From Pedobacter cryoconitis (GTDB taxonomy: Bacteria; Bacteroidota; Bacteroidia; Sphingobacteriales; Sphingobacteriaceae), in assembly GCF_003259615.1 (NCBI RefSeq), contig NZ_QLLR01000001.1:313922-377921 (forward strand): 64,000 nucleotides of DNA. Reading direction: 5' to 3'. The number at the start of each line of letters is the position of its first letter. The first letter of the stretch is position 1. The translations under genes were made by a program, and so were the position numbers. This document shows, piece by piece, positions 1 to 64,000 of this stretch. The notes under the pieces were generated by a model. That model was not told the DNA's origin. It ran no database searches and was given only the letters and a program-made list of their open reading frames with translations.

Positions 1-40
1 ACACTAAATAACTAAAACCCCAAATAATTCTCACAACTGC

Positions 41-56
41 TGACATAGGGCTGTCA
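41..56. promoter_or_regulatory. Inverted repeat upstream of the GyrI-like gene
   Basis: TGACA-N6-TGTCA lies 40 bases before the start codon at 96. The spacing suits an operator for the GyrI-like gene. That role is inferred from position only; no regulator gene is adjacent. Confidence 0.3.
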
Positions 57-95
57 CTACAGCGCCGTTTCTTCGCAGTTCAATTCAAACAAAAG

Positions 96-680
96 ATGAG
101 AAAATTAGACTTGACAAAACTTTTTAAAACTTACTATTCTGCAGGTAAGGCTCCTGCTTTATTAGACCTCGATCAAGCTAAATACATTGCTATACCTGGC
201 ATTGGAAATACAAATGATGCCAATTTTGCCGAGAGAGTTCAGGCTTTATATGCGACCGCATACGCTATTAAATTTATGCACAAAGCAATCAAACAGGATT
301 TCATTGTTTCTAAATTAGAAGGCTTATGGGATCTCAACGAACATCCCCCACAACGGAAATGGAAATATATTTTGCTGATCCGTATACCAGCTTATATTCA
401 AAAAGATTCGCTTTACACCGCTATTGAACACGTAGTTTCAACTAAGGAAATACTCTTGGCCAAAGAAATAGAACTTTATACGATGCAGGAAAATAATGTA
501 GTACAAGTGCTGCATACCGGATCATTTTGTACAGAACCTGGAGCTGTACAACAACTGCATGCCTTTATAGAGAAAAAGGGTCTTCAAAAAACTGGTTTAC
601 ATCACGAAGTCTATCTGAGTGATTTTCGAAATACAGTTCCTGAAAAATTAAGGACGATATTACGTCAGCCCGTAAGATAA
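96..680 (+). CDS. GyrI-like small-molecule-binding domain protein
   Basis: A soluble protein of 194 residues with no signal peptide or membrane segment. The sequence pattern (N-terminal KLDLTKLFKTYYSA followed by an I-A-I-P-G-I-G strand, then a W-K-Y-ILL-IRIP strand and a C-terminal H-HEVYLSDFRNTVPEKLRTILRQP tail) is that of the stand-alone GyrI-like proteins of COG4832. The fold is known to bind small hydrophobic or cationic ligands and is related to drug-sensing domains of AraC and MerR regulators. There is no DNA-binding domain here. The start ATG follows the A/G-rich stretch AAAAG. The stop abuts the stop of the convergent gene with no spacer. The ligand is unknown. Confidence 0.8.
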   Translation: MRKLDLTKLFKTYYSAGKAPALLDLDQAKYIAIPGIGNTNDANFAERVQALYATAYAIKFMHKAIKQDFIVSKLEGLWDLNEHPPQRKWKYILLIRIPAYIQKDSLYTAIEHVVSTKEILLAKEIELYTMQENNVVQVLHTGSFCTEPGAVQQLHAFIEKKGLQKTGLHHEVYLSDFRNTVPEKLRTILRQPVR

Positions 681-917
681 TCAGAACTCAATCTGATCGG
701 GCTTAATATTTTCTATATGGTTTGCGATCAGCCAATTTTTGAACTGCTCAGTATCGGCTGCTGTATAATGAACGATTTTTCCATCCTTAAGCAAAATTGT
801 AAAAATGTCAACAGCACAAATGAACTTATGTAATAAATGCGCGGCATATTCAAATCCCGGATAGGTATCCGCAGCCTCCAAAACTAAACTCTTTATCATC
901 GTTTTATAAATAGTCAA
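681..917 (-). CDS. Small protein of unknown function, 78 residues
   Basis: I do not recognise a family. The predicted protein is soluble, has no signal peptide, and contains a centre that alternates charged and hydrophobic residues (TILLKDGKIVHYTAADTEQFKNWLIANHIENI), so it looks like a folded small domain rather than noise. It ends exactly where the convergent GyrI-like gene ends. Upstream it has about 200 bases of non-coding DNA with a hairpin and short repeats, which may carry its promoter. It could also be read as the last gene after the LuxR-type regulator, but the spacer is long. Confidence 0.6.
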   Translation of the reverse strand: MTIYKTMIKSLVLEAADTYPGFEYAAHLLHKFICAVDIFTILLKDGKIVHYTAADTEQFKNWLIANHIENIKPDQIEF

Positions 918-935
918 TTGATTAATTATAAATAC

Positions 936-980
936 AGGTGGTTGAAGTGTAGCTCCTAGCGGTACTACACTTCAATCCTG
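936..980. repeat. Hairpin between the small protein and the LuxR-type gene
   Basis: An 11-bp perfect stem (942-952 with 965-975, TTGAAGTGTAG) is flanked by a second short pairing CAGG/CCTG at 936-939 and 977-980. It could be a terminator for the minus-strand regulator ending at 1127 or part of the leader of the small gene starting at 917. A clear T-run is missing on either strand, so the role is open. Confidence 0.35.
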
Positions 981-1047
981 TATTTTCAAAACACCCCCAA
1001 GAGGTTAATACCTATTCACAAAACTCGTCACATCGTATGGAAAACCA

Positions 1048-1090
1048 AATACGTAAAAACAAGTAAATCGAATACGTAAAACAGCGTATT
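1048..1090. repeat. Spaced AATACGTAAAA repeats
   Basis: AATACGTAAAA occurs at 1048-1058 and again at 1071-1081, 23 bases apart, which is close to two helical turns. An inverted partial copy (CGTATT) follows at 1085-1090. The helical phasing suggests a protein-binding site, but no regulator can be named. Confidence 0.3.
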
Positions 1091-1126
1091 TTATAAACAG
1101 AGCCTCATTTAAATTGAATTACAGGA

Positions 1127-2047
1127 TCATTCATTAAGTTTATTGATCAGCTCCACTTTATTGGATACACCCACTTTTATAAAGATATTCTGTACGTGTT
1201 TGGATACCGTCCGCTCAGAAATAAACAGTTCTTCTGCAATAGATTTATATTTTAATCCTTTATGGATCAGTTTTACAATTCCCGTTTCCCTGGCTGTCAG
1301 ACTGTAAAGTTTACAATTCAGCTCATACCTTTCTTCTTGTTTAACTTGTCCTTTATTCATCTGCTGCAATAGCTCGTATTCAGCCTTTGACTCTTTAATA
1401 GACTGTCTGATGAAAATTATGGTGATGATACAGAAACCACTGTTACAAACCAGAACCTCTACCGTCTGGCTGCAATCCATATAAACAATAACAGGTAAAA
1501 TTGACCACGGTAAAACAGCACAGCAGACAATTACAGCATTGATAATATTTTCATTGTTTACATTCTCTTTGAGCTTTTTATAGACCTCCTTAAAAATCAC
1601 ATAAACAAAATATCCGCCATACAGCATCGGTATAAACAGCCCCCGCTGACTCGCGGTATCCAGGTCGCCATCTAAAGAATAGCCAATTACAAAGAATACA
1701 ATAAAAGGAGCGACGATAAACAACAATGTCCCATATAAAGCCAGAAAGCGAATTTTCTTTAAATCATATACCTTATAAAAGTAATAAGGAATGTAAGCAG
1801 CCATCAAAAAACCGCTGCTATAAGCAATAATATTCTGAAGAATGACAGGCAACGGGATGCGCTCATCAGGAAAGAGATTCGCACCAAAATTATAGATCAG
1901 CAATAAAAATAACAGGATCAAATACAGTAACCTCTTCTGGTCCTGCGGTCTGAACAAATAATAAATAAACTGAAAAAAGAATATAAGACATTCGAATAAC
2001 ACAAAAACGAAGGTTATCAGCTCCATTTCCGTACCGAAGACTAGCAT
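1127..2047 (-). CDS. Membrane-bound LuxR-family transcriptional regulator
   Basis: Residues 1-215 hold about six or seven hydrophobic segments, so the sensor part is embedded in the inner membrane. Residues 243-306 form a LuxR/GerE helix-turn-helix with the usual pattern TARETGIVKLIHKGLKYKSI, then a recognition helix S-ERTVSKHVQNIF and the conserved KVGVSNKVEL tail. No receiver domain is present. The design is a one-component regulator that senses a membrane or periplasmic signal and binds DNA directly; this is a common type in Bacteroidota whose signals are mostly unknown. A second ATG at codon 8 is an alternative start. It is transcribed alone. Its target is not evident, although the repeats just downstream are possible sites. 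Confidence 0.85.
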   Translation of the reverse strand: MLVFGTEMELITFVFVLFECLIFFFQFIYYLFRPQDQKRLLYLILLFLLLIYNFGANLFPDERIPLPVILQNIIAYSSGFLMAAYIPYYFYKVYDLKKIRFLALYGTLLFIVAPFIVFFVIGYSLDGDLDTASQRGLFIPMLYGGYFVYVIFKEVYKKLKENVNNENIINAVIVCCAVLPWSILPVIVYMDCSQTVEVLVCNSGFCIITIIFIRQSIKESKAEYELLQQMNKGQVKQEERYELNCKLYSLTARETGIVKLIHKGLKYKSIAEELFISERTVSKHVQNIFIKVGVSNKVELINKLNE

Positions 2048-2245
2048 AAGATGAATAGATTAATGTGATTAGTTATCACGACAAAATTATAGCTAAAACA
2101 AAATTAACTGCACAAATAAAGCGTTTTTATTTAAGTTAAACTAATAATTGTCTACCTGAAATCCAAAACAGCCTGATAAAATCTATTATTTCCTTAGAAT
2201 TACAAGCATTATTCCCAAAAAGAGTGATTATTTAACCTCATAAAC

Positions 2246-3331
2246 TTAAGAAAGCATTACCGGTTGCCCTGTTTTAACTGATTCATCACAAGCAAATGCA
2301 ATTCTCAAACTGTTTATCGCATCATTCGTTGGATTTATCAAGTCTATATCCTCCAAAATTGATTTCAGAAAATAACGTTGCTCCCGGTTACAAAGTTCCT
2401 GGTGATCAGGCTCATCTACCAGATCAATCCAGCTATCCTGCTTTGCAAAATGATCCTGATCATCCAGCGCTGCGTAATGTACTTTGATAGATTCTGTTTG
2501 CGTATGTGCTGCTATAGTAGATGATTTACCCACCCCTGCTGCCTCCTTTGCTACAATTGACACCGCGCCTTTCGGCCCGATCACATCCTTGATAAAAAAA
2601 GCAGTTTCACTCATCATCGGCCCCCAGCCAGATTCATACCAACCTATGGAACCATCCTGAAAACGAATCTGTAACTGTCCGTAGTTATAAGTATCCTCAC
2701 TAATATCAGCCGTAAGCCTTGCCCCGATGGCGTTGACCTGGACGGGCTTAGATCCTGTCATCTGGCACATCACATCAATATAATGTACCCCACAGTCCAC
2801 GATAGGGCTTAAACTCTTCAACAAATTACGGTGCACCGCCCATTTTGCACCCTGACTCTGCTGATTTAAATTCATCCGCATCACCAGTGGTTTACCCAGC
2901 TCTGAAGACAATTCAATAAATTTCTTCCACGAAGGATGGTAACGCAAAATATACCCCACTAATAACTTCTTACCGAATTTCTGAGCCGCATCCGCTACAC
3001 GCTGTGCACCTTCCAGCGTATCTGCTAAGGGTTTTTCTATAAAGACATGACAGCCGCTTTCCATAGCCTTAATTGCAAACGCCTCATGGGTATCCGGATA
3101 AGTAGCAATACAGACCGCATCGGGACTGGTTGCCTTCAAAGCCTCTTCATAATCACTAAACAGCGAATAATTGCCCCCTAGCTTTTCATTTAAAACTATT
3201 TTACTATTACCTGTGGAAACCAGTCCGCAGATTTCAAACCCGGTTAAAGTGTGGTAAGCGGTAGCATGGGAAGCCCCCATGTTACCGCAACCTACTACAA
3301 GTACCCGTAGATTTTTATTATTTAAAGTCAT
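2246..3331 (-). CDS. Gfo/Idh/MocA-family oxidoreductase, cytoplasmic
   Basis: The protein has 361 residues. An N-terminal Rossmann NAD(P)-binding motif GCGNMG occupies residues 14-19 and the family's EKP motif lies at 99-101, followed by the C-terminal substrate domain (LLVGYILRYHPSW pattern). There is no signal peptide, unlike the two related enzymes in the same operon. It is the last gene of the operon, 10 bases after the previous stop. Given the neighbours, the likely job is to reduce or oxidise a sugar at C3 in the cytoplasm, for example 3-keto-glucose to glucose. That role is inferred from the operon; the substrate cannot be read from the sequence. Confidence 0.85.
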   Translation of the reverse strand: MTLNNKNLRVLVVGCGNMGASHATAYHTLTGFEICGLVSTGNSKIVLNEKLGGNYSLFSDYEEALKATSPDAVCIATYPDTHEAFAIKAMESGCHVFIEKPLADTLEGAQRVADAAQKFGKKLLVGYILRYHPSWKKFIELSSELGKPLVMRMNLNQQSQGAKWAVHRNLLKSLSPIVDCGVHYIDVMCQMTGSKPVQVNAIGARLTADISEDTYNYGQLQIRFQDGSIGWYESGWGPMMSETAFFIKDVIGPKGAVSIVAKEAAGVGKSSTIAAHTQTESIKVHYAALDDQDHFAKQDSWIDLVDEPDHQELCNREQRYFLKSILEDIDLINPTNDAINSLRIAFACDESVKTGQPVMLS

Positions 3332-3341
3332 TTTTATTCAA

Positions 3342-4802
3342 TTAAGCACCTAAACTCCATCCTTGACGATATTCTCTTTTCACATATTGATTTACCGCAT
3401 CGAAATTCGTTACCCGCAGATTTTGCTTATCCCACAGCAATTTAATATCCCTTCCAGGATAGTCAAACCCTGTTCCACCAGCTTTTGGCTTTTGAATTTC
3501 ACTACCTCTGATCGCTAAATTAGCAATCAAAAGCGTTTCAGTAAGCGGACCTGCAATATCAAAAGGAGAACTCAGCTGTATTTTTCCATAACCTGCAATA
3601 GCCGCCTCTACCCATTGCCAGTAATGACCGTCTACCCCGCCTTTCACGCGCGCTATTCTCTGTTTAGTATGTACCTCATTGTTGCGCGTTAAAGGTAAAA
3701 GCCTTGGATTAGACCCATAAACATCACACATCATTTTACCTTTTGTTCCCTCAAATAAAACACCGTTAGCACCAAAGCTTTCATTTGCACCCAGTTCCTC
3801 AGGACGGGCAGGCTTAATTCCTCCATCCATCCAGTGAATCTGCAAATTGCCTTTCGTCTTTTTAGTTTTCTCAAAAGTCATAATCACATGACTTGAAGGC
3901 GGGCAGCTGTCCGGGAAATATCCACGTTTAAATTCATCAATATAAATACTTCCTACGCTGCATTGTACATCAATCGGCGTACTTAAACCCAATACACGGA
4001 AAGGAGGCTCTACCAAATGGCAGCCCATGTCTCCAATTGCTCCCGTCCCGTAATCCCACCAGCCCCGCCAGTTAAAGGGAACCAGCTTATCGATATAAGG
4101 TTTATTAGGCGCACTGCCCAGCCAAAGGTCCCAATCCAGTTCTTTAGGAACCGGCGTACCACCTGCTGCCGGCCATGGAATTCCCTGTGGCCATATCGGA
4201 CGATCCGTCCAGCAATACACATTATGTACCTTTCCAATCACTCCATCATCACACCAGTCCTGTAATTGCCTTACCCCGTCGCCTGATGCCCCCTGGTTAC
4301 CCATTTGAGTTACTACGCGGTAACGTGCTGCTGCTTCAGTTAATTTACGCGCCTCAAAAATGTCATGAGATAAAGGCTTCTCTACATAAACGTGTTTCCC
4401 TAACTGCATGGCAGCCAGTGCAATCATCGCATGGTTATGATCTGGCGTAGAAACAACTACGCCATCAATATTTTTGCCTTCTTTATCCAGCATTTCCCGG
4501 TAATCTTTGTAATATTTTGCTTTAGGGAAGCTCTTCACTGAATTCGCCGCTCTGCGGTCATCTACATCACAGAGAAAAGCAATATCCGCCTTTCCTCCTT
4601 TATAGATATTGCTTAAGTTACTCTCCCCCTTTCCTCCAACTCCTACACCCGCCACCATTAAACGGTCGCTAGGTGCTAAAAACCCCTTTCCTCCCAAAAC
4701 ATGGCGGGGTACAATCATAAATGCTGCTGCTGCAATCGCAGAGTTTTTAATAAAGTCTCTTCTTGAATTATCAGCAGCTGAATCTTTTTGCTCTTCAATC
4801 AT
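3342..4802 (-). CDS. Tat-exported Gfo/Idh/MocA-family oxidoreductase
   Basis: The 486-residue protein begins with a twin-arginine signal: SRRDFIK at residues 13-19, a hydrophobic stretch, then PRHVLGGKGF. Cofactor-containing enzymes are exported folded by this route, so NAD(P) is probably carried out tightly bound. The Rossmann glycine motif GVGVGGKG is near residue 52 and EKP at 141-143. The region GWWDYGTGAIGDMGCHLVEP is typical of the long Gfo/Idh/MocA members in Bacteroidota. The gene starts 8 bases after the DUF1080 gene and is followed by the cytoplasmic oxidoreductase. Exported members of this type have been linked to oxidation of glycosides to 3-keto sugars; assignment here is by context. 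Confidence 0.88.
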   Translation of the reverse strand: MIEEQKDSAADNSRRDFIKNSAIAAAAFMIVPRHVLGGKGFLAPSDRLMVAGVGVGGKGESNLSNIYKGGKADIAFLCDVDDRRAANSVKSFPKAKYYKDYREMLDKEGKNIDGVVVSTPDHNHAMIALAAMQLGKHVYVEKPLSHDIFEARKLTEAAARYRVVTQMGNQGASGDGVRQLQDWCDDGVIGKVHNVYCWTDRPIWPQGIPWPAAGGTPVPKELDWDLWLGSAPNKPYIDKLVPFNWRGWWDYGTGAIGDMGCHLVEPPFRVLGLSTPIDVQCSVGSIYIDEFKRGYFPDSCPPSSHVIMTFEKTKKTKGNLQIHWMDGGIKPARPEELGANESFGANGVLFEGTKGKMMCDVYGSNPRLLPLTRNNEVHTKQRIARVKGGVDGHYWQWVEAAIAGYGKIQLSSPFDIAGPLTETLLIANLAIRGSEIQKPKAGGTGFDYPGRDIKLLWDKQNLRVTNFDAVNQYVKREYRQGWSLGA

Positions 4803-4810
4803 AAAATTTG

Positions 4811-7800
4811 TTATTTACCTAAATCCTTGATTCTTATATTTCTGAACTGTACTGGGGAACCGTGGCCCAGAAAGCCAATATGACCACTCTCACGGCTTAG
4901 TCCCGGGTGTTTCTGCCCATCGACAGTCCCATTTTTTCGCGCATCCGTAATATCCGCATCCAGAATTGCTGTGCCATTTAAGATCACTTTAACTTTCGCC
5001 CCTTTTACAATAACTTCTTCATAATTCCATTCTCCAACAGGTTTCAGGAACCCTTTTTTTGCAGCAATGGCTCCATAAATTGATCCATGAAACTGATAAG
5101 CGTGTAAATCTTTATAGATGGGCGCGTTATCGTCTAAAATCTGCAATTCCATTCCTTCATAAGCTGCATCCCCTTCAAGCGGGGCTCTGATTCCCAGTCC
5201 ATTATTCGCACCCGGAGTCAATTGAAATTCAAAGCGAAATACAAAATTTCCATACTCCTGCTTCGTGAATAAATTACCACCCGAGCCTTTTCCCGGTTTC
5301 GGACGAATTGCAATATTGCCATCCTCAATCACATAATCGGTAGTATTGCCCATCCAGTTGTGCATATTCGTTCCATCGAACAAAACTTTAAAACCTTCTT
5401 TTTTTTCTGCTGAACTTAATTCAAAAGGTTTTACACGTGGAATCTCCCTGATATATACATCACGGTATGCAACCGGAGATCCATGTGCCTGTAACTCAAT
5501 CTGCTCTTCTGCAAAGATTGGGAGCGTTCTGTCCCAATAATTTTCAAGGATCACGTTATCTGTAACCAGTTCACCGTTCAGATAAACCGTTACCCGATCC
5601 CCCTTCATTAAAATGCGGAAGGTATTCCACTCATCCAGTTTATTGTCAGCGACTTTTAAAGGCTTGCTTTCATTCACCTGATTGTTATATAAACCACCAG
5701 AACCAACCTGTGCACCTTCATTTACCCTTGCATTATCCCAAATCTGTACCTGTGGAGATCCGCGGAGATAAATCCCGGCATCCCCCTTCTGCTTGTGGTC
5801 GTCAATAATTTTCCAGTCCACCAGCATTTCAAAATCACCATACTTTTTAATGGTCGCCAGGTTATTTCCATGGCTCATAAATAGCAGTTCACCATTCACT
5901 ACGTGCCAGCTATCCAGCATTTCAGCATTTGCTTTTTCCTGTGCAGCCGCTAAATCTTTCGGCTCCATTTTAGACCTTTTAACCGGGTCTTCTACTAAAC
6001 CTTTCCAGCCAGTAAGATCTTTGCCATTAAACATGGAAACAAAACCTTCACCTTGCGGCATTTCTGCCAGGTATTTCTGTATAGCCTGTTTTTGATATTC
6101 ACTATCCGCACCCTTTAAATTCGCTATTGTTTTAGCCAAATAACCTTTAACCAAAGCTCCCTGGTAAGTTTTATCAGCTAACGCGATGTTCATCACTGTA
6201 CTGGCAGCTGTTGCGCCAAGCGCAGGATCATCAAGATAATTGCCCGCAAAAATTAACGAGTTAAAGCATTTAGCATTTTCTACATCTTTTAATATCTGCT
6301 GTTGTTGTGCAGGAGTTTTAGCTAAATTCATCGCTTCACGCAACAACAATAACCGCTGTTCTGCAGGATAATCACCTTTTCTGACCAAAGCCAGGTAGCC
6401 GTCAATTGCCTGGTTCACCTGCTCACTGTTTTTAGTTTCTCTCCCTATGCGCATCAACGGTCTGGCAGCTTCACCATCGGCCCAGAAAGCCAAAGCAGCG
6501 ATGGCCGATTTTTGTTGTTGCGCATCACCTGTATTAAACCCATTTTGAACCGCTTCTAAGCCTTTAGTACCACCTAAACTAGCCAGCATTTTATAAAAAA
6601 GAGGTTTTTTATCAGCAGAAGCCTTATCCATTTGCTGCAATAACAAATCTGTTTGCCCTGCTTTGTTTGCTGTTCCGTGATTAGCTGCAATAATTGCATC
6701 CTGGATACTTATTAATGCCGTTTGATCGGAGGTTTCGTTCAATAAAGTGAACAGCTGAGGAAGGTCAGCACTGGTCACAACCGATTTCAAAGCCGTAAAA
6801 GCCGTTTGTCTGACTTCTGGTTGCTTACTTTTCAGCAGCTCAGAAACTGTGGTCAGCTGATCATTTGCTGCACGTGATGCCAGCAGATTAAGCAAGGCAA
6901 TTTGCATTGCAGGATTCGATTTCGCTGTATATTGTGCTAATTGAGACGTAATACCGTCACCTTTCATTCTTTTAACCGCATCAGAAACTACAGCCGCTGT
7001 AGCCGCATCGCTTTTACTCATCACGCGAAGCAAGTCACCCAGAACCTGGCTCTGGCCTATATTGGCTGCCGCATTGATCGCTGCATATTTAACCGCCTGA
7101 TCATTGCTGTTGACTAATTTAAGGACGACAGGCAGGGCCGATTTCACCTCATTTGCACCCAGCATATTGATAATTTCTGCCTGGGTAACTGCATCAGATT
7201 TTTCCAGTTTAGCAATCCAGAGCACTGTAGATGCCGGATTTAAATAAGGTACCGCAAATTTTAATGCCGCAGCACGGTATTGACTATTTTTGTCAGCTAC
7301 TGCTTCAATCAAAATATTTGAACCTTGGCCTTTACGGCTGTCTGTTAATATTTTAAGCGCAGCAGAGCGAATACCGACCTGGTTATCTGCCGATGCCTGT
7401 TTCAGAAAAGATTCGGCAATCTGACCAGATAAAGTATTGTTTCCCTCTTTTAACAGGTTTTCTGCATAAAGTAATGCAGCTGCAGTAGCATTCGTATTTT
7501 CATAGCGAAAACCACTTTGTTCTGCCGCCTCTGTCATTATTTTTTCTGACGAAGGATCAGCGATATTGGCCAGTGCATATAAAGCTATTTTCTTTAATTC
7601 AGGTTGCGCATCAGCTGTAAGTTTGTTGATTGCTGCTGCTGCATCTTTAGAGCGGCTATCCCCTAAAGCATTTACAATAGCAATTTGTGCCGGGCCGGCA
7701 GCCTTTGCCAAACCAGTTAATAACGCGTTTTTAGAAGCCGGAGAGTTGATTTTCACCAGTGCCCTTGATGCAGGATCTGAAAGCTGACTGTCGTTTAAAA

Positions 7801-8230
7801 ATCCTTGTAAACAGGAAATTGCGCTATCATCGCCAACTAATTCCAGCTGAGTGATGATGAAGGCCTTATTTTTAGGATCAGATAATTTCGTTAAGGCTTT
7901 ACAATAAGCAGCAATGCTCATCTTTTTTGCACTCTCACGCCCGGTTTTGCTGGCATAAGCAGAGTAACCACCTACCGCATATTCCAATAAAGCATTATTG
8001 CCTTTTCCCCCGGCCGCCATGCCGCCAATCATTGTTGCATAACCTTCTTCTCCCATATTGGAGATTTCCTGCATGCCTGCTGTCAACAACTCAGCATTTT
8101 GAGCAGGTAATTGCGCATATAAATCTGCGATTTGGGTAGTCGTTGTGCGCTGCTCTGTTTTTTCCTGGGCAAAACAATTGTTTTGTAACAGGGCAACAGC
8201 CAACAGCATAAAAAATATCTTTTTTATCAT
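4811..8230 (-). CDS. Exported HEAT-repeat protein with two DUF1080 (3-keto-disaccharide hydrolase) domains
   Basis: A 1139-residue protein. Residues 1-22 are a signal peptide ending CFAQ. Residues of about 50-700 are alanine-rich helical repeats of HEAT type. The first DUF1080 domain starts near 739 (GFVSMFNGKDLTGWKG) and the second near 945 (EGFKVLFDGTNMHNWMG); each has the FDG/FNGKxLxxW opening and the concanavalin-like D-W/F-x-GNNGIGIR or GDAGIYLRG strand. Pfam names this domain 3-keto-disaccharide hydrolase, acting on the keto sugar made by Gfo/Idh/MocA enzymes. Single-domain versions are about 200-250 residues, so this is a large fusion. It lies second in the operon, between two Tat-exported oxidoreductases, in the same compartment. 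Confidence 0.88.
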   Translation of the reverse strand: MIKKIFFMLLAVALLQNNCFAQEKTEQRTTTTQIADLYAQLPAQNAELLTAGMQEISNMGEEGYATMIGGMAAGGKGNNALLEYAVGGYSAYASKTGRESAKKMSIAAYCKALTKLSDPKNKAFIITQLELVGDDSAISCLQGFLNDSQLSDPASRALVKINSPASKNALLTGLAKAAGPAQIAIVNALGDSRSKDAAAAINKLTADAQPELKKIALYALANIADPSSEKIMTEAAEQSGFRYENTNATAAALLYAENLLKEGNNTLSGQIAESFLKQASADNQVGIRSAALKILTDSRKGQGSNILIEAVADKNSQYRAAALKFAVPYLNPASTVLWIAKLEKSDAVTQAEIINMLGANEVKSALPVVLKLVNSNDQAVKYAAINAAANIGQSQVLGDLLRVMSKSDAATAAVVSDAVKRMKGDGITSQLAQYTAKSNPAMQIALLNLLASRAANDQLTTVSELLKSKQPEVRQTAFTALKSVVTSADLPQLFTLLNETSDQTALISIQDAIIAANHGTANKAGQTDLLLQQMDKASADKKPLFYKMLASLGGTKGLEAVQNGFNTGDAQQQKSAIAALAFWADGEAARPLMRIGRETKNSEQVNQAIDGYLALVRKGDYPAEQRLLLLREAMNLAKTPAQQQQILKDVENAKCFNSLIFAGNYLDDPALGATAASTVMNIALADKTYQGALVKGYLAKTIANLKGADSEYQKQAIQKYLAEMPQGEGFVSMFNGKDLTGWKGLVEDPVKRSKMEPKDLAAAQEKANAEMLDSWHVVNGELLFMSHGNNLATIKKYGDFEMLVDWKIIDDHKQKGDAGIYLRGSPQVQIWDNARVNEGAQVGSGGLYNNQVNESKPLKVADNKLDEWNTFRILMKGDRVTVYLNGELVTDNVILENYWDRTLPIFAEEQIELQAHGSPVAYRDVYIREIPRVKPFELSSAEKKEGFKVLFDGTNMHNWMGNTTDYVIEDGNIAIRPKPGKGSGGNLFTKQEYGNFVFRFEFQLTPGANNGLGIRAPLEGDAAYEGMELQILDDNAPIYKDLHAYQFHGSIYGAIAAKKGFLKPVGEWNYEEVIVKGAKVKVILNGTAILDADITDARKNGTVDGQKHPGLSRESGHIGFLGHGSPVQFRNIRIKDLGK

Positions 8231-8275
8231 GAGCTGGGAATAATTAGCGTGTTTGTAAATAGAAAAATGAGTGAT

Positions 8276-9547
8276 TTAAATAGTCCATGGTGCACGCAAA
8301 ACGGGGTTAATTAACCTGTTAGCTGCATCATCATCTATAAATACCTGTTTTACGGGATCAAACTTCAAAGAGCGTCCTAAGCGTAAAGCAATCAATCCCA
8401 TATTAATGATATTACAAGAACGATGACCATTCTGCTCATTCAATGCAAATTGCTGCCTGCTTTTCACCGCCTGCGTAAAATCAGTAATTTGTGGTGCAGG
8501 ATCAGGGAAACTGGCCAGTTTTCTTTCCAAATCAGGAATATCTGACTTAAATCCCGGGTAGAGTTTACCTTTTGGCCCTTCGATATAAGGTACGTTGGTA
8601 TCTTTTCCTTCCCCATCCAGAATAATCTGGCAACCATCTGCATAAGTATAGGTGATTCTGCGCCAGGTACCTACTGCATCTGTATGTTGTTGTGGTGCAT
8701 CTATTTCAACCGATACCGGGTTGGTATCGTCCTTACCCAGAAAATACTGGATCGGATCGATATAATGCTGTCCCATATCGCTTAATCCACCGCCATCGTA
8801 ATCCCAATACCCTCTGAAAGTCTGGTGTACACGGTGCGTACTGTAAGGCTTGTATTGTGCAGGTCCCAGCCAGGCTTCGTAATCCAGTTCTGCGGGCACA
8901 GGCTCGACAGGTAAATTGTCTTTTCCTACCCAGTAAAATTTCCAGTCAAAACCAGTATGTTTACCAACCGTAACTTTTAAAGGCCAGCCCAGTAGTCCGC
9001 TGTCAACCAATTTCTTAATCGGTTTTACAGGAGTTCCCATGCCATAAAAATCATCTTTAAAACGGAACCAGGTATTCAGGCGGAAGATCCGGCCATGTTG
9101 CTGTACAGCTTCCATCACCCTTTTTCCTTCGCCAATACTATGAGTCATTGGCTTTTCACACCAGACATCTTTGCCTGCATTTGCTGCATCAACAGACATA
9201 ATACCATGCCAGTGCGGAGGGGTAGCAATATGGACAATATCCACTTCAGAAAGCTTGAGCAGCTCCCTGTAATCACTAAAAGTTTTTACGCCTTTATCCA
9301 GCATTGGCAAAGCCAGCGCCAGATGCCTTTGATCCACATCACAAATTGCTACAACTTGTGTACCATCATAAGGAAAATGGTTCCGGCCCATTCCGCCGAC
9401 ACCGATAACAGCTTTAGTTAGTTTGTCACTTGGGGCTATAAATCCATTTCCACCAAGGACGTATCTCGGGACAATAGAGAATACGGCAAGCCCCACCGCC
9501 GTTTTTTTGATGAAGTTTCTTCTTGAATTTGGTTCTTCAGCTTGCAT
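8276..9547 (-). CDS. Tat-exported Gfo/Idh/MocA-family oxidoreductase, first gene of the operon
   Basis: A 423-residue protein with a twin-arginine signal (SRRNFIKK, residues 8-15, then a hydrophobic stretch and PRYVLGGNGF), a glycine-rich nucleotide motif GVGGMG near residue 49, and EKP at 131-133. It resembles the 486-residue paralogue downstream in its leader and in the GYWDYDGGGLSDMGQHYIDP segment. As first gene of the operon it sets the promoter, which must lie in the 230-base divergent region shared with the DUF2059 gene. With the DUF1080 hydrolase and the other oxidoreductases it fits periplasmic glycoside oxidation at C3. Which of the two exported enzymes oxidises and which reduces cannot be told. 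Confidence 0.88.
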   Translation of the reverse strand: MQAEEPNSRRNFIKKTAVGLAVFSIVPRYVLGGNGFIAPSDKLTKAVIGVGGMGRNHFPYDGTQVVAICDVDQRHLALALPMLDKGVKTFSDYRELLKLSEVDIVHIATPPHWHGIMSVDAANAGKDVWCEKPMTHSIGEGKRVMEAVQQHGRIFRLNTWFRFKDDFYGMGTPVKPIKKLVDSGLLGWPLKVTVGKHTGFDWKFYWVGKDNLPVEPVPAELDYEAWLGPAQYKPYSTHRVHQTFRGYWDYDGGGLSDMGQHYIDPIQYFLGKDDTNPVSVEIDAPQQHTDAVGTWRRITYTYADGCQIILDGEGKDTNVPYIEGPKGKLYPGFKSDIPDLERKLASFPDPAPQITDFTQAVKSRQQFALNEQNGHRSCNIINMGLIALRLGRSLKFDPVKQVFIDDDAANRLINPVLRAPWTI

Positions 9548-9777
9548 ATATATTGTATTTGGTTAGGTTTCATATATATTATTGTACGGGTATTGTTCAG
9601 TTTTTTTATTTTAATACGTTCCCCACCAACCTTCAAAACAGCTGCGCTCTTATTCCAAATATAATATTATTACCGAATAACCGATGTATCATTATTGATA
9701 AAAAGCATATTGTTAACATAAAGTTAAAGCACCAATTAACCGTTATTTTCCTTAACATTGCACGAAAAAACAACAAT

Positions 9778-10224
9778 ATGAAGAAAATAGTCCTGTTACT
9801 TGCGCTTACCTTACTAACTGCTACCTTATCATTTAGCCAGGACAACACAGCTTACAGAGAAAGCTTTAGAAAGATGATGATCGCCAACGGATCGGAGCAA
9901 ACTTTTAAGGTTGTAATTGATCAGATGATCACATCCTATAAAACACAAAGACCAGAAGTAAAACAAGTGATCTGGGACGGCCTTGCAGAGTCATTTCACA
10001 AACTTGGAATCAACGAGCTTTTGGACCTGCTTTTACCAGTTTATCAAAAACACTTATCACTGGAAGATATTAAAAACATGACTGCATTTTATGATACCCC
10101 GACAGGAAAAAGATTTGCAGAACAAACCCCTGCCATTACACAAGAATCCATGCAGGCCGGACAGGTATGGGGTCAGAAAATCGGGGAAGAATTTGCTAAA
10201 AAGCTTGCTGAAAAAGGAAACTAA
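9778..10224 (+). CDS. DUF2059-domain exported protein
   Basis: The start at 9778 is chosen because it gives a clean signal peptide (MKKIVLLLALTLLTATLSFS, cleavage near SQ-DN); an in-frame extension upstream to 9523 has no coding character. The mature part of about 127 residues follows the DUF2059 pattern: helical, with L-LLLPVYQKHLSLEDIKNM, then F-DTPTGKRFAEQTPAI. The family is periplasmic and of unknown function. The gene diverges from the Gfo/Idh/MocA operon and overlaps the end of the convergent membrane-protein gene by 4 bases. Confidence 0.82.
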   Translation: MKKIVLLLALTLLTATLSFSQDNTAYRESFRKMMIANGSEQTFKVVIDQMITSYKTQRPEVKQVIWDGLAESFHKLGINELLDLLLPVYQKHLSLEDIKNMTAFYDTPTGKRFAEQTPAITQESMQAGQVWGQKIGEEFAKKLAEKGN

Positions 10225-10757
10225 TTCAGACAGATTTTAGTCTTGTTAAAATCGAAACTTACTTTATTCAAATATAAAAGACTGAGCATATAACTGATCA
10301 TCTCTGCCTGATCTACCTGGACAGGCAGAGAAAACTCATAAACGTTTTCAGGCACATTGTTGATATTACAAGTCTCAAAAATCACATTGACCATTTTCGG
10401 TTTCCGTTGTCCATGCAGCTCATAAGGGATGACTGTTATTTTTTTACCGACCTGCCTGGTCTGTAAATGTGTTTTAAAAAAAAGACAACTATTGCTGTAA
10501 GTCACCAGCCTTTTGTTGATTGTCAATCGCTCCCTCCCGTAAAGCTTCCATAAGCTATACCTTAAATAAAAGGCCAATAACAATATGGCCGCAAGCGCAA
10601 CTGCGGGCATCCGGAAAATTATAGCAAGCACTCCCATTGCTAAAAAAACCAGGTTACAACAGATTAAAAATATCCGGTGCGGGAAACTCACCCTGCTCTT
10701 AATCGTAATACATACATTATTTCCATCATAATCCAGAGTTAAATCATTTTGGCTCAT
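10221..10757 (-). CDS. Membrane protein of unknown function with two transmembrane segments
   Basis: The start at 10757 (MSQNDLTLDYDGNNV) is preferred over the ATG 51 bases upstream, which adds an unlikely leader. A beta-rich N-terminus of about 30 residues precedes two close hydrophobic helices (IFLICCNLVFLAMGVLAIIF and VALAAILLLAFYLRYSLWKL), followed by a soluble C-terminal half. This layout resembles bacterial PH-like membrane domains, but I cannot assign a family. It stands alone, converging on the DUF2059 gene and diverging from marR. Confidence 0.6.
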   Translation of the reverse strand: MSQNDLTLDYDGNNVCITIKSRVSFPHRIFLICCNLVFLAMGVLAIIFRMPAVALAAILLLAFYLRYSLWKLYGRERLTINKRLVTYSNSCLFFKTHLQTRQVGKKITVIPYELHGQRKPKMVNVIFETCNINNVPENVYEFSLPVQVDQAEMISYMLSLLYLNKVSFDFNKTKICLN

Positions 10758-10848
10758 CTTTAAATTGATCAGTTTGATAGCTAAAATTACTGATTTGCTT
10801 ACCTTCAAACATCAATACAATGTAAAAAACAAATGCTTTTAGCCAAAG

Positions 10849-10866
10849 TATCATCCATGGTATATA
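10849..10866. promoter_or_regulatory. Operator copy 1, over the marR promoter
   Basis: TATCATCCATGGTATATA matches 15 of 18 positions of the perfect palindrome found in front of the next gene (11330-11347). It overlaps the start of a Bacteroidota -7 element TATATTTG at 10865-10872, and the ATG follows at 10877, so binding here would block transcription of marR. The recurrence of the site supports autoregulation by the MarR protein. Confidence 0.6.
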
Positions 10867-10876
10867 TATTTGCCTC

Positions 10877-11314
10877 ATGAAGATCGAAGATGAATTACAG
10901 CATCAGTTTTTAAATGCTCAGCAAAGAGTAAGTACTAATATCATCTTCACGGCAAACTGGATTTTAAACAAAATTTCTGTTGCTTTAAAACCAACCGGGC
11001 TCTCGTTACAGCAGTTTAATGTGCTGAGTATCTTAAATGGGCAACCACAGCATAGCGCAACCGTTAATTTAATCAAAGACCGTTTAATTGACCGGATGCC
11101 AAATGTATCCCGCCTGCTAAATAAGCTGATGGAAAAAGGATTAATTCAAAAGGAACGAAACCTTTCCGATCAACGCGTTGTTTATATTAAACTAACCCCT
11201 GCGGGAGAAAAATTAAGAATACAAGGCAGGCAGATTTTAAACAATATCTCTCTGGGCATCAGCGATGAACATGCAAATTTATTAAATGAGCTTTTAGAAA
11301 AAATGCGTCCTTAA
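10877..11314 (+). CDS. MarR-family transcriptional regulator
   Basis: A 145-residue winged-helix protein without membrane segments. Residues of about 40-110 carry the MarR signature: QFNVLSILNGQ, then DRMPNVSRLLNKLMEKGLI and the wing ERNLSDQRVVYIKLTPAGEKL. MarR proteins are dimers that bind palindromes and release DNA on binding or reacting with small electrophiles or phenolics. It heads a cluster with an NADP-dependent enone-type oxidoreductase and a DJ-1/PfpI protein. Near-identical palindromes sit over its own promoter and before the next gene, consistent with repression of both. The -7 element is 4 bases before the ATG, so the mRNA may have almost no leader. Confidence 0.9.
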   Translation: MKIEDELQHQFLNAQQRVSTNIIFTANWILNKISVALKPTGLSLQQFNVLSILNGQPQHSATVNLIKDRLIDRMPNVSRLLNKLMEKGLIQKERNLSDQRVVYIKLTPAGEKLRIQGRQILNNISLGISDEHANLLNELLEKMRP

Positions 11315-11329
11315 AAAAATTTACCTAAA

Positions 11330-11347
11330 TATAATCCATGGATTATA
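11330..11347. promoter_or_regulatory. Operator copy 2, perfect 18-bp palindrome
   Basis: TATAATCCATGGATTATA is perfectly self-complementary and lies 48 bases upstream of the oxidoreductase ATG and 15 bases after the marR stop. A 15/18 copy lies in front of marR. This is the expected size and symmetry for a MarR dimer site. Confidence 0.65.
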
Positions 11348-11394
11348 AATCCAGGGGAACAGAAGAATAGATAATTAAATTAATACCAGTAATT

Positions 11395-12390
11395 ATGAAT
11401 AATGTAATCACTTTAAATAGCAGACCTGTTGGAAAACCACAGCTTAGCAACTTTAAATTTCTCACTGAGCCTATGCCAGTGCCAGGCGAAAATGAAGTTT
11501 TACTAAAAACACTATATGTATCTGTTGATCCTTACCTGAGAGGCAGGATGAACGATTCAAAATCATATGTCCCCCCATTTCAGCTTCATGAGCCAATGCA
11601 ATCCGGCATTATTGCTGAGGTTGTTGAATCTAACCATACCGGGTTCACTAAAGGCGATTTCGTTTCCGGCGCTTTAGCCTGGAAAGAATTTCAGGTTTCC
11701 AGTGGAAAAGGGCTTTCCAAAGTTGATGCTGAAGCGGCTCCCCTGAGCGCTTATCTGGGCGCACTAGGTATGACAGGCTTAACCGCCTACCTGGGTTTAA
11801 CAATAATCGGTGCGCCAAAAGCAGGCGAAACCCTGGTTATTTCAGGTGCAGCTGGCGCAGTAGGCAGTATTGTTGGACAGATTGGTAAAATACTGGGTCT
11901 GCGGGTAGTTGGAATTGCTGGAACTGATGAAAAAACAGCGCTGCTGAAGAACCGTTTTGGCTTTGATGAAGCTATCAATTATAAAACAACAAAAGATATG
12001 AAAGCAGCCATCGCAGCGGCATGTCCGGATGGTGTAGATATTTATTTTGACAATGTAGGCGGCGATATTTCTGATGCAGTAATGGCCAGCCTGAACAGAT
12101 TTGCGCGGGTTCCGGTATGTGGTGCTATCTCTTTGTACAATGCAACAGAAGCACAAACAGGGCCAAGATTACAACCAATCCTGGTTACTAAAAGTGTCTT
12201 GATGCGCGGGTTCATCGTGTCGGAGTTTGCTGCTGAATTTCAACAGGGAATTACACAACTGACAAACTGGCTGAAAGATGGTAAACTAAATTATACAGAG
12301 ACTGTTGTAGAAGGGTTCAACAACATTCCGGAAGCCTTTATGGACCTTTTTGAAGGTAAGAATGAAGGTAAAATGATCGTAAAAATCTAA
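11395..12390 (+). CDS. NADP-dependent oxidoreductase, zinc-free MDR family
   Basis: A 331-residue medium-chain reductase of the leukotriene B4 dehydrogenase/CurA type. It shows YVSVDPYLRGRMND at residues 41-54, the glycine-rich nucleotide motif GAAGAVG at 151-157, and DGVDIYFDNVGG later, while the zinc ligands of alcohol dehydrogenases are absent. Such enzymes reduce the double bond of enones and enals with NADPH. Control by the adjacent MarR protein and co-transcription with a DJ-1-type protein 11 bases downstream suggest detoxification of reactive carbonyls. The natural substrate cannot be read. Confidence 0.88.
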   Translation: MNNVITLNSRPVGKPQLSNFKFLTEPMPVPGENEVLLKTLYVSVDPYLRGRMNDSKSYVPPFQLHEPMQSGIIAEVVESNHTGFTKGDFVSGALAWKEFQVSSGKGLSKVDAEAAPLSAYLGALGMTGLTAYLGLTIIGAPKAGETLVISGAAGAVGSIVGQIGKILGLRVVGIAGTDEKTALLKNRFGFDEAINYKTTKDMKAAIAAACPDGVDIYFDNVGGDISDAVMASLNRFARVPVCGAISLYNATEAQTGPRLQPILVTKSVLMRGFIVSEFAAEFQQGITQLTNWLKDGKLNYTETVVEGFNNIPEAFMDLFEGKNEGKMIVKI

Positions 12391-12401
12391 AAACAAATTA
12401 T

Positions 12402-13082
12402 ATGAAAGTTTTAATCGTATTAACCTCACATAGTGAGTTAGGCAACACAGGTGAAAAAACAGGCTTTTGGGTAGAAGAATTTGCAGCACCATATTATGTA
12501 CTGGCAGATGCGGGTGCAACATTAACGCTGGCCTCTCCAAAAGGTGGTCAGCCCCCTATTGACCCTAAAAGTGAATTACCGGATTTCCAGACCGATGCTA
12601 CGCACCGTTTTGATCAGGATACGGAATTGCAAAGCAAATTAGCACAAACTGTAAAATTAAGCGAGGTGAATGCAGCTGATTATGATGCTGTATTTTATCC
12701 GGGCGGACATGGCCCAATGTGGGATTTAGCGAATGATACAACTTCTATTCAATTGATAGAAACCTTCCTTCAGCAACAAAAACCGATAGCACTGGTTTGT
12801 CATGCACCTGCAGCTTTGGTAAAAGTTAAAGATGAAAATGGCGATCCTTTAGTAAAAGGTAAACAGGTAACAGGCTTTTCAAATTCTGAAGAAGAGGCCG
12901 TTCAACTGACGGATGTAGTTCCTTTCCTTTTAGAAGACGAATTAAAAAGATTAGGCGGAAGCTATAGCAAAGGGGTTGACTGGGGACCGTATGTAAAAAA
13001 AGACGGTTTATTAATCACTGGCCAGAATCCGGGTTCTTCGGAGGAAGCAGCCTTAGAATTATTAAAAGCATTGAAAAAATAA
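12402..13082 (+). CDS. DJ-1/PfpI-family protein, Hsp31/glyoxalase III type
   Basis: A 226-residue type 1 glutamine-amidotransferase-like protein. The nucleophile elbow is LVCHAP with Cys133-His134, an upstream Glu25 lies in GFWVEEFAAP, and the PGGHGPMWDL loop is at 100-109. These are the features of Hsp31-like chaperones and glutathione-independent glyoxalase III, which turn methylglyoxal into lactate; the long insertion between strands fits that branch better than short PfpI. It lies 11 bases after the oxidoreductase, so both are probably one transcript under MarR control, and a strong hairpin ends the unit. Confidence 0.85.
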   Translation: MKVLIVLTSHSELGNTGEKTGFWVEEFAAPYYVLADAGATLTLASPKGGQPPIDPKSELPDFQTDATHRFDQDTELQSKLAQTVKLSEVNAADYDAVFYPGGHGPMWDLANDTTSIQLIETFLQQQKPIALVCHAPAALVKVKDENGDPLVKGKQVTGFSNSEEEAVQLTDVVPFLLEDELKRLGGSYSKGVDWGPYVKKDGLLITGQNPGSSEEAALELLKALKK

Positions 13083-13096
13083 CTGAATTCAAATTG

Positions 13097-13140
13097 ATAA
13101 GTATACCGTCTGCCGCATATTCAGCAGACGGTATACTTAT
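13097..13140. terminator. Bidirectional terminator hairpin
   Basis: A perfect 17-bp stem (13097-13113 with 13124-13140, arm ATAAGTATACCGTCTGC) with a 10-base loop lies between the convergent DJ-1 and VIT genes. Confidence 0.75.
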
Positions 13141-13166
13141 TTATACAGATTTGATAACCAGCTACC

Positions 13167-16127
13167 TTAAAAAGTAAATTCTCCTATAAATACACCACCC
13201 TGTTTTTTATCAGAGAGCTGCAATGCAATTATCTTACGCTCCTGGTCTTTAGTGCCATAATGCGTATAAATCTCAGCCATTATTGTAGTAGGCCCGCTGA
13301 TACTGAGCTGGCTATCCCCATAATAATTTACTTCAATTTTATAAGTGCCCCTGATCGCTTTTTTAAGCATAAACTGTTCAGGCCCATAACCACTTGTAAA
13401 GTCATCACTGATTCTTCCCCCCGCTTTAGTCCGTTTATTACCGTAAAAACACTTATCACCATTGGGATCTGTTACCCAAAGGTCTATATCAGTATCCTTT
13501 TTATTCCAGTTCATCACTACTCTAACGTCAACCGGGAGATTAAAAATAACTCTTTTGTCTATCTTCCTGCTATTCAGCTTTGCGCGATGAAGGTTAATCA
13601 GGTTATTAATTTCCGCCAGGATAATCTCTTCAATACCATGGTCACGGTCTGCATTATCCATACTGTAGCTTTGATTCAACACGGTATATAAGGTATCCAG
13701 TGCGCGTTGATACTCCCCGCAATCTGCCAAAGCAAGTGCATAATCGCGGTAACTTTGCGCATCCATAGGCCTCCACTCCAGGACCTTGTGGCTGGCAAAC
13801 AATTCAGCTTTTACATGGCCTGTTTCTCTAAGTTTGCAGGTTAAAGTTTTATAGATTTCAGCGTTTTCCAAATCCAGTTCAGCGAGGTTACTCAAAATCA
13901 TTAATGCTCTGTCCACATCCTGATGCTGTTGGAACCAATTGGAAATATCAAGATAAAAAGAAGGTGTAGTTTGATAATCTTTTCTAACCGAAAGATATTG
14001 CTGATAAGCCTGATCCGGACTGCCACTTATCTTTTTCATATATTCCTGATCACTTTTGAATTCAGGAATGATAATAACAGGTTGTTCTGCAGCTGCTCTG
14101 CTTGTTACATCAGCTGAAGCAGTATTGCTTAATTTACCTTTCGCTGCCGATGAATTCACCACAACTTCAGCTAACATTTCTCTGGATTCAGTGATGTTCT
14201 GTCTGTGCGGGGCATTATTTCCCCTGATCCTGATCGCCGAATTCTGCCTTGCTAATGGTGCTTCAGATTGATCAGCTGCAGCTACCGGATACCCGGCCGC
14301 ATTTACCCTTTCAGGCTTAGGGAAAAACTTCTGCGGTTTAAAAACGGTGTTCCACCATTTTTTCAATTCTGCAGCCATCACTATAGCTTCTTCCATCAAA
14401 TCTTTTTTCCGGTTCTCTTTTTCCCGTATCCTGCCTTTCATTTCTTTCTCATAAGCTGCTCTTAATTCTGCAGGAGGTGCGACCCCATAGCGGATATAAT
14501 CATCAACTGATTCCAGTACCAGCAGGCTGGTATTCCTGGTCACGATGCCAAACTGCTGCCCGAGCTGACTGATTTTCTCTTTATTCTGTTCATAATTCAC
14601 ATCCATATCCGAGAGCTTTTTCTGGGCCCAGATCTTGCTGACATCAATCACACCTGCATTTTGGGCAGCCGCATTTAACTTCACAGTTCGCTCCAGTGTT
14701 ACTTCTTTACCATAACCAAATTGCAACACCAGGTTTTCAGTTCCCGAAGCAGCCAAGCCTGCAATACTCAGGTAACCATTCACGCGCACAGGTAAAGCAG
14801 GATACAACTCACTGATCCCCGGATTATTTTTGACACCTATAAACTGCATTTCTTCCTTTGTCATTTGCTGACAGGCAGCCGCTGCAGTTAACACATTTAA
14901 ATTAATAAACTGTCCGCCTGTTTTAGCACTGATATTTTTTAGCAGGCTAAAATCTGCGCGCAAAGAAGAATTAATCATATATACAGGTTTATTGAGGGAT
15001 ACTACAGCCGGTCCGAAACCTGATAAGCCATCTGTGAAAAACAAATACTCTTCTGCCTGAAGCAACCCCGGATTGAGCTGACTGTAATCAGTACCTCCAT
15101 CATAAACCAGTTGCTTTAATTTCGCTTTTAATTCTTTCCAATTTCCGTCTTTAATGATAAATATCCCACCCTTTTTAAAAGTATTATTTAATAAGCCCAG
15201 GTTAATCGTCAGGTTTTTTTTCTCTTTGATCACTGCATCTAACAAGGCGATTTCTTTTGCCTGATCTCTTTGCAAACCACTTAAAGATACATCCCAGATC
15301 AGCCCGATCTGATCACTCCAATGGTGTGTACGTGCTGGTGCATTCACCAGCACATTGGCCAGAAAATAATAACTCTGCCCTGCTTTTTGCATCAAGGCAT
15401 CCATTGCAGTATCCCCGGCAGGCAGATTAATAACCAGTCCATGCAGAGGGGAAAAATCCTTACGCTGCATTTCAGCAATATAAGTTTTATCCTTGCGCTG
15501 AAAACTAAAACTGCCATCAGGCTGCTCACTCATCGAGGGTTTTTCTTTACTTTCCAACACGCTTACTTTCAGGAAAAATTCAGGAACTGCCTTTTTATAA
15601 TCCAATGGCAAGTGATAACGGAGTTCTTGTTCAGGAGAAAAATGAAGCTCTTGTTCATAACTGATTTTCACGGTTCTGGTACCACCAGCAGGAAAAGGAT
15701 AAATACGGGTACGGAAGTTATTTCCTTCCACCTTTTCCAATAAACCAGGGTCTACCCTGCGATGTTCCACGCTCTCAAAAACTTCTGTAGCTCTTGCTTT
15801 TTCCACAGGCACGGCTTCTCTCATTTTACCATTGATGTCCAGCGCATACCCGGTTATACTCACTCCATCTGGCATTGGAAAAGTAAGTTCTCCTTCCAGA
15901 ATGCGGGAACTGGTATTCACAAAAGACATCGTCATCATTGTAGTTGCTATGTTTCCATAAACCTGTACTTCGATATGTACTGATTTCAGGCTGACTGCTT
16001 TTAATGCAGCTGCAGCTGTTGTACCCAAAATTTTAACCTGGGGAGTTTGGCCGTTACTATCCGTAAACTGGGTAAGCAAAAGAAAGAATAGCAAGACCAG
16101 GGGCTGAAAAATAGATCGTAGTTTCAT
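13167..16127 (-). CDS. Exported VIT-domain protein with C-terminal DUF2135
   Basis: A 986-residue protein with an N-terminal signal peptide (about 1-26). Residues of about 35-160 form a VIT domain (inter-alpha-trypsin type: VYGNIATTMMTMSFVNTSSR, then ELTFPMPDGVSITGYALDI). A vWA-like region follows (FFTDGLSGFG near 360), then a charged linker, TPR-like helices at about 750-850, and a DUF2135 domain from about 862 (NWNKKDTDIDLWVTDPNGD). VIT/vWA proteins are surface or periplasmic and are thought to bind other proteins. A short stretch near 625-665 resembles the start of a TonB plug domain. It is transcribed alone and ends at a shared terminator. Function unknown. Confidence 0.85.
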   Translation of the reverse strand: MKLRSIFQPLVLLFFLLLTQFTDSNGQTPQVKILGTTAAAALKAVSLKSVHIEVQVYGNIATTMMTMSFVNTSSRILEGELTFPMPDGVSITGYALDINGKMREAVPVEKARATEVFESVEHRRVDPGLLEKVEGNNFRTRIYPFPAGGTRTVKISYEQELHFSPEQELRYHLPLDYKKAVPEFFLKVSVLESKEKPSMSEQPDGSFSFQRKDKTYIAEMQRKDFSPLHGLVINLPAGDTAMDALMQKAGQSYYFLANVLVNAPARTHHWSDQIGLIWDVSLSGLQRDQAKEIALLDAVIKEKKNLTINLGLLNNTFKKGGIFIIKDGNWKELKAKLKQLVYDGGTDYSQLNPGLLQAEEYLFFTDGLSGFGPAVVSLNKPVYMINSSLRADFSLLKNISAKTGGQFINLNVLTAAAACQQMTKEEMQFIGVKNNPGISELYPALPVRVNGYLSIAGLAASGTENLVLQFGYGKEVTLERTVKLNAAAQNAGVIDVSKIWAQKKLSDMDVNYEQNKEKISQLGQQFGIVTRNTSLLVLESVDDYIRYGVAPPAELRAAYEKEMKGRIREKENRKKDLMEEAIVMAAELKKWWNTVFKPQKFFPKPERVNAAGYPVAAADQSEAPLARQNSAIRIRGNNAPHRQNITESREMLAEVVVNSSAAKGKLSNTASADVTSRAAAEQPVIIIPEFKSDQEYMKKISGSPDQAYQQYLSVRKDYQTTPSFYLDISNWFQQHQDVDRALMILSNLAELDLENAEIYKTLTCKLRETGHVKAELFASHKVLEWRPMDAQSYRDYALALADCGEYQRALDTLYTVLNQSYSMDNADRDHGIEEIILAEINNLINLHRAKLNSRKIDKRVIFNLPVDVRVVMNWNKKDTDIDLWVTDPNGDKCFYGNKRTKAGGRISDDFTSGYGPEQFMLKKAIRGTYKIEVNYYGDSQLSISGPTTIMAEIYTHYGTKDQERKIIALQLSDKKQGGVFIGEFTF

Positions 16128-16160
16128 AAAGTAGTTTTTATTCAGATGCGGGCAGTGCGG

Positions 16161-16188
16161 TTATTCCATAATAGAAGTTATGGAATAA
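16161..16188. promoter_or_regulatory. Inverted repeat in the divergent VIT/small-protein promoter
   Basis: TTATTCCATA at 16161-16170 is repeated inverted at 16179-16188 with 8 bases between. It lies in the 121-base region between two divergent genes and could be an operator for either. Confidence 0.35.
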
Positions 16189-16248
16189 ATTTTTCTAAAC
16201 ATTTCCGGTAGTATACTGTTAATAGGATATATCAACAATTTAAAAGGA

Positions 16249-16455
16249 ATGGGATTATTAAAAACAGCGTTAATTGGAGCCGCGGTTTACGGTGCAATTA
16301 AGTATATCACAAAGAAAGATGCCTTTGGCAGATCTATAGTCGACGATCTTCAGGATAAAGCTCCTGAATGGGTAGATAAAGCAAAACGCTTTAAAGACGA
16401 TATAGAACAAAAATATAATTCAGAGCTTGATCCTTATACGGAAGTTAAACCTTAA
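16249..16455 (+). CDS. Small protein with glycine/alanine-rich N-terminus, YtxH-like
   Basis: A 68-residue protein. The first 20 residues (LLKTALIGAAVYGAIKYITK) form one hydrophobic helix, and the rest is a charged helix (SIVDDLQDKAPEWVDKAKRF). This two-part pattern is that of YtxH-like small stress proteins of Bacteroidota, though the match is by overall character only. It sits in a monocistronic unit that diverges from the VIT gene. An A/G-rich AAAAGGA just before the ATG can act as ribosome-binding site. Confidence 0.6.
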   Translation: MGLLKTALIGAAVYGAIKYITKKDAFGRSIVDDLQDKAPEWVDKAKRFKDDIEQKYNSELDPYTEVKP

Positions 16456-16648
16456 ATAAAAAGGATTACTCAATTGAGCAGATGGCTGGGATTTATTCCG
16501 GTCATTTTTTATTTAAAAGCTAATTTTTAAATTTGCTTAATAGTAACATAATTAATTTATAATTGAAAAACAACTCACAACAGGTATACATTCTGATTGG
16601 CTGATGGTTTTTTGGAAGCCGGCTCCATATTGTCTTAAAAGAAAATCA

Positions 16649-17365
16649 TTAATTATAATGTTCTCTTTCAAAAGCTTTCCACTTTTCAATCATAAAGACT
16701 TTAAAGCGTTCAGGGATACCTGCTTCATATTTCATTGTTCCAGGTATCTCCTCTCCGATATTCACTGAAGTTGTCCCTCTGATCACATATTTGTTCTTAT
16801 TCTCCAGCATAATCAACTTCATCACTTTATTATCCACTCCACCTGTACAGGTTAAATGATAAGCAAAAGTACATTCAGCAACTCCATCCCCGTTGAGATC
16901 TGTGATAAACAAAGCACCGGGAATAAATCTGGTCACAATATCTACCGGGCACGAACTGATCTGATCATTGACAGCAGCAATTATCTTCCATACCGTATCC
17001 GTTTTCACATAGTGATACACGTGCAATTCCGAATCTCTGTTGTCTTCATATTCTGCCAAATCTGCTGAAGCAAACTCCCCGGTTTCAGTCAGTACCAGAA
17101 GATTGTCCCCCAGTTTATCTTTCCAGCTCATTATCTTAACAGGTTTCCCGTGATAAGTTATACCGGCAGGCAACACTGCAGCTTTCACCGTATCACTTTT
17201 AATTTCAACCGATCCGGTTTCTCCTTTTGCAATAGTAGTACTATCAATGGTATGCTTATTTTCAGCCGTACCTGAATGACTGCAAGCGGACAATAAAACG
17301 GCGAATACTAAAATAATACTGGTACAAAAACCAGTGCTCAAAATTGAGGAAAGCGGTCTTTTCAT
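16649..17365 (-). CDS. Lipoprotein of unknown function, possibly M949_RS01915 family
   Basis: A 238-residue protein with a lipoprotein signal (LLSACSH, lipid-modified Cys near residue 28). The mature part has a beta-rich repeat-like region with LVLTETGEF, then LFITDLNGDGVAECTFAYHLTCTGG, a D-x-N-x-D-G-type calcium-binding-like loop. This layout recalls the family named M949_RS01915 surface polysaccharide biosynthesis protein, but the name rests on little evidence and I assign it weakly. It lies 75 bases after the fecR-like gene on the same strand, where a SusC receptor would usually be found. Confidence 0.6.
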   Translation of the reverse strand: MKRPLSSILSTGFCTSIILVFAVLLSACSHSGTAENKHTIDSTTIAKGETGSVEIKSDTVKAAVLPAGITYHGKPVKIMSWKDKLGDNLLVLTETGEFASADLAEYEDNRDSELHVYHYVKTDTVWKIIAAVNDQISSCPVDIVTRFIPGALFITDLNGDGVAECTFAYHLTCTGGVDNKVMKLIMLENKNKYVIRGTTSVNIGEEIPGTMKYEAGIPERFKVFMIEKWKAFEREHYN

Positions 17366-17440
17366 AGACCGTAAAGCTATAATTTAATCTGCATAGTCAG
17401 AAAAAAACTACGGGCACTATGATTGCTTATCTTTTGAATA

Positions 17441-18469
17441 CTATCTGATAAATAGCTTATGATTTAATTCATCTTTTTCTATGGTGATACCCAGAGAGAT
17501 GGCAATTGCTTTGAACAGTGCATCTTCCGAACTTACAGAGAAAGTGCCTGATAATCTTTTATCACCAATTGAACTATCTTTTAATACAGACTGATAACCA
17601 TAGTTATCTTCGATCAGGCTCAGCACTTTCCAGAGCGGCATATTGTCGAAATGCAGTTCTCCATTTTTCCAGGCGGCAATATCCGCTGCTTGTACCCTGG
17701 TTTTTACCAGTGCGGTTTTACGTCCAAGGTATTCACCCATTTCGCCCGGTTGAAGGTTGATCTCCGATTCCCGGATACCTTCTACCCCAAGTCTGACCTT
17801 TCCTGTAAGCAAGGCTACTTTAACCTGGTTCCTTCTGTTGTTTACATTAAAAGAGGTACCCAGAACCTCTACATTCAGCTTTTGTGCATGGACAATAAAT
17901 CTTTCGGAATCTTTGATAAGCCCTGACTGATGCAGATGATTGACCTTAAAAAAGGCTTCTCCTTCTATCCAGACTTCGCGGATAGCTGACTTGTCCCAGT
18001 TTTTAGGATATTTTAAGGTGGAATTCGCATTTAACGTAACCACTGTACCATCTGGCAAAGCAAGGGTCCTGGTCTGTCCGTATACCGTACTGATTTCCTG
18101 CTTTTGATAATGGGTATAATAAAATAGAGAAAGAATAGATACTATACCCAGCAGCAGTACCGCAGCAGCTGCACGTAACCAGAGAGAAAAAGTTCTTCCG
18201 CGCTTTTCCGGGCTCATTTTGACTTTCAGTTCAATACTTTCCCAAAGCAACTGCTGTTCGTTGAGATCCATACTTTCCACTGAAATATTCATAGCTAAAA
18301 TGATCTTCCTGGCATCTTTAATTATTGGCTGAGTTTCAGGATATTCATTTTGTACCTGCTGCCAGAATAAATTCAGGGCATCATCCGGCAAAGTAACCCA
18401 CGAAATAAATTGGGGGTCAGCTATAAAATCTTCGAGTTGATAAGTATTAATCTTTTTTGATTGCTTCAT
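17441..18469 (-). CDS. FecR-family anti-sigma factor
   Basis: The start at 18469 (MKQSKKINTYQLEDF) is chosen over an upstream in-frame ATG that adds a non-conserved 26-residue leader. The product has 342 residues: an N-terminal cytoplasmic sigma-binding part of about 90 residues, one membrane segment (LRAAAAVLLLGIVSILSLFY), then the periplasmic FecR domain with YGQTRTLALPDGTVVTLNANS and a C-terminal STN-contacting region. FecR proteins pass a signal from a TonB-dependent receptor to an ECF sigma factor. The sigma gene is directly upstream, but no receptor gene follows, so its partner must be elsewhere. Confidence 0.9.
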   Translation of the reverse strand: MKQSKKINTYQLEDFIADPQFISWVTLPDDALNLFWQQVQNEYPETQPIIKDARKIILAMNISVESMDLNEQQLLWESIELKVKMSPEKRGRTFSLWLRAAAAVLLLGIVSILSLFYYTHYQKQEISTVYGQTRTLALPDGTVVTLNANSTLKYPKNWDKSAIREVWIEGEAFFKVNHLHQSGLIKDSERFIVHAQKLNVEVLGTSFNVNNRRNQVKVALLTGKVRLGVEGIRESEINLQPGEMGEYLGRKTALVKTRVQAADIAAWKNGELHFDNMPLWKVLSLIEDNYGYQSVLKDSSIGDKRLSGTFSVSSEDALFKAIAISLGITIEKDELNHKLFIR

Positions 18470-18561
18470 AAGCCAGGTTTTCGTTCCTATTAGCTGATTA
18501 TTTCTTTTTTTACCCCACGCCGGGCACACATTTCGCCACAAAAACAATAAATAACTGATTA

Positions 18562-19170
18562 TCAGTTAAATAATTTCATGTAAAACAAGGATAATAAAAT
18601 CAGGAACTCATCTTTTGATAAGTTTTCTCTCAGAAAGCCTAATGATCTGGCCATAATTTTATAGGTCGCCTTCACAGAGATCCCCATGACCCCGGCAATT
18701 TCATCGTAAGAAAGATTCTCATAAAATTTAAGAAAGATAGCCTCTTTTTGTCTGTCAGTAAGTTTTTGCAAAGCCGGTTCCAGTCTTTTTTTAACTTCTT
18801 CTTTTTGCTCCCCTTCCACCATTATATCCTCTATACTTAAGGTGATTGAAAATGGATAATCTGCAGTTTCCTCAAACTCCTGATGTTTCTGAAGCTGAGT
18901 TATTTTCTTAAAAACAGAAAGTCTGAAAGCTTTAAAAAGATAATTTTTGACATCCGCAGGGGTACTGATGAAATCTCTCCTGGTCCAGATATTAACAAAC
19001 AGTTCTTGTATACATTCTTTGATCAGGTCTTTATCCACGCTAAACTTTGACCCATAGTTATATAAAGAATTTGAATACAACTTAAAGAGCGATTCCAATG
19101 CAGCTGCATTTCCATTTTTCAATAACAACCAGTACTGCTTTGCCGATGCGGAATCTTTAGATATAACCAA
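18562..19170 (-). CDS. ECF-type RNA polymerase sigma-70 factor
   Basis: A 202-residue protein with the two ECF regions: sigma region 2 (LFKLYSNSLYNYGSKFSVDKDLIKECIQELFVNIW, residues of about 28-62) and region 4 (LQKLTDRQKEAIFLKFYENLSYDEIAGVMGISVKATYKIMARS, about 134-176). It belongs to the Bacteroidota FecI-like group that works with FecR anti-sigma factors. The FecR gene follows on the same strand. The C-terminal tail is hydrophobic (LILLSLFYMKLF), as in many of these proteins. Its regulon probably includes a distant SusCD-type uptake system. Confidence 0.9.
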   Translation of the reverse strand: MVISKDSASAKQYWLLLKNGNAAALESLFKLYSNSLYNYGSKFSVDKDLIKECIQELFVNIWTRRDFISTPADVKNYLFKAFRLSVFKKITQLQKHQEFEETADYPFSITLSIEDIMVEGEQKEEVKKRLEPALQKLTDRQKEAIFLKFYENLSYDEIAGVMGISVKATYKIMARSLGFLRENLSKDEFLILLSLFYMKLFN

Positions 19171-19244
19171 TGTTTTTTTTCGCTAGAATACTAAATTACC
19201 CATCAAACATAAGAAATACTAAATAATCCATCGCGATTAATGTT

Positions 19245-19252
19245 TACATTTG
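19245..19252 (+). promoter_or_regulatory. Bacteroidota -7 element of the hybrid kinase gene
   Basis: TACATTTG fits the TAnnTTTG consensus and lies 37 bases before the ATG. No clear -33 element was found. Confidence 0.35.
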
Positions 19253-19288
19253 AGTAAATAAGTGCGTTCTCTTTGATTATTCTCTACC

Positions 19289-22200
19289 ATGGCTATAAAT
19301 TCTAATAAGCAATATATTATAGCCATAGGTGCGTCTGCAGGTGGTCTTGACGCAATTTCTGCCTTCTTTGACTACACCCCCTTAGATGGTGTGTCTTATA
19401 TTGTAATCCAGCATCTTTCTCCCGATTTCAAAAGTCAGATGGTACAATTGCTCAGCAGGCACAGTAAACTTCATATTGCAGAAGCTACCCATGGCATTCA
19501 AATAGAATCGAATAAGGTATACCTGATACCCAGTTCCGATTTTATGCAGGTCAAAGATGGCAGGCTTCTTTTATCTGATAAAAAAGATAAGCCAAGACCG
19601 CATATGACTATCGATCATTTCTTTATTTCTTTAGCTAAAGAACAAGGAAACAAGGCCATCGCTGTCATCTTATCCGGGTCTGGAAATGATGGGACCAAAG
19701 GAGCAGAAGCTATTCGCAAAGCTGGTGGCATTGTGATCGCTCAGGACCCTGCAACTGCAGCTTATAAGGAAATGCCCATGGCAGTAATCGCCAGTAATTC
19801 TGTCGATAACATCCTATCTCCCAAAGATATGCCCAGATACATCGAAGCCTATGTAAAAGAAGGAGAAGCGCAGGAAACAATCTATCCTGAAGAGGAAGAA
19901 ATCAGTGAAAACGGGCATATAGAGATTATCAATTTAATCAAAGATACCCTGCCTTTTGATTTTACAGATTATAAGCATCCCACGATTATACGCAGAGTGA
20001 AAAGGAGAATGGAGCAGCAGCATATAGATGACGTTGCAAAGTACTATGCTTTTTTACAGCAGAATCCCGAAGAAATAGAGCTGCTGGCCAATGATTTCTT
20101 AATTGGTGTAACCTGCTTTTTCAGGGACCCGGATGCCTTTGCTATTGTTGAAGAAAAGGTAATCAAGGATATTATTGACCATAAAGAACCCGGTGATGTG
20201 ATAAAAATCTGGGTTGCAGGTTGTTCAACAGGTGAAGAAGCCTATTCCTTAGCAATATTATTAAGAGAATATCTGGATAAAAAACAACACCAGGCAGAGG
20301 TAAAGATATTTGCAACTGATATTAGTAAATCGGCTTTGGAATTCGCTTCAAAAGGAGTTTATACACAAACCCTGGTCAAAGGAATAAGGCCAGACAGGCT
20401 GAAGTTTTTCACCCGGGAGGGAGAACACTATAAAGTGAAACCAGAAATCAGGAAAATGCTCATTTTTGCGCATCATGATCTGGCTAAAAACCCTCCATAC
20501 TGTAATATTGACCTGATCAGCTGCCGGAATCTGTTAATTTACATGAATGCTTCATTGCAGAAAAAAGTATTCTCCATGATGTATTTCGGTTTAAAAAAAG
20601 ATGGGTATCTATTTTTAGGACCAAGCGAAAGTGCTGCAATTCTGCAAAAAAATTTTTCGGAAATCAGCAGTAAATGGAATATACTAAAACGTAATAAAAA
20701 TGGAAGCACTATCCGCTTTGATATATTTCCTTCTCCGGTGATTGAAGGAATAAAAAATACTACCATGGAAATCAGCAAGAAAACTATAGTCCCTCTTTCA
20801 AAATTCGCTGTCTCAGATGAGATCAATAAAGCGTTATTAGAGGAGGCCGGATTCAGAGGTGTTTGTACTGATGAGAATTTAAAAGTTATTTACTCTTTCG
20901 GTGATCCCGCAGTTTATCTCAAAAATGAACTGTTCAACTTTGATCTGAATGACCTGATCCCTGATCACCTGGCTATTGCTTTTAAGGCTGCTGCGCATAA
21001 AGCGCTAAAGCAGAACCAAAGGATTATCCTCAAAAATCTGGAGTTTGAACTTGAAGAAAAGCCAGTAAAAAGTACTGTCGATCTGGTGATTAAGCCATTT
21101 TTAGCTACAAAATCAAGCACACAATTGTTACTGGTCCTGTTTTTAGAGCAGAAAAACGACAAAGACGGAGATAGTTATGTAATGGCAGATGATATTTCAC
21201 CACTCACTAAAGAATATGTAACGAACCTGGAAAATGAGCTGGCAGAAGCTAAGCATCAGCTGGAAGTGGCGCATGACTGGATTGCTTCCTCAAATGAGAA
21301 CATGCAGTCTTTTAATGAAGAACTTTTATCGGCCAATGAAGAAATGCAAAGTGCGAATGAAGAATTGCAGTCTTTAAATGAGGAATTACAAACCATTAAC
21401 AAAGAACAGCACTATACCAATACAGAGCTTGCAGAATTGAATGATGATTTGAATAATTACTTCCGGAGCAATTTAAACGGACAATTATTTGTAGACCACG
21501 ATTTACTGCTTAAAAAGTTCTCTCCTTCGGCTGTGGAGCATATTAACATCCGCGACAGTGATATTGGCCGTCCGTTAAGCAACATTACCACAAATATCAG
21601 GATGGATGGCTGGATAGATGACATTAAAGAAGTCATGTACATCAACAACACGATCGTCAGAGAAGCCAGATCTGAAAAAGGTAAGATCTACCAGATCATG
21701 ACCATGCCTTATATCAGGAAAAACAGTACAAAAGCAAGCGGAGCAGTCATTAGCTTTTATGACATTACAGAATTAAAAACTTTAGCTTCTAAAATAGCAG
21801 TCAGCAATGAAGACCTGCTGAAGAAAAATGAAGAAATTACAGAAGTTAATGCAGAGCTTTTAGAGCGCAATGAACAGTTAAGCAACTCTAAACAATACAC
21901 AGAAGAGATATTCAATACGATACACGATCCCCTGGTTATTTTGGATAAAGAGCTGAAAGTATTACGTGCATCTGAGGGCTTCTTCCATATGTTTAAGGTT
22001 AAAGAAGAGGAAACCAAGGGTGCATTTTTATATGACCTTGGGAATAAACAATGGGACATTCCTGCGCTGCGTAATCAATTAGATACTATTTTACCCCAAA
22101 AAGGGAATTTTAAAGCCTTTGAAGTTGACCATGTATTTAACTTGATCGGACGCAGAATTATAAGGCTTACTGCCAGACAGTTTGACACCCATAACCAGGA

Positions 22201-23347
22201 AAAACTAATCTTACTGGCCCTGCATGACATCACCGATAAACGCAAAGTGGAAGAAGGACTTGCAGTGGCAGAGCGGTTATTGGCAGAAAGTAAAGAAAGA
22301 TTACATTTTGCCATTGAATCTGCTGGTATAGGAGCCTGGGATTTTAACCCGCTGACGAATGAACTGATCTGGGATAACCGTTGTAAAGAGCTATTCGGTC
22401 TTGTACCAGGAGACTATGTGGATCACTCCGTATTTCTGGCCCATGTTGTAGCTGAAGACCGTAAAATGGTGGAAGAGAAAATGCAGGAAGCCTTAAGTGG
22501 CATAGCTGATGGTGAATTTAATACCGAATATCGCGCTGTTGTTGCTAAGGATCAAAAACAGCGCTGGATAAAGTCAAAAGGAAAGGCTTATTTCAATGCA
22601 AAAAATGAAGCTACCCGTTTCATTGGAACGGTACTGGATGTTTCCGGTGAGAAAACTGAGGAAGAAAATACCAGAGAGCTGCTGTTGAGAAAAGACGAGT
22701 TTATCAGTATTGCAAGTCATGAGCTGAAAACTCCCATAACCAGTCTTAAAGCTGCCCTGCAATTGTTAGAGCGGATGAAAGATAATCCATCGCCGACCAT
22801 GTTTCCGATTCTTTTAGCGCAGTCTACCAAGAGTATGGAAAAAGTAACCAGTCTGATTGATGATTTATTAAATGTAACCCGCCTCAATGAAGGACAGATT
22901 CATTTGAATAAATCGACCTTCAATATAGCTGAGCTGCTGAATGCCTGTTGCACACACGTCAGAGCAGATGGCAAACATGAAATTATTGTGCAGGGCGATG
23001 AAGATATTGAGGTTTTTGCAGATGAAAACAGAATAGACCAGGTCATTGTCAATTTCGTTAACAATGCCGTGAAATATGCACCACTTTCTAAAAATATTTA
23101 CCTGCTGATTGAAAAAGAGAATGGGATGACTAAAGTATCCATCAAAGATGGTGGCCCGGGTATTCCAGAAGAGAAAACACGACATCTGTTTGACCGGTAT
23201 TACCGCACAGATTATGAGGGCGGACAATATTCCGGCCTTGGTTTAGGTCTTTATATCTGTTCGGAAATCATTAAACGTCACGGAGGAAATATCGGTGTGG
23301 ACAGTGTAGTTGGTCAGGGCTCTTCTTTCTGGTTTACATTACCCTAA
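19289..23347 (+). CDS. CheB-CheR-PAS-histidine kinase fusion
   Basis: A 1352-residue multidomain sensor. Residues 8-190 are a CheB methylesterase domain with Ser16, His42 and Asp134 as candidate triad. Residues of about 205-480 are a CheR methyltransferase with the SAM motif VAGCSTGEEAYS near 310. A coiled coil rich in NEEL repeats (about 640-710) is followed by two or three PAS-type domains, a HisKA dimerisation domain with phospho-acceptor His1144 (SHELKTP), and a HATPase domain ending GLGLGLYICSEI. There is no receiver domain and no signal peptide. Such fusions occur in non-flagellated Bacteroidota; no chemotaxis receptor or motility gene is near. It overlaps the convergent lipoprotein gene by 14 bases. 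Confidence 0.9.
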   Translation: MAINSNKQYIIAIGASAGGLDAISAFFDYTPLDGVSYIVIQHLSPDFKSQMVQLLSRHSKLHIAEATHGIQIESNKVYLIPSSDFMQVKDGRLLLSDKKDKPRPHMTIDHFFISLAKEQGNKAIAVILSGSGNDGTKGAEAIRKAGGIVIAQDPATAAYKEMPMAVIASNSVDNILSPKDMPRYIEAYVKEGEAQETIYPEEEEISENGHIEIINLIKDTLPFDFTDYKHPTIIRRVKRRMEQQHIDDVAKYYAFLQQNPEEIELLANDFLIGVTCFFRDPDAFAIVEEKVIKDIIDHKEPGDVIKIWVAGCSTGEEAYSLAILLREYLDKKQHQAEVKIFATDISKSALEFASKGVYTQTLVKGIRPDRLKFFTREGEHYKVKPEIRKMLIFAHHDLAKNPPYCNIDLISCRNLLIYMNASLQKKVFSMMYFGLKKDGYLFLGPSESAAILQKNFSEISSKWNILKRNKNGSTIRFDIFPSPVIEGIKNTTMEISKKTIVPLSKFAVSDEINKALLEEAGFRGVCTDENLKVIYSFGDPAVYLKNELFNFDLNDLIPDHLAIAFKAAAHKALKQNQRIILKNLEFELEEKPVKSTVDLVIKPFLATKSSTQLLLVLFLEQKNDKDGDSYVMADDISPLTKEYVTNLENELAEAKHQLEVAHDWIASSNENMQSFNEELLSANEEMQSANEELQSLNEELQTINKEQHYTNTELAELNDDLNNYFRSNLNGQLFVDHDLLLKKFSPSAVEHINIRDSDIGRPLSNITTNIRMDGWIDDIKEVMYINNTIVREARSEKGKIYQIMTMPYIRKNSTKASGAVISFYDITELKTLASKIAVSNEDLLKKNEEITEVNAELLERNEQLSNSKQYTEEIFNTIHDPLVILDKELKVLRASEGFFHMFKVKEEETKGAFLYDLGNKQWDIPALRNQLDTILPQKGNFKAFEVDHVFNLIGRRIIRLTARQFDTHNQEKLILLALHDITDKRKVEEGLAVAERLLAESKERLHFAIESAGIGAWDFNPLTNELIWDNRCKELFGLVPGDYVDHSVFLAHVVAEDRKMVEEKMQEALSGIADGEFNTEYRAVVAKDQKQRWIKSKGKAYFNAKNEATRFIGTVLDVSGEKTEEENTRELLLRKDEFISIASHELKTPITSLKAALQLLERMKDNPSPTMFPILLAQSTKSMEKVTSLIDDLLNVTRLNEGQIHLNKSTFNIAELLNACCTHVRADGKHEIIVQGDEDIEVFADENRIDQVIVNFVNNAVKYAPLSKNIYLLIEKENGMTKVSIKDGGPGIPEEKTRHLFDRYYRTDYEGGQYSGLGLGLYICSEIIKRHGGNIGVDSVVGQGSSFWFTLP

Positions 23348-23582
23348 GATAACAATTCACCTTATTATCACAGGAATCAACCTTTCTGCAACCTTTTTTG
23401 GCCTTAACAGGCTTAAAAGCTTTCTCTTTTTCGACTTTTTCAGTAGTATCAATCTGATTTATAGTGGTTAAATTGGAATAAGCCAGCCCAATTACGCTAT
23501 CAAAAGTAAAAGAATCGGTGGTTTGTTTGCATCCGGAACTGATAAATACAATTAAAGCAAATAACATCAGTAAAAGTCTCAT
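23334..23582 (-). CDS. Small lipoprotein of unknown function
   Basis: The start at 23582 gives a compact lipoprotein signal (MRLLLMLFALIVFISSGCKQ) on an 82-residue product; the ATG 21 bases upstream adds non-typical residues. The mature part is short, lysine-rich and has three further cysteines (GCRKVDSCDNKVNCYL), which might form a disulfide or bind metal. I do not recognise a family. Its 3' end overlaps the kinase gene on the other strand. Confidence 0.5.
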   Translation of the reverse strand: MRLLLMLFALIVFISSGCKQTTDSFTFDSVIGLAYSNLTTINQIDTTEKVEKEKAFKPVKAKKGCRKVDSCDNKVNCYLRVM

Positions 23583-23707
23583 ATTTATTATATAAAAATT
23601 CATTGTTCAATAAATATTTATATAATAAACCGAAATAAGAAATTTAATACGTCAACTACCCTTTTACTTACATCAACGCCATGTTACTACTAGAAAACCA
23701 TATTTAA

Positions 23708-24715
23708 TTAAGATTTTCCGGGGATAGCTTTCAGGCCCATTATATCCGTGGCAAAGCTGAAAGTCTTCGTTTCTACAGCCTGTACTCCTTTGCTTAATAA
23801 TGGAGAAGCGATCACATGAGTTCCTGCTTCAGGGATTGCTGATTTGACTTTAAGTGCGGCAGTTGTACCCAGTTCATCAAACATTTTTAACATCGCATCG
23901 ATTTTGACTGTTTTATCCTGATGCTGCTCATCCTTATAATAATATAACATCAATACGGGTTGTTTGACCTGCTGATAAGTTTGTTTGATATTAGAAGTTT
24001 CTATAAACTCCTGCAATTGCGGCACAGCTTCCAGGCGATATTGACTATACCAGTATTGAAGGACTTTCGGGTCCGTATCTGCAGATTTTTTCGAATACAT
24101 CCCTCCCATTACTTTACGGATGAGTTGCAGCCCCCAGGGTTTATTGGTCAGCCAGGCAGAACCGTCATTGATTGCAATATTAGGGGAATAAAGAATAATT
24201 CCTTTAATCTCGGGGAAGTCTGCAGCTAATCTCACAGCAAGTGCAGCTCCGGTAGAAGTACCCATGATAATTACTTTTTTACCTAGTTTTTTACCAATTG
24301 CATAGGCTTCAAGCGTGGAAGCCCACAATTTTTCCGGTGTAAATTCAAGCATGGCATCCTGATCTTTCAATCCATGCCCTGCCAGCCTGGCAAGGTAAAG
24401 GTTACAGCCAAACTTTTTGGCAAACTCACGGTGTACAGGATCTCCCTCTCCCTGGCTCGCCGTAAATCCGTGCAGATAGACTAAAGCATATTCAGTTTGC
24501 TGATGTGTACTGTCAGCCCAGACAATTCTGGCTTCATTATCAGTTTTCACAGGCAGTCTGGCTTCTCTTTGCTGAATAAAGGTATCGAGCTGAGTAAGCT
24601 GATCGGGAACCTGTGGTAGTTCTTTTACATAAACAGGAGTAGCAGGCTTAGGGCCTGAAAAATAAACAACAACCAGCAGAAGTAGCAGAACTCCCAGACC
24701 TACAAGAATTTTCAT
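23708..24715 (-). CDS. Alpha/beta hydrolase, lysophospholipase-like, membrane-anchored
   Basis: A 335-residue protein with an N-terminal hydrophobic anchor (LVGLGVLLLLLVVVYFSG). The hydrolase core shows the oxyanion motif LHGFT at 81-85 and the nucleophile elbow GTSTG at 152-156 with Ser154; an acid and a terminal His (GTHVI) follow near the end. It resembles monoacylglycerol lipase and carboxylesterase-type enzymes, acting in the periplasm on a lipid or ester. The gene stands alone and diverges from the YiaAB gene. Confidence 0.8.
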   Translation of the reverse strand: MKILVGLGVLLLLLVVVYFSGPKPATPVYVKELPQVPDQLTQLDTFIQQREARLPVKTDNEARIVWADSTHQQTEYALVYLHGFTASQGEGDPVHREFAKKFGCNLYLARLAGHGLKDQDAMLEFTPEKLWASTLEAYAIGKKLGKKVIIMGTSTGAALAVRLAADFPEIKGIILYSPNIAINDGSAWLTNKPWGLQLIRKVMGGMYSKKSADTDPKVLQYWYSQYRLEAVPQLQEFIETSNIKQTYQQVKQPVLMLYYYKDEQHQDKTVKIDAMLKMFDELGTTAALKVKSAIPEAGTHVIASPLLSKGVQAVETKTFSFATDIMGLKAIPGKS

Positions 24716-24783
24716 AAAAAGCGTTTTGTGACTATATCAAAATTAGCATTTTTAATTTATTAAAAATTAAACCTGCCAGATAT

Positions 24784-24803
24784 AAGTACAATTAATTATA
24801 CTT
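24784..24803. promoter_or_regulatory. 20-bp near-palindrome in the divergent hydrolase/YiaAB promoter
   Basis: AAGTACAATTAATTATACTT pairs at 9 of 10 positions. It lies between divergent start codons (24715 and 24851), a natural place for an operator. AT-rich palindromes also arise by chance, so confidence is low. Confidence 0.3.
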
Positions 24804-24850
24804 GTCTAATTAACTTATAATTATCAACAATTATTATCTCAGCCAAACCA

Positions 24851-25273
24851 ATGAACCAAAAACCATCAAGTGCATTTATAGGAGCTTCCTGGGCAGCTTT
24901 AATGGTAGGATTTGCAGCCTATAACATCGGACTTTTCAATGCAACCATGCTACTGAATGAAAAAGGGTATTACTTTACCATCCTTATTTTAGGGATATTT
25001 TCTGCCATATCGGTACAAAAATGTGTGCGTGATCGCCTCGAAGGAGTTCCGGTAACCAATATTTATTATGGAATAGCCTGGTGCTGTACTATGCTTTCAC
25101 TCGCATTATTAGCTATCGGTCTTTGGAACGCAACGCTTGCTTTAAGTGAAAAAGGGTTTTATGCGATGTCATTCGTATTGACAATTTTCGCCGCTATCTC
25201 CGTGCAAAAGAATACAAGAGATAGTCTTGGTGTGGATGCTAAAACATCAAATGATCCTGCTAATTCTAATTAA
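24851..25273 (+). CDS. YiaA/YiaB-family inner-membrane protein
   Basis: A 140-residue protein with four transmembrane helices arranged as two copies of the YiaAB two-helix domain. The repeats are visible as GFAAYNIGLFNATMLLNEKGYY and LLAIGLWNATLALSEKGFY, each followed by a helix ending in AISVQK. The domain is widespread and without a known function. The transcription unit is a single gene with a clear terminator downstream. Confidence 0.88.
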   Translation: MNQKPSSAFIGASWAALMVGFAAYNIGLFNATMLLNEKGYYFTILILGIFSAISVQKCVRDRLEGVPVTNIYYGIAWCCTMLSLALLAIGLWNATLALSEKGFYAMSFVLTIFAAISVQKNTRDSLGVDAKTSNDPANSN

Positions 25274-25279
25274 AAGTAT

Positions 25280-25309
25280 AATGGGCTAACTTTTAAAGGT
25301 TAGCCCATT
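25280..25309. terminator. Terminator of the YiaAB gene
   Basis: An 11-bp stem, AATGGGCTAAC with its inverse (25280-25290 and 25299-25309), is followed by TTTTG. It lies between convergent genes and can serve both. Confidence 0.75.
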
Positions 25310-25371
25310 TTGATAAATATTAAACTTTAAGAATCAGCCCATTTCAAAAGGCTTTGCCTGCGTCGGTCAGG

Positions 25372-25839
25372 TTAAACTGATGCTTTCTGCGTCGTGAAAT
25401 AACGTCTGTGGTAGTTAATCTGCCCGGTATGATAAGATAAATGGGCTAAAAGATGAATTAAAACATATTCTACAGTCTGCTGCTCATTAACCAGTTTGAT
25501 TTCTGCAGGATAACCCTCATTCAGACCTTCATCTGTCAATGTTGAGATCGCATCCCCGATCACCTCCGACAATTGATCAAATTCAATAATTAATTCTTCT
25601 TTGGTAAATAAGCGGTCTTTAAATTCGGCCTCCCGGTTTCTTTCATAATTGATATGTCCAAAAGGATTACCTACAAAGGCTTTCAGATTGCCAATTAAGT
25701 GCTGTAATAGATTACCGCCTGAATTAGCCGTTCCTGGTAATAATTCCCATAGGGTCTGATCATCAGGATACTTTTTCAGTTCATCAGTAACTTTGATAAT
25801 ATCACGTTTGTATAATTGTGTATAAAATTCGGTATTCAT
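25372..25839 (-). CDS. DinB-family protein
   Basis: A 155-residue all-helical protein of the DinB/YfiT metalloenzyme superfamily. The three expected histidines are visible: GNLLQHLIGNLKAFVGN (helix 2), and HLLAHLSYHTGQINYHRR in the last helix. These usually hold a divalent metal; many members are thiol-S-transferases, others have no known activity. It follows the GNAT gene by 11 bases in a run of four same-strand genes beginning with a Crp-like regulator. Confidence 0.88.
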   Translation of the reverse strand: MNTEFYTQLYKRDIIKVTDELKKYPDDQTLWELLPGTANSGGNLLQHLIGNLKAFVGNPFGHINYERNREAEFKDRLFTKEELIIEFDQLSEVIGDAISTLTDEGLNEGYPAEIKLVNEQQTVEYVLIHLLAHLSYHTGQINYHRRYFTTQKASV

Positions 25840-25850
25840 TGCTTTTATTT

Positions 25851-26132
25851 TTAAAACAGGACATCCTGCAGGTCTGAATTCTTATCAAAAACACTTTTTG
25901 CAAAAGGGCATAAAGGAAGGATTTTCACGTGTTTAGTTCTTGCATATTGCACAGCTTCCAACACCAGCTTCTTGCCTACCCCTTTTCCCGAAAAATCAGG
26001 ACTTACCTCAGTATGGTCAATAATCAGTTTATCTGGCCCTGCCCATACATAAGTCATTTCTCCGGCTACTTTTCCTTCTTCTATTGCTTTAAAAAGGCCT
26101 TTTCTCTCATCGTTAGTTTGTTCAATATTCAT
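25851..26132 (-). CDS. Small GNAT-family N-acetyltransferase
   Basis: A 93-residue minimal GNAT of the YjdJ type (PF14542). The acetyl-CoA motif is seen in HTEVSPDFSGKGVGKKLVLEAV and the end carries the typical LPLCPFAKSVF. The short length is normal for this branch. It lies between the pirin and DinB genes with short spacers, in a likely co-transcribed unit. The acceptor is unknown. Confidence 0.88.
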   Translation of the reverse strand: MNIEQTNDERKGLFKAIEEGKVAGEMTYVWAGPDKLIIDHTEVSPDFSGKGVGKKLVLEAVQYARTKHVKILPLCPFAKSVFDKNSDLQDVLF

Positions 26133-26174
26133 TTTATCTGGTTTTCAGAAGTTTATTTATAGGAAATGACAATA

Positions 26175-27065
26175 TTAAGGCTTGATTTGTTTGCTTTGTG
26201 GCGGAAGCGGAACAAATTCTGTTTCTCCCGGAACCGGGGGAAATGCTTGTTCCAGCCATTTAGTTTTAGCTTCTTCAATCCTTTCTTTGCTGGAGGCCAC
26301 AAAATTCCAGTATATAAATCTTTCTTCAGGGAATGGTTCTCCGCCAAAGATATATACTGTCGTATTTTCTTGCAGTTCAAATTCACAAAGCTGGCTGTCA
26401 TTGGCAATCAGGATCTGTTTTGGCCCATAAACATGGCCTTCACTTTCAATAGCCCCTTCCAGGATATATAAAGCACTTTCGCCATAAAGGTGTTCTCCGA
26501 TTTTTACCTTCTGAGGAGTTGTTGTTTTCAGTTCCAGAAAATAAAGCGGGCTGAAAACAGGCACAGGAGATTTTTTACCAAAAGCTTCTCCGGCAATAAG
26601 TTTAAAAGAAACCTCACCAGATTTCCAGGCCGGCATTTGATTTTCTTCTATATGTGCAAATTCAGGAGCCATTTCTTCTTTATCTTTTGGAAGTGCTACC
26701 CAAATCTGAAGTCCATGCAACATTTTATCGGAGTGGCGCAAATAGCCTGGTGTGCGTTCTGAATGTACAATTCCGCTGCCTGCAGTCATCCAGTTTACCT
26801 GTCCCGGTTTAATTTCCACTTCATTCCCTAAACTATCTTTGTGCATGATACTGCCTTCAAAAAGATAAGTCAGTGTCGAAAGGCCGATATGCGGATGAGG
26901 GGGCACATCCAGATTTTCATGATCACTTAAACACACAGGGCCCATATGATCAATAAAAGAAAACGGGCCAACCATTCTTTTTTCGCGGAAAGGTAAAAGC
27001 CTGCCGACCATAAAATTGCCAATATTGCTTGCTCTTTCTTCTATAATCAGTTTGATATTTGACAT
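26175..27065 (-). CDS. Pirin-family protein
   Basis: A 296-residue bicupin. The N-terminal cupin has the metal ligands in PHPHIGLSTLTYLFEGSIMHKDS and the downstream GIVHSERTP region; the C-terminal cupin follows. Pirins bind iron, and some bacterial members oxidise quercetin or regulate other enzymes. It follows the Crp-like regulator gene by 62 bases and is followed by GNAT and DinB genes, suggesting a stress-related unit. Confidence 0.92.
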   Translation of the reverse strand: MSNIKLIIEERASNIGNFMVGRLLPFREKRMVGPFSFIDHMGPVCLSDHENLDVPPHPHIGLSTLTYLFEGSIMHKDSLGNEVEIKPGQVNWMTAGSGIVHSERTPGYLRHSDKMLHGLQIWVALPKDKEEMAPEFAHIEENQMPAWKSGEVSFKLIAGEAFGKKSPVPVFSPLYFLELKTTTPQKVKIGEHLYGESALYILEGAIESEGHVYGPKQILIANDSQLCEFELQENTTVYIFGGEPFPEERFIYWNFVASSKERIEEAKTKWLEQAFPPVPGETEFVPLPPQSKQIKP

Positions 27066-27127
27066 CTTTAATCTTGTTTTTTGAATAGAACTAAGATAGG
27101 ATTAATTGCTTCCGCCCAAATTGCAAA

Positions 27128-27697
27128 CTACAATTCTTTTCTGATGCGGCTTAACTGCGTGGGTGTAATACCGAGGTAAGAAGCGACATGATGCTGTTTA
27201 AGACGTTCGTTCAGACCAGGATACCTAAGCAGAAATGCTAAATATCGTTCTTTAGCATTTTGATATTTTGCAGTAATTTCCAGCACTTCTTTAGCAATAA
27301 TCCAATGTTTTTCCATGTATTTAATATAAAACATAGCGAGATCAGGGAACTTTTCTATCAACTGCAGGAAGGCAGAAAAGTCATATTCCAGAACTTCTGC
27401 ATCTTCAAGTGCATAGATATTAAACAAACTGGGTTGCTTTTGAAGTAAGGCTGAGGTAGAGGCAACAAATGAGTTCTCGGCAAAAAACTTCTTAATGACA
27501 ACATTTCCTTCTTCAGTAGTATAATAATAAGAGAAAAGACCTTTTTTAACGAAAGCAATTGTTCTTGGTATGCTTCCTTCTCTGAGCAGGAAGTCATGTT
27601 TGAGAATAGTTTTGGGGCGCACTATTTTGATAACCTCTGTGATACAGGCAGCAGATAACGGCGCGTAACTATTTAATGCTTTAACGAATGAATCCAT
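27128..27697 (-). CDS. Crp/Fnr-family transcriptional regulator
   Basis: A 189-residue protein with an N-terminal cyclic-nucleotide-binding-type beta barrel (about 20-120; FLLREGSIPRTIAFVKKGLF) and a short C-terminal part, LKQHHVASYLGITPTQLSRIRKEL, that is a winged-helix recognition helix. No cysteine cluster of the Fnr iron-sulfur type is present. A perfect 20-bp palindrome lies 2 bases before its start codon, which suggests autoregulation. It heads a same-strand run of pirin, GNAT and DinB genes. Confidence 0.9.
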   Translation of the reverse strand: MDSFVKALNSYAPLSAACITEVIKIVRPKTILKHDFLLREGSIPRTIAFVKKGLFSYYYTTEEGNVVIKKFFAENSFVASTSALLQKQPSLFNIYALEDAEVLEYDFSAFLQLIEKFPDLAMFYIKYMEKHWIIAKEVLEITAKYQNAKERYLAFLLRYPGLNERLKQHHVASYLGITPTQLSRIRKEL

Positions 27698-27699
27698 TC

Positions 27700-27719
27700 T
27701 TGTATTTACGTAAATACAA
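27700..27719. promoter_or_regulatory. Perfect 20-bp palindrome at the Crp-like gene start
   Basis: TTGTATTTACGTAAATACAA is fully self-complementary and ends 2 bases before the ATG of the minus-strand gene. Size and symmetry fit a Crp/Fnr dimer site. Binding here would block initiation at its own promoter. Confidence 0.6.
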
Positions 27720-27816
27720 AGGTGGTATTTTCATCCGGTATATACATCAGTTTACGCGGCCGCAAATGCTTGTTTAACGTCAAAACATCACCTAAATTGA
27801 ACGTTAGTTTTACCTG

Positions 27817-27902
27817 TTGAATGGTAGTACCTACCTAATTTACTGCAATCATAACCCCCTTGAATGGTAGTACCCGCTTATTTTACTGCAGCCATCACTG
27901 CG
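27817..27902. repeat. Diverged 43-bp tandem repeat covering the end of the RidA gene
   Basis: TTGAATGGTAGTACC occurs at 27817-27831 and 27860-27874, and similarity continues through the next 20 or so bases (TTTACTGCA in both). The second copy contains the last codons and stop of the RidA-like gene; the first is a decayed copy downstream of it. Confidence 0.5.
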
Positions 27903-28348
27903 GTAGCATCAATTTCAATTAACATGCCATCCAGTGCAAGTCTTGGAACCGGAATCAGCGTATTTATCGGGAACTGCTCATCAGGCCATACTTTTTTCCC
28001 TTCTTCAATGAGTATTTTGTGTTTATCAGCATCATAATCGACTACGAGTGTGGTCAATTTAGCAATGTGCTGCATTTGAAGGCCTTTACTTTTTAAGGCA
28101 ATAGCCAGGTTTTCAAAAGTACACCTTACCTGTGTTCTGAAGTCTGTACTCAGTTCTCCCTTGTTATCTGTTCCTGCCTGTCCGGCAACAAATACCAATA
28201 TACTGTTAGCGGGTACGGTAGCCACGTGAGAATAACCATGCGGACGGGGATCATATAAGCCTTTCGGATTCGTAATTTCCTGTGCGATCCCCTGTTGAGT
28301 TAATAAACCTAATGTTGCCATAATTAATAAGGATTGAATGATTTTCAT
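27878..28348 (-). CDS. Exported RidA/YjgF-family protein
   Basis: A 156-residue protein: a 22-residue signal peptide (MKIIQSLLIMATLGLLTQQG, cleavage near IAQ) and a Rid domain with FVAGQAGTD near 53 and the terminal VPRLALDGMLIEIDA containing the conserved arginine. Classical RidA deaminates reactive enamines in the cytoplasm; an exported version must act on something in the periplasm or have a different role. The gene starts 2 bases after the stop of an exported esterase gene, so the two are translationally linked. Confidence 0.88.
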   Translation of the reverse strand: MKIIQSLLIMATLGLLTQQGIAQEITNPKGLYDPRPHGYSHVATVPANSILVFVAGQAGTDNKGELSTDFRTQVRCTFENLAIALKSKGLQMQHIAKLTTLVVDYDADKHKILIEEGKKVWPDEQFPINTLIPVPRLALDGMLIEIDATAVMAAVK

Positions 28349-28350
28349 TT

Positions 28351-29166
28351 TTAAGACCGGATGAAATAGTTATGCAAGAATAGTAATTGAAAAGCTGAAG
28401 CTTTTGACCAGTAAGCCGTATCATGCGCGCCCGGACGCTCTATATAATCGTGTGCTATTTTAAGTTTGATCAGTTTTTGATGTAATGCCCTGTTGACTTC
28501 CAGCAAAGGATCATCAATACCGCAATCAATAATCAGCTTTAATTCATTGTTCTTCAAAGAAGACACATTATAATTCACCGTATGTTCTTCCCAATTTTTT
28601 TCATGGCCTTTATACTCACCAAGGCTCTTTTCAATGTTGTAACCGCTGGTAAAAGAGGTAAAATCTACTGCTCCGCAAATACTGCCGGCAGCTCCAAAAG
28701 TTTCTTTATGCCTTATTGCAATAAAAAGTGCTCCATGACCACCCATACTCCACCCATATATCGCTCTCTTTTCTCTTTGGACAAGCGAAGGATAATTTTT
28801 GTCTGTGTAATTCACCAGCTCCTTACTCAGGAAAGTTTCGTACCGCAATTGCGCATTAACAGGACTATCAAAATACCAACTGTCAAATCCGCCATCTGCG
28901 AGTACAAAAATCATTTGATAAGTATCTGCCTGTGCGGTCAGATCTGGAATATCCTGTTTGATAGTTCTGATAGAATTCCCACTGTAACCATGCAATACAT
29001 AAACTACCGGAAACTTTTTAATCTCCTTCGTCTGATCCGGTGTGATAAAAACACAGCGGATTTCTTTTTTCATAGCCGCACTATAAACTGATACTGTATC
29101 TACTTTTGCTGCAAATGCAGAACCTGTAAACAGCATCGCTATTAAAAGCCCTGATAATTGTTTCAT
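28351..29166 (-). CDS. Exported esterase, FrmB/EstA-like alpha/beta hydrolase
   Basis: A 271-residue protein with a signal peptide (about 1-19, ending AFA). Catalytic elements are YVLHGYSG at 56-63, the elbow GWSMGG with Ser140, IDCGIDDPLL for the acid and a late PGAHD for the histidine. This is the esterase D/antigen 85-like family, acting on small esters or carbohydrate esters in the periplasm. It is first in a two-gene operon with an exported RidA-like protein. Confidence 0.88.
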   Translation of the reverse strand: MKQLSGLLIAMLFTGSAFAAKVDTVSVYSAAMKKEIRCVFITPDQTKEIKKFPVVYVLHGYSGNSIRTIKQDIPDLTAQADTYQMIFVLADGGFDSWYFDSPVNAQLRYETFLSKELVNYTDKNYPSLVQREKRAIYGWSMGGHGALFIAIRHKETFGAAGSICGAVDFTSFTSGYNIEKSLGEYKGHEKNWEEHTVNYNVSSLKNNELKLIIDCGIDDPLLEVNRALHQKLIKLKIAHDYIERPGAHDTAYWSKASAFQLLFLHNYFIRS

Positions 29167-29221
29167 ATTTATTAATTTGCGACAAAGTACCGCCTAATTT
29201 AGCTGCAAAACATTTACATAT

Positions 29222-29259
29222 GTTGATGAAATTATGATGAGTTGATGAAACTACGATGA
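29222..29259. repeat. Tandem 19-bp direct repeat in a divergent promoter
   Basis: GTTGATGAAATTATGATGA is followed directly by a second copy with 2 differences. It lies between divergent esterase and L,D-transpeptidase genes. Two abutting direct repeats are a typical response-regulator binding pattern, but no regulator is adjacent. Confidence 0.4.
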
Positions 29260-29293
29260 TTTTTCAAATTACACCACGGAATAAAAACCTGCT

Positions 29294-29992
29294 ATGAGAT
29301 TCACTTGTTCCCTTATTTTATTCGTCATGCTATTTCATTCTTTATCCGCCCAAAATAATTTCAAACAGCAGCAACTTACCTTTGAAAGGGTAAAGAATGC
29401 TTACAATGAAAAATGGGCCGATTTAAAGGCCGAATTACATCAAAAAGGCTTTAAAGATAAATTTGAGTTACACCTGGAAGCTTATAAAAGTGAAGGCAAA
29501 GTAGAAATCTGGTTGAAAAATAAAAATCAGGCTAAATACAGTTTACTCAAGACTTATCCTTTCAGCGCACATTCAGGAATTTTAGGGCCAAAGACTAAAA
29601 AAGATGACTTGCAGACTCCAGAAGGAAGCTATTTCATTGACCGCTTTAATCCTGAGAGCCGATTTTATTTATCCTTAAGAATTAATTACCCCAATGCAAT
29701 CGATTTGTTAAGAAGCGGTCAGCAAGACCCCGGATCGGATATTTATATTCACGGCAACCAGGTTACTGCAGGTTGTATCCCGCTAACAGATGATAAGATC
29801 AAAGAAGTTTATATACTCGCTGTGGAAGCCGGGAATAGCGGACAAGTACAAATTCCTGTTCATATTTTCCCTTTTAGAATGACAAAAGAAAATATGAACA
29901 GGAATACAATAATCTTTCCGCAGCACAAGGTATTCTGGAAGACCTTACAACTGACTTATGACAATTTTAAGAAGTTTAAAACTACAGTCTGA
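29294..29992 (+). CDS. L,D-transpeptidase family protein, YafK-like
   Basis: A 232-residue exported protein (signal peptide about 1-19, SLSAQ). The YkuD-type catalytic core is H153-G...A-G-C161 (HGNQVTAGCIPL) and the preceding TPEGSYFIDRFNPES is typical of the YafK branch. These enzymes cut or form 3-3 peptide links in peptidoglycan, or link proteins to it. The gene is alone, diverging from the esterase operon. Confidence 0.9.
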   Translation: MRFTCSLILFVMLFHSLSAQNNFKQQQLTFERVKNAYNEKWADLKAELHQKGFKDKFELHLEAYKSEGKVEIWLKNKNQAKYSLLKTYPFSAHSGILGPKTKKDDLQTPEGSYFIDRFNPESRFYLSLRINYPNAIDLLRSGQQDPGSDIYIHGNQVTAGCIPLTDDKIKEVYILAVEAGNSGQVQIPVHIFPFRMTKENMNRNTIIFPQHKVFWKTLQLTYDNFKKFKTTV

Positions 29993-30032
29993 ATAGCTTC
30001 AAACCACAGCCTGAACAGCTAAAAACCATCCT

Positions 30033-30443
30033 TTAATCCACCACCATAGAAGACCATGTTTCTTGCAAATGGTGCCATTTCAATTGTCCATCCTCACCTC
30101 TGACAAATAAAGCAGAAGCAATTCTTTTGTTATCCCCTTCTTCCCTGTACTGAAATTCTGTGTAAGTCATCAAAACACTATCATTTTGTACATACTGTGC
30201 TTTGATGTCTGTCACTTCTACAGAAATATCGGGCTTTACCCCGTAAACTGTAGGTAACCATGCAGATAACTCTTCAAAATTCACAGCTACGCCGCCGGGT
30301 GTAATCATGATAAAGTCAGGGTGAAATTTCCTCAGTATTGCATCCTCCCCCGCTTTGTTTCCTTCCACATCACTGCGAAACCATTCTCCGATATTTTGTA
30401 TAAAGAGATTAATCTCTTCCGTTGCCTGTGCTATAATATTCAT
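30033..30443 (-). CDS. SnoaL/DUF4440-like NTF2-fold protein
   Basis: A 136-residue soluble protein with the NTF2 cone-fold pattern: a helical start (INLFIQNIGEWFRSDVEGN), FHPDFIMITPGGVAVNFEEL and the paired strands YTEFQYREEGDNKRIASALFVR and GQLKWHHLQETW. This corresponds to DUF4440/SnoaL-like proteins, which serve as small enzymes or ligand-binding domains. No further assignment is possible. It converges on the L,D-transpeptidase gene. Confidence 0.75.
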   Translation of the reverse strand: MNIIAQATEEINLFIQNIGEWFRSDVEGNKAGEDAILRKFHPDFIMITPGGVAVNFEELSAWLPTVYGVKPDISVEVTDIKAQYVQNDSVLMTYTEFQYREEGDNKRIASALFVRGEDGQLKWHHLQETWSSMVVD

Positions 30444-30747
30444 ATCTATTGTTAATTAATGTTTCCTGAACTGCACATCAGGCTATAAAAATAGTATTAT
30501 TTAATTTCAATACGGAGTCAGGGTAAAATCCAATCAGGTTGTCACAAGATAAACCACAAGAAAATGACTCATCCGTCAATGCCTGTTCCCCACTGGTCAA
30601 TCATTTTGTTGCCAACCTCAATTCACACCTAATTTAGTAATCTTATGACAGGTCAGACTCATTCATTATGTATTATGTTCAGCGGCTTTCTATCAATTGC
30701 ATTGGTCATTGCAATTATTATAGTCATTTATTTATTAAAAATTGTCC
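30444..30747. other. 304-base region, mostly without a recognised gene
   Basis: It holds the promoter region of the DUF4440 gene and of the acyltransferase gene. The only candidate gene seen is a 40-codon reading frame at 30645-30767. No hairpin of note was found. Confidence 0.4.
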
Positions 30748-30767
30748 ATGAATCTTGTGAGGAATAA
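30645..30767 (+). CDS. Possible 40-residue single-span membrane peptide
   Basis: ATG at 30645 opens a 40-codon frame with one long hydrophobic segment (FLSIALVIAIIIVIYLL) and a charged end KIVHESCEE. It overlaps the start of the acyltransferase gene by 20 bases in another frame, an arrangement that could allow translational coupling. No ribosome-binding site is evident, and chance is a fair alternative. Confidence 0.25.
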   Translation: MTGQTHSLCIMFSGFLSIALVIAIIIVIYLLKIVHESCEE

Positions 30768-31626
30768 ACTTTTCAATCAGCTGTATCCATTTGTTTTCTT
30801 TCCTATTTACCTGGTTAGCCTGCTCCCGCATTCCATTGCAGCGCCAACGATTGGAAGATTCCTATACTTTATTTCCTACAACATATTCAGGTATCGTTAC
30901 AATGTAGTCCTGCAAAATCTCTCCAGGTCTTTACCTGCCAAGTCCTATCAGGAGATCCAGGAAATTGCGAAGGAATTTTATAAACACCTGATCTCCATGG
31001 TCATTGAAACCATCAAACTTTTTTCTGTGAGCAGTCACGATCTCGATAAAAAAGTGCAGCTCGTGAATACAGAATTATTAACCAGGTATCATCAGCAAAA
31101 CAGGAACATCATCGCTGTTCTTGGGCACTATGGGAACTGGGAATATCTGAATATACTGCCCGCGCAGCTTCCTTTTACGGTAAATGCGATCTATAAACCA
31201 CTCACTAATCCACTGATGAACAGACTCGTTCATTACGTAAGAGGGCGCTTCGGCATGCAGCTTGTCCCTGCAAACCAGGCACTCAGACATCTTTTGAAAC
31301 AAAAAGATAAACCACAATTATCAATTTTCATTGCAGATCAATTTCCGGGTAATTGTGAACAGGAGAAATTTGATTTCCTCCATCAATCGACAAACATGTT
31401 TAATGGCGCAGAGAAACTGGCTATGGCCACAAATTCAGTAGTTGTTTACCTGGAAATGAAAAGAAAGCCAGACCACTGCTGGGAAATAAGTTTTTCCCTG
31501 ATTACTGATGCTCCAAAGGAAACCAGTAACCAGGAAATCACTAAATGTTTTGCAAACCAGCTTCAGCGGACCATCAGGAAAGATCCCTCTTACTGGTTAT
31601 GGTCGCACAAAAGATGGAAGAAATAA
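30748..31626 (+). CDS. Lipid A biosynthesis-type acyltransferase (LpxL/HtrB family)
   Basis: The ATG at 30748 is preferred over a TTG 6 bases upstream. The 292-residue protein has an N-terminal membrane segment and the HX4E catalytic motif H127-YGNW-E132 (LGHYGNWEY), then the second motif IYKPLTNP and ADQFPG. Family members transfer secondary acyl chains onto Kdo-lipid A or related lipids at the inner membrane. In Bacteroidota similar enzymes may act on other lipids. It stands alone. Confidence 0.9.
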   Translation: MNLVRNKLFNQLYPFVFFPIYLVSLLPHSIAAPTIGRFLYFISYNIFRYRYNVVLQNLSRSLPAKSYQEIQEIAKEFYKHLISMVIETIKLFSVSSHDLDKKVQLVNTELLTRYHQQNRNIIAVLGHYGNWEYLNILPAQLPFTVNAIYKPLTNPLMNRLVHYVRGRFGMQLVPANQALRHLLKQKDKPQLSIFIADQFPGNCEQEKFDFLHQSTNMFNGAEKLAMATNSVVVYLEMKRKPDHCWEISFSLITDAPKETSNQEITKCFANQLQRTIRKDPSYWLWSHKRWKK

Positions 31627-31653
31627 CACGTTTAAAATGAAAATATGAACACC

Positions 31654-33036
31654 TTATTTCCATCCTCCTCCAAGTGCTCTGTATAAAGATACAGTAGCTT
31701 GCAATTGCTGTAATTGATCATTGACCTGGCTCAGTTGCGCCGCCAGAAAACTTTGCTGCGCAGTCAGTACTTCCGTATAGTTTGCAGAACCGTACCGCAC
31801 CAGCGCCTGTGTATATTGAACTGATTTTTCCAGGTTCTCTAATTGGCTGGACCTGGTAATTTTCTTTTCCGAAGCCTTCTGATAAGAATACATCGCATTG
31901 GAAACCTCCTGCCCTGCAGTCAATATCGCCGTCTGAAAACTTAATACGGCTTGCTGCTGCTGCTCTAAAGCTACCTTTAACCTTGTTTTGTTAGCCCCTT
32001 TGTTAAATATAGGCTGCGTCAACCCGCCAGTTAAACTGCTGATCCATGAGCCCGGCCCGAAGAAACTGCTAAAGCTGGTATACCCTCCTGCTGCTGAAAT
32101 GGTTAGCGAAGGATAAAAATAAGTCCGCGCCACATTGCTGAGTTCAAAGGCGTTTTTAAAACCATATTCCGCAGCCTGTACATCCGGCCTGTTGGCTAAT
32201 AATTGTACGGGCACACCAGTTTGCAACAAGGTAATCGGGTGGATCTGATCAAATTTGCTGCGTGCTATCGGCCCCGGAACATTGCCTAACAATAAGTTCA
32301 GTCCGTTTTCAGTTTCCCGGATCGACTGCATCAGATCAGGGATAGTCACTGCAACGGCATATTTACTGGATTCACTTTGTACAACTGCTGCCCCGGTCAC
32401 CACATCTGCAATTTTCAGCTTTTTCATAATATCGACAGTAGACTGCCAGTTTTTCAAACTTTGCTGGGTAATCAATAGCTGATCATCCAAGGCTAGTAAC
32501 CGGTAATAATTAGTCGCGATACTGGCAACAAGTTCAGTCTGAACAGCCCTTGCACTTGCTTCTGCCTGCAATAAAGACGCTAAATTAGCCCGCTTTGCAC
32601 TGCTAAGTTTCCCCCATAAATCGGCTTCCCAGCTTGTGGTCAGCTCGGCCTGGTACTGGTAAGGAATAATACTTTTTGCTTCATTCGGATTAGAAGAGCC
32701 AGTGGCTATTGCACTCGCATCCTCATTTAAAGAAGGTAAAAAGGCAAGCTTACTTTGTTCAAAATAAGCTTTAGACTGCCGGATACGGGAATACGCAGCT
32801 TGCAGGTTCAGATTCCGCTGGATACCTTGTCCAATCAGCTTTTGTAATAAAGTATCCGTGAACATTTCTTTCCAATGCAGGTTTGCAATGGTAATCGTAT
32901 CAGCAGCTACATGTTCTCTGTATAAACCCTCCATATCCACAACCGGTTTTTCATAAGGCTTTGTGACTTTGCAGGAAGCAAATAACACGATGATCAACCC
33001 AATGACGGGCAGATGTATTTTCAAGTATCTTTTCAT
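31654..33036 (-). CDS. Outer-membrane efflux channel of the NodT/TolC family
   Basis: A 460-residue protein with lipoprotein signal (LFASCKVTKPYEKP, Cys near 22). Two OEP repeats of long helices surround beta strands; DIWG-like ELTTSWEADLWGKLSSAKR and NRPDVQAAEYGFKNA are the family signatures. It provides the outer-membrane duct for the RND pump encoded upstream in the same operon, 23 bases away. Confidence 0.93.
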   Translation of the reverse strand: MKRYLKIHLPVIGLIIVLFASCKVTKPYEKPVVDMEGLYREHVAADTITIANLHWKEMFTDTLLQKLIGQGIQRNLNLQAAYSRIRQSKAYFEQSKLAFLPSLNEDASAIATGSSNPNEAKSIIPYQYQAELTTSWEADLWGKLSSAKRANLASLLQAEASARAVQTELVASIATNYYRLLALDDQLLITQQSLKNWQSTVDIMKKLKIADVVTGAAVVQSESSKYAVAVTIPDLMQSIRETENGLNLLLGNVPGPIARSKFDQIHPITLLQTGVPVQLLANRPDVQAAEYGFKNAFELSNVARTYFYPSLTISAAGGYTSFSSFFGPGSWISSLTGGLTQPIFNKGANKTRLKVALEQQQQAVLSFQTAILTAGQEVSNAMYSYQKASEKKITRSSQLENLEKSVQYTQALVRYGSANYTEVLTAQQSFLAAQLSQVNDQLQQLQATVSLYRALGGGWK

Positions 33037-33059
33037 AATTACGAGTTCCGGTAATTAAA

Positions 33060-36000
33060 TTATAATTTGTGCTCGGGTTTCTTCTTTTTCAACTTCTCCT
33101 GAAGCGTCTGAAACACGATAAATAAAGTCGGTGTAATAAACAGCCCGAACACTGTTCCAATGAGCATCCCGCCAACAGCGCCCACACCAATAGAACGGTT
33201 ACCATTCGCGCCTGCGCCTGTAGCCAGCATTAACGGAACCAGTCCTAATATAAAGGCAAAAGAGGTCATTAATATAGGTCTGAGCCTTGCTTGCGCCCCT
33301 TTTACGGCAGCTTCTACAATCTCCATACCTGAGCGCCTTCTTTCCACAGCAAACTCTACGATCAGGATGGCATTTTTAGCCAGCAGTCCAATCAGCATGA
33401 CCAGGGTAATCTGGACATAAATATTATTACTGATTCCAAATAAATGGGCAAACATAAAGGCCCCGGCAGTACCTACAGGTATGGTCAGCAAAATAGATAA
33501 AGGCAACAGATAACTTTCATATTGCGCACTCAGCAGTAAATAAACAAAGACCAGGCAAAGCAGGAAGATGAAAATCGTCTGGCTGTTTCCGGCAAGCTCT
33601 TCCCTGGTAATTCCTGAATATTCATAACTATAACCTGCAGGTAATGTTTTTGCAGCAACTTCCTGTATCGCAGCAATCGCCTGCCCGGAACTATATGAGG
33701 CATTCGGCGTTCCGTTGACACTGATGGAGTTATACAAATTGAAACGGGTGATCGCTTGTGGCCCATAAGTCTGTGTCAGGGTAAAGAACTCTGTTACAGG
33801 CACCATTTGTCCATCAGGTGTACGTACAAAAACCCCGTTCAAACTTTCCGGAGTCAGCCTGTATTCTGGTGAAGATTGTACCATTACCCTGAACTGCTGT
33901 CCGAACTGGTTAAAGTTTGAGGCATAAATCCCCCCGAAATAACCTTGCATCGCAGAAGTAATATCGACCACATTCAGCCCCGCTTCTTTAATCTTCGGCA
34001 CATTCATGTTCATCAGATATTGAGGGAAGTTCGGATTAAAAGAAGTCGTGGCAAATTGTATTTCCGGCCGCTCAGATAAGGCAGTTAAAAAGTCTTTACT
34101 GGCTTTATAAAAAGGAGGAATTTCCCCACCTGTTCTGTCTTGCAGCTGAAAAGCAAAACCATTGGTTGTTCCAAACCCCTGGATGGTGGCCGGAGCAAAG
34201 AACTTCACCTCAGCTTCTGTAATATCAGAAGATTTCTTGATCAGTTCACTGATAATCGCCTGCACGTCTCTTTTTCTTTCATTCCAGGGAATAAGCCGCA
34301 TCACTACAGTGGCATAATTACTTCCCGTTCCGGATAACTGACCACGCCCGGTGATAGCCAGTACGTTATTGATTTCCGGGATCGTATGTGCAAGTTTTTC
34401 TATTTTTCGGGTCACCACATCAGTCCTTTCCAGCGAAGCACTGGGCGGTAAAGTGATATTACAGTTCACTGCCCCTAAATCTTCGTTGGGCACAAATCCT
34501 GTTGCTGTATTTTTAGCCAGGAAAAACAGCGCGGCCATAAAGAAGGCCAATATGGAAAGCGGAATCCATTTCTTATGGCTGAAAAAAGCAATCGTGTTCG
34601 CATACTTGTTGCTCATCCGCTCAAAAGCAGTATTAAAAGCAGTATAGAATTTCTCCATGAAACTCATTTTGGCCGTCCCTTTTTCATGATGGCTCTTTAA
34701 AAACAGAGCACATAATGCCGGGCTGAGTGTCAACGCGTTAATGGCCGACAGGATAATCGCAATAGCCAGGGTAAGTCCAAATTGTTTATAGAAAACTCCC
34801 GATGACCCGCTAATGAAACTAACGGGAATAAATACCGCAGACATCACTAAAGTAATAGAAACGATGGCACTTGAAATTTCGCCCAGTGCGTCGATACTCG
34901 CTTCTTTTGCAGAAGTATAACCACTGTCCAGTTTCGCATGGACTGCCTCGACGACGACGATCGCATCATCCACTACAATACCAATCGCAAGAATCAGGGC
35001 AAAGAGCGTCAGTAAATTAATGGTAAACCCGAATAATTTCAGGAAGAAAAATGTCCCTATAATGGCCACCGGTACAGAAATAGCCGGAATAAGTGTAGAC
35101 CGGAAGTCCTGCAAGAAGACAAATACGACGACAAACACGAGTATAAATGCTTCAAATAAAGTATGCAGCACCTTTTCAATGGAGGCGGTCAGGAAATCAT
35201 CGACACTTTGCAACACAACGTAATGTATCCCCTTAGGAAAGGTTTTAGAAGCCTTGTCCATCACTTTAAGGGTTTGCTGAATAACTTCACGGGCATTGGA
35301 ACCTGCAACCTGCGCCACATTTATTGATACCGCAGGATGGCCGTTAGTTCTTGTACTGTTAAAATAACTCAATGCACCGAGCTGAATCCTGGCAATATCT
35401 TTCAGTCTTAATAAGCGGCTGCGGTCAGCAGAACGAATCACGATGTTTCCAAATTGCGCGGTATCAACCAGTGTACCCGGATATTTGATCACATACTGAA
35501 AAGCTTGTCCGCCACGCTCCCCGAATTGTCCGGGAGCTGCTTGTATATTCTGGTCAGAAAGCGCTGCAGTTACATCATTAGGAACTAATCCATAAGAAGC
35601 CATAGCCTGTGGATTAAGCCAGATACGCATAGAATAATCCATTTGACCGGAGGCAGAAGCATCACCGACACCCTGAATCCTTTTCACCTCTGGTACAATA
35701 TTAATATCTACATAATTCTGCAGAAAGGTCTGATCATAAGCCGGGTTATCACTATAAACCGAAAAGATGAGCAGCGTACTGGTTTGTTTTTTCTGAACAG
35801 TTACCCCGGCTTTAGTTACTTCCTGAGGCAATAAAGGAGTAGCGCGGGAAACAGCGTTCTGCACATTAACGGCTGCCATATTCGGATCACTGCCAATTTT
35901 AAAACTTACGGTTATATTCCCTGAACCGTCGTTACCGGCCGTAGAGGTAATATAGTCCATATCTTCGACCCCGTTGATCTGTTGTTCAAGAGGTACAATT

Positions 36001-36182
36001 ACACTTTTCAAAACGACATCGGCACTCGCACCGCTATAGTTGGCTGTAACTTGTACAGTTGGGGGCGCAATATCAGGATACTGGGAAATCGGGAGGGAAA
36101 CCAGGCCGAGTATCCCCAGGGTAACTATGATAATAGAAACCACGGTTGATAAGACCGGACGTTCAATAAATAGCTTTAACAT
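33060..36182 (-). CDS. RND multidrug efflux pump, AcrB/HAE1 family
   Basis: A 1040-residue inner-membrane transporter with twelve membrane helices and two large periplasmic loops. FIERPVLSTVVSIIIVTLGIL opens the protein and GIVVDDAIVVVEAV in helix 4 carries the two aspartates of the proton relay. The hydrophobe/amphiphile (HAE1) class exports drugs, detergents or dyes; heavy-metal RND pumps lack the full pattern. Middle gene of an adaptor-pump-channel operon. Confidence 0.95.
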   Translation of the reverse strand: MLKLFIERPVLSTVVSIIIVTLGILGLVSLPISQYPDIAPPTVQVTANYSGASADVVLKSVIVPLEQQINGVEDMDYITSTAGNDGSGNITVSFKIGSDPNMAAVNVQNAVSRATPLLPQEVTKAGVTVQKKQTSTLLIFSVYSDNPAYDQTFLQNYVDINIVPEVKRIQGVGDASASGQMDYSMRIWLNPQAMASYGLVPNDVTAALSDQNIQAAPGQFGERGGQAFQYVIKYPGTLVDTAQFGNIVIRSADRSRLLRLKDIARIQLGALSYFNSTRTNGHPAVSINVAQVAGSNAREVIQQTLKVMDKASKTFPKGIHYVVLQSVDDFLTASIEKVLHTLFEAFILVFVVVFVFLQDFRSTLIPAISVPVAIIGTFFFLKLFGFTINLLTLFALILAIGIVVDDAIVVVEAVHAKLDSGYTSAKEASIDALGEISSAIVSITLVMSAVFIPVSFISGSSGVFYKQFGLTLAIAIILSAINALTLSPALCALFLKSHHEKGTAKMSFMEKFYTAFNTAFERMSNKYANTIAFFSHKKWIPLSILAFFMAALFFLAKNTATGFVPNEDLGAVNCNITLPPSASLERTDVVTRKIEKLAHTIPEINNVLAITGRGQLSGTGSNYATVVMRLIPWNERKRDVQAIISELIKKSSDITEAEVKFFAPATIQGFGTTNGFAFQLQDRTGGEIPPFYKASKDFLTALSERPEIQFATTSFNPNFPQYLMNMNVPKIKEAGLNVVDITSAMQGYFGGIYASNFNQFGQQFRVMVQSSPEYRLTPESLNGVFVRTPDGQMVPVTEFFTLTQTYGPQAITRFNLYNSISVNGTPNASYSSGQAIAAIQEVAAKTLPAGYSYEYSGITREELAGNSQTIFIFLLCLVFVYLLLSAQYESYLLPLSILLTIPVGTAGAFMFAHLFGISNNIYVQITLVMLIGLLAKNAILIVEFAVERRRSGMEIVEAAVKGAQARLRPILMTSFAFILGLVPLMLATGAGANGNRSIGVGAVGGMLIGTVFGLFITPTLFIVFQTLQEKLKKKKPEHKL

Positions 36183-36200
36183 ATGCTGATATTTCTTAAA

Positions 36201-37319
36201 TTATTTTGTTGGTTTAATTTCCAATCCTTCTCTGAGGTTTGAAATACCGTCTGCTACTACTTTATCGCCTGCTTTTAATCCTTTCTGGATCACATAGGAA
36301 TCATCTGTACTGGCGGCAGTTGTAATTTCCACAGAATTCACTTTGTTTGATTTATCCAGTACGTATACAAATAGTTTTCCCTGGATCTGGTAAGTGGCTT
36401 TCTGTGGTACGAGTAAAGCTGAATTAATTGTTCTTGGAATCCGGACCACGGCACTGCTCCCGCTTCTTACCAGTCCATCATGGTTAGGGAAAGTCGCTCT
36501 CATATTAATAGAGCCTGTTTGTGCATTGATTAAACCACTGGCAGTTTCTACCTTTCCTGCAGTGGGCAATACATTTCCATTGGCAAGCACAAGGTTAACA
36601 GGTGGCAGTGTGGTTAATTTTTGCTGCATGGTTACGCCTTTAGCGGCAAGAAAAAAGTCAAGCCCCTGTCTTTCATTAATGGAGAAATAAGCATAAATGC
36701 TTTCAATGTTTGACACCGTAGTAAGCGGGTTGGTCGTGGTACTGCTCACCAGACTTCCGATTTTATAAGGAAGGATACCAATTACACCATCCACAGGGCT
36801 GAAAATCTGTGTATAGCTTAGGTTTGTTTTCGCATTATTCATCGCTGCATTGGCTTGTGCAAGTGCGCCTTGTTTGGACTCCAGGGTATATTTTGCTGAT
36901 TCCAGCTGATAAGGACTCACAATATCCTCGTCTACTAATGGCTTTACTTTGTCCACGTTCATCCTTGCGGCGTTGACATCTGCCTGCGCTATTTTTATAT
37001 TGGCTTCTGTTGTTTTCACATCCTGCTCATATTGCGGGGCATTAATTCTAAAAAGAAGCTGTCCTTTTTTGACAGATGCTCCTTCATCAACAAAGATGTC
37101 TGCTACGTATCCATCTATTTTTGGGCGTATTTCAATATTCTGTATTCCCTGTATAGTCGCAGGATAATCAGAATAGATATTGGCAGTTACAGGAGCGAGC
37201 GTAATTACAGGATAGGGTTTAACCTGATCGGCTGTTTTATCTTTACCTTTATTATTTCCACAAGAGGAAAAGATAACCAGGGAAGCCAGAATGGCTAAAG
37301 GAGTTTTGAAAGTGTTCAT
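36201..37319 (-). CDS. RND efflux periplasmic adaptor, AcrA-like lipoprotein
   Basis: The start at 37319 gives a lipoprotein signal (MNTFKTPLAILASLVIFSSC, Cys20). The 372-residue product shows the lipoyl half-motifs (GYVADIFVDEGASVKKGQLLFRI and SYTQIFSPVDGVIG), an alpha hairpin between them, and the beta-barrel/membrane-proximal domain. It connects the pump and the channel. It is the first of the three pump genes; an ORF of unknown function lies 125 bases upstream on the same strand. Confidence 0.93.
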   Translation of the reverse strand: MNTFKTPLAILASLVIFSSCGNNKGKDKTADQVKPYPVITLAPVTANIYSDYPATIQGIQNIEIRPKIDGYVADIFVDEGASVKKGQLLFRINAPQYEQDVKTTEANIKIAQADVNAARMNVDKVKPLVDEDIVSPYQLESAKYTLESKQGALAQANAAMNNAKTNLSYTQIFSPVDGVIGILPYKIGSLVSSTTTNPLTTVSNIESIYAYFSINERQGLDFFLAAKGVTMQQKLTTLPPVNLVLANGNVLPTAGKVETASGLINAQTGSINMRATFPNHDGLVRSGSSAVVRIPRTINSALLVPQKATYQIQGKLFVYVLDKSNKVNSVEITTAASTDDSYVIQKGLKAGDKVVADGISNLREGLEIKPTK

Positions 37320-37444
37320 GTCGTCTTTAGAAAGAGTCATAGCCAACAAGATTGACTATATACAAGATAACCATATTAACGCTCATTGAGTTAACTGGAA
37401 TAAAAAAAAGGAAACGGAAAGATGAATCCGCTTGTTAAACTGGT

Positions 37445-37801
37445 TTAACAGTAAGGGGGAGCCCGCAGCGGGAGCAGCTGAAATTCATGTCCGCTCAGAC
37501 TTTTAGTCGTATATAAGACCTGGTAGGCTTGTACAACGACAAGGACTGGTGGTATTAAATCCGTTTTAAATCCAGCAGAAGGTAGTATAATCTGTTGAAA
37601 ATCCTCGTCAAAACAAAGTAATCTGCAATGCGTAACCTTAGCTCTGCACATTGGAGTTTTTAAATTTCCAATTTCAGTAGAAGCACCCTTGTGAAAAAAA
37701 CCATCCGCATATCTTACAATTACCCTTCCATTGATGCCAAAAACAATGACCAGCATCAGGGTAAGTTTAATTAAGATATTCACTGCTTTTTGCATTTTCA
37801 T
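37445..37801 (-). CDS. Hypothetical protein upstream of the RND operon
   Basis: I do not recognise a family. Two close start codons are possible (37801 and 37795); an in-frame ATG at 37846 adds 15 atypical residues. One N-terminal hydrophobic segment (NILIKLTLMLVIVFGING) looks like a signal or anchor, followed by about 90 residues with four cysteines (MCRAKVTHCRLLCF and terminal PPYC) and an end LLPLRAPPYC. Small exported proteins with proline-rich ends are often found before efflux operons in Bacteroidota; whether this one is related is a guess. Confidence 0.5.
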   Translation of the reverse strand: MKMQKAVNILIKLTLMLVIVFGINGRVIVRYADGFFHKGASTEIGNLKTPMCRAKVTHCRLLCFDEDFQQIILPSAGFKTDLIPPVLVVVQAYQVLYTTKSLSGHEFQLLPLRAPPYC

Positions 37802-37933
37802 CAAAGGATAGACTGTATAATGTCTGAAAGGTTCAAATATATTCAAAAATTCTGTTCGAATTCTGTAGACTAAAACGAAAAAAGAATATATTTTGTTTCA
37901 ATACAGGCTTTAAAAATAATCTGTCCTTTGCTA

Positions 37934-37994
37934 AAAGAGTTGAGCCATGCTGCCTTAGATAGTATCTACCTAAAGCAGCATGGCCCAACTCTTT
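37934..37994 (-). terminator. Imperfect hairpin after the Lrp gene
   Basis: Arms at 37934-37957 and 37971-37994 pair over about 22 bp with two mismatches (cores AAAGAGTTG and GCCATGCTGC). It starts 25 bases after the stop of the minus-strand Lrp gene and is followed by a weak T-run, so it is a probable terminator. Confidence 0.5.
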
Positions 37995-38018
37995 ATTGAC
38001 AACGTTATAAATCAGCTG

Positions 38019-38507
38019 CTAAATCAGCTGATGGGTTTCTTTATTGGTAGCCATCACAAAAATGCTCTTGGTTTGGCCAATCCCTTTCACTTCTCCCAAT
38101 TTATTGACAAAGAAATCGTGGTAATCTTCCATACTCTCGGCCACTATTTTAACCATAAAATCAAAATCACCGGAGATATTATAACATTCTACGATTTCCT
38201 TAAACTCCAGCATCGCTTTGATAAAAAGCGCACCTGATTTCTTATTGTGTTCTTTCAAAGTAATCATGCAAAGAACAATCATCCCCTTCCCGATCAGCTG
38301 CCTGTCCAGGATAGCCGCATATTGTTTAATTACTTTGCTCTTTTCCATCCTTTTAATCCGCTCATGAGTAGGTGTCGGGCTCAAATGAATAAGCGCAGCT
38401 ATTTCTCTAACCGTTAGTTTGGCATTTTGCTCCAGCAGTCTGAGTATTTCATAGTCTTTCGCATCTAATGTTACGGAAACCTTTTCCGGTTGTTCTGTAT
38501 TGATCAT
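38019..38507 (-). CDS. Lrp/AsnC-family transcriptional regulator
   Basis: A 162-residue protein: N-terminal helix-turn-helix (LLEQNAKLTVREIAALIHLSPTPTHERIKRMEKSKVI) and C-terminal RAM ligand-binding domain (IVECYNISGDFDFMVKIVAESMEDYHDF). Lrp/AsnC proteins bind amino acids or related metabolites. It diverges from an MFS exporter gene, 127 bases apart, so control of an exporter of amino acids or drugs is a likely role. Confidence 0.92.
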   Translation of the reverse strand: MINTEQPEKVSVTLDAKDYEILRLLEQNAKLTVREIAALIHLSPTPTHERIKRMEKSKVIKQYAAILDRQLIGKGMIVLCMITLKEHNKKSGALFIKAMLEFKEIVECYNISGDFDFMVKIVAESMEDYHDFFVNKLGEVKGIGQTKSIFVMATNKETHQLI

Positions 38508-38608
38508 AAATTATATGCCTCAATAGGCAATTTGTTCTTTTAAATATACAAAAACAATACGCTTGTACTGAATATTTATTATCATTTCCGTAATCTATTC
38601 CATATAAA

Positions 38609-38616
38609 TACCTTTG
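38609..38616 (+). promoter_or_regulatory. -7 element of the MFS exporter gene
   Basis: TACCTTTG fits the Bacteroidota -7 consensus; TTTC at 38585-38588 is a -33 candidate 20 bases upstream. The ATG follows at 38635. Confidence 0.5.
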
Positions 38617-38634
38617 AAAGAACAACATCAATTT

Positions 38635-40026
38635 ATGATTTCAAAGAAGAACTTTATTCTCATCATTGCTTCGATGGGTATTTTTGTAGAAGCACTCGAT
38701 ATTGCCATTATTAATTTAACTATTCCCTCTATACAAGCGCAGTTCAATATCACCAATGACCAGGTACAATGGCTGCAAACACTTTACGTATTACTTTATG
38801 GTGGTTTTTTAATCATCGGAGGAAAGTTATCCGATGTCATCGGCAGAAAGAAAATCTTTATGATAGGCGCTGCCCTGTTCCTGCTGACCTCTTTGGGGGC
38901 CGGACTCTCAGGTTCCTTTGCGGTGCTTGCTTTTTACCGCGCTGTACAAGGTTTAGCTGCAGCACTGATTATGCCTTCAGCTTTATCTATTGTCACACAC
39001 ACCTTTACAGAAAAGAATGAGCGTAGTAAAGCCATAGGGATTTTCAGCTCTTTTGCAGCTATCGGTTCAGGCAGTGGTTTATCTATAGGCGGGATTATCA
39101 GTACCTACTGGGGCTGGCACTGGGTTTTCCTGATTAACGTTCCTATTCTGGCACTCGTTATTTTCACCTCCTGGTATTACCTGGATGCAGATAGTCCGCG
39201 CGACAGAAAGAAATCACCAGATCTTATCTCAGGTTTTATATTGGTCGCAGCTTTACTGATGCTGAGTTACGGGGTACATGAACTCGGTAATTTTCAAAAA
39301 CACTATTTATTATTACCTGGTTTAGCAGTCGCAATTGCAATCTGTATGAAGGTTTTATTTACCCGTTTAACGACATTAAAAGATCCATTAATTGACTTAT
39401 CAATTTTCCGCTCTCCAACGGTTGTTACCGCAAACGGGGTCTTCTTTTTACTGGGTTCTTTTTGGACGGGTTATTTGTTTATCATTTCCTTATTGCTGCA
39501 AAAAGATATGAATTTCAGTGCTGCGAAATCTGGTTTACTGCTTGTTCCCTTTAGTATTCTCTCTGCACTGGTCGCCAAGTTTGCTTTACCTGCCATCATG
39601 AAAAGACTGAATATAGCCCGCACAGGTTTCCTGGGGATGGCAATGATGTTAATCAGTGCAGTTTTACTCGCAGCGTCGTTATGGACCGGCCACTCTTTAA
39701 TTCTAATTTTGCTTTCTGCTGCATTTGCTTCAGGACTGGGAATTACAATTAGCTATACCGGCTTGTCTGTACTTTCTATTCAGGATATTCCGAGCCAGCA
39801 TTATGGTTTAGCTTCCAGCCTTGCCACCACTTCTTATTTTCTTGGTGCGGGAATAGGACTATCAATCCTGACGCTGTTTATGACCGGTAAAAACGTGACT
39901 GCTTCTGTAACGCCGCTTTCGATCGTAATTCTGGGTATCTATGCTTTTATTGGCTTAAGCTGGTTAATTGTATTCATCAGAAATCAAAGTATCACTCAAA
40001 AAAGAGCGGTGGAAATTTCCAAATAA
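38635..40026 (+). CDS. MFS drug exporter, DHA2 (14-helix) family
   Basis: The ATG at 38635 is preferred to an upstream TTG at 38614. The 463-residue protein carries fourteen hydrophobic segments, the family opening MGIFVEALDIAIINLTIPSI, motif A as GGKLSDVIGRKKIF and motif C-like residues in the fifth helix. DHA2 proteins (EmrB/QacA type) expel lipophilic drugs by proton antiport. It shares a divergent promoter region with an Lrp-type regulator and ends in a hairpin terminator. Confidence 0.92.
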   Translation: MISKKNFILIIASMGIFVEALDIAIINLTIPSIQAQFNITNDQVQWLQTLYVLLYGGFLIIGGKLSDVIGRKKIFMIGAALFLLTSLGAGLSGSFAVLAFYRAVQGLAAALIMPSALSIVTHTFTEKNERSKAIGIFSSFAAIGSGSGLSIGGIISTYWGWHWVFLINVPILALVIFTSWYYLDADSPRDRKKSPDLISGFILVAALLMLSYGVHELGNFQKHYLLLPGLAVAIAICMKVLFTRLTTLKDPLIDLSIFRSPTVVTANGVFFLLGSFWTGYLFIISLLLQKDMNFSAAKSGLLLVPFSILSALVAKFALPAIMKRLNIARTGFLGMAMMLISAVLLAASLWTGHSLILILLSAAFASGLGITISYTGLSVLSIQDIPSQHYGLASSLATTSYFLGAGIGLSILTLFMTGKNVTASVTPLSIVILGIYAFIGLSWLIVFIRNQSITQKRAVEISK

Positions 40027-40033
40027 TCTTAAG

Positions 40034-40073
40034 CAGGATAGATGCCCTTAAGTTACCGGAGTCATCTATCCTG
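40034..40073. terminator. Hairpin between convergent MFS and M57 genes
   Basis: An 11-bp stem (40034-40044 with 40063-40073, CAGGATAGATG) with an 18-base loop follows the MFS stop by 7 bases. Confidence 0.5.
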
Positions 40074-40114
40074 AATAAGTTACGACCTTAAGTTATTTTT
40101 TTCTTAGTTAATTA

Positions 40115-40870
40115 TTATGGATATAGCGCAACGGTTGCTTGTTTATCTTTTGTCGACAATACAGTAGCACCCGAATTACACTGGCCACCATTCATTAGTG
40201 AGGCAGCATCTGTTCCTCCAACTCCTGGTACAGGTGTGGCAGTGCCCTCACCAATAGCTGACCAGTTTGTATGTCTCAATGAAATATTGTGTCCCAGCTC
40301 ATGCGTAATTGTTCTTTGACGCTGTGCAAAACTATTTGCAGCAATATAAGCTTTGTTGATTTTAATTAAGTTACCTGCAGCACCGCCAGAAGGAAATGTT
40401 CCCTGACCACAAACACCATTACCAAGATTTTCATCTTTGATCAGGATGTCATAAGTTCCGCTTGTCACTATCGAGAATTTAACGGTAGAACCAGCAATTC
40501 CATTCCATTGATTCACTGCAGAAGTCACCTCTGCATTCATGCTGGTCATAGAAGCGTCCACTTTTACACGTATGTTTCTTTTATTGGTGGCATTCACCAG
40601 GCTGCCTGTATAGTACTGCTCAGTTTTTGGCTGACCAGCAGGGATAACCATGTTTTTCGGGAAGATAATATCTTCCTCCACTACATAGTGATCGCCATTT
40701 TCAACAATAGCTGATGCAGGAAAACCAAGGCTCTGAATATAGGACAATACCTTTTCAGATTTCTCAGTTTGCGGGTCAGGGGCTGCAGGTGATTCTTTGG
40801 TTTTAGAACACGATGCGATCACTATTGCGGCCAGCGCAATGAAAGTGAAATTTTTCAAATTTTTTCTCAT
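40115..40870 (-). CDS. Lipoprotein zinc metalloprotease, M57/HEIGH type
   Basis: A 251-residue lipoprotein (signal to Cys21, AAIVIASCSK). The zinc site HELGHNISLRH at 190-200 is the full metzincin form HExxHxxxxxH, and a Met-turn-like ASLMNGGQC follows some 30 residues later. This agrees with Pfam's dual-action HEIGH metallopeptidase (M57). The N-terminal part (SEKVLSYIQSLGFPASAIVENGDHYVVEEDI) is a typical pro-region. It is anchored outside the cytoplasm and would degrade extracellular proteins or peptides. Confidence 0.88.
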   Translation of the reverse strand: MRKNLKNFTFIALAAIVIASCSKTKESPAAPDPQTEKSEKVLSYIQSLGFPASAIVENGDHYVVEEDIIFPKNMVIPAGQPKTEQYYTGSLVNATNKRNIRVKVDASMTSMNAEVTSAVNQWNGIAGSTVKFSIVTSGTYDILIKDENLGNGVCGQGTFPSGGAAGNLIKINKAYIAANSFAQRQRTITHELGHNISLRHTNWSAIGEGTATPVPGVGGTDAASLMNGGQCNSGATVLSTKDKQATVALYP

Positions 40871-40948
40871 AGGGTTGATTGTTAGGTAGATCGTAACACT
40901 ACAATATACAGAACATTCATTTATTCCTGTAACTTTTTTGATATTTAT

Positions 40949-40981
40949 TTTAAACCAGTGTTAAAAATACACTGGTTTAAA
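40949..40981 (-). terminator. Hairpin after the lipoprotein gene at 41031
   Basis: A 13-bp stem with core TTAAACCAGTGT (40949-40961 with 40969-40981) and a 7-base loop. The T-run on the minus strand is weak. Confidence 0.5.
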
Positions 40982-41030
40982 TGTGCTATATTAAATCAAA
41001 AACCCAATTTATATAGCCTGACAAAAAATA

Positions 41031-41570
41031 TTACTTAATAATTTTCCCATTTACTTTTATATTTTTCCAGCCATCATCCAGCCCGACACCTTTGAGATAG
41101 CTCACTTGATGCGTACTGCCTTTTAAATTAGGCTGATTCACCATATCAAACTCAAAAGTCCTTCTGTCTGCTGTTTTTTCCACCAGTTTAACCTGGTAGT
41201 CATTTGTACTTTTATCATTTAAGGTAAAAAATACATCATTCACATTGGCATTAAATTTAGCGTGCGTATAAACTACTCCAGGCTGATCCGGGAAACCTTC
41301 CAATAACTGGTTATGCGCATCTATTCTCAGATATTTGGTGTCCGTTGCGTCCCCTCCAACCAAAGAATAAAATTTGTAATACAGTTTTTTATCAATCCTC
41401 ACTGTATCCTGGATTTCAGTGTAGGAGCTTGCACTATGCGACCATTTATTTCCGATTTGCATCGGCAGGAAAGAATCCGCTGCTGCAATGTGCTGTACTG
41501 CATCTTTTTTCATTTTACAAGAAGGTATCGCCAGGATGATTAATAAATACATTAGATAAGAAGTTTTCAT
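41031..41570 (-). CDS. Lipoprotein of unknown function
   Basis: A 179-residue protein with lipobox LAIPSCKM (Cys17). The mature part is beta-rich, with FLPMQIGNKWSHSASSYTEIQDTV near the start, a pattern often seen in small Bacteroidota lipoproteins with unassigned roles. It lies 30 bases after the K+ channel gene on the same strand, so the two may share a transcript. I see no motif that suggests activity. Confidence 0.65.
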   Translation of the reverse strand: MKTSYLMYLLIILAIPSCKMKKDAVQHIAAADSFLPMQIGNKWSHSASSYTEIQDTVRIDKKLYYKFYSLVGGDATDTKYLRIDAHNQLLEGFPDQPGVVYTHAKFNANVNDVFFTLNDKSTNDYQVKLVEKTADRRTFEFDMVNQPNLKGSTHQVSYLKGVGLDDGWKNIKVNGKIIK

Positions 41571-41600
41571 AGGGTTAGATTTTTTAACTAATTTATGAAT

Positions 41601-42542
41601 TTAATCCAATAATTCCAGACTTCCTATCTTTGAAAGATCCAAAGTAAGCTGACCATTGCTATCTCTGGAGAAAATAGTTACAAATCTTGCATTGTGAATA
41701 ATGTTTTCGTCTTTATAGGAAGTCCGGGTATGTACAGTCTGAGAAAAGGTATCATCAAAAGCTTTGAGTAAAACCAGTATTTCTACTTCGGCCTCAGCTA
41801 ATTCTTCTGCAGTTTTATGATACAGCGGGCTATTTTCATCAATAGGGTGAACGACTGTCCAGCTCATGGTTAGCAAACCTATTTTTGCGCGCTCAAGTTC
41901 TAAAGGATAAAAACGTCTTTTCTTTTGGTCCCCAACCAACTCATTATAAGAAAGTACCACCTGCACTTCTATTTCGATCAGCTGGTTATTTCTTAAATTG
42001 GCTAACCTGAACATCAGCCCTTTAATTTCTTTATAAGGCGCTATCACCATGTTCTCACTGTAAACAACTTTAGCCGTTGGCCTGGAAAACCGGCCATACA
42101 ATAAACCTGTTGCGAGCGCAAAAGCCAATAAGCCTAACATAGACTCAAAGGCAGCCAAACAGCTCGTCAAAAAACCGTCAGGACTGATATGCCCATAACC
42201 GACCGTAGAAATGGTTTGTGCGGAGAAGAAAAATGCGTCAAAGAAATGATCTCTCGGCGTAATTCCGTCAGCCCCTTTAAGGTTTTCAATACCGATTAAA
42301 ACATATAGGGAAGCAAAGAGGATATTAACCAGCAAATAGGCCATCAGCAAAATGAACAGAAATTTCTTCCAGGTCATAGAGATCAGCCAGTTGTAGGTAT
42401 CGGATGTCCTGATGAATGGCAAACCAATTCGCCTTATATTCGAAGACCCGTCTGCATTCATCATTCGCTGATCCCCGAGGATTGGTTGTGTACCAAATCC
42501 GAGATCATCGTCAATTTGTGATTTACGTTTAAATAGCGCCAT
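41601..42542 (-). CDS. Inward-rectifier (KirBac-type) potassium channel
   Basis: The start at 42542 (MALFKRKSQIDDDLG) is preferred; a further ATG 9 bases upstream is possible. The 313-residue protein has two membrane helices around a pore loop with selectivity filter TVGYG at 113-117, followed by the helix SMLGLLAFALATGLLYGRFSRP and a C-terminal cytoplasmic immunoglobulin-like Kir domain. Prokaryotic Kir channels conduct K+ passively and are gated by lipids and ligands. A tiny ORF lies 62 bases upstream. Confidence 0.92.
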   Translation of the reverse strand: MALFKRKSQIDDDLGFGTQPILGDQRMMNADGSSNIRRIGLPFIRTSDTYNWLISMTWKKFLFILLMAYLLVNILFASLYVLIGIENLKGADGITPRDHFFDAFFFSAQTISTVGYGHISPDGFLTSCLAAFESMLGLLAFALATGLLYGRFSRPTAKVVYSENMVIAPYKEIKGLMFRLANLRNNQLIEIEVQVVLSYNELVGDQKKRRFYPLELERAKIGLLTMSWTVVHPIDENSPLYHKTAEELAEAEVEILVLLKAFDDTFSQTVHTRTSYKDENIIHNARFVTIFSRDSNGQLTLDLSKIGSLELLD

Positions 42543-42604
42543 AATTTCCACCTAATTTTAATGAAAATTCAGCGTATTCTAAAATAACAGTTTTAACAGT
42601 GCTT

Positions 42605-42691
42605 TTAGCCACCAATTAAAACAACCATCGATGCAATGATTACTCCCGCAAGAATGATATACAGGGCATTTTTACTTGATTCTACTATCAT
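42605..42691 (-). CDS. Possible 28-residue single-span membrane protein upstream of the Kir gene
   Basis: ATG at 42691 opens a 28-codon frame that reads MIVESSKNALYIILAGVIIA and goes on SMVVLIGG to a TAA. It would make one clean transmembrane helix with small residues. It sits between the FKBP terminator and the K+ channel gene, on the same strand. In size and shape it recalls KdpF-type small subunits, but that is only an analogy. Confidence 0.4.
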   Translation of the reverse strand: MIVESSKNALYIILAGVIIASMVVLIGG

Positions 42692-42768
42692 GATTAAGTG
42701 TATTTATGTCTTTTATTCCCATAAGACGCGCTTACCCATGAATACCCCTACTGCTGATGAAAAATAAA

Positions 42769-42802
42769 AAAGCCACTGTCTATTTTCATAAACAGTGGCT
42801 TT
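42769..42802 (-). terminator. Terminator of the FKBP gene
   Basis: Stem AAAGCCACTGT (42769-42779 with 42792-42802) is followed on the minus strand by TTTTTATTTTTC, a good intrinsic terminator 22 bases after the stop. Confidence 0.8.
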
Positions 42803-42823
42803 AAATAATATAATTGTAATTAC

Positions 42824-43303
42824 TTATTTAGCACTGAGCAGATCAATTGTAAAATCCAATACAGTATTCGGCTGAACGCTTCCTTTACCTTCATTTCCAT
42901 AAGCTAATACAGAAGGCATAATCAAACGGATACGGCCACCAGGCTGAATAAGAGGTACGCCAATCTGCCATCCGGCAATAACGCCACCTAAAGGAAACGA
43001 TATTGGTGTTCCGTTACTCTGATCAAAAACATTACCATTCAGGAAACGGCCTGTATAATTTACCGAAACGGTAGTGGAGGTTGTGATCTTGGCAGTTCCT
43101 GATCCAGGGGTTATAATCTGATAGAACAGTCCCGATGCAGGATCTTTAATTGCAGGGATTTTGTTAAGAACTATAAAAGCTCTGATTGCCGTAGTATCCG
43201 CTCTGAATTGCGCATCAACGTCAAAAGTTTCTTTTTTCTTGCAGGACGTAAACGCGGTTACTGTACATACAAGTAATACTATGAGGTGTTTAATCTTAAT
43301 CAT
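42824..43303 (-). CDS. FKBP-type peptidyl-prolyl isomerase lipoprotein
   Basis: A 159-residue protein (ATG at 43303; one at 43312 is also possible) with lipobox FTSCKKK (Cys21). The single FKBP domain shows VSVNYTGRFLNGNVFDQSNG, IAGWQIGVPLIQPGGRIRLIMPSVLAYGNEG and the final NTVLDFTIDLL. It assists folding of periplasmic or outer-membrane proteins. Single-gene unit with a terminator on each side. Confidence 0.92.
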   Translation of the reverse strand: MIKIKHLIVLLVCTVTAFTSCKKKETFDVDAQFRADTTAIRAFIVLNKIPAIKDPASGLFYQIITPGSGTAKITTSTTVSVNYTGRFLNGNVFDQSNGTPISFPLGGVIAGWQIGVPLIQPGGRIRLIMPSVLAYGNEGKGSVQPNTVLDFTIDLLSAK

Positions 43304-43355
43304 CGGATGCAAATGTAAATTTATTTTGATGATTCACTAAAAAGTTTTAATAAAA

Positions 43356-43382
43356 AACCCCGGAACAAATTGTTCCGGGGTT
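43356..43382 (-). terminator. Terminator of the broken lipoprotein gene
   Basis: A 12-bp GC-rich stem (AACCCCGGAACA, 43356-43367 with 43371-43382) and a 3-base loop are followed by TTTTTTA on the minus strand. Confidence 0.8.
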
Positions 43383-43403
43383 AAAAATCCTATACTGAAC
43401 TGA

Positions 43404-44567
43404 TTAGAAGTTCAGTATAAGCTCAGGATAAGTAATATTATTTGTAAGCAAGTCAAAACCAGACATCGCATTAATTTTTATAGGGGTATAAGCGAAAGGT
43501 ATTTTAAATTCTACACTTTTTGCCGTTTTCCAATAGCCTAAAGGCTGTAAAAAATCGTCATTTACTATTGCCGGATTACTACCTAACTCTATGTTATTTC
43601 CTACATTAAAAATAGGCTGGGCGTTAGTTTTAAGATATTGAGACAAAGCTAAAACAACTTCATATCTTTCTGTAAGATTTTCATTTCCAGTACCTGGAGT
43701 TGGCGTTCCTAATGGAGGAGGAGGAAATACAGACCCACCAATCAAAGCATTGAACGGAGTGGAAGAAACCGGATTATTTGCAGCACCTTTAATCAGCTCT
43801 AAATCTACCGCGCCAGAGATTCCAACAAGTGATTTCCTGTCGGCCCAAATTCCAATCCAGTTTTTATGTCTCGCATAACATTCTAAAGCGACAAAACCTC
43901 TATATCCACCAGCGCCTGTATGTATATTATAAAGTTTTACCCTGGCATAAAACTGCCCATTTCCCTGGCTGGTCATCCCATAATTACCAGCAGTCACAGT
44001 TAGGGAATTAGCGTTAGGCTGAGATCCGTTAATCGCATCTACCTTAACTGAACCAGCATACCCTTTACCCGCCGAAGCTTTAAAGGTTTCATACCCGTTA
44101 ACTCCGAAATGAATAAATTCATCCCCAATTTTCACAATACCATCTTTGTTAGCCAGGAAAGACTCTCTAACTCCGGTACATTTTAGATTATAAGTACTGT
44201 CTGTAAAAGTTAACTGACCAGCATACTTTTGTTTTAATCTTGAATACTGCTGTAAGGCATCCTGAGGTTTACTCTTTTCCAGCGCTTGCAGTTCTGAATT
44301 GAAATTGTCATAAATAGTTCCCAAAGAGGTAAAACCAATTGATTTTTCTCATTTAACTCTATCTGAACTGTTAAGGTTTGAGATATTTAAAAATACCTTC
44401 ATGAAATTTTCATAACTAGAAAATGACAAATACCCATCCTCTACTTTAATTTCTGAGGAGCTGTTATTAACTACGTCAGTTTTCTTAAAATCCTCCCTTT
44501 TACAACTTACAGCAAGCAATGTGATACTACAAAGCAGGATCAGGTAACTTTTCTTTCTGGTCTTCAT
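43404..44567 (-). pseudogene. Lipoprotein gene interrupted by an in-frame TGA
   Basis: Two reading pieces lie in the same frame: residues 1-72 from 44567 (lipoprotein signal with LAVSCKRE, then VEDGYLSFSSYENFMKVFLN), a TGA at 44349-44351, then EKSIGFTS and 306 further residues to 43404. No frameshift is needed; one stop codon splits what would be a 387-residue lipoprotein. The C-terminal part is beta-rich with GGYRGFVALECYARHKNWIG and a proline-rich loop, function unknown. Without the first piece it has no signal peptide and only a TTG start. Related Bacteroidota lipoproteins, as I remember them, have Trp before E-K-x-I-G-F, so TGG to TGA is the likely change. A natural read-through or a sequence error remains possible. 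Confidence 0.75.
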
Positions 44568-44876
44568 TTAGTTTATTTGTTTTTAGATTATTAATTTATA
44601 TAACAAATATAAAATAAATAACCATTAATCAATAAATTAATAACTAACAGCTATATTAATTTTATAAAAACAGAATTAAATATACTAAATAATGACCTTA
44701 CTTATAGTTAATCTAGATTTTAAAGCGACATCGCTATCAGGAAATTATTATTTTAAAAACACCAACACAACATAAGTATGCAATTAATGAGCTATTTACA
44801 AACGTAAAACCCTCAATACCTGCGCTAAACAAGAAAATAAGATCAGTTCATTAATGACGGTCAATAAAGAAAACAA
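44568..44876. other. 309-base AT-rich region without a recognised gene
   Basis: It contains the promoter of the broken lipoprotein gene and the 3' side of the GNAT gene. I saw no convincing reading frame, hairpin or repeat in it. Confidence 0.4.
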
Positions 44877-45461
44877 CTATATACTTTTAATTAAATCCCA
44901 TACCACTACATTCCACAATTCCTTTTCGTCTCTGTAAGTACCAATGATTTCAAATCCCATTCTTTGGTGAACCTTTAAGGAATTAACATTCCTGGCAGAG
45001 ATTTCTGTTACACACAATTGATAAAGATGTCCTGTTCTGTTTTTGGTTTCCTGGTATAAACTTTTCAATAAGCCCCGCCCCCTGAAATCATGGTGCACAC
45101 ATACCTGTCCACCTACCAGGTAAGTATAATCCGCTAATAACTTTCCCCGATAGCGACAACGTTCAAACTCCTTAAACATCGGCAACAGGCTTGATAAGTC
45201 ATTGCTCAAAGAAACGTGCATCGCCAGATTATAAGCAATTACCTTATCATTACAAGTTGCAATGACCTGTGGTAAATAAACCGCCATCTTTTTTAATAGC
45301 GCCAGGTTATGTTCAGCAAATACAAAACCTTGTTGTTCTTGCTGGGCCGCACTCAGGGAACTGTACAGATTCTCTTTCTGCAAGGCAAGGATCTGGTTAA
45401 AATGCAGGTTGGTAGTGGCGACCTGTAAAACTATAGCTTCGGCTATGGAATCTTTCTTCAT
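44877..45461 (-). CDS. GNAT-family N-acetyltransferase
   Basis: A 194-residue protein of GNAT fold: NDKVIAYNLAMHVSLSN for the middle strands, GQVCVHHDFRGRGLLKSLYQETKN for the acetyl-CoA loop, and ISARNVNSLKVHQRMGFEIIGTYRDE in the last part. The acceptor is unknown. It diverges from a MocR regulator gene 90 bases away, and such pairs are often regulator and target. Confidence 0.88.
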   Translation of the reverse strand: MKKDSIAEAIVLQVATTNLHFNQILALQKENLYSSLSAAQQEQQGFVFAEHNLALLKKMAVYLPQVIATCNDKVIAYNLAMHVSLSNDLSSLLPMFKEFERCRYRGKLLADYTYLVGGQVCVHHDFRGRGLLKSLYQETKNRTGHLYQLCVTEISARNVNSLKVHQRMGFEIIGTYRDEKELWNVVVWDLIKSI

Positions 45462-45507
45462 ATAAAATTCGTCTTTTAACCAAATTTCCTAATTTTACAA
45501 GAACCAG

Positions 45508-45518
45508 TACAGATACAG
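45508..45518. promoter_or_regulatory. Possible MocR operator half-sites
   Basis: TACAG occurs twice 6 bases apart (45508-45512, 45514-45518) in the 90-base region between divergent GNAT and MocR genes. Short direct repeats are usual for MocR regulators; support is limited to position. Confidence 0.25.
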
Positions 45519-45551
45519 TTTTATCTAAATTAACCATAACAGTTATACCCC

Positions 45552-46976
45552 ATGACAAAGTCTGATACAGCGAATAAAAGTTATTTGTATGAAACTATTG
45601 CTGCTGACCTAACGCATCAGATTCATTCAGGTGTATTGGTTTCAGGAGATAAACTTCCTTCACTAAGAGCTATACATCAGCATTATAAAGTAAGTATGAG
45701 TACTGCATTACAGGCTTACTATCTCCTGGAAAGCAGAAGCCTCATTCGTTCTGTACCACAATCAGGTTATTATGTAAGTTATACGCTGCAAACAAACGCG
45801 CTTCCCAATGCCAGTAAACCGTCTTTATCCCTCGGTAATGAAAACACTTCCAGCATAGTCAGCAAAGTTTACGACGGCATCAGTTCTGACCATATCATGC
45901 TTTCTCTGGGTGTTCCCTCGGCCGCACTGCTACCATTACCTAAATTAAACAAAGCATTAAATCATGCGCTGCACACTTTACCTGAATATGGATCAGGCTA
46001 TGAACATGTTTCCGGAAATCCTAAACTGCGTCGTCAAATTGCACGTTTATCGGCAACCTGGGGAGGAAAACTTACAGAAAACGACATTATAACCACCGCA
46101 GGCTGCACTGGCGCAATGTTCCAGGCAATGATCGCACTCACACAAAGAGGTGATACTATAGCGGTAGAGAGTCCGGTGTATTTTGGTATTCTTCAGCTGG
46201 CATTAAGTTTAGGGTTAAAAGTTCTGGAGCTTCCCACGCATCCCGAAACAGGCGTTGAACTGGAAGCCTTAAAAATGGCATTGCAAAAGAACAAGATCAA
46301 GCTATGCCTGTTTATCAGTAATTTCAGTAATCCTATGGGCGGTACGATGCCAGCGGGGCATAAAAAAGAAGCAGTCAGGCTCCTGGCACATTATGATGTA
46401 CCCTTGATAGAAAATGACCTCTATGGTGATCTGTATTTTGGCGCAGACAGACCCGTAAATTGTAAAACATATGATGAAAGCGGCCTCGTACTCTTATGCA
46501 GTTCCGTTTCCAAAACACTGGCTCCGGGTTATCGTGTGGGCTGGCTTACCCCCGGAAAATTCACTGAACAAATCAGGCGCGTAAAATTCGCCACAGCTAT
46601 TTCATCCACAACACTTACCCAGGAAGCAGTTGCCGATTTTCTGGAAAAAGGACGTTATGAAAGTCATCTGAAAAAACTAAGAAATACCCTAAGCAGTAAT
46701 AGTCTGCACTACACAGAAGCTATCCGGAAATACTTTCCCGAAGGAACAAAAATCAGCAGGCCAAAAGGTGGTTTCATGTTATGGATAGAATTGGACCCCA
46801 GGATTAATACTGCTGAACTTTATGATCAGACGATCAAAAGGAAGGTTAGTTTTGCCCCGGGCAGGATGTTTACCTTACAAAATCAGTACAATAACTGTTT
46901 GCGCCTCAGCTACGGATTACCCTGGACCACCGAACTCAGCAATGCCATAAAAACTATTGGAAACTTAATTCGTTAA
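45552..46976 (+). CDS. MocR-family regulator (GntR helix-turn-helix plus aminotransferase domain)
   Basis: A 474-residue protein. Residues of about 10-80 are the GntR winged helix (DLTHQIHSGVLVSGDKLPSLRAIHQHYKVSMSTALQAYYLLESR). The rest is a type I aminotransferase domain with NFSNPMGGTMP, ENDLYGDLYF and the PLP lysine Lys321 in SVSKTLAPGYRVGW. MocR proteins use PLP to sense vitamin B6 or amino compounds and control nearby genes. Its neighbours, a GNAT enzyme and a DoxX-like protein, are candidate targets. Confidence 0.92.
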   Translation: MTKSDTANKSYLYETIAADLTHQIHSGVLVSGDKLPSLRAIHQHYKVSMSTALQAYYLLESRSLIRSVPQSGYYVSYTLQTNALPNASKPSLSLGNENTSSIVSKVYDGISSDHIMLSLGVPSAALLPLPKLNKALNHALHTLPEYGSGYEHVSGNPKLRRQIARLSATWGGKLTENDIITTAGCTGAMFQAMIALTQRGDTIAVESPVYFGILQLALSLGLKVLELPTHPETGVELEALKMALQKNKIKLCLFISNFSNPMGGTMPAGHKKEAVRLLAHYDVPLIENDLYGDLYFGADRPVNCKTYDESGLVLLCSSVSKTLAPGYRVGWLTPGKFTEQIRRVKFATAISSTTLTQEAVADFLEKGRYESHLKKLRNTLSSNSLHYTEAIRKYFPEGTKISRPKGGFMLWIELDPRINTAELYDQTIKRKVSFAPGRMFTLQNQYNNCLRLSYGLPWTTELSNAIKTIGNLIR

Positions 46977-46987
46977 AGCGCTTATCA

Positions 46988-47470
46988 TTAGAATTCCATG
47001 TCCGTCTTTCTGATCTTTACTGTTGCTCCAATCACCACGCCGCCAGAAAGCAGCACAATATTTTTAATAATGTATTGTCCTAATAAAGTGGGAACAAGCA
47101 GGCCATGTGCAAAAGTTTCATCCGGAAAAAACACAAGTGGTAAAAAAGTGCCAATCATCTGAAAATAAAGCAACAATAAGGTCAACCCAAGCAATTTTTT
47201 AGAGATTAACCCCAAACCAATTATACATTCCCAAACCGCAAGAACAGGCAAGGAAACCGGAGGAAGAATCAGGCCAAAGGTCAGTTTTTCTATAGTACGC
47301 CCGGCTATCACCTCAGCTGCACTAACACCAGGGAAAAATTTGAGCACACCAAACCATATAAAAATAAGCCCTAATGAAACGCGCAAAATGTTTAAACCGT
47401 TTCTTGCTTTCCATTCTATTGCCTTATTTTCTGTTTTGATCATCGTTGAGATCATTTCACGTGCTTTCAT
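46988..47470 (-). CDS. DoxX-like membrane protein
   Basis: A 160-residue protein with four transmembrane helices, in the pattern of DoxX/YkgB-like proteins: LRVSLGLIFIWFGVLKFFPG opens the first helix and VWECIIGLGLISKKLLGL the second. The family is loosely tied to redox or quinone functions. It converges on the MocR gene with an 11-base spacer. The short soluble leader of about 25 residues may mean the true start is at an internal Met (codon 6 or 10). Confidence 0.8.
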   Translation of the reverse strand: MKAREMISTMIKTENKAIEWKARNGLNILRVSLGLIFIWFGVLKFFPGVSAAEVIAGRTIEKLTFGLILPPVSLPVLAVWECIIGLGLISKKLLGLTLLLLYFQMIGTFLPLVFFPDETFAHGLLVPTLLGQYIIKNIVLLSGGVVIGATVKIRKTDMEF

Positions 47471-47597
47471 AGGTTTTGGTTTGAAGGTTCAAAACATCTA
47501 CGTGAAATGACAGGCAGCAGATGTAGAAATCAAACCACTAAAACAACCCCGGAAGGAGTAGGATTTTGAAAAGTCTATATAGTTTTAACATTACCCC

Positions 47598-47627
47598 TTG
47601 CCACTTTTAAAGTAATCCCTATCTTTG
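47598..47627 (+). promoter_or_regulatory. Promoter of the SusC/SusD pair
   Basis: A -33 element TTG (47598-47600) and a -7 element TATCTTTG (47620-47627) are 19 bases apart, matching the Bacteroidota consensus TTTG-N19-21-TAnnTTTG. The expected start of transcription is about 47634, just ahead of the inverted repeat at 47643. Confidence 0.7.
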
Positions 47628-47642
47628 CGCCCGCCAATTCTT

Positions 47643-47674
47643 ATTTAGACCAACACTAAACAAGTAGTCTAAAT
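47643..47674. promoter_or_regulatory. Inverted repeat ATTTAGAC-N16-GTCTAAAT, putative repressor site
   Basis: Perfect 8-bp arms at 47643-47650 and 47667-47674. It begins about 9 bases after the predicted transcription start, as expected for a repressor. TTATTTAGA in its left part recurs before the flavoprotein gene at 52005. Iron control is inferred from the gene content. Confidence 0.55.
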
Positions 47675-47725
47675 CAAACATTATCAGATAATTACAAATT
47701 AGCACAACCCTATTAAACACACCAT

Positions 47726-50572
47726 ATGATTAAAATCTTTACCACATTAGGAACAGCTATGCTCCTCTGTTGCACAATTCAGGCACAGGTTATCAAAGGC
47801 ACAGTACAGGACAAAAACACCAGGGAAACCGTTATAGGAGCCAGCATTTCCGTCAAAGAACACCCCGGAAAAGGTGTAATGGCAGATGCACAGGGCAAGT
47901 TCAGTTTACAACTGCAATCTGGCGAAACCCTGATCGTAAAGATGATCGGGTATAAAGATTTCCAAAAGCAATACCCGGTAATTAAAGACGGACAGCAAAT
48001 CAATATCGCTCTTGAACCAGGCGTTGAGCTGCAAGAAGTTATGGTAACCGCCAGTTTAGCCAATTCAAGAAGTAAAAAAGCAATTGGAACAAACATAGAC
48101 CACATTAATGCAGCAGGAATTGTTGCCACCAGTAACCCTTCCTCACTTGCAGACATTGTTAACGGAAGAATCAGCGGCGCACAGGTTTACAATACCAATG
48201 GTAAAGTGGGCATGCCGATCCGCTTTGACATCCGTTCATCCGCCACCTTCAGTATGGATCGCGACCCCCTGATTTTTATAGATGGTGTACGTTATGGCAG
48301 CAGCAATACCTCAGACATTAACTCTTCGCAGGAAGCCATGAGCGCATTGAACGACTTACCCTTAAACGATATAGAATCTATCGATGTCATTAAAGGCCCG
48401 GCAGCAGCAGCATCTTATGGTGCTGAAGCCGCAAACGGTGTAGTGGTCATTCAAACTAAACGTGGTTTAAACGGCAAAAAAGGAATAGCCATTAATGTAA
48501 AATACACCGCAGGGTTCAGCGAACTGGCCAGAAAATATGATCAGTTCGTAAACAATGACCCTTTGAATGATTTCTTCAGAAAAGGGACAGAACAGCAATT
48601 ATATGCCAATGTTACCTCACAAATTGATGAGAACAACAGTATTTTTCTTTCTGCAAATACCAATAAAAATGCAGGTATCGTTCCTGGAAATCAGGACAAC
48701 AGGCAGACAGTCCGTACCGGATACGACTTCACCAAAGACCGTTTTAAACTCTCTCTTACTGCAGGATATGTTAAAGGGAAATTAAGCATTCCACAATCAG
48801 CTTCAGGACGTGACGACGCGATCTGGAACCTGATGCGTGACCGCACCCCATGGCCATTTATCGCAGAAGAAAGCTGGCGTGCCATTCAAAAAGAATACGA
48901 AAATGACCGCTTTACAGGAAGCCTGAAACTAGCTTATACTTTTCCTTTCGAAATCAAAGCAGAGACATTGGTCGGTTTAGACCTGAACCGGATTGACGGC
49001 TTAAACTATCTTCCTTACGGCTATTTACAAGGCACAAACAATACAGGGAGCAAACAAATCAGTAACCGCCGTAATCAAAACATGAACTGGGATTTTAAAC
49101 TGTCCCGTAACTTTGTATTCAACCCGAAATGGCAGTTAAACCTGTCTTTCCTGTCTCAAACTACCCAGGCATCCGAAAAAGTTACCGGAATCAGTGTGCG
49201 TAATTTCGCTGTTCCAGGCATCAGCAATATCGCTTCCGCAGCAGAAATTTTAGGGACTACAGATAACACCTTTGAAAAGCGTACCCATGGCTTATATGGA
49301 GAAGCATTTCTAAGTTATGATAACAAGTTATTTATCAATGCCGGACTCAGACGTGATGTATCCAATATGATCGGAAGAAATGTAGCCAGCATCTGGTACC
49401 CTACTGTAAGTGTGGCCTACAACGTAGCAGGAATGGACTTCTTGAAAGGCAAAGTAGAAGAATGGAAATTCAGAGCTGCCTATGGAGAATCAGGCCGCTT
49501 ACCTTATCCGGGTGATGCGCAAACTGCTTACCTGGTGGAGAATTCTTCTTTTGGGACTATAGTAAAACCTTTAAGGAAAGGAAATCCGGATATTAAACCA
49601 GAGCGTACAGGTGAGTTTGAAATCGGAACGGATGTAAAAATATTCAATCAGAAATTAAGCTTTACCTATTACAGACAGTATACCCGCGATGCGATCGTTT
49701 ATACCACCTTATTACCTTCCTTAGGTTTTCCATCCAGTTTAAGCGGTGATTACCCTGAAAATATTGGTAAAATACAAGGTCAGGGACTGGAAATTTCTTA
49801 CAACAGCAGAGTCTTTACCAGCGCCAATAAAAAGCACAGCCTGGACATTTATGCCATCTTCAATCAGCAATCTAATAAAGTCATCAATTCGGGCGATAAA
49901 GATATTCTGAGTTCAGTGAACCTGATCAGAGCCGAATTACCAGCATTTGCTTTTTATTCCAATCTTTCCCAAGGCCCGGTATTTGATGCCAAAGGCGTTT
50001 ATACAGGTGCAAAAGAAGGCCCTCTGCAAGAATTAGGCAAACCCTTTCCTACCTACAACGGCTCAGTAGGATTTGGCCTGCAATTGTTTGACAACTTACG
50101 TGTACAATCACTTTTTACTTATTCAAAAGGAGCTAAAGTTTATAATATTTCAGCAAGAAATGTGGCTTCTCAGGGAAATAACTATGAAGCCAAAGAAACT
50201 TTAAAAACGCAATTAGCCTCTCTTACACCAGGCACGGCCGATTATATCTCCACCGCTACTGCCCTCTCAAAAGTTGAAGGTGTCAGAGGTGATTTTATTC
50301 AGAAAGCCGACTTCATCAGGTTAAGTAATTTAACCTTGTCTTATGATCTGGGTGACTGGGCAAAACGCTATACAAAAGGCGTATTGAAACGCTGCGTAAT
50401 CTCAGTAACAGGAAATAACCTTTGGCTGACTACGAACTATGGCGGCGCTGAACCTCAGATTGATTCTCAGGGTGGCAGCAAAAGAACTAAAGGAATCAGC
50501 TATTTATCTTCAGACTGGACAGCTGTTCCGGCTCCGCGCACTTATGCGTTTAGTTTAAATATTGGATTTTAA
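47726..50572 (+). CDS. SusC/RagA-family TonB-linked outer-membrane receptor, probably for a siderophore
   Basis: A 948-residue protein: signal peptide (about 1-20), a CarboxypepD-regulatory-like domain (VIKGTVQDKNTRETVIGASI), plug domain with LQEVMVTAS, NGRISGAQV and the turn GAEAANGVVVIQT, then a 22-stranded barrel ending in an aromatic residue (FSLNIGF). There is no N-terminal STN signalling domain. A SusD-like partner follows 23 bases downstream. SusC proteins import large ligands; the downstream siderophore-interacting flavoprotein and the lack of any glycoside hydrolase suggest iron-siderophore uptake. Shorter SusD and common promoter motif support this; ligand not proven. Confidence 0.9.
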   Translation: MIKIFTTLGTAMLLCCTIQAQVIKGTVQDKNTRETVIGASISVKEHPGKGVMADAQGKFSLQLQSGETLIVKMIGYKDFQKQYPVIKDGQQINIALEPGVELQEVMVTASLANSRSKKAIGTNIDHINAAGIVATSNPSSLADIVNGRISGAQVYNTNGKVGMPIRFDIRSSATFSMDRDPLIFIDGVRYGSSNTSDINSSQEAMSALNDLPLNDIESIDVIKGPAAAASYGAEAANGVVVIQTKRGLNGKKGIAINVKYTAGFSELARKYDQFVNNDPLNDFFRKGTEQQLYANVTSQIDENNSIFLSANTNKNAGIVPGNQDNRQTVRTGYDFTKDRFKLSLTAGYVKGKLSIPQSASGRDDAIWNLMRDRTPWPFIAEESWRAIQKEYENDRFTGSLKLAYTFPFEIKAETLVGLDLNRIDGLNYLPYGYLQGTNNTGSKQISNRRNQNMNWDFKLSRNFVFNPKWQLNLSFLSQTTQASEKVTGISVRNFAVPGISNIASAAEILGTTDNTFEKRTHGLYGEAFLSYDNKLFINAGLRRDVSNMIGRNVASIWYPTVSVAYNVAGMDFLKGKVEEWKFRAAYGESGRLPYPGDAQTAYLVENSSFGTIVKPLRKGNPDIKPERTGEFEIGTDVKIFNQKLSFTYYRQYTRDAIVYTTLLPSLGFPSSLSGDYPENIGKIQGQGLEISYNSRVFTSANKKHSLDIYAIFNQQSNKVINSGDKDILSSVNLIRAELPAFAFYSNLSQGPVFDAKGVYTGAKEGPLQELGKPFPTYNGSVGFGLQLFDNLRVQSLFTYSKGAKVYNISARNVASQGNNYEAKETLKTQLASLTPGTADYISTATALSKVEGVRGDFIQKADFIRLSNLTLSYDLGDWAKRYTKGVLKRCVISVTGNNLWLTTNYGGAEPQIDSQGGSKRTKGISYLSSDWTAVPAPRTYAFSLNIGF

Positions 50573-50595
50573 TACGCATTGTTTATCAAAAGATT

Positions 50596-51834
50596 ATGTT
50601 AAAGAACACAAAATATATTTTTAGAATTAGTACGGTACTTTGCATCGCATTAACCTTTTCATCTTGTAATAAATGGGTAAATGACCCGAAATCACCAGAC
50701 AGTACAGTTGATGAATCACAACTAAACAGCCTGGAAATGTTAGGCCGCATCGATAAAGGAGTTTACGTCAACGGGCCAATCATTGCAGGGGTATGGCGTG
50801 CTGGTGCTACGGCATCCTCAGATTTACTTGTAGCTTCTGGTGCAATTGCAGATGAGATCACCTCTACTGCAGTACCCAATTCACCTTTTTACAAAGAGCT
50901 TGACGAAGATAAACTGAGCCCGGATAACCCTTCTCTTTTTAGTGCATGGTCAAACGCTCAGAACTACAGAGCGCGGGCAGAAGATGCGATTAAACTGGCC
51001 ACACAGCAAAACCCTTCAGAAGAAGATAAGCTGAAAATTAAACAAGGTGCGTTAATCAATGCCCGTTTACACGCAGGTTATGCCTGGATGTTACTGGCAG
51101 ATTATTTCACCGTAAGTGAAGCAAATCATGCTGTTTATGCAGACCATATGCTGGTTACACATGAACAAGCTTATGCTAAAGCACAGCGCTATTGGGAAGA
51201 GGCATTGCCAATAGCCAATGACCAGGAAAAAAGACTGTTACATTCCTTGTTAACCAAATTAGGGATACATACCCAAAACTATGGTTTGGCCGCAGCACAT
51301 ATCAATCAATCTTTTTCAGCAACAGAAAACTTTGCTTTCTTAAATACAGTAGGGACGGTCAGTAATGCCTTCTTCTCTGCTTTAAGTATCAATGTAAGAG
51401 ACGCAGCGGTTGATCCGGCACTGGTTGCCGCATTAATAACAACAGCAGACAAAACACGTAACCCGGTTGTAAAAGCACCTAAAGGACACTGGTCTTTAAC
51501 CTATTTTAAGGAAAGAGATCCGCTGCTGGTTACTGATTTTGATGAAATGCAATTGATCAGAGCGGAATTGATTGTCCGTGGTTTATTAACCGGAAACGCA
51601 ATTGACGTTATCAATACTGTAATTACCAAATATGACGCGACGGGTAAATCAAACCTATCTAAACAGATTACACTTACGCTAACTGACATCGCGGTAATCC
51701 GCAGGATCTACTTATCCTGGAGGGGAACCCGGTTAATTGATTTAAGAAGATTCAATATTGATGGAGATCTGACCCCGGGATTTACCAAAAGAAACTGGCA
51801 CTGGATTGGCGTTCCTGAAATTGAAACCAGGTAA
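50596..51834 (+). CDS. SusD/RagB-like outer-membrane lipoprotein
   Basis: A 412-residue lipoprotein (Cys24 in LTFSSCNKW). The TPR-like helical SusD fold is suggested by NAQNYRARAEDAIKLA, LHAGYAWMLLADYFTVSE and the end RLIDLRRFNID. It is clearly shorter than the usual 500-600 residues, and the loops that bind glycans are expected to be reduced. SusD proteins act as a lid over SusC. The gene follows the receptor gene directly and is followed by a perfect 31-bp inverted repeat. Confidence 0.88.
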   Translation: MLKNTKYIFRISTVLCIALTFSSCNKWVNDPKSPDSTVDESQLNSLEMLGRIDKGVYVNGPIIAGVWRAGATASSDLLVASGAIADEITSTAVPNSPFYKELDEDKLSPDNPSLFSAWSNAQNYRARAEDAIKLATQQNPSEEDKLKIKQGALINARLHAGYAWMLLADYFTVSEANHAVYADHMLVTHEQAYAKAQRYWEEALPIANDQEKRLLHSLLTKLGIHTQNYGLAAAHINQSFSATENFAFLNTVGTVSNAFFSALSINVRDAAVDPALVAALITTADKTRNPVVKAPKGHWSLTYFKERDPLLVTDFDEMQLIRAELIVRGLLTGNAIDVINTVITKYDATGKSNLSKQITLTLTDIAVIRRIYLSWRGTRLIDLRRFNIDGDLTPGFTKRNWHWIGVPEIETR

Positions 51835-51860
51835 GTAACTCCACCTATTGTGGGGTTGTT

Positions 51861-51927
51861 GTGATCTAGGTTGAGAAGGGGTTGGTAAGGCTATTGGCCT
51901 TACCAACCCCTTCTCAACCTAGATCAC
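51861..51927. terminator. Perfect 31-bp inverted repeat after the SusD gene
   Basis: Arms 51861-51891 and 51897-51927 are fully complementary with a 5-base loop. Such length is unusual for an intrinsic terminator. It is followed by only a weak T-run, so it may be a Rho-independent terminator, an mRNA-stabilising structure, or a remnant of a small palindromic element. Confidence 0.6.
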
Positions 51928-52003
51928 TTCCAGTTACTGAACAGTACTTCGTTGTAGGGCAGACTTTTAACTTTATGTAATTCCTTTGTCATAGCTGGCT
52001 TTA

Positions 52004-52028
52004 GTTATTTAGAAAGATTACAAATAAC
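52004..52028. promoter_or_regulatory. Inverted repeat at the flavoprotein promoter, putative shared operator
   Basis: GTTATTT at 52004-52010 is repeated inverted at 52022-52028, with 11 bases between. TTATTTAGA in it recurs at 47641 before the SusC gene. A -7-like TATCTTTA follows at 52030-52037, so the repeat covers the -33 region. Confidence 0.5.
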
Positions 52029-52063
52029 ATATCTTTACCCGTAGTTAACCAGCAAAAGCTACG

Positions 52064-52903
52064 ATGAGTGAAACAAAAAAAGAATTACCTGCCATTGTCC
52101 GCGGAGTATTAGCCGTAAAAAATAAGGTGTATCTCACCCCCCATTATATTCGTATTATCCTGACTGGTGATGATGTGCCTCTTTTTGCAGAAACAACCCC
52201 GGGGATTAACAATAAAATCTTTATCCCTCCTGCAGGAGTTAACGAAATTCATTTCCCCGATTTCGACTATAATACCGGAGAATGGTTTCCTGCACCAGAA
52301 CATTTAAAGCCAGTTATCCGGACTTATACGCATCGGGCTATTGATGTGGAGAAAAAGGAAATGACAATTGATTTTGTTGCACATGGAGACAGCGGGCCTG
52401 CCTCTGCATGGGCTATTCACGCTAAACCAGGAGATATTCTGGGCATCCTGATGAAAGCAAAAGAGTCAGTAATTTATCCAAAAGCAGATTGGTATTTACT
52501 GGCTGCAGATGCGACCGGAATACCAGTTATTGCCACTATCCTGGAAACCCTTCCCTCTACTGCAACCGGGGTGGCCTATATTGAAATACCCACCAAAGAA
52601 GACGAGCAGGAATTAAAAACTGACGCAAACATTCAGATCAACTGGATTTACAACGAACATCCTGGAGAAAACACGCTTTTGGCCGATGCTGTACGTACCG
52701 CAAAAATACCCGGGCAGCATAACACTACGCGTTTTGGTTATGCAGCGGCTGAATTTTCAACCGTAAAAGACATCCGCCAATTTTTGCGCAAAGAACAAAA
52801 TTGGGATCAAAGTGAATTATATGCTTACTCTTACTGGAAATTCGGAGCAAGTGAGGATGGTTCAGTCAAAGCACGCCGCGCAGAGCATCACGAAGAAAAG
52901 TAA
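52064..52903 (+). CDS. Siderophore-interacting protein, FAD/NAD(P)H-dependent ferric reductase family
   Basis: A 279-residue flavoprotein of the SIP family (ViuB/YqjH type). The FAD-binding pattern RTYTHRAID at about 90-98 and FVAHGDSGPASAWAIHAKPGD match the family, and a C-terminal NAD-type domain ends in AYSYWKFGASEDG. It reduces Fe3+-siderophore in the cytoplasm, releasing iron. It follows the SusCD pair by 230 bases with its own promoter, which shares the TTATTTAGA motif, so the two units probably form one iron-regulated system. Confidence 0.88.
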   Translation: MSETKKELPAIVRGVLAVKNKVYLTPHYIRIILTGDDVPLFAETTPGINNKIFIPPAGVNEIHFPDFDYNTGEWFPAPEHLKPVIRTYTHRAIDVEKKEMTIDFVAHGDSGPASAWAIHAKPGDILGILMKAKESVIYPKADWYLLAADATGIPVIATILETLPSTATGVAYIEIPTKEDEQELKTDANIQINWIYNEHPGENTLLADAVRTAKIPGQHNTTRFGYAAAEFSTVKDIRQFLRKEQNWDQSELYAYSYWKFGASEDGSVKARRAEHHEEK

Positions 52904-52916
52904 AGCATATTTGTTT

Positions 52917-52973
52917 GTATAAGATTTAGTTACATTTGGTCGTTATAGTGCCAAACGTAACTAAATCTTATAC
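52917..52973. promoter_or_regulatory. Near-perfect 24-bp inverted repeat before the lyase start
   Basis: Arms 52917-52940 and 52950-52973 differ at two positions only. The right arm ends 2 bases before the ATG at 52976. A TACATTTG -7-type element (52931-52938) lies in the left arm. It may be an operator across the promoter or a hairpin that hides the ribosome-binding region; ending the upstream flavoprotein gene is also possible. Confidence 0.5.
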
Positions 52974-52975
52974 TG

Positions 52976-54172
52976 ATGAAGAACAAGTTTTTTTATATGA
53001 TCCTCGCTGTCCTGTATGGACAGTTTTCTTTCGCACAAACCCCAAAACTATTTTTAATTAATGCCGATCAGCTTAAGGCGAAGAAAGAAGCTTATCAGCA
53101 AAAAGATCAGGCAATCAAACCTTTGGTAGATCAGGTCATTCGCAAGGCAGATGCTTTCCTGGCCGTAAAGCCAAAATCTGTGATGGATAAATCATCGACC
53201 CCGCCAAGCGGATCAAAACATGACTATATGAGTCAGGCACCTTATTTCTGGCCTGATCCTTCTAAAGCAGACGGAACTCCTTATATCAGAAAAGATGGCG
53301 AACGTAATCCTGCTATCCATAAAATAACCGACGCTGTATTTTTGCATGGCCTCACTGACCAGTGTAAATTCCTTTCACTCGCCTATTACTTTACAGGACA
53401 GGAAAAGTATGCTTTAAAAGCCAGTGAATTGCTGAATGTCTGGTTCATAGCACCTGAAACCAAGATGAATCCTAACCTGAATTACGCACAAGCTATACCA
53501 GGCGTGAACGATGGCAGAGGTATTGGTATTATTGAAAGTCGTTCCTTAGTGGAATTAGCTGACTGGATGGGTCTTCTGGCCAGCTCAAAATCAATCACAG
53601 CAATACAAACTGAAGGGATTAAAACCTGGTACAAACAATATCTTGACTGGTTATCAAACAGCAAAAACGGAAAAGATGAACATAAATCCAAAAATAACCA
53701 CGGCACGATTTACGATACTCAGATAGTTTCCTTTGCTTTATTTACAGACCAGAAGGAACTGGCAAAAAAGGCATTGACAGCAAGTCTGGAAAGAATAGCG
53801 GTGCAGATTACTCCTGAAGGAGAACAGCCGCTGGAACTCGCCAGAACAAAAGCTTACAGTTATAGTACGATGAATCTGAACGACGGCTGGTTTAACCTCG
53901 CCTTGCTCGGAAAACATGCTGGCGTTGAGGTCTGGAATTATCAGACTTCAGATGGAAGAAGCATACATAAAGCACTGGACTGGTTAATTCCATACGGGAT
54001 GGATGAAAAGGCGAAAGACCGCAAACAAATCATTCCATACAATACCAGTGAGTTGTACAGATTGCTGACACTGGCAGGTACAGCCTACAAAAATGAAGCT
54101 TATTTCAAACAAGCTGCTGCGCTTCCAAAGGATAAGGATACGCAGTTAACTGACCTGCTTTACAAGCCATAA
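52976..54172 (+). CDS. Alginate-lyase-superfamily polysaccharide lyase, PL38-like
   Basis: A 398-residue exported protein (signal 1-20, GQFSFAQ). The alginate_lyase domain shows GSKHDYMSQAPYFWPDP, then YAQAIPGVNDGRGIGIIESR and NNHGTIYDTQ, the pattern of the alpha/alpha-barrel lyases now placed in PL38, reported to act on glucuronan or alginate. It starts 2 bases after a strong inverted repeat and converges on the minus-strand polysaccharide locus, with which it shares a terminator. It probably helps to cut uronate chains for that locus. Substrate not certain. Confidence 0.85.
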   Translation: MKNKFFYMILAVLYGQFSFAQTPKLFLINADQLKAKKEAYQQKDQAIKPLVDQVIRKADAFLAVKPKSVMDKSSTPPSGSKHDYMSQAPYFWPDPSKADGTPYIRKDGERNPAIHKITDAVFLHGLTDQCKFLSLAYYFTGQEKYALKASELLNVWFIAPETKMNPNLNYAQAIPGVNDGRGIGIIESRSLVELADWMGLLASSKSITAIQTEGIKTWYKQYLDWLSNSKNGKDEHKSKNNHGTIYDTQIVSFALFTDQKELAKKALTASLERIAVQITPEGEQPLELARTKAYSYSTMNLNDGWFNLALLGKHAGVEVWNYQTSDGRSIHKALDWLIPYGMDEKAKDRKQIIPYNTSELYRLLTLAGTAYKNEAYFKQAAALPKDKDTQLTDLLYKP

Positions 54173-54180
54173 ACTGTAAA

Positions 54181-54213
54181 AAAAGCCTTGATCTTCGTTA
54201 GATCAAGGCTTTT
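54181..54213. terminator. Strong terminator between the lyase and DUF2264 genes
   Basis: A 14-bp stem (54181-54194 with 54200-54213, core AAAAGCCTTGATCT) with a 5-base loop is followed by a long T-run. It can serve both converging transcripts. Confidence 0.85.
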
Positions 54214-54217
54214 TTTT

Positions 54218-55483
54218 TTAATATTCTACTTTATAATCCTTGACGACTTCCTGCCCTGTCCATGCTTTTAAAGAAGTCCATGGAGCTGCAGGCCCTGTCC
54301 AGAATTCATTGTCTGCGGGAAGTCCAAGCGTCAAAAAGCCTAAAGTTGCCATATATAAACTTCCTGTAGAAGTATAATAATCTGCAATAGCAGGCTGATG
54401 CCCGTTAAAGCCTAAGACCAGCCATCCTTTATCATCAAAATTCTGATCCCCTGCAAACATATTCTGAATCACTTTGGTTAATCCGCAACGAACCTGCGCG
54501 GGCTTCACATAAGCTGGCAGTTTCTCCAGTAACGCGGTTTGGGTCAGTGCTTGAAATGCCGCTGTCCGGTAAGTAACAGACCGTCCGTAAGCAGGATAAG
54601 TACCCTCAGGAGAGATAATTCTTTCCAGATACTCAGAATATCTGACCATTCGCTTTAACGCCTGATCGTAATCACTTACCGGAGCTTTTTTATGATCAGC
54701 CAGGATTTTTTCAAGATCTACCAGCATGGTATGAATCACATAAGAATTATAATAATCCATACTGAATTTTTCACCATCACTATACCAGCTGTCACCTACA
54801 TACCACTCTTTCATTTTATTAACCGCAAACTGAACCCTTGCAGGGTCATACTGCTCGCCAATACTCAACAAAAACCCTTCTGTTAAACCGGAGAATAAAA
54901 GCCAGTTATTATAAGCTCCGCTCCTGTTGCGCAACGACTTAAACTCTTCCACGAAACGTGCCTTGGTTTCCTGGTCTAAAGGTTCCCATAAAGCCTTTGG
55001 CGCACGAATAAATGCCTGGGCCACATAAGCCGCATCTACAATCGGCTGACCTTCAGTTCTGAAATTCAGATAGTCAGGACTCTTAGGGTTTACAGCGTTC
55101 TTTAACCCCTTTAAAAGCAAGGTTCTCATTTCTTTGCGCATTTTTCCTTCCTCAGTACGGTCATCAGGCAGTGCCAGCCAGGGCGCTATGCCTGCCATTG
55201 TTCTGCCTACCGCTTCCAGATAAGTCACACTTTTGAGGTTTAAAGCATATTTAGGCCCTGTTTCTAAAGGCATTTTCTTTTTTAACGTTTCATTAGCCAG
55301 GTTATAAACTACCGGGTAAGAAATCTTGTATAGTGCTTTGACCCAAACTTGTCTGTCTTGTTCACCTGTAGCAATTTTGCCTTTTTGCCGTTGCTGTGCA
55401 GACGCAGAAAAAACAAGCAGGAAAGACAAGAGCAATAGCGCTTTTGTACGGAAAGAAATCATAAGGTTATATTGGTTAATCAT
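54218..55483 (-). CDS. Exported DUF2264-domain protein, possibly a GH154-type glucuronidase
   Basis: A 421-residue protein with a signal peptide; ATG 55483 abuts the stop of the GH88 gene, and a second ATG at 55462 gives a shorter, more typical leader (MISFRTKALLLLSFLLVFSA). The DUF2264 signature is seen in YLEAVGRTMAGIAPWLALPDD and the later GDSWYSDGEKFSMDYYNSYV. Members of this alpha/alpha-barrel family have been placed in GH154 with beta-glucuronidase activity, which I recall but cannot check here. Last gene of the polysaccharide operon; it ends at a shared terminator. Confidence 0.82.
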   Translation of the reverse strand: MINQYNLMISFRTKALLLLSFLLVFSASAQQRQKGKIATGEQDRQVWVKALYKISYPVVYNLANETLKKKMPLETGPKYALNLKSVTYLEAVGRTMAGIAPWLALPDDRTEEGKMRKEMRTLLLKGLKNAVNPKSPDYLNFRTEGQPIVDAAYVAQAFIRAPKALWEPLDQETKARFVEEFKSLRNRSGAYNNWLLFSGLTEGFLLSIGEQYDPARVQFAVNKMKEWYVGDSWYSDGEKFSMDYYNSYVIHTMLVDLEKILADHKKAPVSDYDQALKRMVRYSEYLERIISPEGTYPAYGRSVTYRTAAFQALTQTALLEKLPAYVKPAQVRCGLTKVIQNMFAGDQNFDDKGWLVLGFNGHQPAIADYYTSTGSLYMATLGFLTLGLPADNEFWTGPAAPWTSLKAWTGQEVVKDYKVEY

Positions 55484-56689
55484 TTACAAATACCACTTTT
55501 TATATCTTCCTAAAGCCTCCAGGAAGTAATAATCAGCATAAACTAAAGGTACATCAATTTCACTGTTCAAAGGAAGCGCACCTGTACTATGCAGCAATAA
55601 AAAGCCGCCGTTTTCGCCCAGTTTAGCGCGGTATACCGGAGTAGACAGAGATCTGATCATGGTTTCTGCTGAAGCTATAAATTCCGTTTTCTCTGCACCT
55701 GCCGGAGTATACTGTGCCAGCTCCAATAAAGCTGATGCAGTGATGGCTCCTGCAGAAGCATCACGCTCCGCATAAGGGATTTTTGGGGCATCAAAATCCC
55801 AGAAAGGGATTTTATCAGCAGGCAGGTTGGGATGATTCAGGATAAAATGGGCAATCCCTTTTGCCTGATCCAGGTATTTCTGATCTTTAGTATCGCGGTA
55901 CATCATCGTATATCCGTACAATGCCCAGGCTTGTCCGCGTGCCCATGCAGAACAATCAGCCGCTCCCTGCCAGGTCGCTTTGCGGTTAACTTTTCCTGTC
56001 GTCAAATCATAATCTACTACATGATAAGAGCTGAAATCAGGTCTGAAATGATTCTTTAAAGCCGTATTGGCATGTTTAACGGAAATCTCTTTATATTTCG
56101 CATCCCCTCCGTTATCACTTACCCAATTCAACATTTCCAGGTTCATCATATTGTCTATGATCACCGGACATTTCCAGTATTTATTTTTATCCCACGACTG
56201 GATAGATTCAATTGCCGGACGGTAACGTTTAGCGAGTGAAGCAGCCGACTTGTCGATAATTATCTTATAAGCAGGATCTTTGGTAAGGCGGTAGGCATTC
56301 CCAAAACTGCAGAACATCATAAATCCAAGGTCATGATTACCACTGTAATGCTGGTTTGGTTCAATAACTTTTAATGCTTTTTCAGCCGTCTTTTTCACCG
56401 CTGCATCTTTAGTTTGTTCATAGATATACCATAATGAACCGCTATAAAAACCGCTGCACCACCATTTTATATCGTAGGCAACCAGTTTATTGGTTTTAGC
56501 ATCATAACTCTGTGGCGTTAAGCCAGCAGGGATGTTCTTGTCCAGAACTTTATATTGTTTTACAGCAAAATTAAACTGTTCATCAATTAATTGCTTCATA
56601 TTTTGTAATTGTGTCCCTGATTTCTGCGCAAAAGAGGCAGATCCCGCCAGTAAGAGTAGTCCTGCAATTAAATTGATTTTCTTCTTCAT
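55484..56689 (-). CDS. GH88 unsaturated glucuronyl hydrolase
   Basis: A 401-residue exported protein (signal 1-21, SASFAQ). The catalytic pair is visible as Asp120 in NHDLGFMMF and Asp179 in IIDNMMNLEML, the positions equivalent to Asp88 and Asp149 of Bacillus UGL. GH88 enzymes remove the 4,5-unsaturated uronate that a polysaccharide lyase leaves at the non-reducing end. It follows the PL8 gene by 31 bases, so it removes the product of that enzyme. Confidence 0.93.
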   Translation of the reverse strand: MKKKINLIAGLLLLAGSASFAQKSGTQLQNMKQLIDEQFNFAVKQYKVLDKNIPAGLTPQSYDAKTNKLVAYDIKWWCSGFYSGSLWYIYEQTKDAAVKKTAEKALKVIEPNQHYSGNHDLGFMMFCSFGNAYRLTKDPAYKIIIDKSAASLAKRYRPAIESIQSWDKNKYWKCPVIIDNMMNLEMLNWVSDNGGDAKYKEISVKHANTALKNHFRPDFSSYHVVDYDLTTGKVNRKATWQGAADCSAWARGQAWALYGYTMMYRDTKDQKYLDQAKGIAHFILNHPNLPADKIPFWDFDAPKIPYAERDASAGAITASALLELAQYTPAGAEKTEFIASAETMIRSLSTPVYRAKLGENGGFLLLHSTGALPLNSEIDVPLVYADYYFLEALGRYKKWYL

Positions 56690-56720
56690 CTTATTTTTGT
56701 TTTTACTTAATCATTTATCT

Positions 56721-58811
56721 TTAATTATGTCCAGAGCTTAAACGATTGCTAACTGTAGCTCCCCGCTGTGCGCCAACTGGTAAAACACAATTCAATTTCT
56801 TTACCTCTTTTAATCCGGGTAATTTCAATTCAAGCTGTATAACCGTATTTTCCTGCGTTGGATCTGCCACATTGATAATCGGATTTTCCGTATGTAAACC
56901 CTGAATCAGGATCGTACAAGCCTTATCAGCCTTAACGCTGAAATCTCCAGCCGAAAACACGCCATCTTTGTAAAAAACCAATTGTAAAAGATCCAGCACC
57001 TTGTGTTCTACAACTTGTAAATCTGCCGTATTGCTTAAAATCCTGATCATGGATATATTATAACTCCGCATTGCATTTGCATCCTTTAAGCCCGGAACCA
57101 CTATATATTCATAATGTCCGGCCGAAGGTTTAACCCCATGACTTAAAGAAAGCTGAAATACTTTTCCGCTTATTTCTTCTTTTGACTGAGACTGATTGAT
57201 CCGGTACCAGCTCCCTTTTTGTAATTGATCACTCACAATAAAGGCACCTCCATCAGGAAGGAAATAACCAATATGGTCATGCCATACCCACCAAGGCGCA
57301 GCATTCGCTTTATCCAAAACAACGTCTCCCTTTAACCAGCTCTGATTTAATGTAGTCTTCACTTCTTCCGCAGCGTCACTTTTGATTCCAGCACCCAAAC
57401 ACACCACCTCTTTATCAAAAAAGAACCATGCTTTTTTAGCCTGTACACCATCAATATCCTGCGCATAAACAGACAAACCATATAAACCATTGCTCACCCC
57501 TCCAACAAAAGCAGTTGTTCCGGGAATCCCCCAATCCTGCTTAATCGTAGCTCCTTCATCATTTGAATAATCCCTGCTGGTTGTTCCCGGAACTTTATCC
57601 CATTCCCAAACAGGCATTACATTTGCATATTCATCACCACGAACCTGGATATTTGTTGCGCCATCTGCCAGAAATTTGCCCAGTATATTTTCATTATTTC
57701 CTCTTTCCGTTCTCAATGTTCTGGACGAAGCAGTCTGCACACTAAAAGTATATTCAGGACGGACGTGTAAAGTGTATCCGCTTTTCCAATACACCCTGTT
57801 ACCCGGTATAATCCCATAAGAAGCAGGTACGGCTATCGCCATCCGGTTTGCCGCCGCATCCCAATAAGCCGTATTTTCCGGGTTCAAAACTTTAATCTTA
57901 GCGATCAATCCTCCAAAAACCCCTTTTAAAGAATCTCTTCTGCTGATTCCGCGGCCACGCACATTAAAATCAAAGAAACTCCCGCGGATAGTCCTGAAAA
58001 AAGTATCCTTCAGATAAGTCATCAGTATAGTCAGCTGACCGGCAGGCATGGCATAAGCAGTACCTCTCAAATAGAAAGCTGCATTCACAGAATTGCTGGC
58101 AAACACAGTCCCATAACTGCCAATTGCTTGCTGTTTTCCATGTTGAAAGTAACTGTTATCTACCTGCACCCCTTCCTTGCCATCCGTAATCGAAACAGGT
58201 TCAAACAGATATTTTGAAGCAGAATCCAGTGTAGTTTTACGCTCGGTTAAACAAGCACGGTATAAATAATGTAAAGCCTCATCCGAAGTATTTGCTCCAT
58301 CACCAGTCTTTAATTTCCTGATCATCCTGGCAATTAAAGCTTGTTCCAAATTTGCTGGCAAAGGAGTTTTTCCATAGCGCATCAGGATCAGTATTTCACC
58401 AATCGTCTTCGGATAAAAGATATCATTGTACCACCAGTTTTTGTTTTTAGGATTCAGTTTAAGCCAATGCTGAAGTGACCTGACCACACCATCATAAGCC
58501 TTTGCATCACCATACACTTGATGATTTGCCCCACTATAAGCAATCGCAATCCCTTTAATCCTTTGCAAAGGATCGTAATCCGGATTCGCATAATTGATAT
58601 CCGGCCAGCTGCCATCTTCTTTTAAACCAGCAAGATCAGACTGCACCTTAGCATCCGGAGAACCGCCTTGCAAATCAGCATTGATCCGCCCCATAATTGT
58701 CCTGTAAGGAACGGGAATCTCCTGAGCAATGGACAAACTTCCACTGAAACAAACCAGCAGCGCACTGCATAAACTAAACTGAACAGCAACCCTATTTATA
58801 AACCCTGACAT
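56721..58811 (-). CDS. PL8 polysaccharide lyase, chondroitinase AC/hyaluronate lyase type
   Basis: A 696-residue exported lyase (signal about 1-29). The alpha/alpha barrel carries the catalytic residues Asn174 (GANTSDEA), His224 and Tyr233 (QHGKQQAIGSYG), Arg287 and Arg291 (RGRGISR) and Glu369/Asn372 (TERGNNEN); these match the Pedobacter heparinus chondroitinase AC set (Asn175, His225, Tyr234, Arg288, Arg292, Glu371, Asn374) with only a one- or two-residue shift. The super-sandwich domains follow (GDEYANVMPVWEWDKVPGTT). It overlaps the GH16 gene by 20 bases. Substrates of this subtype are chondroitin and hyaluronan; length argues against xanthan lyase. Confidence 0.92.
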   Translation of the reverse strand: MSGFINRVAVQFSLCSALLVCFSGSLSIAQEIPVPYRTIMGRINADLQGGSPDAKVQSDLAGLKEDGSWPDINYANPDYDPLQRIKGIAIAYSGANHQVYGDAKAYDGVVRSLQHWLKLNPKNKNWWYNDIFYPKTIGEILILMRYGKTPLPANLEQALIARMIRKLKTGDGANTSDEALHYLYRACLTERKTTLDSASKYLFEPVSITDGKEGVQVDNSYFQHGKQQAIGSYGTVFASNSVNAAFYLRGTAYAMPAGQLTILMTYLKDTFFRTIRGSFFDFNVRGRGISRRDSLKGVFGGLIAKIKVLNPENTAYWDAAANRMAIAVPASYGIIPGNRVYWKSGYTLHVRPEYTFSVQTASSRTLRTERGNNENILGKFLADGATNIQVRGDEYANVMPVWEWDKVPGTTSRDYSNDEGATIKQDWGIPGTTAFVGGVSNGLYGLSVYAQDIDGVQAKKAWFFFDKEVVCLGAGIKSDAAEEVKTTLNQSWLKGDVVLDKANAAPWWVWHDHIGYFLPDGGAFIVSDQLQKGSWYRINQSQSKEEISGKVFQLSLSHGVKPSAGHYEYIVVPGLKDANAMRSYNISMIRILSNTADLQVVEHKVLDLLQLVFYKDGVFSAGDFSVKADKACTILIQGLHTENPIINVADPTQENTVIQLELKLPGLKEVKKLNCVLPVGAQRGATVSNRLSSGHN

Positions 58812-59574
58812 AATCCACGTAATATTTTAAAGGTAAAATGTGTTCATCCAGCGGCCCTCCTAAAGTACCTTCCCTGCCCAATGCCAGATTTAACAGCAGA
58901 TAAAAAGGCTTTTTAAAACTCTTCCCCGGATCATAAGCAGCCTTTTTATAATCAAATACAAAATACTTCAAATCATCGTAATAAAAGGAAATACCTCTCT
59001 TATCCCACTCTGCCGCATAAATATGATAGTCCTCATTGGGTGCCCCTACCACCGGTTTCTCACCCACATAATGATATTTAGCCGCGGAATCTGCATAATG
59101 AACCGTTCCATAAACCTGCGTTGAATCCTTACCTACATACTCCAGAATATCAATTTCCCCGCAGTTTGGCCATTTTACCTGCTGCCGGTTTTCACCTAAC
59201 ATCCAGATGGCGGGCCAGCTCCCCACACCTTTAGGAACTTTGGCCCGCACTTCTACCCTACCGTATCTAAAATGCTTTTTACCCAAAGTGATTAAACTCG
59301 CTGAAGTATATTCCGAACCTTTATAATCTTCTTTTCTGGCTTCAATCACTAAGTTTCCATTTTCCACCCTTGCATTCTCCAACCTTTTTGAAGTATAATA
59401 CTGTGGTTCTTGATTCCGCACCAACCCCACTTCATAAGTCCATTTGGTACTATCAGGAAGCCCCTGTTCACTAAACTCATCCGAAAAAACAAGTTTACGT
59501 TTCTTGATTTCCTGGCTGGTTGCTGCCAGGTTTACCCCCAGCAGCAACAAGACAACTAATTGATATCCCTTCAT
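58792..59574 (-). CDS. GH16 glycoside hydrolase, beta-1,3-glucanase type
   Basis: A 260-residue protein with a signal peptide (ending AATSQ). The active-site motif E-x-D-x-x-E is present as Glu140-Ile-Asp142-Ile-Leu-Glu145 (CGEIDILEYVG), with WPAIWMLGE just before. This form is common in laminarinases (GH16_3). The presence of a GH16 in a PL8/GH88 operon is unusual. The stop overlaps the PL8 start and the start abuts the SusD stop, so translation is tightly linked. Confidence 0.9.
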   Translation of the reverse strand: MKGYQLVVLLLLGVNLAATSQEIKKRKLVFSDEFSEQGLPDSTKWTYEVGLVRNQEPQYYTSKRLENARVENGNLVIEARKEDYKGSEYTSASLITLGKKHFRYGRVEVRAKVPKGVGSWPAIWMLGENRQQVKWPNCGEIDILEYVGKDSTQVYGTVHYADSAAKYHYVGEKPVVGAPNEDYHIYAAEWDKRGISFYYDDLKYFVFDYKKAAYDPGKSFKKPFYLLLNLALGREGTLGGPLDEHILPLKYYVDYVRVYK

Positions 59575-61335
59575 CTAATTTATCCAGCCAGTATTTTGTT
59601 TCAAATTAGGATTCCGCTCTATTTCTACCTGTGGAACAGGCCAGTTATAAATATAATCCCCTTTAAAAGAATAAGGATAGACCGTATTTCCCCAGATCTG
59701 TTTAACTCCGTTATCGGTATAGAAAACTTTGTCTTTCCAGCTCTTCCAACGCAACTCATCAAAGTAATTAATCCCTTCATTCGGGAATTCTACCCGGCGT
59801 TCATTACGGATACGCTCTGTTAAATCACTCTGACCGCTTACATAAGTCGGCAATCCACTATTTCCCATTTGCAGTAAAGCCGCACCCGCTCTTGCTCTCA
59901 CCTCATTCACTTTTGCAATCGCATCACCAGTAGCACCCAATTGATTTAATGCTTCTGCCCACATCAGCAGTACATCTGCATATCTTAAAATAGGGAAATC
60001 TGTAGGCCCATAAGACCTGTTCAACGTCTCCGAAGCACCCTCATAAACGAATTTGCGGTATAAATAGTAGAAATAACTCTGTGTATCCGTCCGTAAATCA
60101 CCATTTAAAGCAGCCTCTGAACGGTATGGCCATCTCGAAGTTACCGTCGCATTGATCCCGCTATATACACCCACATAGGTAGAATAAGGAGTAATTACGT
60201 TCGCAGCTAACCTTGGATCGCGATTTGCATAAACCTGTAAAATACGTGCCTCATTACCCGAAGGCAGATAAAGACTCATTTTTGCACCCCTGGTTGTTGC
60301 CGCAGCAATTTCAGCTGCCGTCAGGTTATTCCTTAAAAAATAAACCTCCCGCTGCGCCACAGTCAAGGCTGAATAACCAGGTAACACAGCCTCCCAGTTG
60401 AACTTTGAACCATCCGCATTTTCATATAAATCAACCAGGTTTGGCGAAACATGATAAGTATTCCAGCAAGACCCAAAAGAAGACCTTGTACCACAAAAAA
60501 ACTGCGTCGTAGAACCTGCATTCGCCTGCCCAATATTCTGAATAGAGAAAATCATCTCATTACTTTGCTCATTGGCTGTTTTAAATAGCGTGGTGTAATT
60601 GTTGAATAAACCATAGCCCGCATCTTTTACCTTACTAAAATCAGCGGCGGCCAGTGCCCATTTCTGTTGATATAAATAGGCCTTACCGCGCAATGCATAA
60701 GCTGCCCCTTTGGTAATATGACCATAAGAAGCATTACCCGCAGTATACCTGTCCGGAAGATTCGTCTCCGCAATACAAGCAGTCAAATCGGCAATAACCT
60801 GGGTCCAGACCTCATCTTCAGTAGAACGTCCCTTAACTGCTTCATCCGCTAAAAACGGCTCCAGGTAAATAGGTACACCCTTGTACAATTGATTTAACCT
60901 GAAATAATAATAAGCTCTTAAAAATTTAGCTTCTGCTATATATCTGCTCTTTTTCGCATCGGCGGACGGAGACTTCAGCGGAATGTTTTTAATCGCATCA
61001 TTAGCACGCTGAATCCCCTCATACATATTCTTCCAGGTATCACTAAACATGGAATTACCCGTGGTAACTGTTCCTGCCATCAGTACTTCCGAACCACTGG
61101 TTTGCCCGGTAAAGCCAAAACGATCCAACTGGTAAAGTTCCAGACCAGATGCGCCAGAAGTATTAATCCCCAAACGCAAGGCATTGTAAACACCTGTAAT
61201 CCCCAAATCGGTCAGGTTATCAGTCGTCCACATTTTCTCCGCATCCACCGCAGAATAAGGCGCGGTTTCCAATAAGTTTTTTTTACACCCCGATAAAACC
61301 ACCAGGGTTAGTATAATTGATAAAATCTTTCTCAT
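59575..61335 (-). CDS. SusD/RagB-family outer-membrane glycan-binding lipoprotein
   Basis: A 586-residue lipoprotein (Cys17 in LVVLSGCKK), of normal length for SusD. Helical TPR units are visible in YIAEAKFLRAYYYFRLNQLYKGVPI and ALRGKAYLYQQKWALAAADF, and the C-terminal DVLLMWAEALNQLG and VNEVRARAGAALL are family marks. It covers SusC and binds the polysaccharide at the cell surface. The SusC gene precedes it by 11 bases. Confidence 0.94.
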   Translation of the reverse strand: MRKILSIILTLVVLSGCKKNLLETAPYSAVDAEKMWTTDNLTDLGITGVYNALRLGINTSGASGLELYQLDRFGFTGQTSGSEVLMAGTVTTGNSMFSDTWKNMYEGIQRANDAIKNIPLKSPSADAKKSRYIAEAKFLRAYYYFRLNQLYKGVPIYLEPFLADEAVKGRSTEDEVWTQVIADLTACIAETNLPDRYTAGNASYGHITKGAAYALRGKAYLYQQKWALAAADFSKVKDAGYGLFNNYTTLFKTANEQSNEMIFSIQNIGQANAGSTTQFFCGTRSSFGSCWNTYHVSPNLVDLYENADGSKFNWEAVLPGYSALTVAQREVYFLRNNLTAAEIAAATTRGAKMSLYLPSGNEARILQVYANRDPRLAANVITPYSTYVGVYSGINATVTSRWPYRSEAALNGDLRTDTQSYFYYLYRKFVYEGASETLNRSYGPTDFPILRYADVLLMWAEALNQLGATGDAIAKVNEVRARAGAALLQMGNSGLPTYVSGQSDLTERIRNERRVEFPNEGINYFDELRWKSWKDKVFYTDNGVKQIWGNTVYPYSFKGDYIYNWPVPQVEIERNPNLKQNTGWIN

Positions 61336-61346
61336 TTCTTTCTCCC

Positions 61347-64000
61347 TTAAAAAGTAACATTTAAACCTAATGTGTACTGACGCATTGTTGGATAAGCTAC
61401 ACCTGCATACTGTCCACCAGAAACACCAAGCTCAGGATCAAGTCCCGGGAATTTGGTGATTGTAAACAAGTTCTCTCCTGACACATATAACCTAACCCTG
61501 TTCATCCCTGCTTTTTTAGAAATATTGGATGATAGCGTATAACCCAGCTGCAAGTTTTTCAATTTCACATAAGAAGCGTTATACAAATAGAAATCACTGG
61601 CTACCCCCGAATTCTGAACATCGGTCGTGTTTTTAAGCCTTGGATAATGCGCATTGATATTATTTGCCGGATCTGACGGATTTGCTGCATTGTAATAATA
61701 GTGGTCATTGGCAACTAATGTGCTCACTGCATTACCAAGAGATACAATTGAACTGTTGTAACCAGCAGCATTCCAGTAGTATTTCATACCTGCACTACCT
61801 GCCCATAACATCGACAAATCAAAACCTTTGTAAGCAAAATTAAGTTGCAGACCGAAGTTATATTTTGGTGTTGCCGACACATTAGAGAAAGTCTGATCAT
61901 AAGTATTTCCATAAATACCATCTCCGTTGTTATCCGCATAAATCAAATCTCCATAAGTAATATTAGTTTTACCAGCTGCTCCGCCTGTTGGCTGAAAAGT
62001 ATAACCAGCAGACACCATACTTTGCAACCAGGCAAGATCCTGAGGTGTGCGGATCATTCCATCCTTAGGCCCTCCGTTGATGTTCAGGCTTCCGTCGGCA
62101 TTTTTATAAGAACCATTTCCTTTGTAAACGTTATACAGATAGTATTGATTTGCCTGCTGTCCTTCCAGAATACGGGTTATCGTCCCATTAGATACACTGC
62201 CTAAATTTGACGAATAAACCTGGTTACCGTTCGCATCAGTTGTATAACCTTGTTGTAAAGCACCTTTATATTTCTTAACCCGGTTAAAGTTATAGGCGAA
62301 ATTTCCAGACACCCCGTATTTAAATTCACCAGATTTACCATTATAACCCAAAGTCAGCTCGACACCTTTATTAGAGATTTCCGCTATATTTTTGGTGGCC
62401 GCTGTCGCTGTACCTACTGTTAATGGAATCGTTGGGACATATAAAATTCCTTCTGTAAACTTGTTGTATAAATCCACTTCAAAATTAACCGCACCTTTAA
62501 AAAGCGATCCATCCAGCCCCAGATTGGTAACCGTTGTCGTTTCCCATCTTAAATCTCCATTGGCAAACTTCGACTGGATTAACCCGTTAATCGGTAATCC
62601 ATTGAAAGAATAGGGTGTAGAACCATAAACAGCTTTGTAATCATAATTTCCCAGGGAAGCATCAGCATTCATCACGTTGTTACCCGTTTTACCCCAGGAT
62701 GCACGCAGCTTCAGGTTACTTACATAATCGTTCATATTTTTCATGAAAGGCTCCTGAGAAATACGCCATCCTGCAGAGAAAGCAGGAAAGAAACCCCACC
62801 TGTTACCAGGCGCAAATTTGGAAGATCCATCATAACGGAAAACACCTTCCAGTAAGTACTTACTCTGGTAAGCATAGTTTAAACGACCGAAAAAAGAACG
62901 GATCGAATAGTCATAAGCATCCCCGTTGATAGAAGTCATCGTGGTTGCAGAGCCTAAAGTGGTAATAGAGGCATCGATCAAACCTGTCTTGGTGGCATCC
63001 CAATTGTAATAATTGAAATAATTCTGGTTATAGCCCAGTAAAACACCAATATCATGTTTTTCAGCAACTGTGGTATTGTACCTTAAAACGTTATCAATTG
63101 TGGTGCTGTAATTTTTATTAAAAAAATAAGAGGTACTCAACTGGTCGGGTGTAGTGGCTGCAACTTTTAAAGTATTGGTCGCGAAGTTCCATTTTTCGAA
63201 GGTATTGCTAAAATAGTTTTTCTCTTCGAAACGCGTCTGGTAATTGAAACGGGTTTCGAAACTCAATCCTTTATAAATATCAAAGTTTGCGAATACAGTC
63301 GTGTTAAACCTCGACTCCTGATCTTTTCCGCCTGTGCTGTATAAATAAGTAGAAATGTTATTTGCGGTAGCAGACTCTTCAGCAGCTGCCGGAAATCCAT
63401 ATAATCCGTTATAAACCGGGTATACGCCCGGGGTGGTCTGGCGAAGGAAGTTAAAAGCATTTACTGTACTGGCCATCCCAAAATTTTGTAAAGAAGCGAA
63501 AGTCTGTGTACCTAAAGTCAGGAACTTATTGACTTTAGTCTGTAAGTTAATCCTGAGCTGAAAACGATCAGTTCCAGTATTGGCCATCGTCCCCGGATTA
63601 TTTAAATAACCCGCAGAAAGCAAGTACTGCGTGTTTTCTGTTCCACCATTTAATGAAATATTATGCTGCTGAACCAGGTTATGTTCAAAAATTGCTTTTG
63701 CCCAGTCTGTATTCGGATAAGCAACCCTGTTTGGAATTCCCTGTGGGGTCAATCCTTCCGGATCAGCGTTTGCAGCTGTCCACAAAGCTTTAGTGGCATC
63801 TGTATAAACAGGAGTCTGGCCAAGGTTACGGTAGCCTTCATTCACCAGGTCCATATGGGTAATATAGTCGGTCACGAATTTCGGCATGTTAGCGGGTGTA
63901 GCGACAGAGAACATACTGGTATAATTGACACTGAGTTTATTCTTCGTCCCTTTTTTAGTAGTGATCAGAATTACACCGTTTGCAGCTAATGAGCCATAGA
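61347..64000 (-). CDS. SusC/RagA-family TonB-linked receptor, N-terminus outside the window
   Basis: The reading frame is open from 61347 to the right edge; the first visible codons read YGSLAANGVILITTKKGT, the end of the plug domain, so about 150-250 N-terminal residues (signal peptide, CarboxypepD-like domain, part of the plug) are missing. An internal Met at 63914 is not the start. The rest is the beta barrel, ending in GLNVTF with terminal Phe. It imports the oligosaccharides generated at the surface and heads the visible operon. Any regulator lies beyond the edge. Confidence 0.93.
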   Translation of the reverse strand, partial: YGSLAANGVILITTKKGTKNKLSVNYTSMFSVATPANMPKFVTDYITHMDLVNEGYRNLGQTPVYTDATKALWTAANADPEGLTPQGIPNRVAYPNTDWAKAIFEHNLVQQHNISLNGGTENTQYLLSAGYLNNPGTMANTGTDRFQLRINLQTKVNKFLTLGTQTFASLQNFGMASTVNAFNFLRQTTPGVYPVYNGLYGFPAAAEESATANNISTYLYSTGGKDQESRFNTTVFANFDIYKGLSFETRFNYQTRFEEKNYFSNTFEKWNFATNTLKVAATTPDQLSTSYFFNKNYSTTIDNVLRYNTTVAEKHDIGVLLGYNQNYFNYYNWDATKTGLIDASITTLGSATTMTSINGDAYDYSIRSFFGRLNYAYQSKYLLEGVFRYDGSSKFAPGNRWGFFPAFSAGWRISQEPFMKNMNDYVSNLKLRASWGKTGNNVMNADASLGNYDYKAVYGSTPYSFNGLPINGLIQSKFANGDLRWETTTVTNLGLDGSLFKGAVNFEVDLYNKFTEGILYVPTIPLTVGTATAATKNIAEISNKGVELTLGYNGKSGEFKYGVSGNFAYNFNRVKKYKGALQQGYTTDANGNQVYSSNLGSVSNGTITRILEGQQANQYYLYNVYKGNGSYKNADGSLNINGGPKDGMIRTPQDLAWLQSMVSAGYTFQPTGGAAGKTNITYGDLIYADNNGDGIYGNTYDQTFSNVSATPKYNFGLQLNFAYKGFDLSMLWAGSAGMKYYWNAAGYNSSIVSLGNAVSTLVANDHYYYNAANPSDPANNINAHYPRLKNTTDVQNSGVASDFYLYNASYVKLKNLQLGYTLSSNISKKAGMNRVRLYVSGENLFTITKFPGLDPELGVSGGQYAGVAYPTMRQYTLGLNVTF

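Follow-up and report, generated by a model that had tools for sequence, protein, structure and literature searches.

The right end of the window, i.e., of the whole stretch of 64,000 nucleotides of Pedobacter cryoconitis DNA that was analyzed, probably encodes a polysaccharide utilization locus (PUL) directed against an unsulfated polymer whose chain contains beta-linked glucuronate; a PL8 lyase and a GH16 enzyme would cut this polymer, and a dehydratase and a GH88 hydrolase would trim it. As to the kind of polymer, an unsulfated chondroitin- or hyaluronan-like chain is slightly favored over other uronoglycans. The initial annotation had named PL8, GH88, GH16, DUF2264 and PL38-like genes as an unusual mix; all of them are present at the positions where they had been placed and score above the curated Pfam cut-offs:

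52976..54172, + strand: PL38-like protein with alginate-lyase fold (PF05426, 282.5 bits; nearest solved structures 3nfv and 8bdq)
54218..55483, - strand: DUF2264 protein, former GH154, predicted beta-D-glucuronate dehydratase (GDH) (PF10022, 400.3 bits)
55484..56689, - strand: GH88 unsaturated glucuronyl hydrolase, W240 form (PF07470, only 30.3 bits with the cut-off at 26.6; the solved GH88 3wiw matches with 340 bits)
56721..58811, - strand: PL8 lyase of a sulfatase-free clade, placed by a tree (PF08124, PF02278, PF02884)
58792..59574, - strand: predicted endo-hydrolase of family GH16, closest to GH16_3-type enzymes (PF00722, 80.8 bits; 3iln, 197 bits)
59575..61335, - strand: SusD-like glycan-binding lipoprotein (PF07980, 172.8 bits)
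61347..64000, - strand: SusC-like TonB transporter of 1105 aa, its start lying beyond the window at C3:378585

The genes from SusC through DUF2264 are spaced by gaps of 0 to 31 bases and the GH16 and PL8 genes overlap by 20 bases, so that they can be regarded as one operon, with which the PL38-like gene is convergent and to which it does not belong. Beyond the right edge, where the initial annotation had recommended to look for the regulator and further enzymes, both were found in the sequence read on to C3:400000. The regulator is a hybrid of Reg_prop, HisKA, response regulator and AraC-type domains (HTCS) divergent from the operon, and together with the SusC/SusD pair it completes the set by which a PUL of Bacteroidota is recognized. 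Just past it KduI (417 bits, cut-off 250), an SDR reductase, a sugar kinase and a KDPG aldolase are encoded, i.e., a KduI/KdgK/KdgA-type route accompanied by an MFS transporter.

In the mechanism that we propose, the HTCS probably senses oligosaccharides and SusCD would import the fragments. PL8 would cleave by beta-elimination leaving unsaturated (delta-4,5) uronate ends, and hydrolysis by GH16 would leave saturated ends wherever the exposed sugar is glucuronate. The DUF2264 protein would take water off the saturated terminal glucuronate and convert it to the unsaturated form, as was shown for its relatives, and GH88 would then free the unsaturated uronate as 5-keto-4-deoxyuronate. Judged from their families, KduI, the SDR reductase, the sugar kinase and the KDPG aldolase could convert this product to pyruvate and glyceraldehyde 3-phosphate.

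The PL8 protein shows all three domains of its family above cut-off, the N-terminal helical, the super-sandwich and the C-terminal domain. As the initial annotation had reported, it carries the complete chondroitinase AC catalytic set, which we take to comprise N175, H225, Y234, R288 and E371 together with W126/W127, and the alignment shows these residues to be invariant in 33 of 33 clade members and in all 39 rows compared. Nevertheless, a plain chondroitinase AC ortholog is ruled out by the tree and by the NCBIfam equivalog model for chondroitinase AC (NF043001), against which the protein scores 702.7 bits with a curated cut-off of 1000. In the tree, a quick one with SH-aLRT support and without bootstrap, the PL8 of the window falls into a separate clade of 33 sequences (SH-aLRT 100), and the chondroitinase AC of Pedobacter heparinus lies outside, among sulfatase loci. 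The clade is marked by 11 specific changes including K176T and R361Q; four of these 11 columns are near the active site compared to 27 of 141 comparably conserved columns, a difference that is not significant (p = 0.13).

No sulfatase is encoded in or adjoining the locus; in a PUL for sulfated glycosaminoglycans (GAGs) one would be expected. The absence noted initially holds for the sequence up to C3:400000, and in a whole-genome search the nearest sulfatase-family match was located approximately 83 kb left of the operon; a search for the heparinase II/III-type family returned a single match in the genome, on another contig. Moreover, a sulfatase occurs in none of the neighborhood stretches of the 32 clade relatives, whereas it is present in 38 of 62 other PL8 loci. 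This split follows one PL8 clade and corresponds to few independent events. GDH shows the opposite distribution with 26 (probably 27) of the 32 relatives' stretches vs. 5 of the 62 other loci, and GH88 is present in 31 of the 32.

The GH88 enzymes keep D120 and D179, presumably the two conserved catalytic aspartates, in 15 of 15 aligned sequences. At position 240, which presumably contacts the next sugar, tryptophan is found in 31 of 31 clade members and asparagine in 20 of 22 sulfatase loci. That the tryptophan might indicate a dehydratase partner was also considered and rejected, as the Sphingobacterium loci L140-L143, with sulfatase and GDH, carry asparagine. In the sequences compared, residue 240 is a feature that tracks the locus type and not GDH. 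With these clade-specific residues in PL8 and GH88 and the missing sulfatases in the relatives, the earlier suggestion of a non-sulfated, acidic, glucuronate-containing target is supported.

The DUF2264 protein is very likely a beta-D-glucuronate dehydratase preparing chain ends for its GH88 neighbor. Its closest solved structures are 9o4u and 9nwf (575 and 573 bits), and it is identical to BcGDH of Bacteroides caccae at 248 of 384 positions (65%). In the excerpted text of PMC12269599, BcGDH, formerly GH154, is described as a beta-D-glucuronate dehydratase that, in a chondroitin locus, turns saturated terminal glucuronate into a substrate for GH88, acts on a chondroitin disaccharide mimic and belongs to a family of over 6000 members. 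Ten BcGDH active-site residues, the alanine mutants of which were inactive (PMC12269599), were compared and all are identical in the DUF2264 protein, as are Y175 and Y401. A role as beta-glucuronidase or beta-galactosidase was set aside, since the same excerpts report no hydrolase activity for BcGDH and propose dehydration for the whole family. With such a close relative in a chondroitin PUL (PMC12269599), the initial view that DUF2264 is foreign to GAG loci is not supported. For the four uncut clade loci that lack GDH, three genomes (G025, G078, G133) encode a homolog elsewhere that is only ~40% identical, and the fourth (G116) contains two short homolog pieces (43-44%). An obligatory pairing of GDH with GH88 did not hold in a class-level sample, in which only 4 of 20 other GDH matches, the window's own match excluded, have GH88 within 1.5 kb, a range count that misses GH105-type partners. 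PL8 is absent from three GDH neighborhoods that were examined more widely.

A target that is not a GAG may well account for the locus, namely a decorated acidic heteropolysaccharide of microbial or plant origin with neutral-sugar branches, such as a bacterial exopolysaccharide, a fungal glucuronan-type wall polymer or an arabinogalactan-like glycan of plants, for which PL8 would be re-specialized and GH16 would cut neutral beta-links. The 11 clade-specific PL8 changes, the GH88 tryptophan at the presumed next-sugar contact and the proximity of GH16 to laminarinases are consistent with such a target. Some clade relatives additionally encode GH95-, GH29-, GH35- or GH36-type debranching enzymes or an acetylesterase, unexpected for a plain linear GAG, and the names of some relatives, although names only, hint at plants or soil (Leaf216, Leaf250, Leaf41, P. 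zeae, P. soli, P. frigidisoli). In another family, GDH occurs with GH16, GH43-GH16, a LacZ-type GH2, BNR_4 and a PF07470 hydrolase (L199), a gene set that we take to look arabinogalactan-like. However, GH95- and GH29-like genes are also present in sulfatase-bearing PL8 loci (L103, L111, L119) and thus do not exclude a GAG backbone, and both the whole chondroitinase AC catalytic set kept in PL8 and the closeness of the GDH to an enzyme acting on a chondroitin disaccharide mimic argue for the GAG-like chain. In the part of the open frames of the clade loci that was scanned, no hexosaminidase or amino-sugar gene was noticed.

For GH16, it is unlikely that an unrelated beta-1,3-glucanase merely shares the operon and helps to open up a wall with glucan that surrounds the uronoglycan. 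Its nearest relatives are GH16_3-type glucanases and it occurs in just 7 of the 33 loci (the window and 6 of 32 relatives), as such an accessory role would suggest; against this stand the overlap with PL8 and a tight GH16 clade, of which 10 of 10 members lie beside PL8, GH88 or a glucuronidase-like (GUS-like) GH2, also where PL8 is missing. By comparison, none of the nine next-nearest GH16s is beside such uronate enzymes within the 1.5 kb flanks covered. Because of this constant neighborhood, GH16 probably acts on the same glycan as PL8 and not on a separate beta-glucan, which weakens the earlier impression that it is foreign to a GAG-type locus. The ExDxxE catalytic strand at 140-145 is invariant in 7 of 7 sequences and the WPA...WM motif is present. 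For GH16_3, a third motif WPX, in which X is A, K, R, M or L, is given as largely conserved and N is listed for GH16_1 (excerpts of PMC6827312). The sequences depart from it with WPN in six of seven and WPS in one, yet the motif is not strict, as the close GH16 3iln has WPD. Fungal GH16 hyaluronidases of Penicillium exist and yield saturated HA2 (PMC6827312, PMC11669647, both in excerpt), and these are GH16_1, whereas the GH16 of the window, for which hydrolysis of a uronate polymer by the same fold is a candidate activity only, is nearest to the GH16_3 type. Tentatively, this clade could represent a bacterial glucuronate-polymer endo-hydrolase, hyaluronidase- or chondroitinase-like and outside the fungal GH16_1, creating saturated glucuronate ends and two parallel routes, from lyase to GH88 and from hydrolase via dehydratase to GH88. 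The step from GH16 to GDH is not obligatory, since GDH occurs in most of the loci that lack GH16 altogether, and L057 and L174 have GH16 without GDH.

A conventional locus for chondroitin sulfate or hyaluronan that is served by sulfatases encoded elsewhere is improbable: the genome holds six sulfatase-family matches (three >130 bits) and the authors of PMC12269599 propose, in the excerpted text, such cooperation for B. caccae PUL25, but the lack of sulfatases in the neighborhood stretches of all 32 relatives, the different PL8 clade and GH88 residue and the second PL8 kept beside the clade PL8 in four genomes (G006, G030, G081, G087; 41-44% identical to that of the window), in G006 within a sulfatase locus (L097), argue against it. 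No sulfatase is near the second PL8 of G030 (L152).

PUL25 (BcPL35, BcGH88, BcGDH, BcGH109) resembles the preferred reading of a PUL for an unsulfated glucuronate polymer, as it combines a lyase, GH88 and a GH154-type dehydratase without a chondroitin sulfate sulfatase in the locus, and its target was judged most likely to be unsulfated chondroitin; it differs in having PL35 instead of PL8, GH109 and peptidases, and GH16 is not mentioned in the excerpts (PMC12269599). The chondroitin sulfate cluster of P. heparinus (L071; its PL8 is the 1hm2 chain in the tree) shares HTCS, SusCD, PL8 with identical catalytic residues and GH88. However, it contains a sulfatase, a chondroitinase B type enzyme and a second PL8, its PL8 is outside the window's clade, its GH88 has N instead of W, and the stretch has no GDH. 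The ulvan dehydratase P29_PDnc with GH105 likewise prepares a terminal uronate for the action of an unsaturated uronyl hydrolase, although its sequence is unrelated and its substrate a sulfated algal polymer (per excerpts of PMC12269599). Among the matches listed in the open-access literature, neither a locus type combining GH154/DUF2264, PL8, GH88 and GH16 nor DUF2264 by name was found.

The full set of chondroitinase AC residues is thus compatible with a PL8 from a lineage that lacks sulfatases and is associated with a dehydratase, and for this reason substrate prediction from only PL8 and GH88 is misleading, as is also pointed out in the abstract of PMC12877422. GH88 position 240 and PL8 K176T and R361Q offer a simple sequence handle, and the locus suggests a testable role for GH154-type dehydratases.

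The PL38-like protein had been listed as part of the unusual mix as well, but that such a lyase is foreign is not supported, given the GAG PUL of Roseihalotalea indica (RiPL8, RiPL35, RiPL38), in which PL8 and PL38 share one SusCD locus and RiPL38 is active on hyaluronan and, to a weak extent, on chondroitin sulfate (PMC13027841). That PUL differs by PL35 and CE19 and an extra domain in PL38, and GH16 and GH88 are not named (PMC13027841). The designation PL38-like refers to the PF05426 fold and the similarity to 3nfv and 8bdq. The gene occurs in 4 of the 32 clade relatives, and its product appears to be accessory and confined to this subclade among the relatives seen.

The gene content described in the initial annotation is confirmed: SusC, SusD, GH16, PL8, GH88 and DUF2264 genes follow each other from right to left with gaps of 11, 0, -20, 31 and 0 bases, and the gene for a PL38-like protein is convergent with this operon. 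The locus is a known kind of polysaccharide locus in a sulfatase-free PL8 form. Extension to the right, proposed earlier as a check, gave on contig NZ_QLLR01000001.1 (C3), of which the window covers 313922-377921:

C3:378585, minus strand: start of SusC, outside the window
C3:378782-382906: hybrid two-component regulator of 1374 aa, divergent from SusC and 196 bases apart

Past the regulator, the minus strand encodes an MFS transporter (top model D-galactonate transporter, scoring under that model's cut-off), a KDPG aldolase family protein, a PfkB kinase, read as KDG kinase, an SDR reductase, KduI (417 against an NCBIfam equivalog cut-off of 250) and a DUF4350-like protein, followed by a LacI-type regulator on the plus strand. 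The SDR reductase passes the D-mannonate oxidoreductase subfamily model (331, cut-off 281) and fails the KduD model (139.8, cut-off 338.85), so that we can only infer its exact step. The statement that no sulfatase is present holds rightward as far as C3:400000, and the closest of six sulfatase-family matches in the genome (G000; 6.08 Mb, 84 contigs) lies about 83 kb from the operon. The genome has one PL8, one DUF2264 and four GH88-family matches; its one heparinase-II/III-type match is on another contig. A partial sulfatase match at G000:C3:284664-285026 (model positions 1-116 of 301, in a 169-aa frame) is possibly a gene remnant. Adjoining the locus, at window positions 47726-52903, are a TonB receptor, a 412-aa protein with no Pfam match and a siderophore-interacting protein, perhaps an iron-uptake set; genes sized like the latter two also adjoin the locus in L034, L035, L036, L062 and L064.

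The DUF2264 protein had been regarded as foreign to chondroitin and hyaluronan loci, which is contradicted by its close relative BcGDH of Bacteroides caccae. According to excerpts of PMC12269599, BcGDH removes water from the glucuronate at the non-reducing end of chondrosine, yielding a substrate for GH88, and alanine mutants of ten active-site residues were all inactive. The window protein is identical to BcGDH at these ten residues, at Y175 and Y401, and at 248 of 384 aligned positions overall. Among solved structures, 9o4u (575 bits) and 9nwf come closest; their depositors name them beta-D-glucuronic acid/glucuronate dehydratases (GDH). Next is 8oi4, deposited as beta-galactosidase. As the active-site residues are kept and BcGDH primes glucuronate for GH88, the predicted GDH and the GH88 very probably form a functional pair. 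A survey of 295 class-level genomes (threshold E 1e-80) resulted in 21 GDH matches, and for 4 of the 20 other than the window's own a GH88 match lies within 1.5 kb, a test that GH105-type partners escape. Since GH88 is near so few of them, the GDH-GH88-PL8 block is a trait of the clade of the window PL8 and not general to DUF2264 genes.

Among solved structures this PL8 matches P. heparinus chondroitinase AC best (582 bits, 42.5% identity), and all catalytic residues of that enzyme are retained. Fetching 120 stretches resulted in 94 distinct PL8 loci, the other 26 being repeats of PL8s already included; the sample is uneven, comprising same-genus genomes and, from 82 matches to a pair of short peptide patterns, the best 80. 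Of the 23 named loci with a PL8 more than 50% identical to the window's, 21 carry a Pedobacter title and two that of a Sphingobacteriaceae MAG. In total 32 of the 94 loci exceed 50% identity, and the remaining 62 served as comparison group. Stretches measure at most about 22 kb and some, such as L040, L041 and L042, end at contig ends, so absences in the following counts may hide presences.

Presence within the fetched stretch, close relatives versus other PL8 loci
Sulfatase (model built from the set's own sulfatases instead of Pfam): 0/32 versus 38/62
GDH: 26/32 (probably 27) versus 5/62
GH88: 31/32 versus 35/62
GH16: 6/32 versus 0/62
PL38: 4/32 versus 0/62

The probable 27th GDH belongs to the G085 locus, which stops within GH88 at a contig end; the separate piece L176 opens with a GH88 remainder followed by GDH, KduI and KduD and seems to continue it. 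In a tree of 96 PL8 rows (IQ-TREE quick mode, SH-aLRT support only), the branch that splits the window and its 32 relatives from the rest has a support of 100; P. heparinus chondroitinase AC stands among the sulfatase loci, at distance 0 to L071. Eleven columns, including K176T, R361Q, T172D and L229Q, distinguish the clade from sulfatase-bearing rows; their enrichment near the active site is not significant (p = 0.13). G006, G030, G081 and G087 encode, besides a PL8 of the window clade, a second PL8, 41-44% identical to the window's; the neighbourhoods fetched for the second PL8 were those of G006 (P. borealis, L097), with a sulfatase alongside, and G030 (P. ghigonis, L152), sulfatase-free within its stretch.

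Position 240 of the window GH88, which we take to touch the next sugar or that sugar's sulfate, aligns with Bacillus UGL H210 and, in Streptococcus chain 2zzr numbering, with R235. It is Trp in 31/31 of the clade (window counted; L040, GH88 incomplete, and L042, GH88 missing, dropped), Asn in 20 of 22 sulfatase loci (Ala and Leu once each), and His in nine and Asn in three of 12 other loci (incomplete L123 dropped).

The PL38-like protein (PF05426; closest solved 3nfv and 8bdq) is encoded in the window and in four of the 32 relatives, all inside the window's six-row PL8 subclade. It had been listed as part of the unusual enzyme mix, yet excerpts of PMC13027841 describe a PL38, from a PL8/PL35/PL38 locus, with activity on hyaluronan and weak activity on chondroitin sulfate, a precedent for this type in GAG loci. 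The gene set called unusual stands, and the surprise is mostly explained by a BcGDH-like DUF2264 and a PL38 with GAG-locus precedent. What remains is a conserved PL8 lineage without sulfatase, together with a GH16 clade whose members recur beside uronate enzymes.

The closest solved relatives of the GH16 are laminarinases (3iln, 197 bits), and its catalytic ExDxxE is intact. The third WPX motif is WPN or WPS in 7/7, not among the GH16_3 letters listed in the excerpted text of PMC6827312; the motif is not strict, since solved 3iln carries WPD. Besides the window's own GH16, a search of 144 same-genus genomes (E 1e-60) found nine at 63-95% identity and, below these, another nine at 45-50%. All ten clade members adjoin a uronate enzyme, seven of them directly a window-clade PL8; none of the nine next-nearest has such a partner within 1.5-kb flanks, and a peptidase-like gene recurs near them by eye. 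L173 encodes SusCD-GH16-GH2, the GH2 being closest to 5z1a (670 bits) and 3cmg (669 bits), both deposited as putative beta-galactosidase; 3CMG is named apo BfGUS, a B. fragilis beta-glucuronidase, in excerpts of PMC6219552. At L173:369-8015 the regulator and the SusC beside GH16 each show up as two shorter overlapping or adjoining frames, from either sequence errors or decay. L174 encodes SusCD, a GDPD-type protein, GH16, GH88, KduI, DUF4861 and KduD without PL8 and GDH; L174:8692-10723 is apparently the relatives' chromosomal site, with PL8 and GDH gone and GH16, GH88, KduI and KduD kept. In L175, SusCD, a DUF5017-like protein and GH16 are accompanied by a PL8-type lyase of 1261 aa, which carries CBM96 and a signal for type IX secretion. 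As fungal GH16 hyaluronidases (GH16_1) release saturated HA2 (excerpts of PMC6827312, PMC11669647), it is plausible by analogy that a hydrolytic GH16 cut would supply the dehydratase; against this, many loci with GDH lack GH16, and L057 and L174 have GH16 but no GDH.

The PL8-GH88-GDH core is constant while SusCD varies, being of the window type (82-99% identical), intermediate (69-78%) or about 26-33% identical. The slot ahead of PL8 is taken by GH16, by a DUF5017 protein or by a GH95-type enzyme, or has nothing comparable (one or two of each checked by Pfam), and GH36 plus acetylesterase are extra in one relative, GH29 plus GH35 in another. This suggests a fixed glucuronate-removal module serving polymers with differing branches, and it is mainly due to this variation that no single polymer is named. 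L177:8748-11274 carries a GH88-GDH pair, its GH88 likewise with Trp; the locus also contains GH95-like and GH29-like genes but shows no PL8 within its stretch, and the two genes of the pair may travel together. A third type of PL8-GH88 locus (L114, L108, L110, L118, L122, L125, L145) has no sulfatase within the stretch and His at GH88 position 240 (9/9 in the set), with GH106, GH28 and GH92 enzymes as neighbours in L114. At L115:8852-14497, perhaps a hyaluronan locus, the PL8 adjoins a transporter-like protein and a glucosamine-6-phosphate isomerase/PIG-L fusion.
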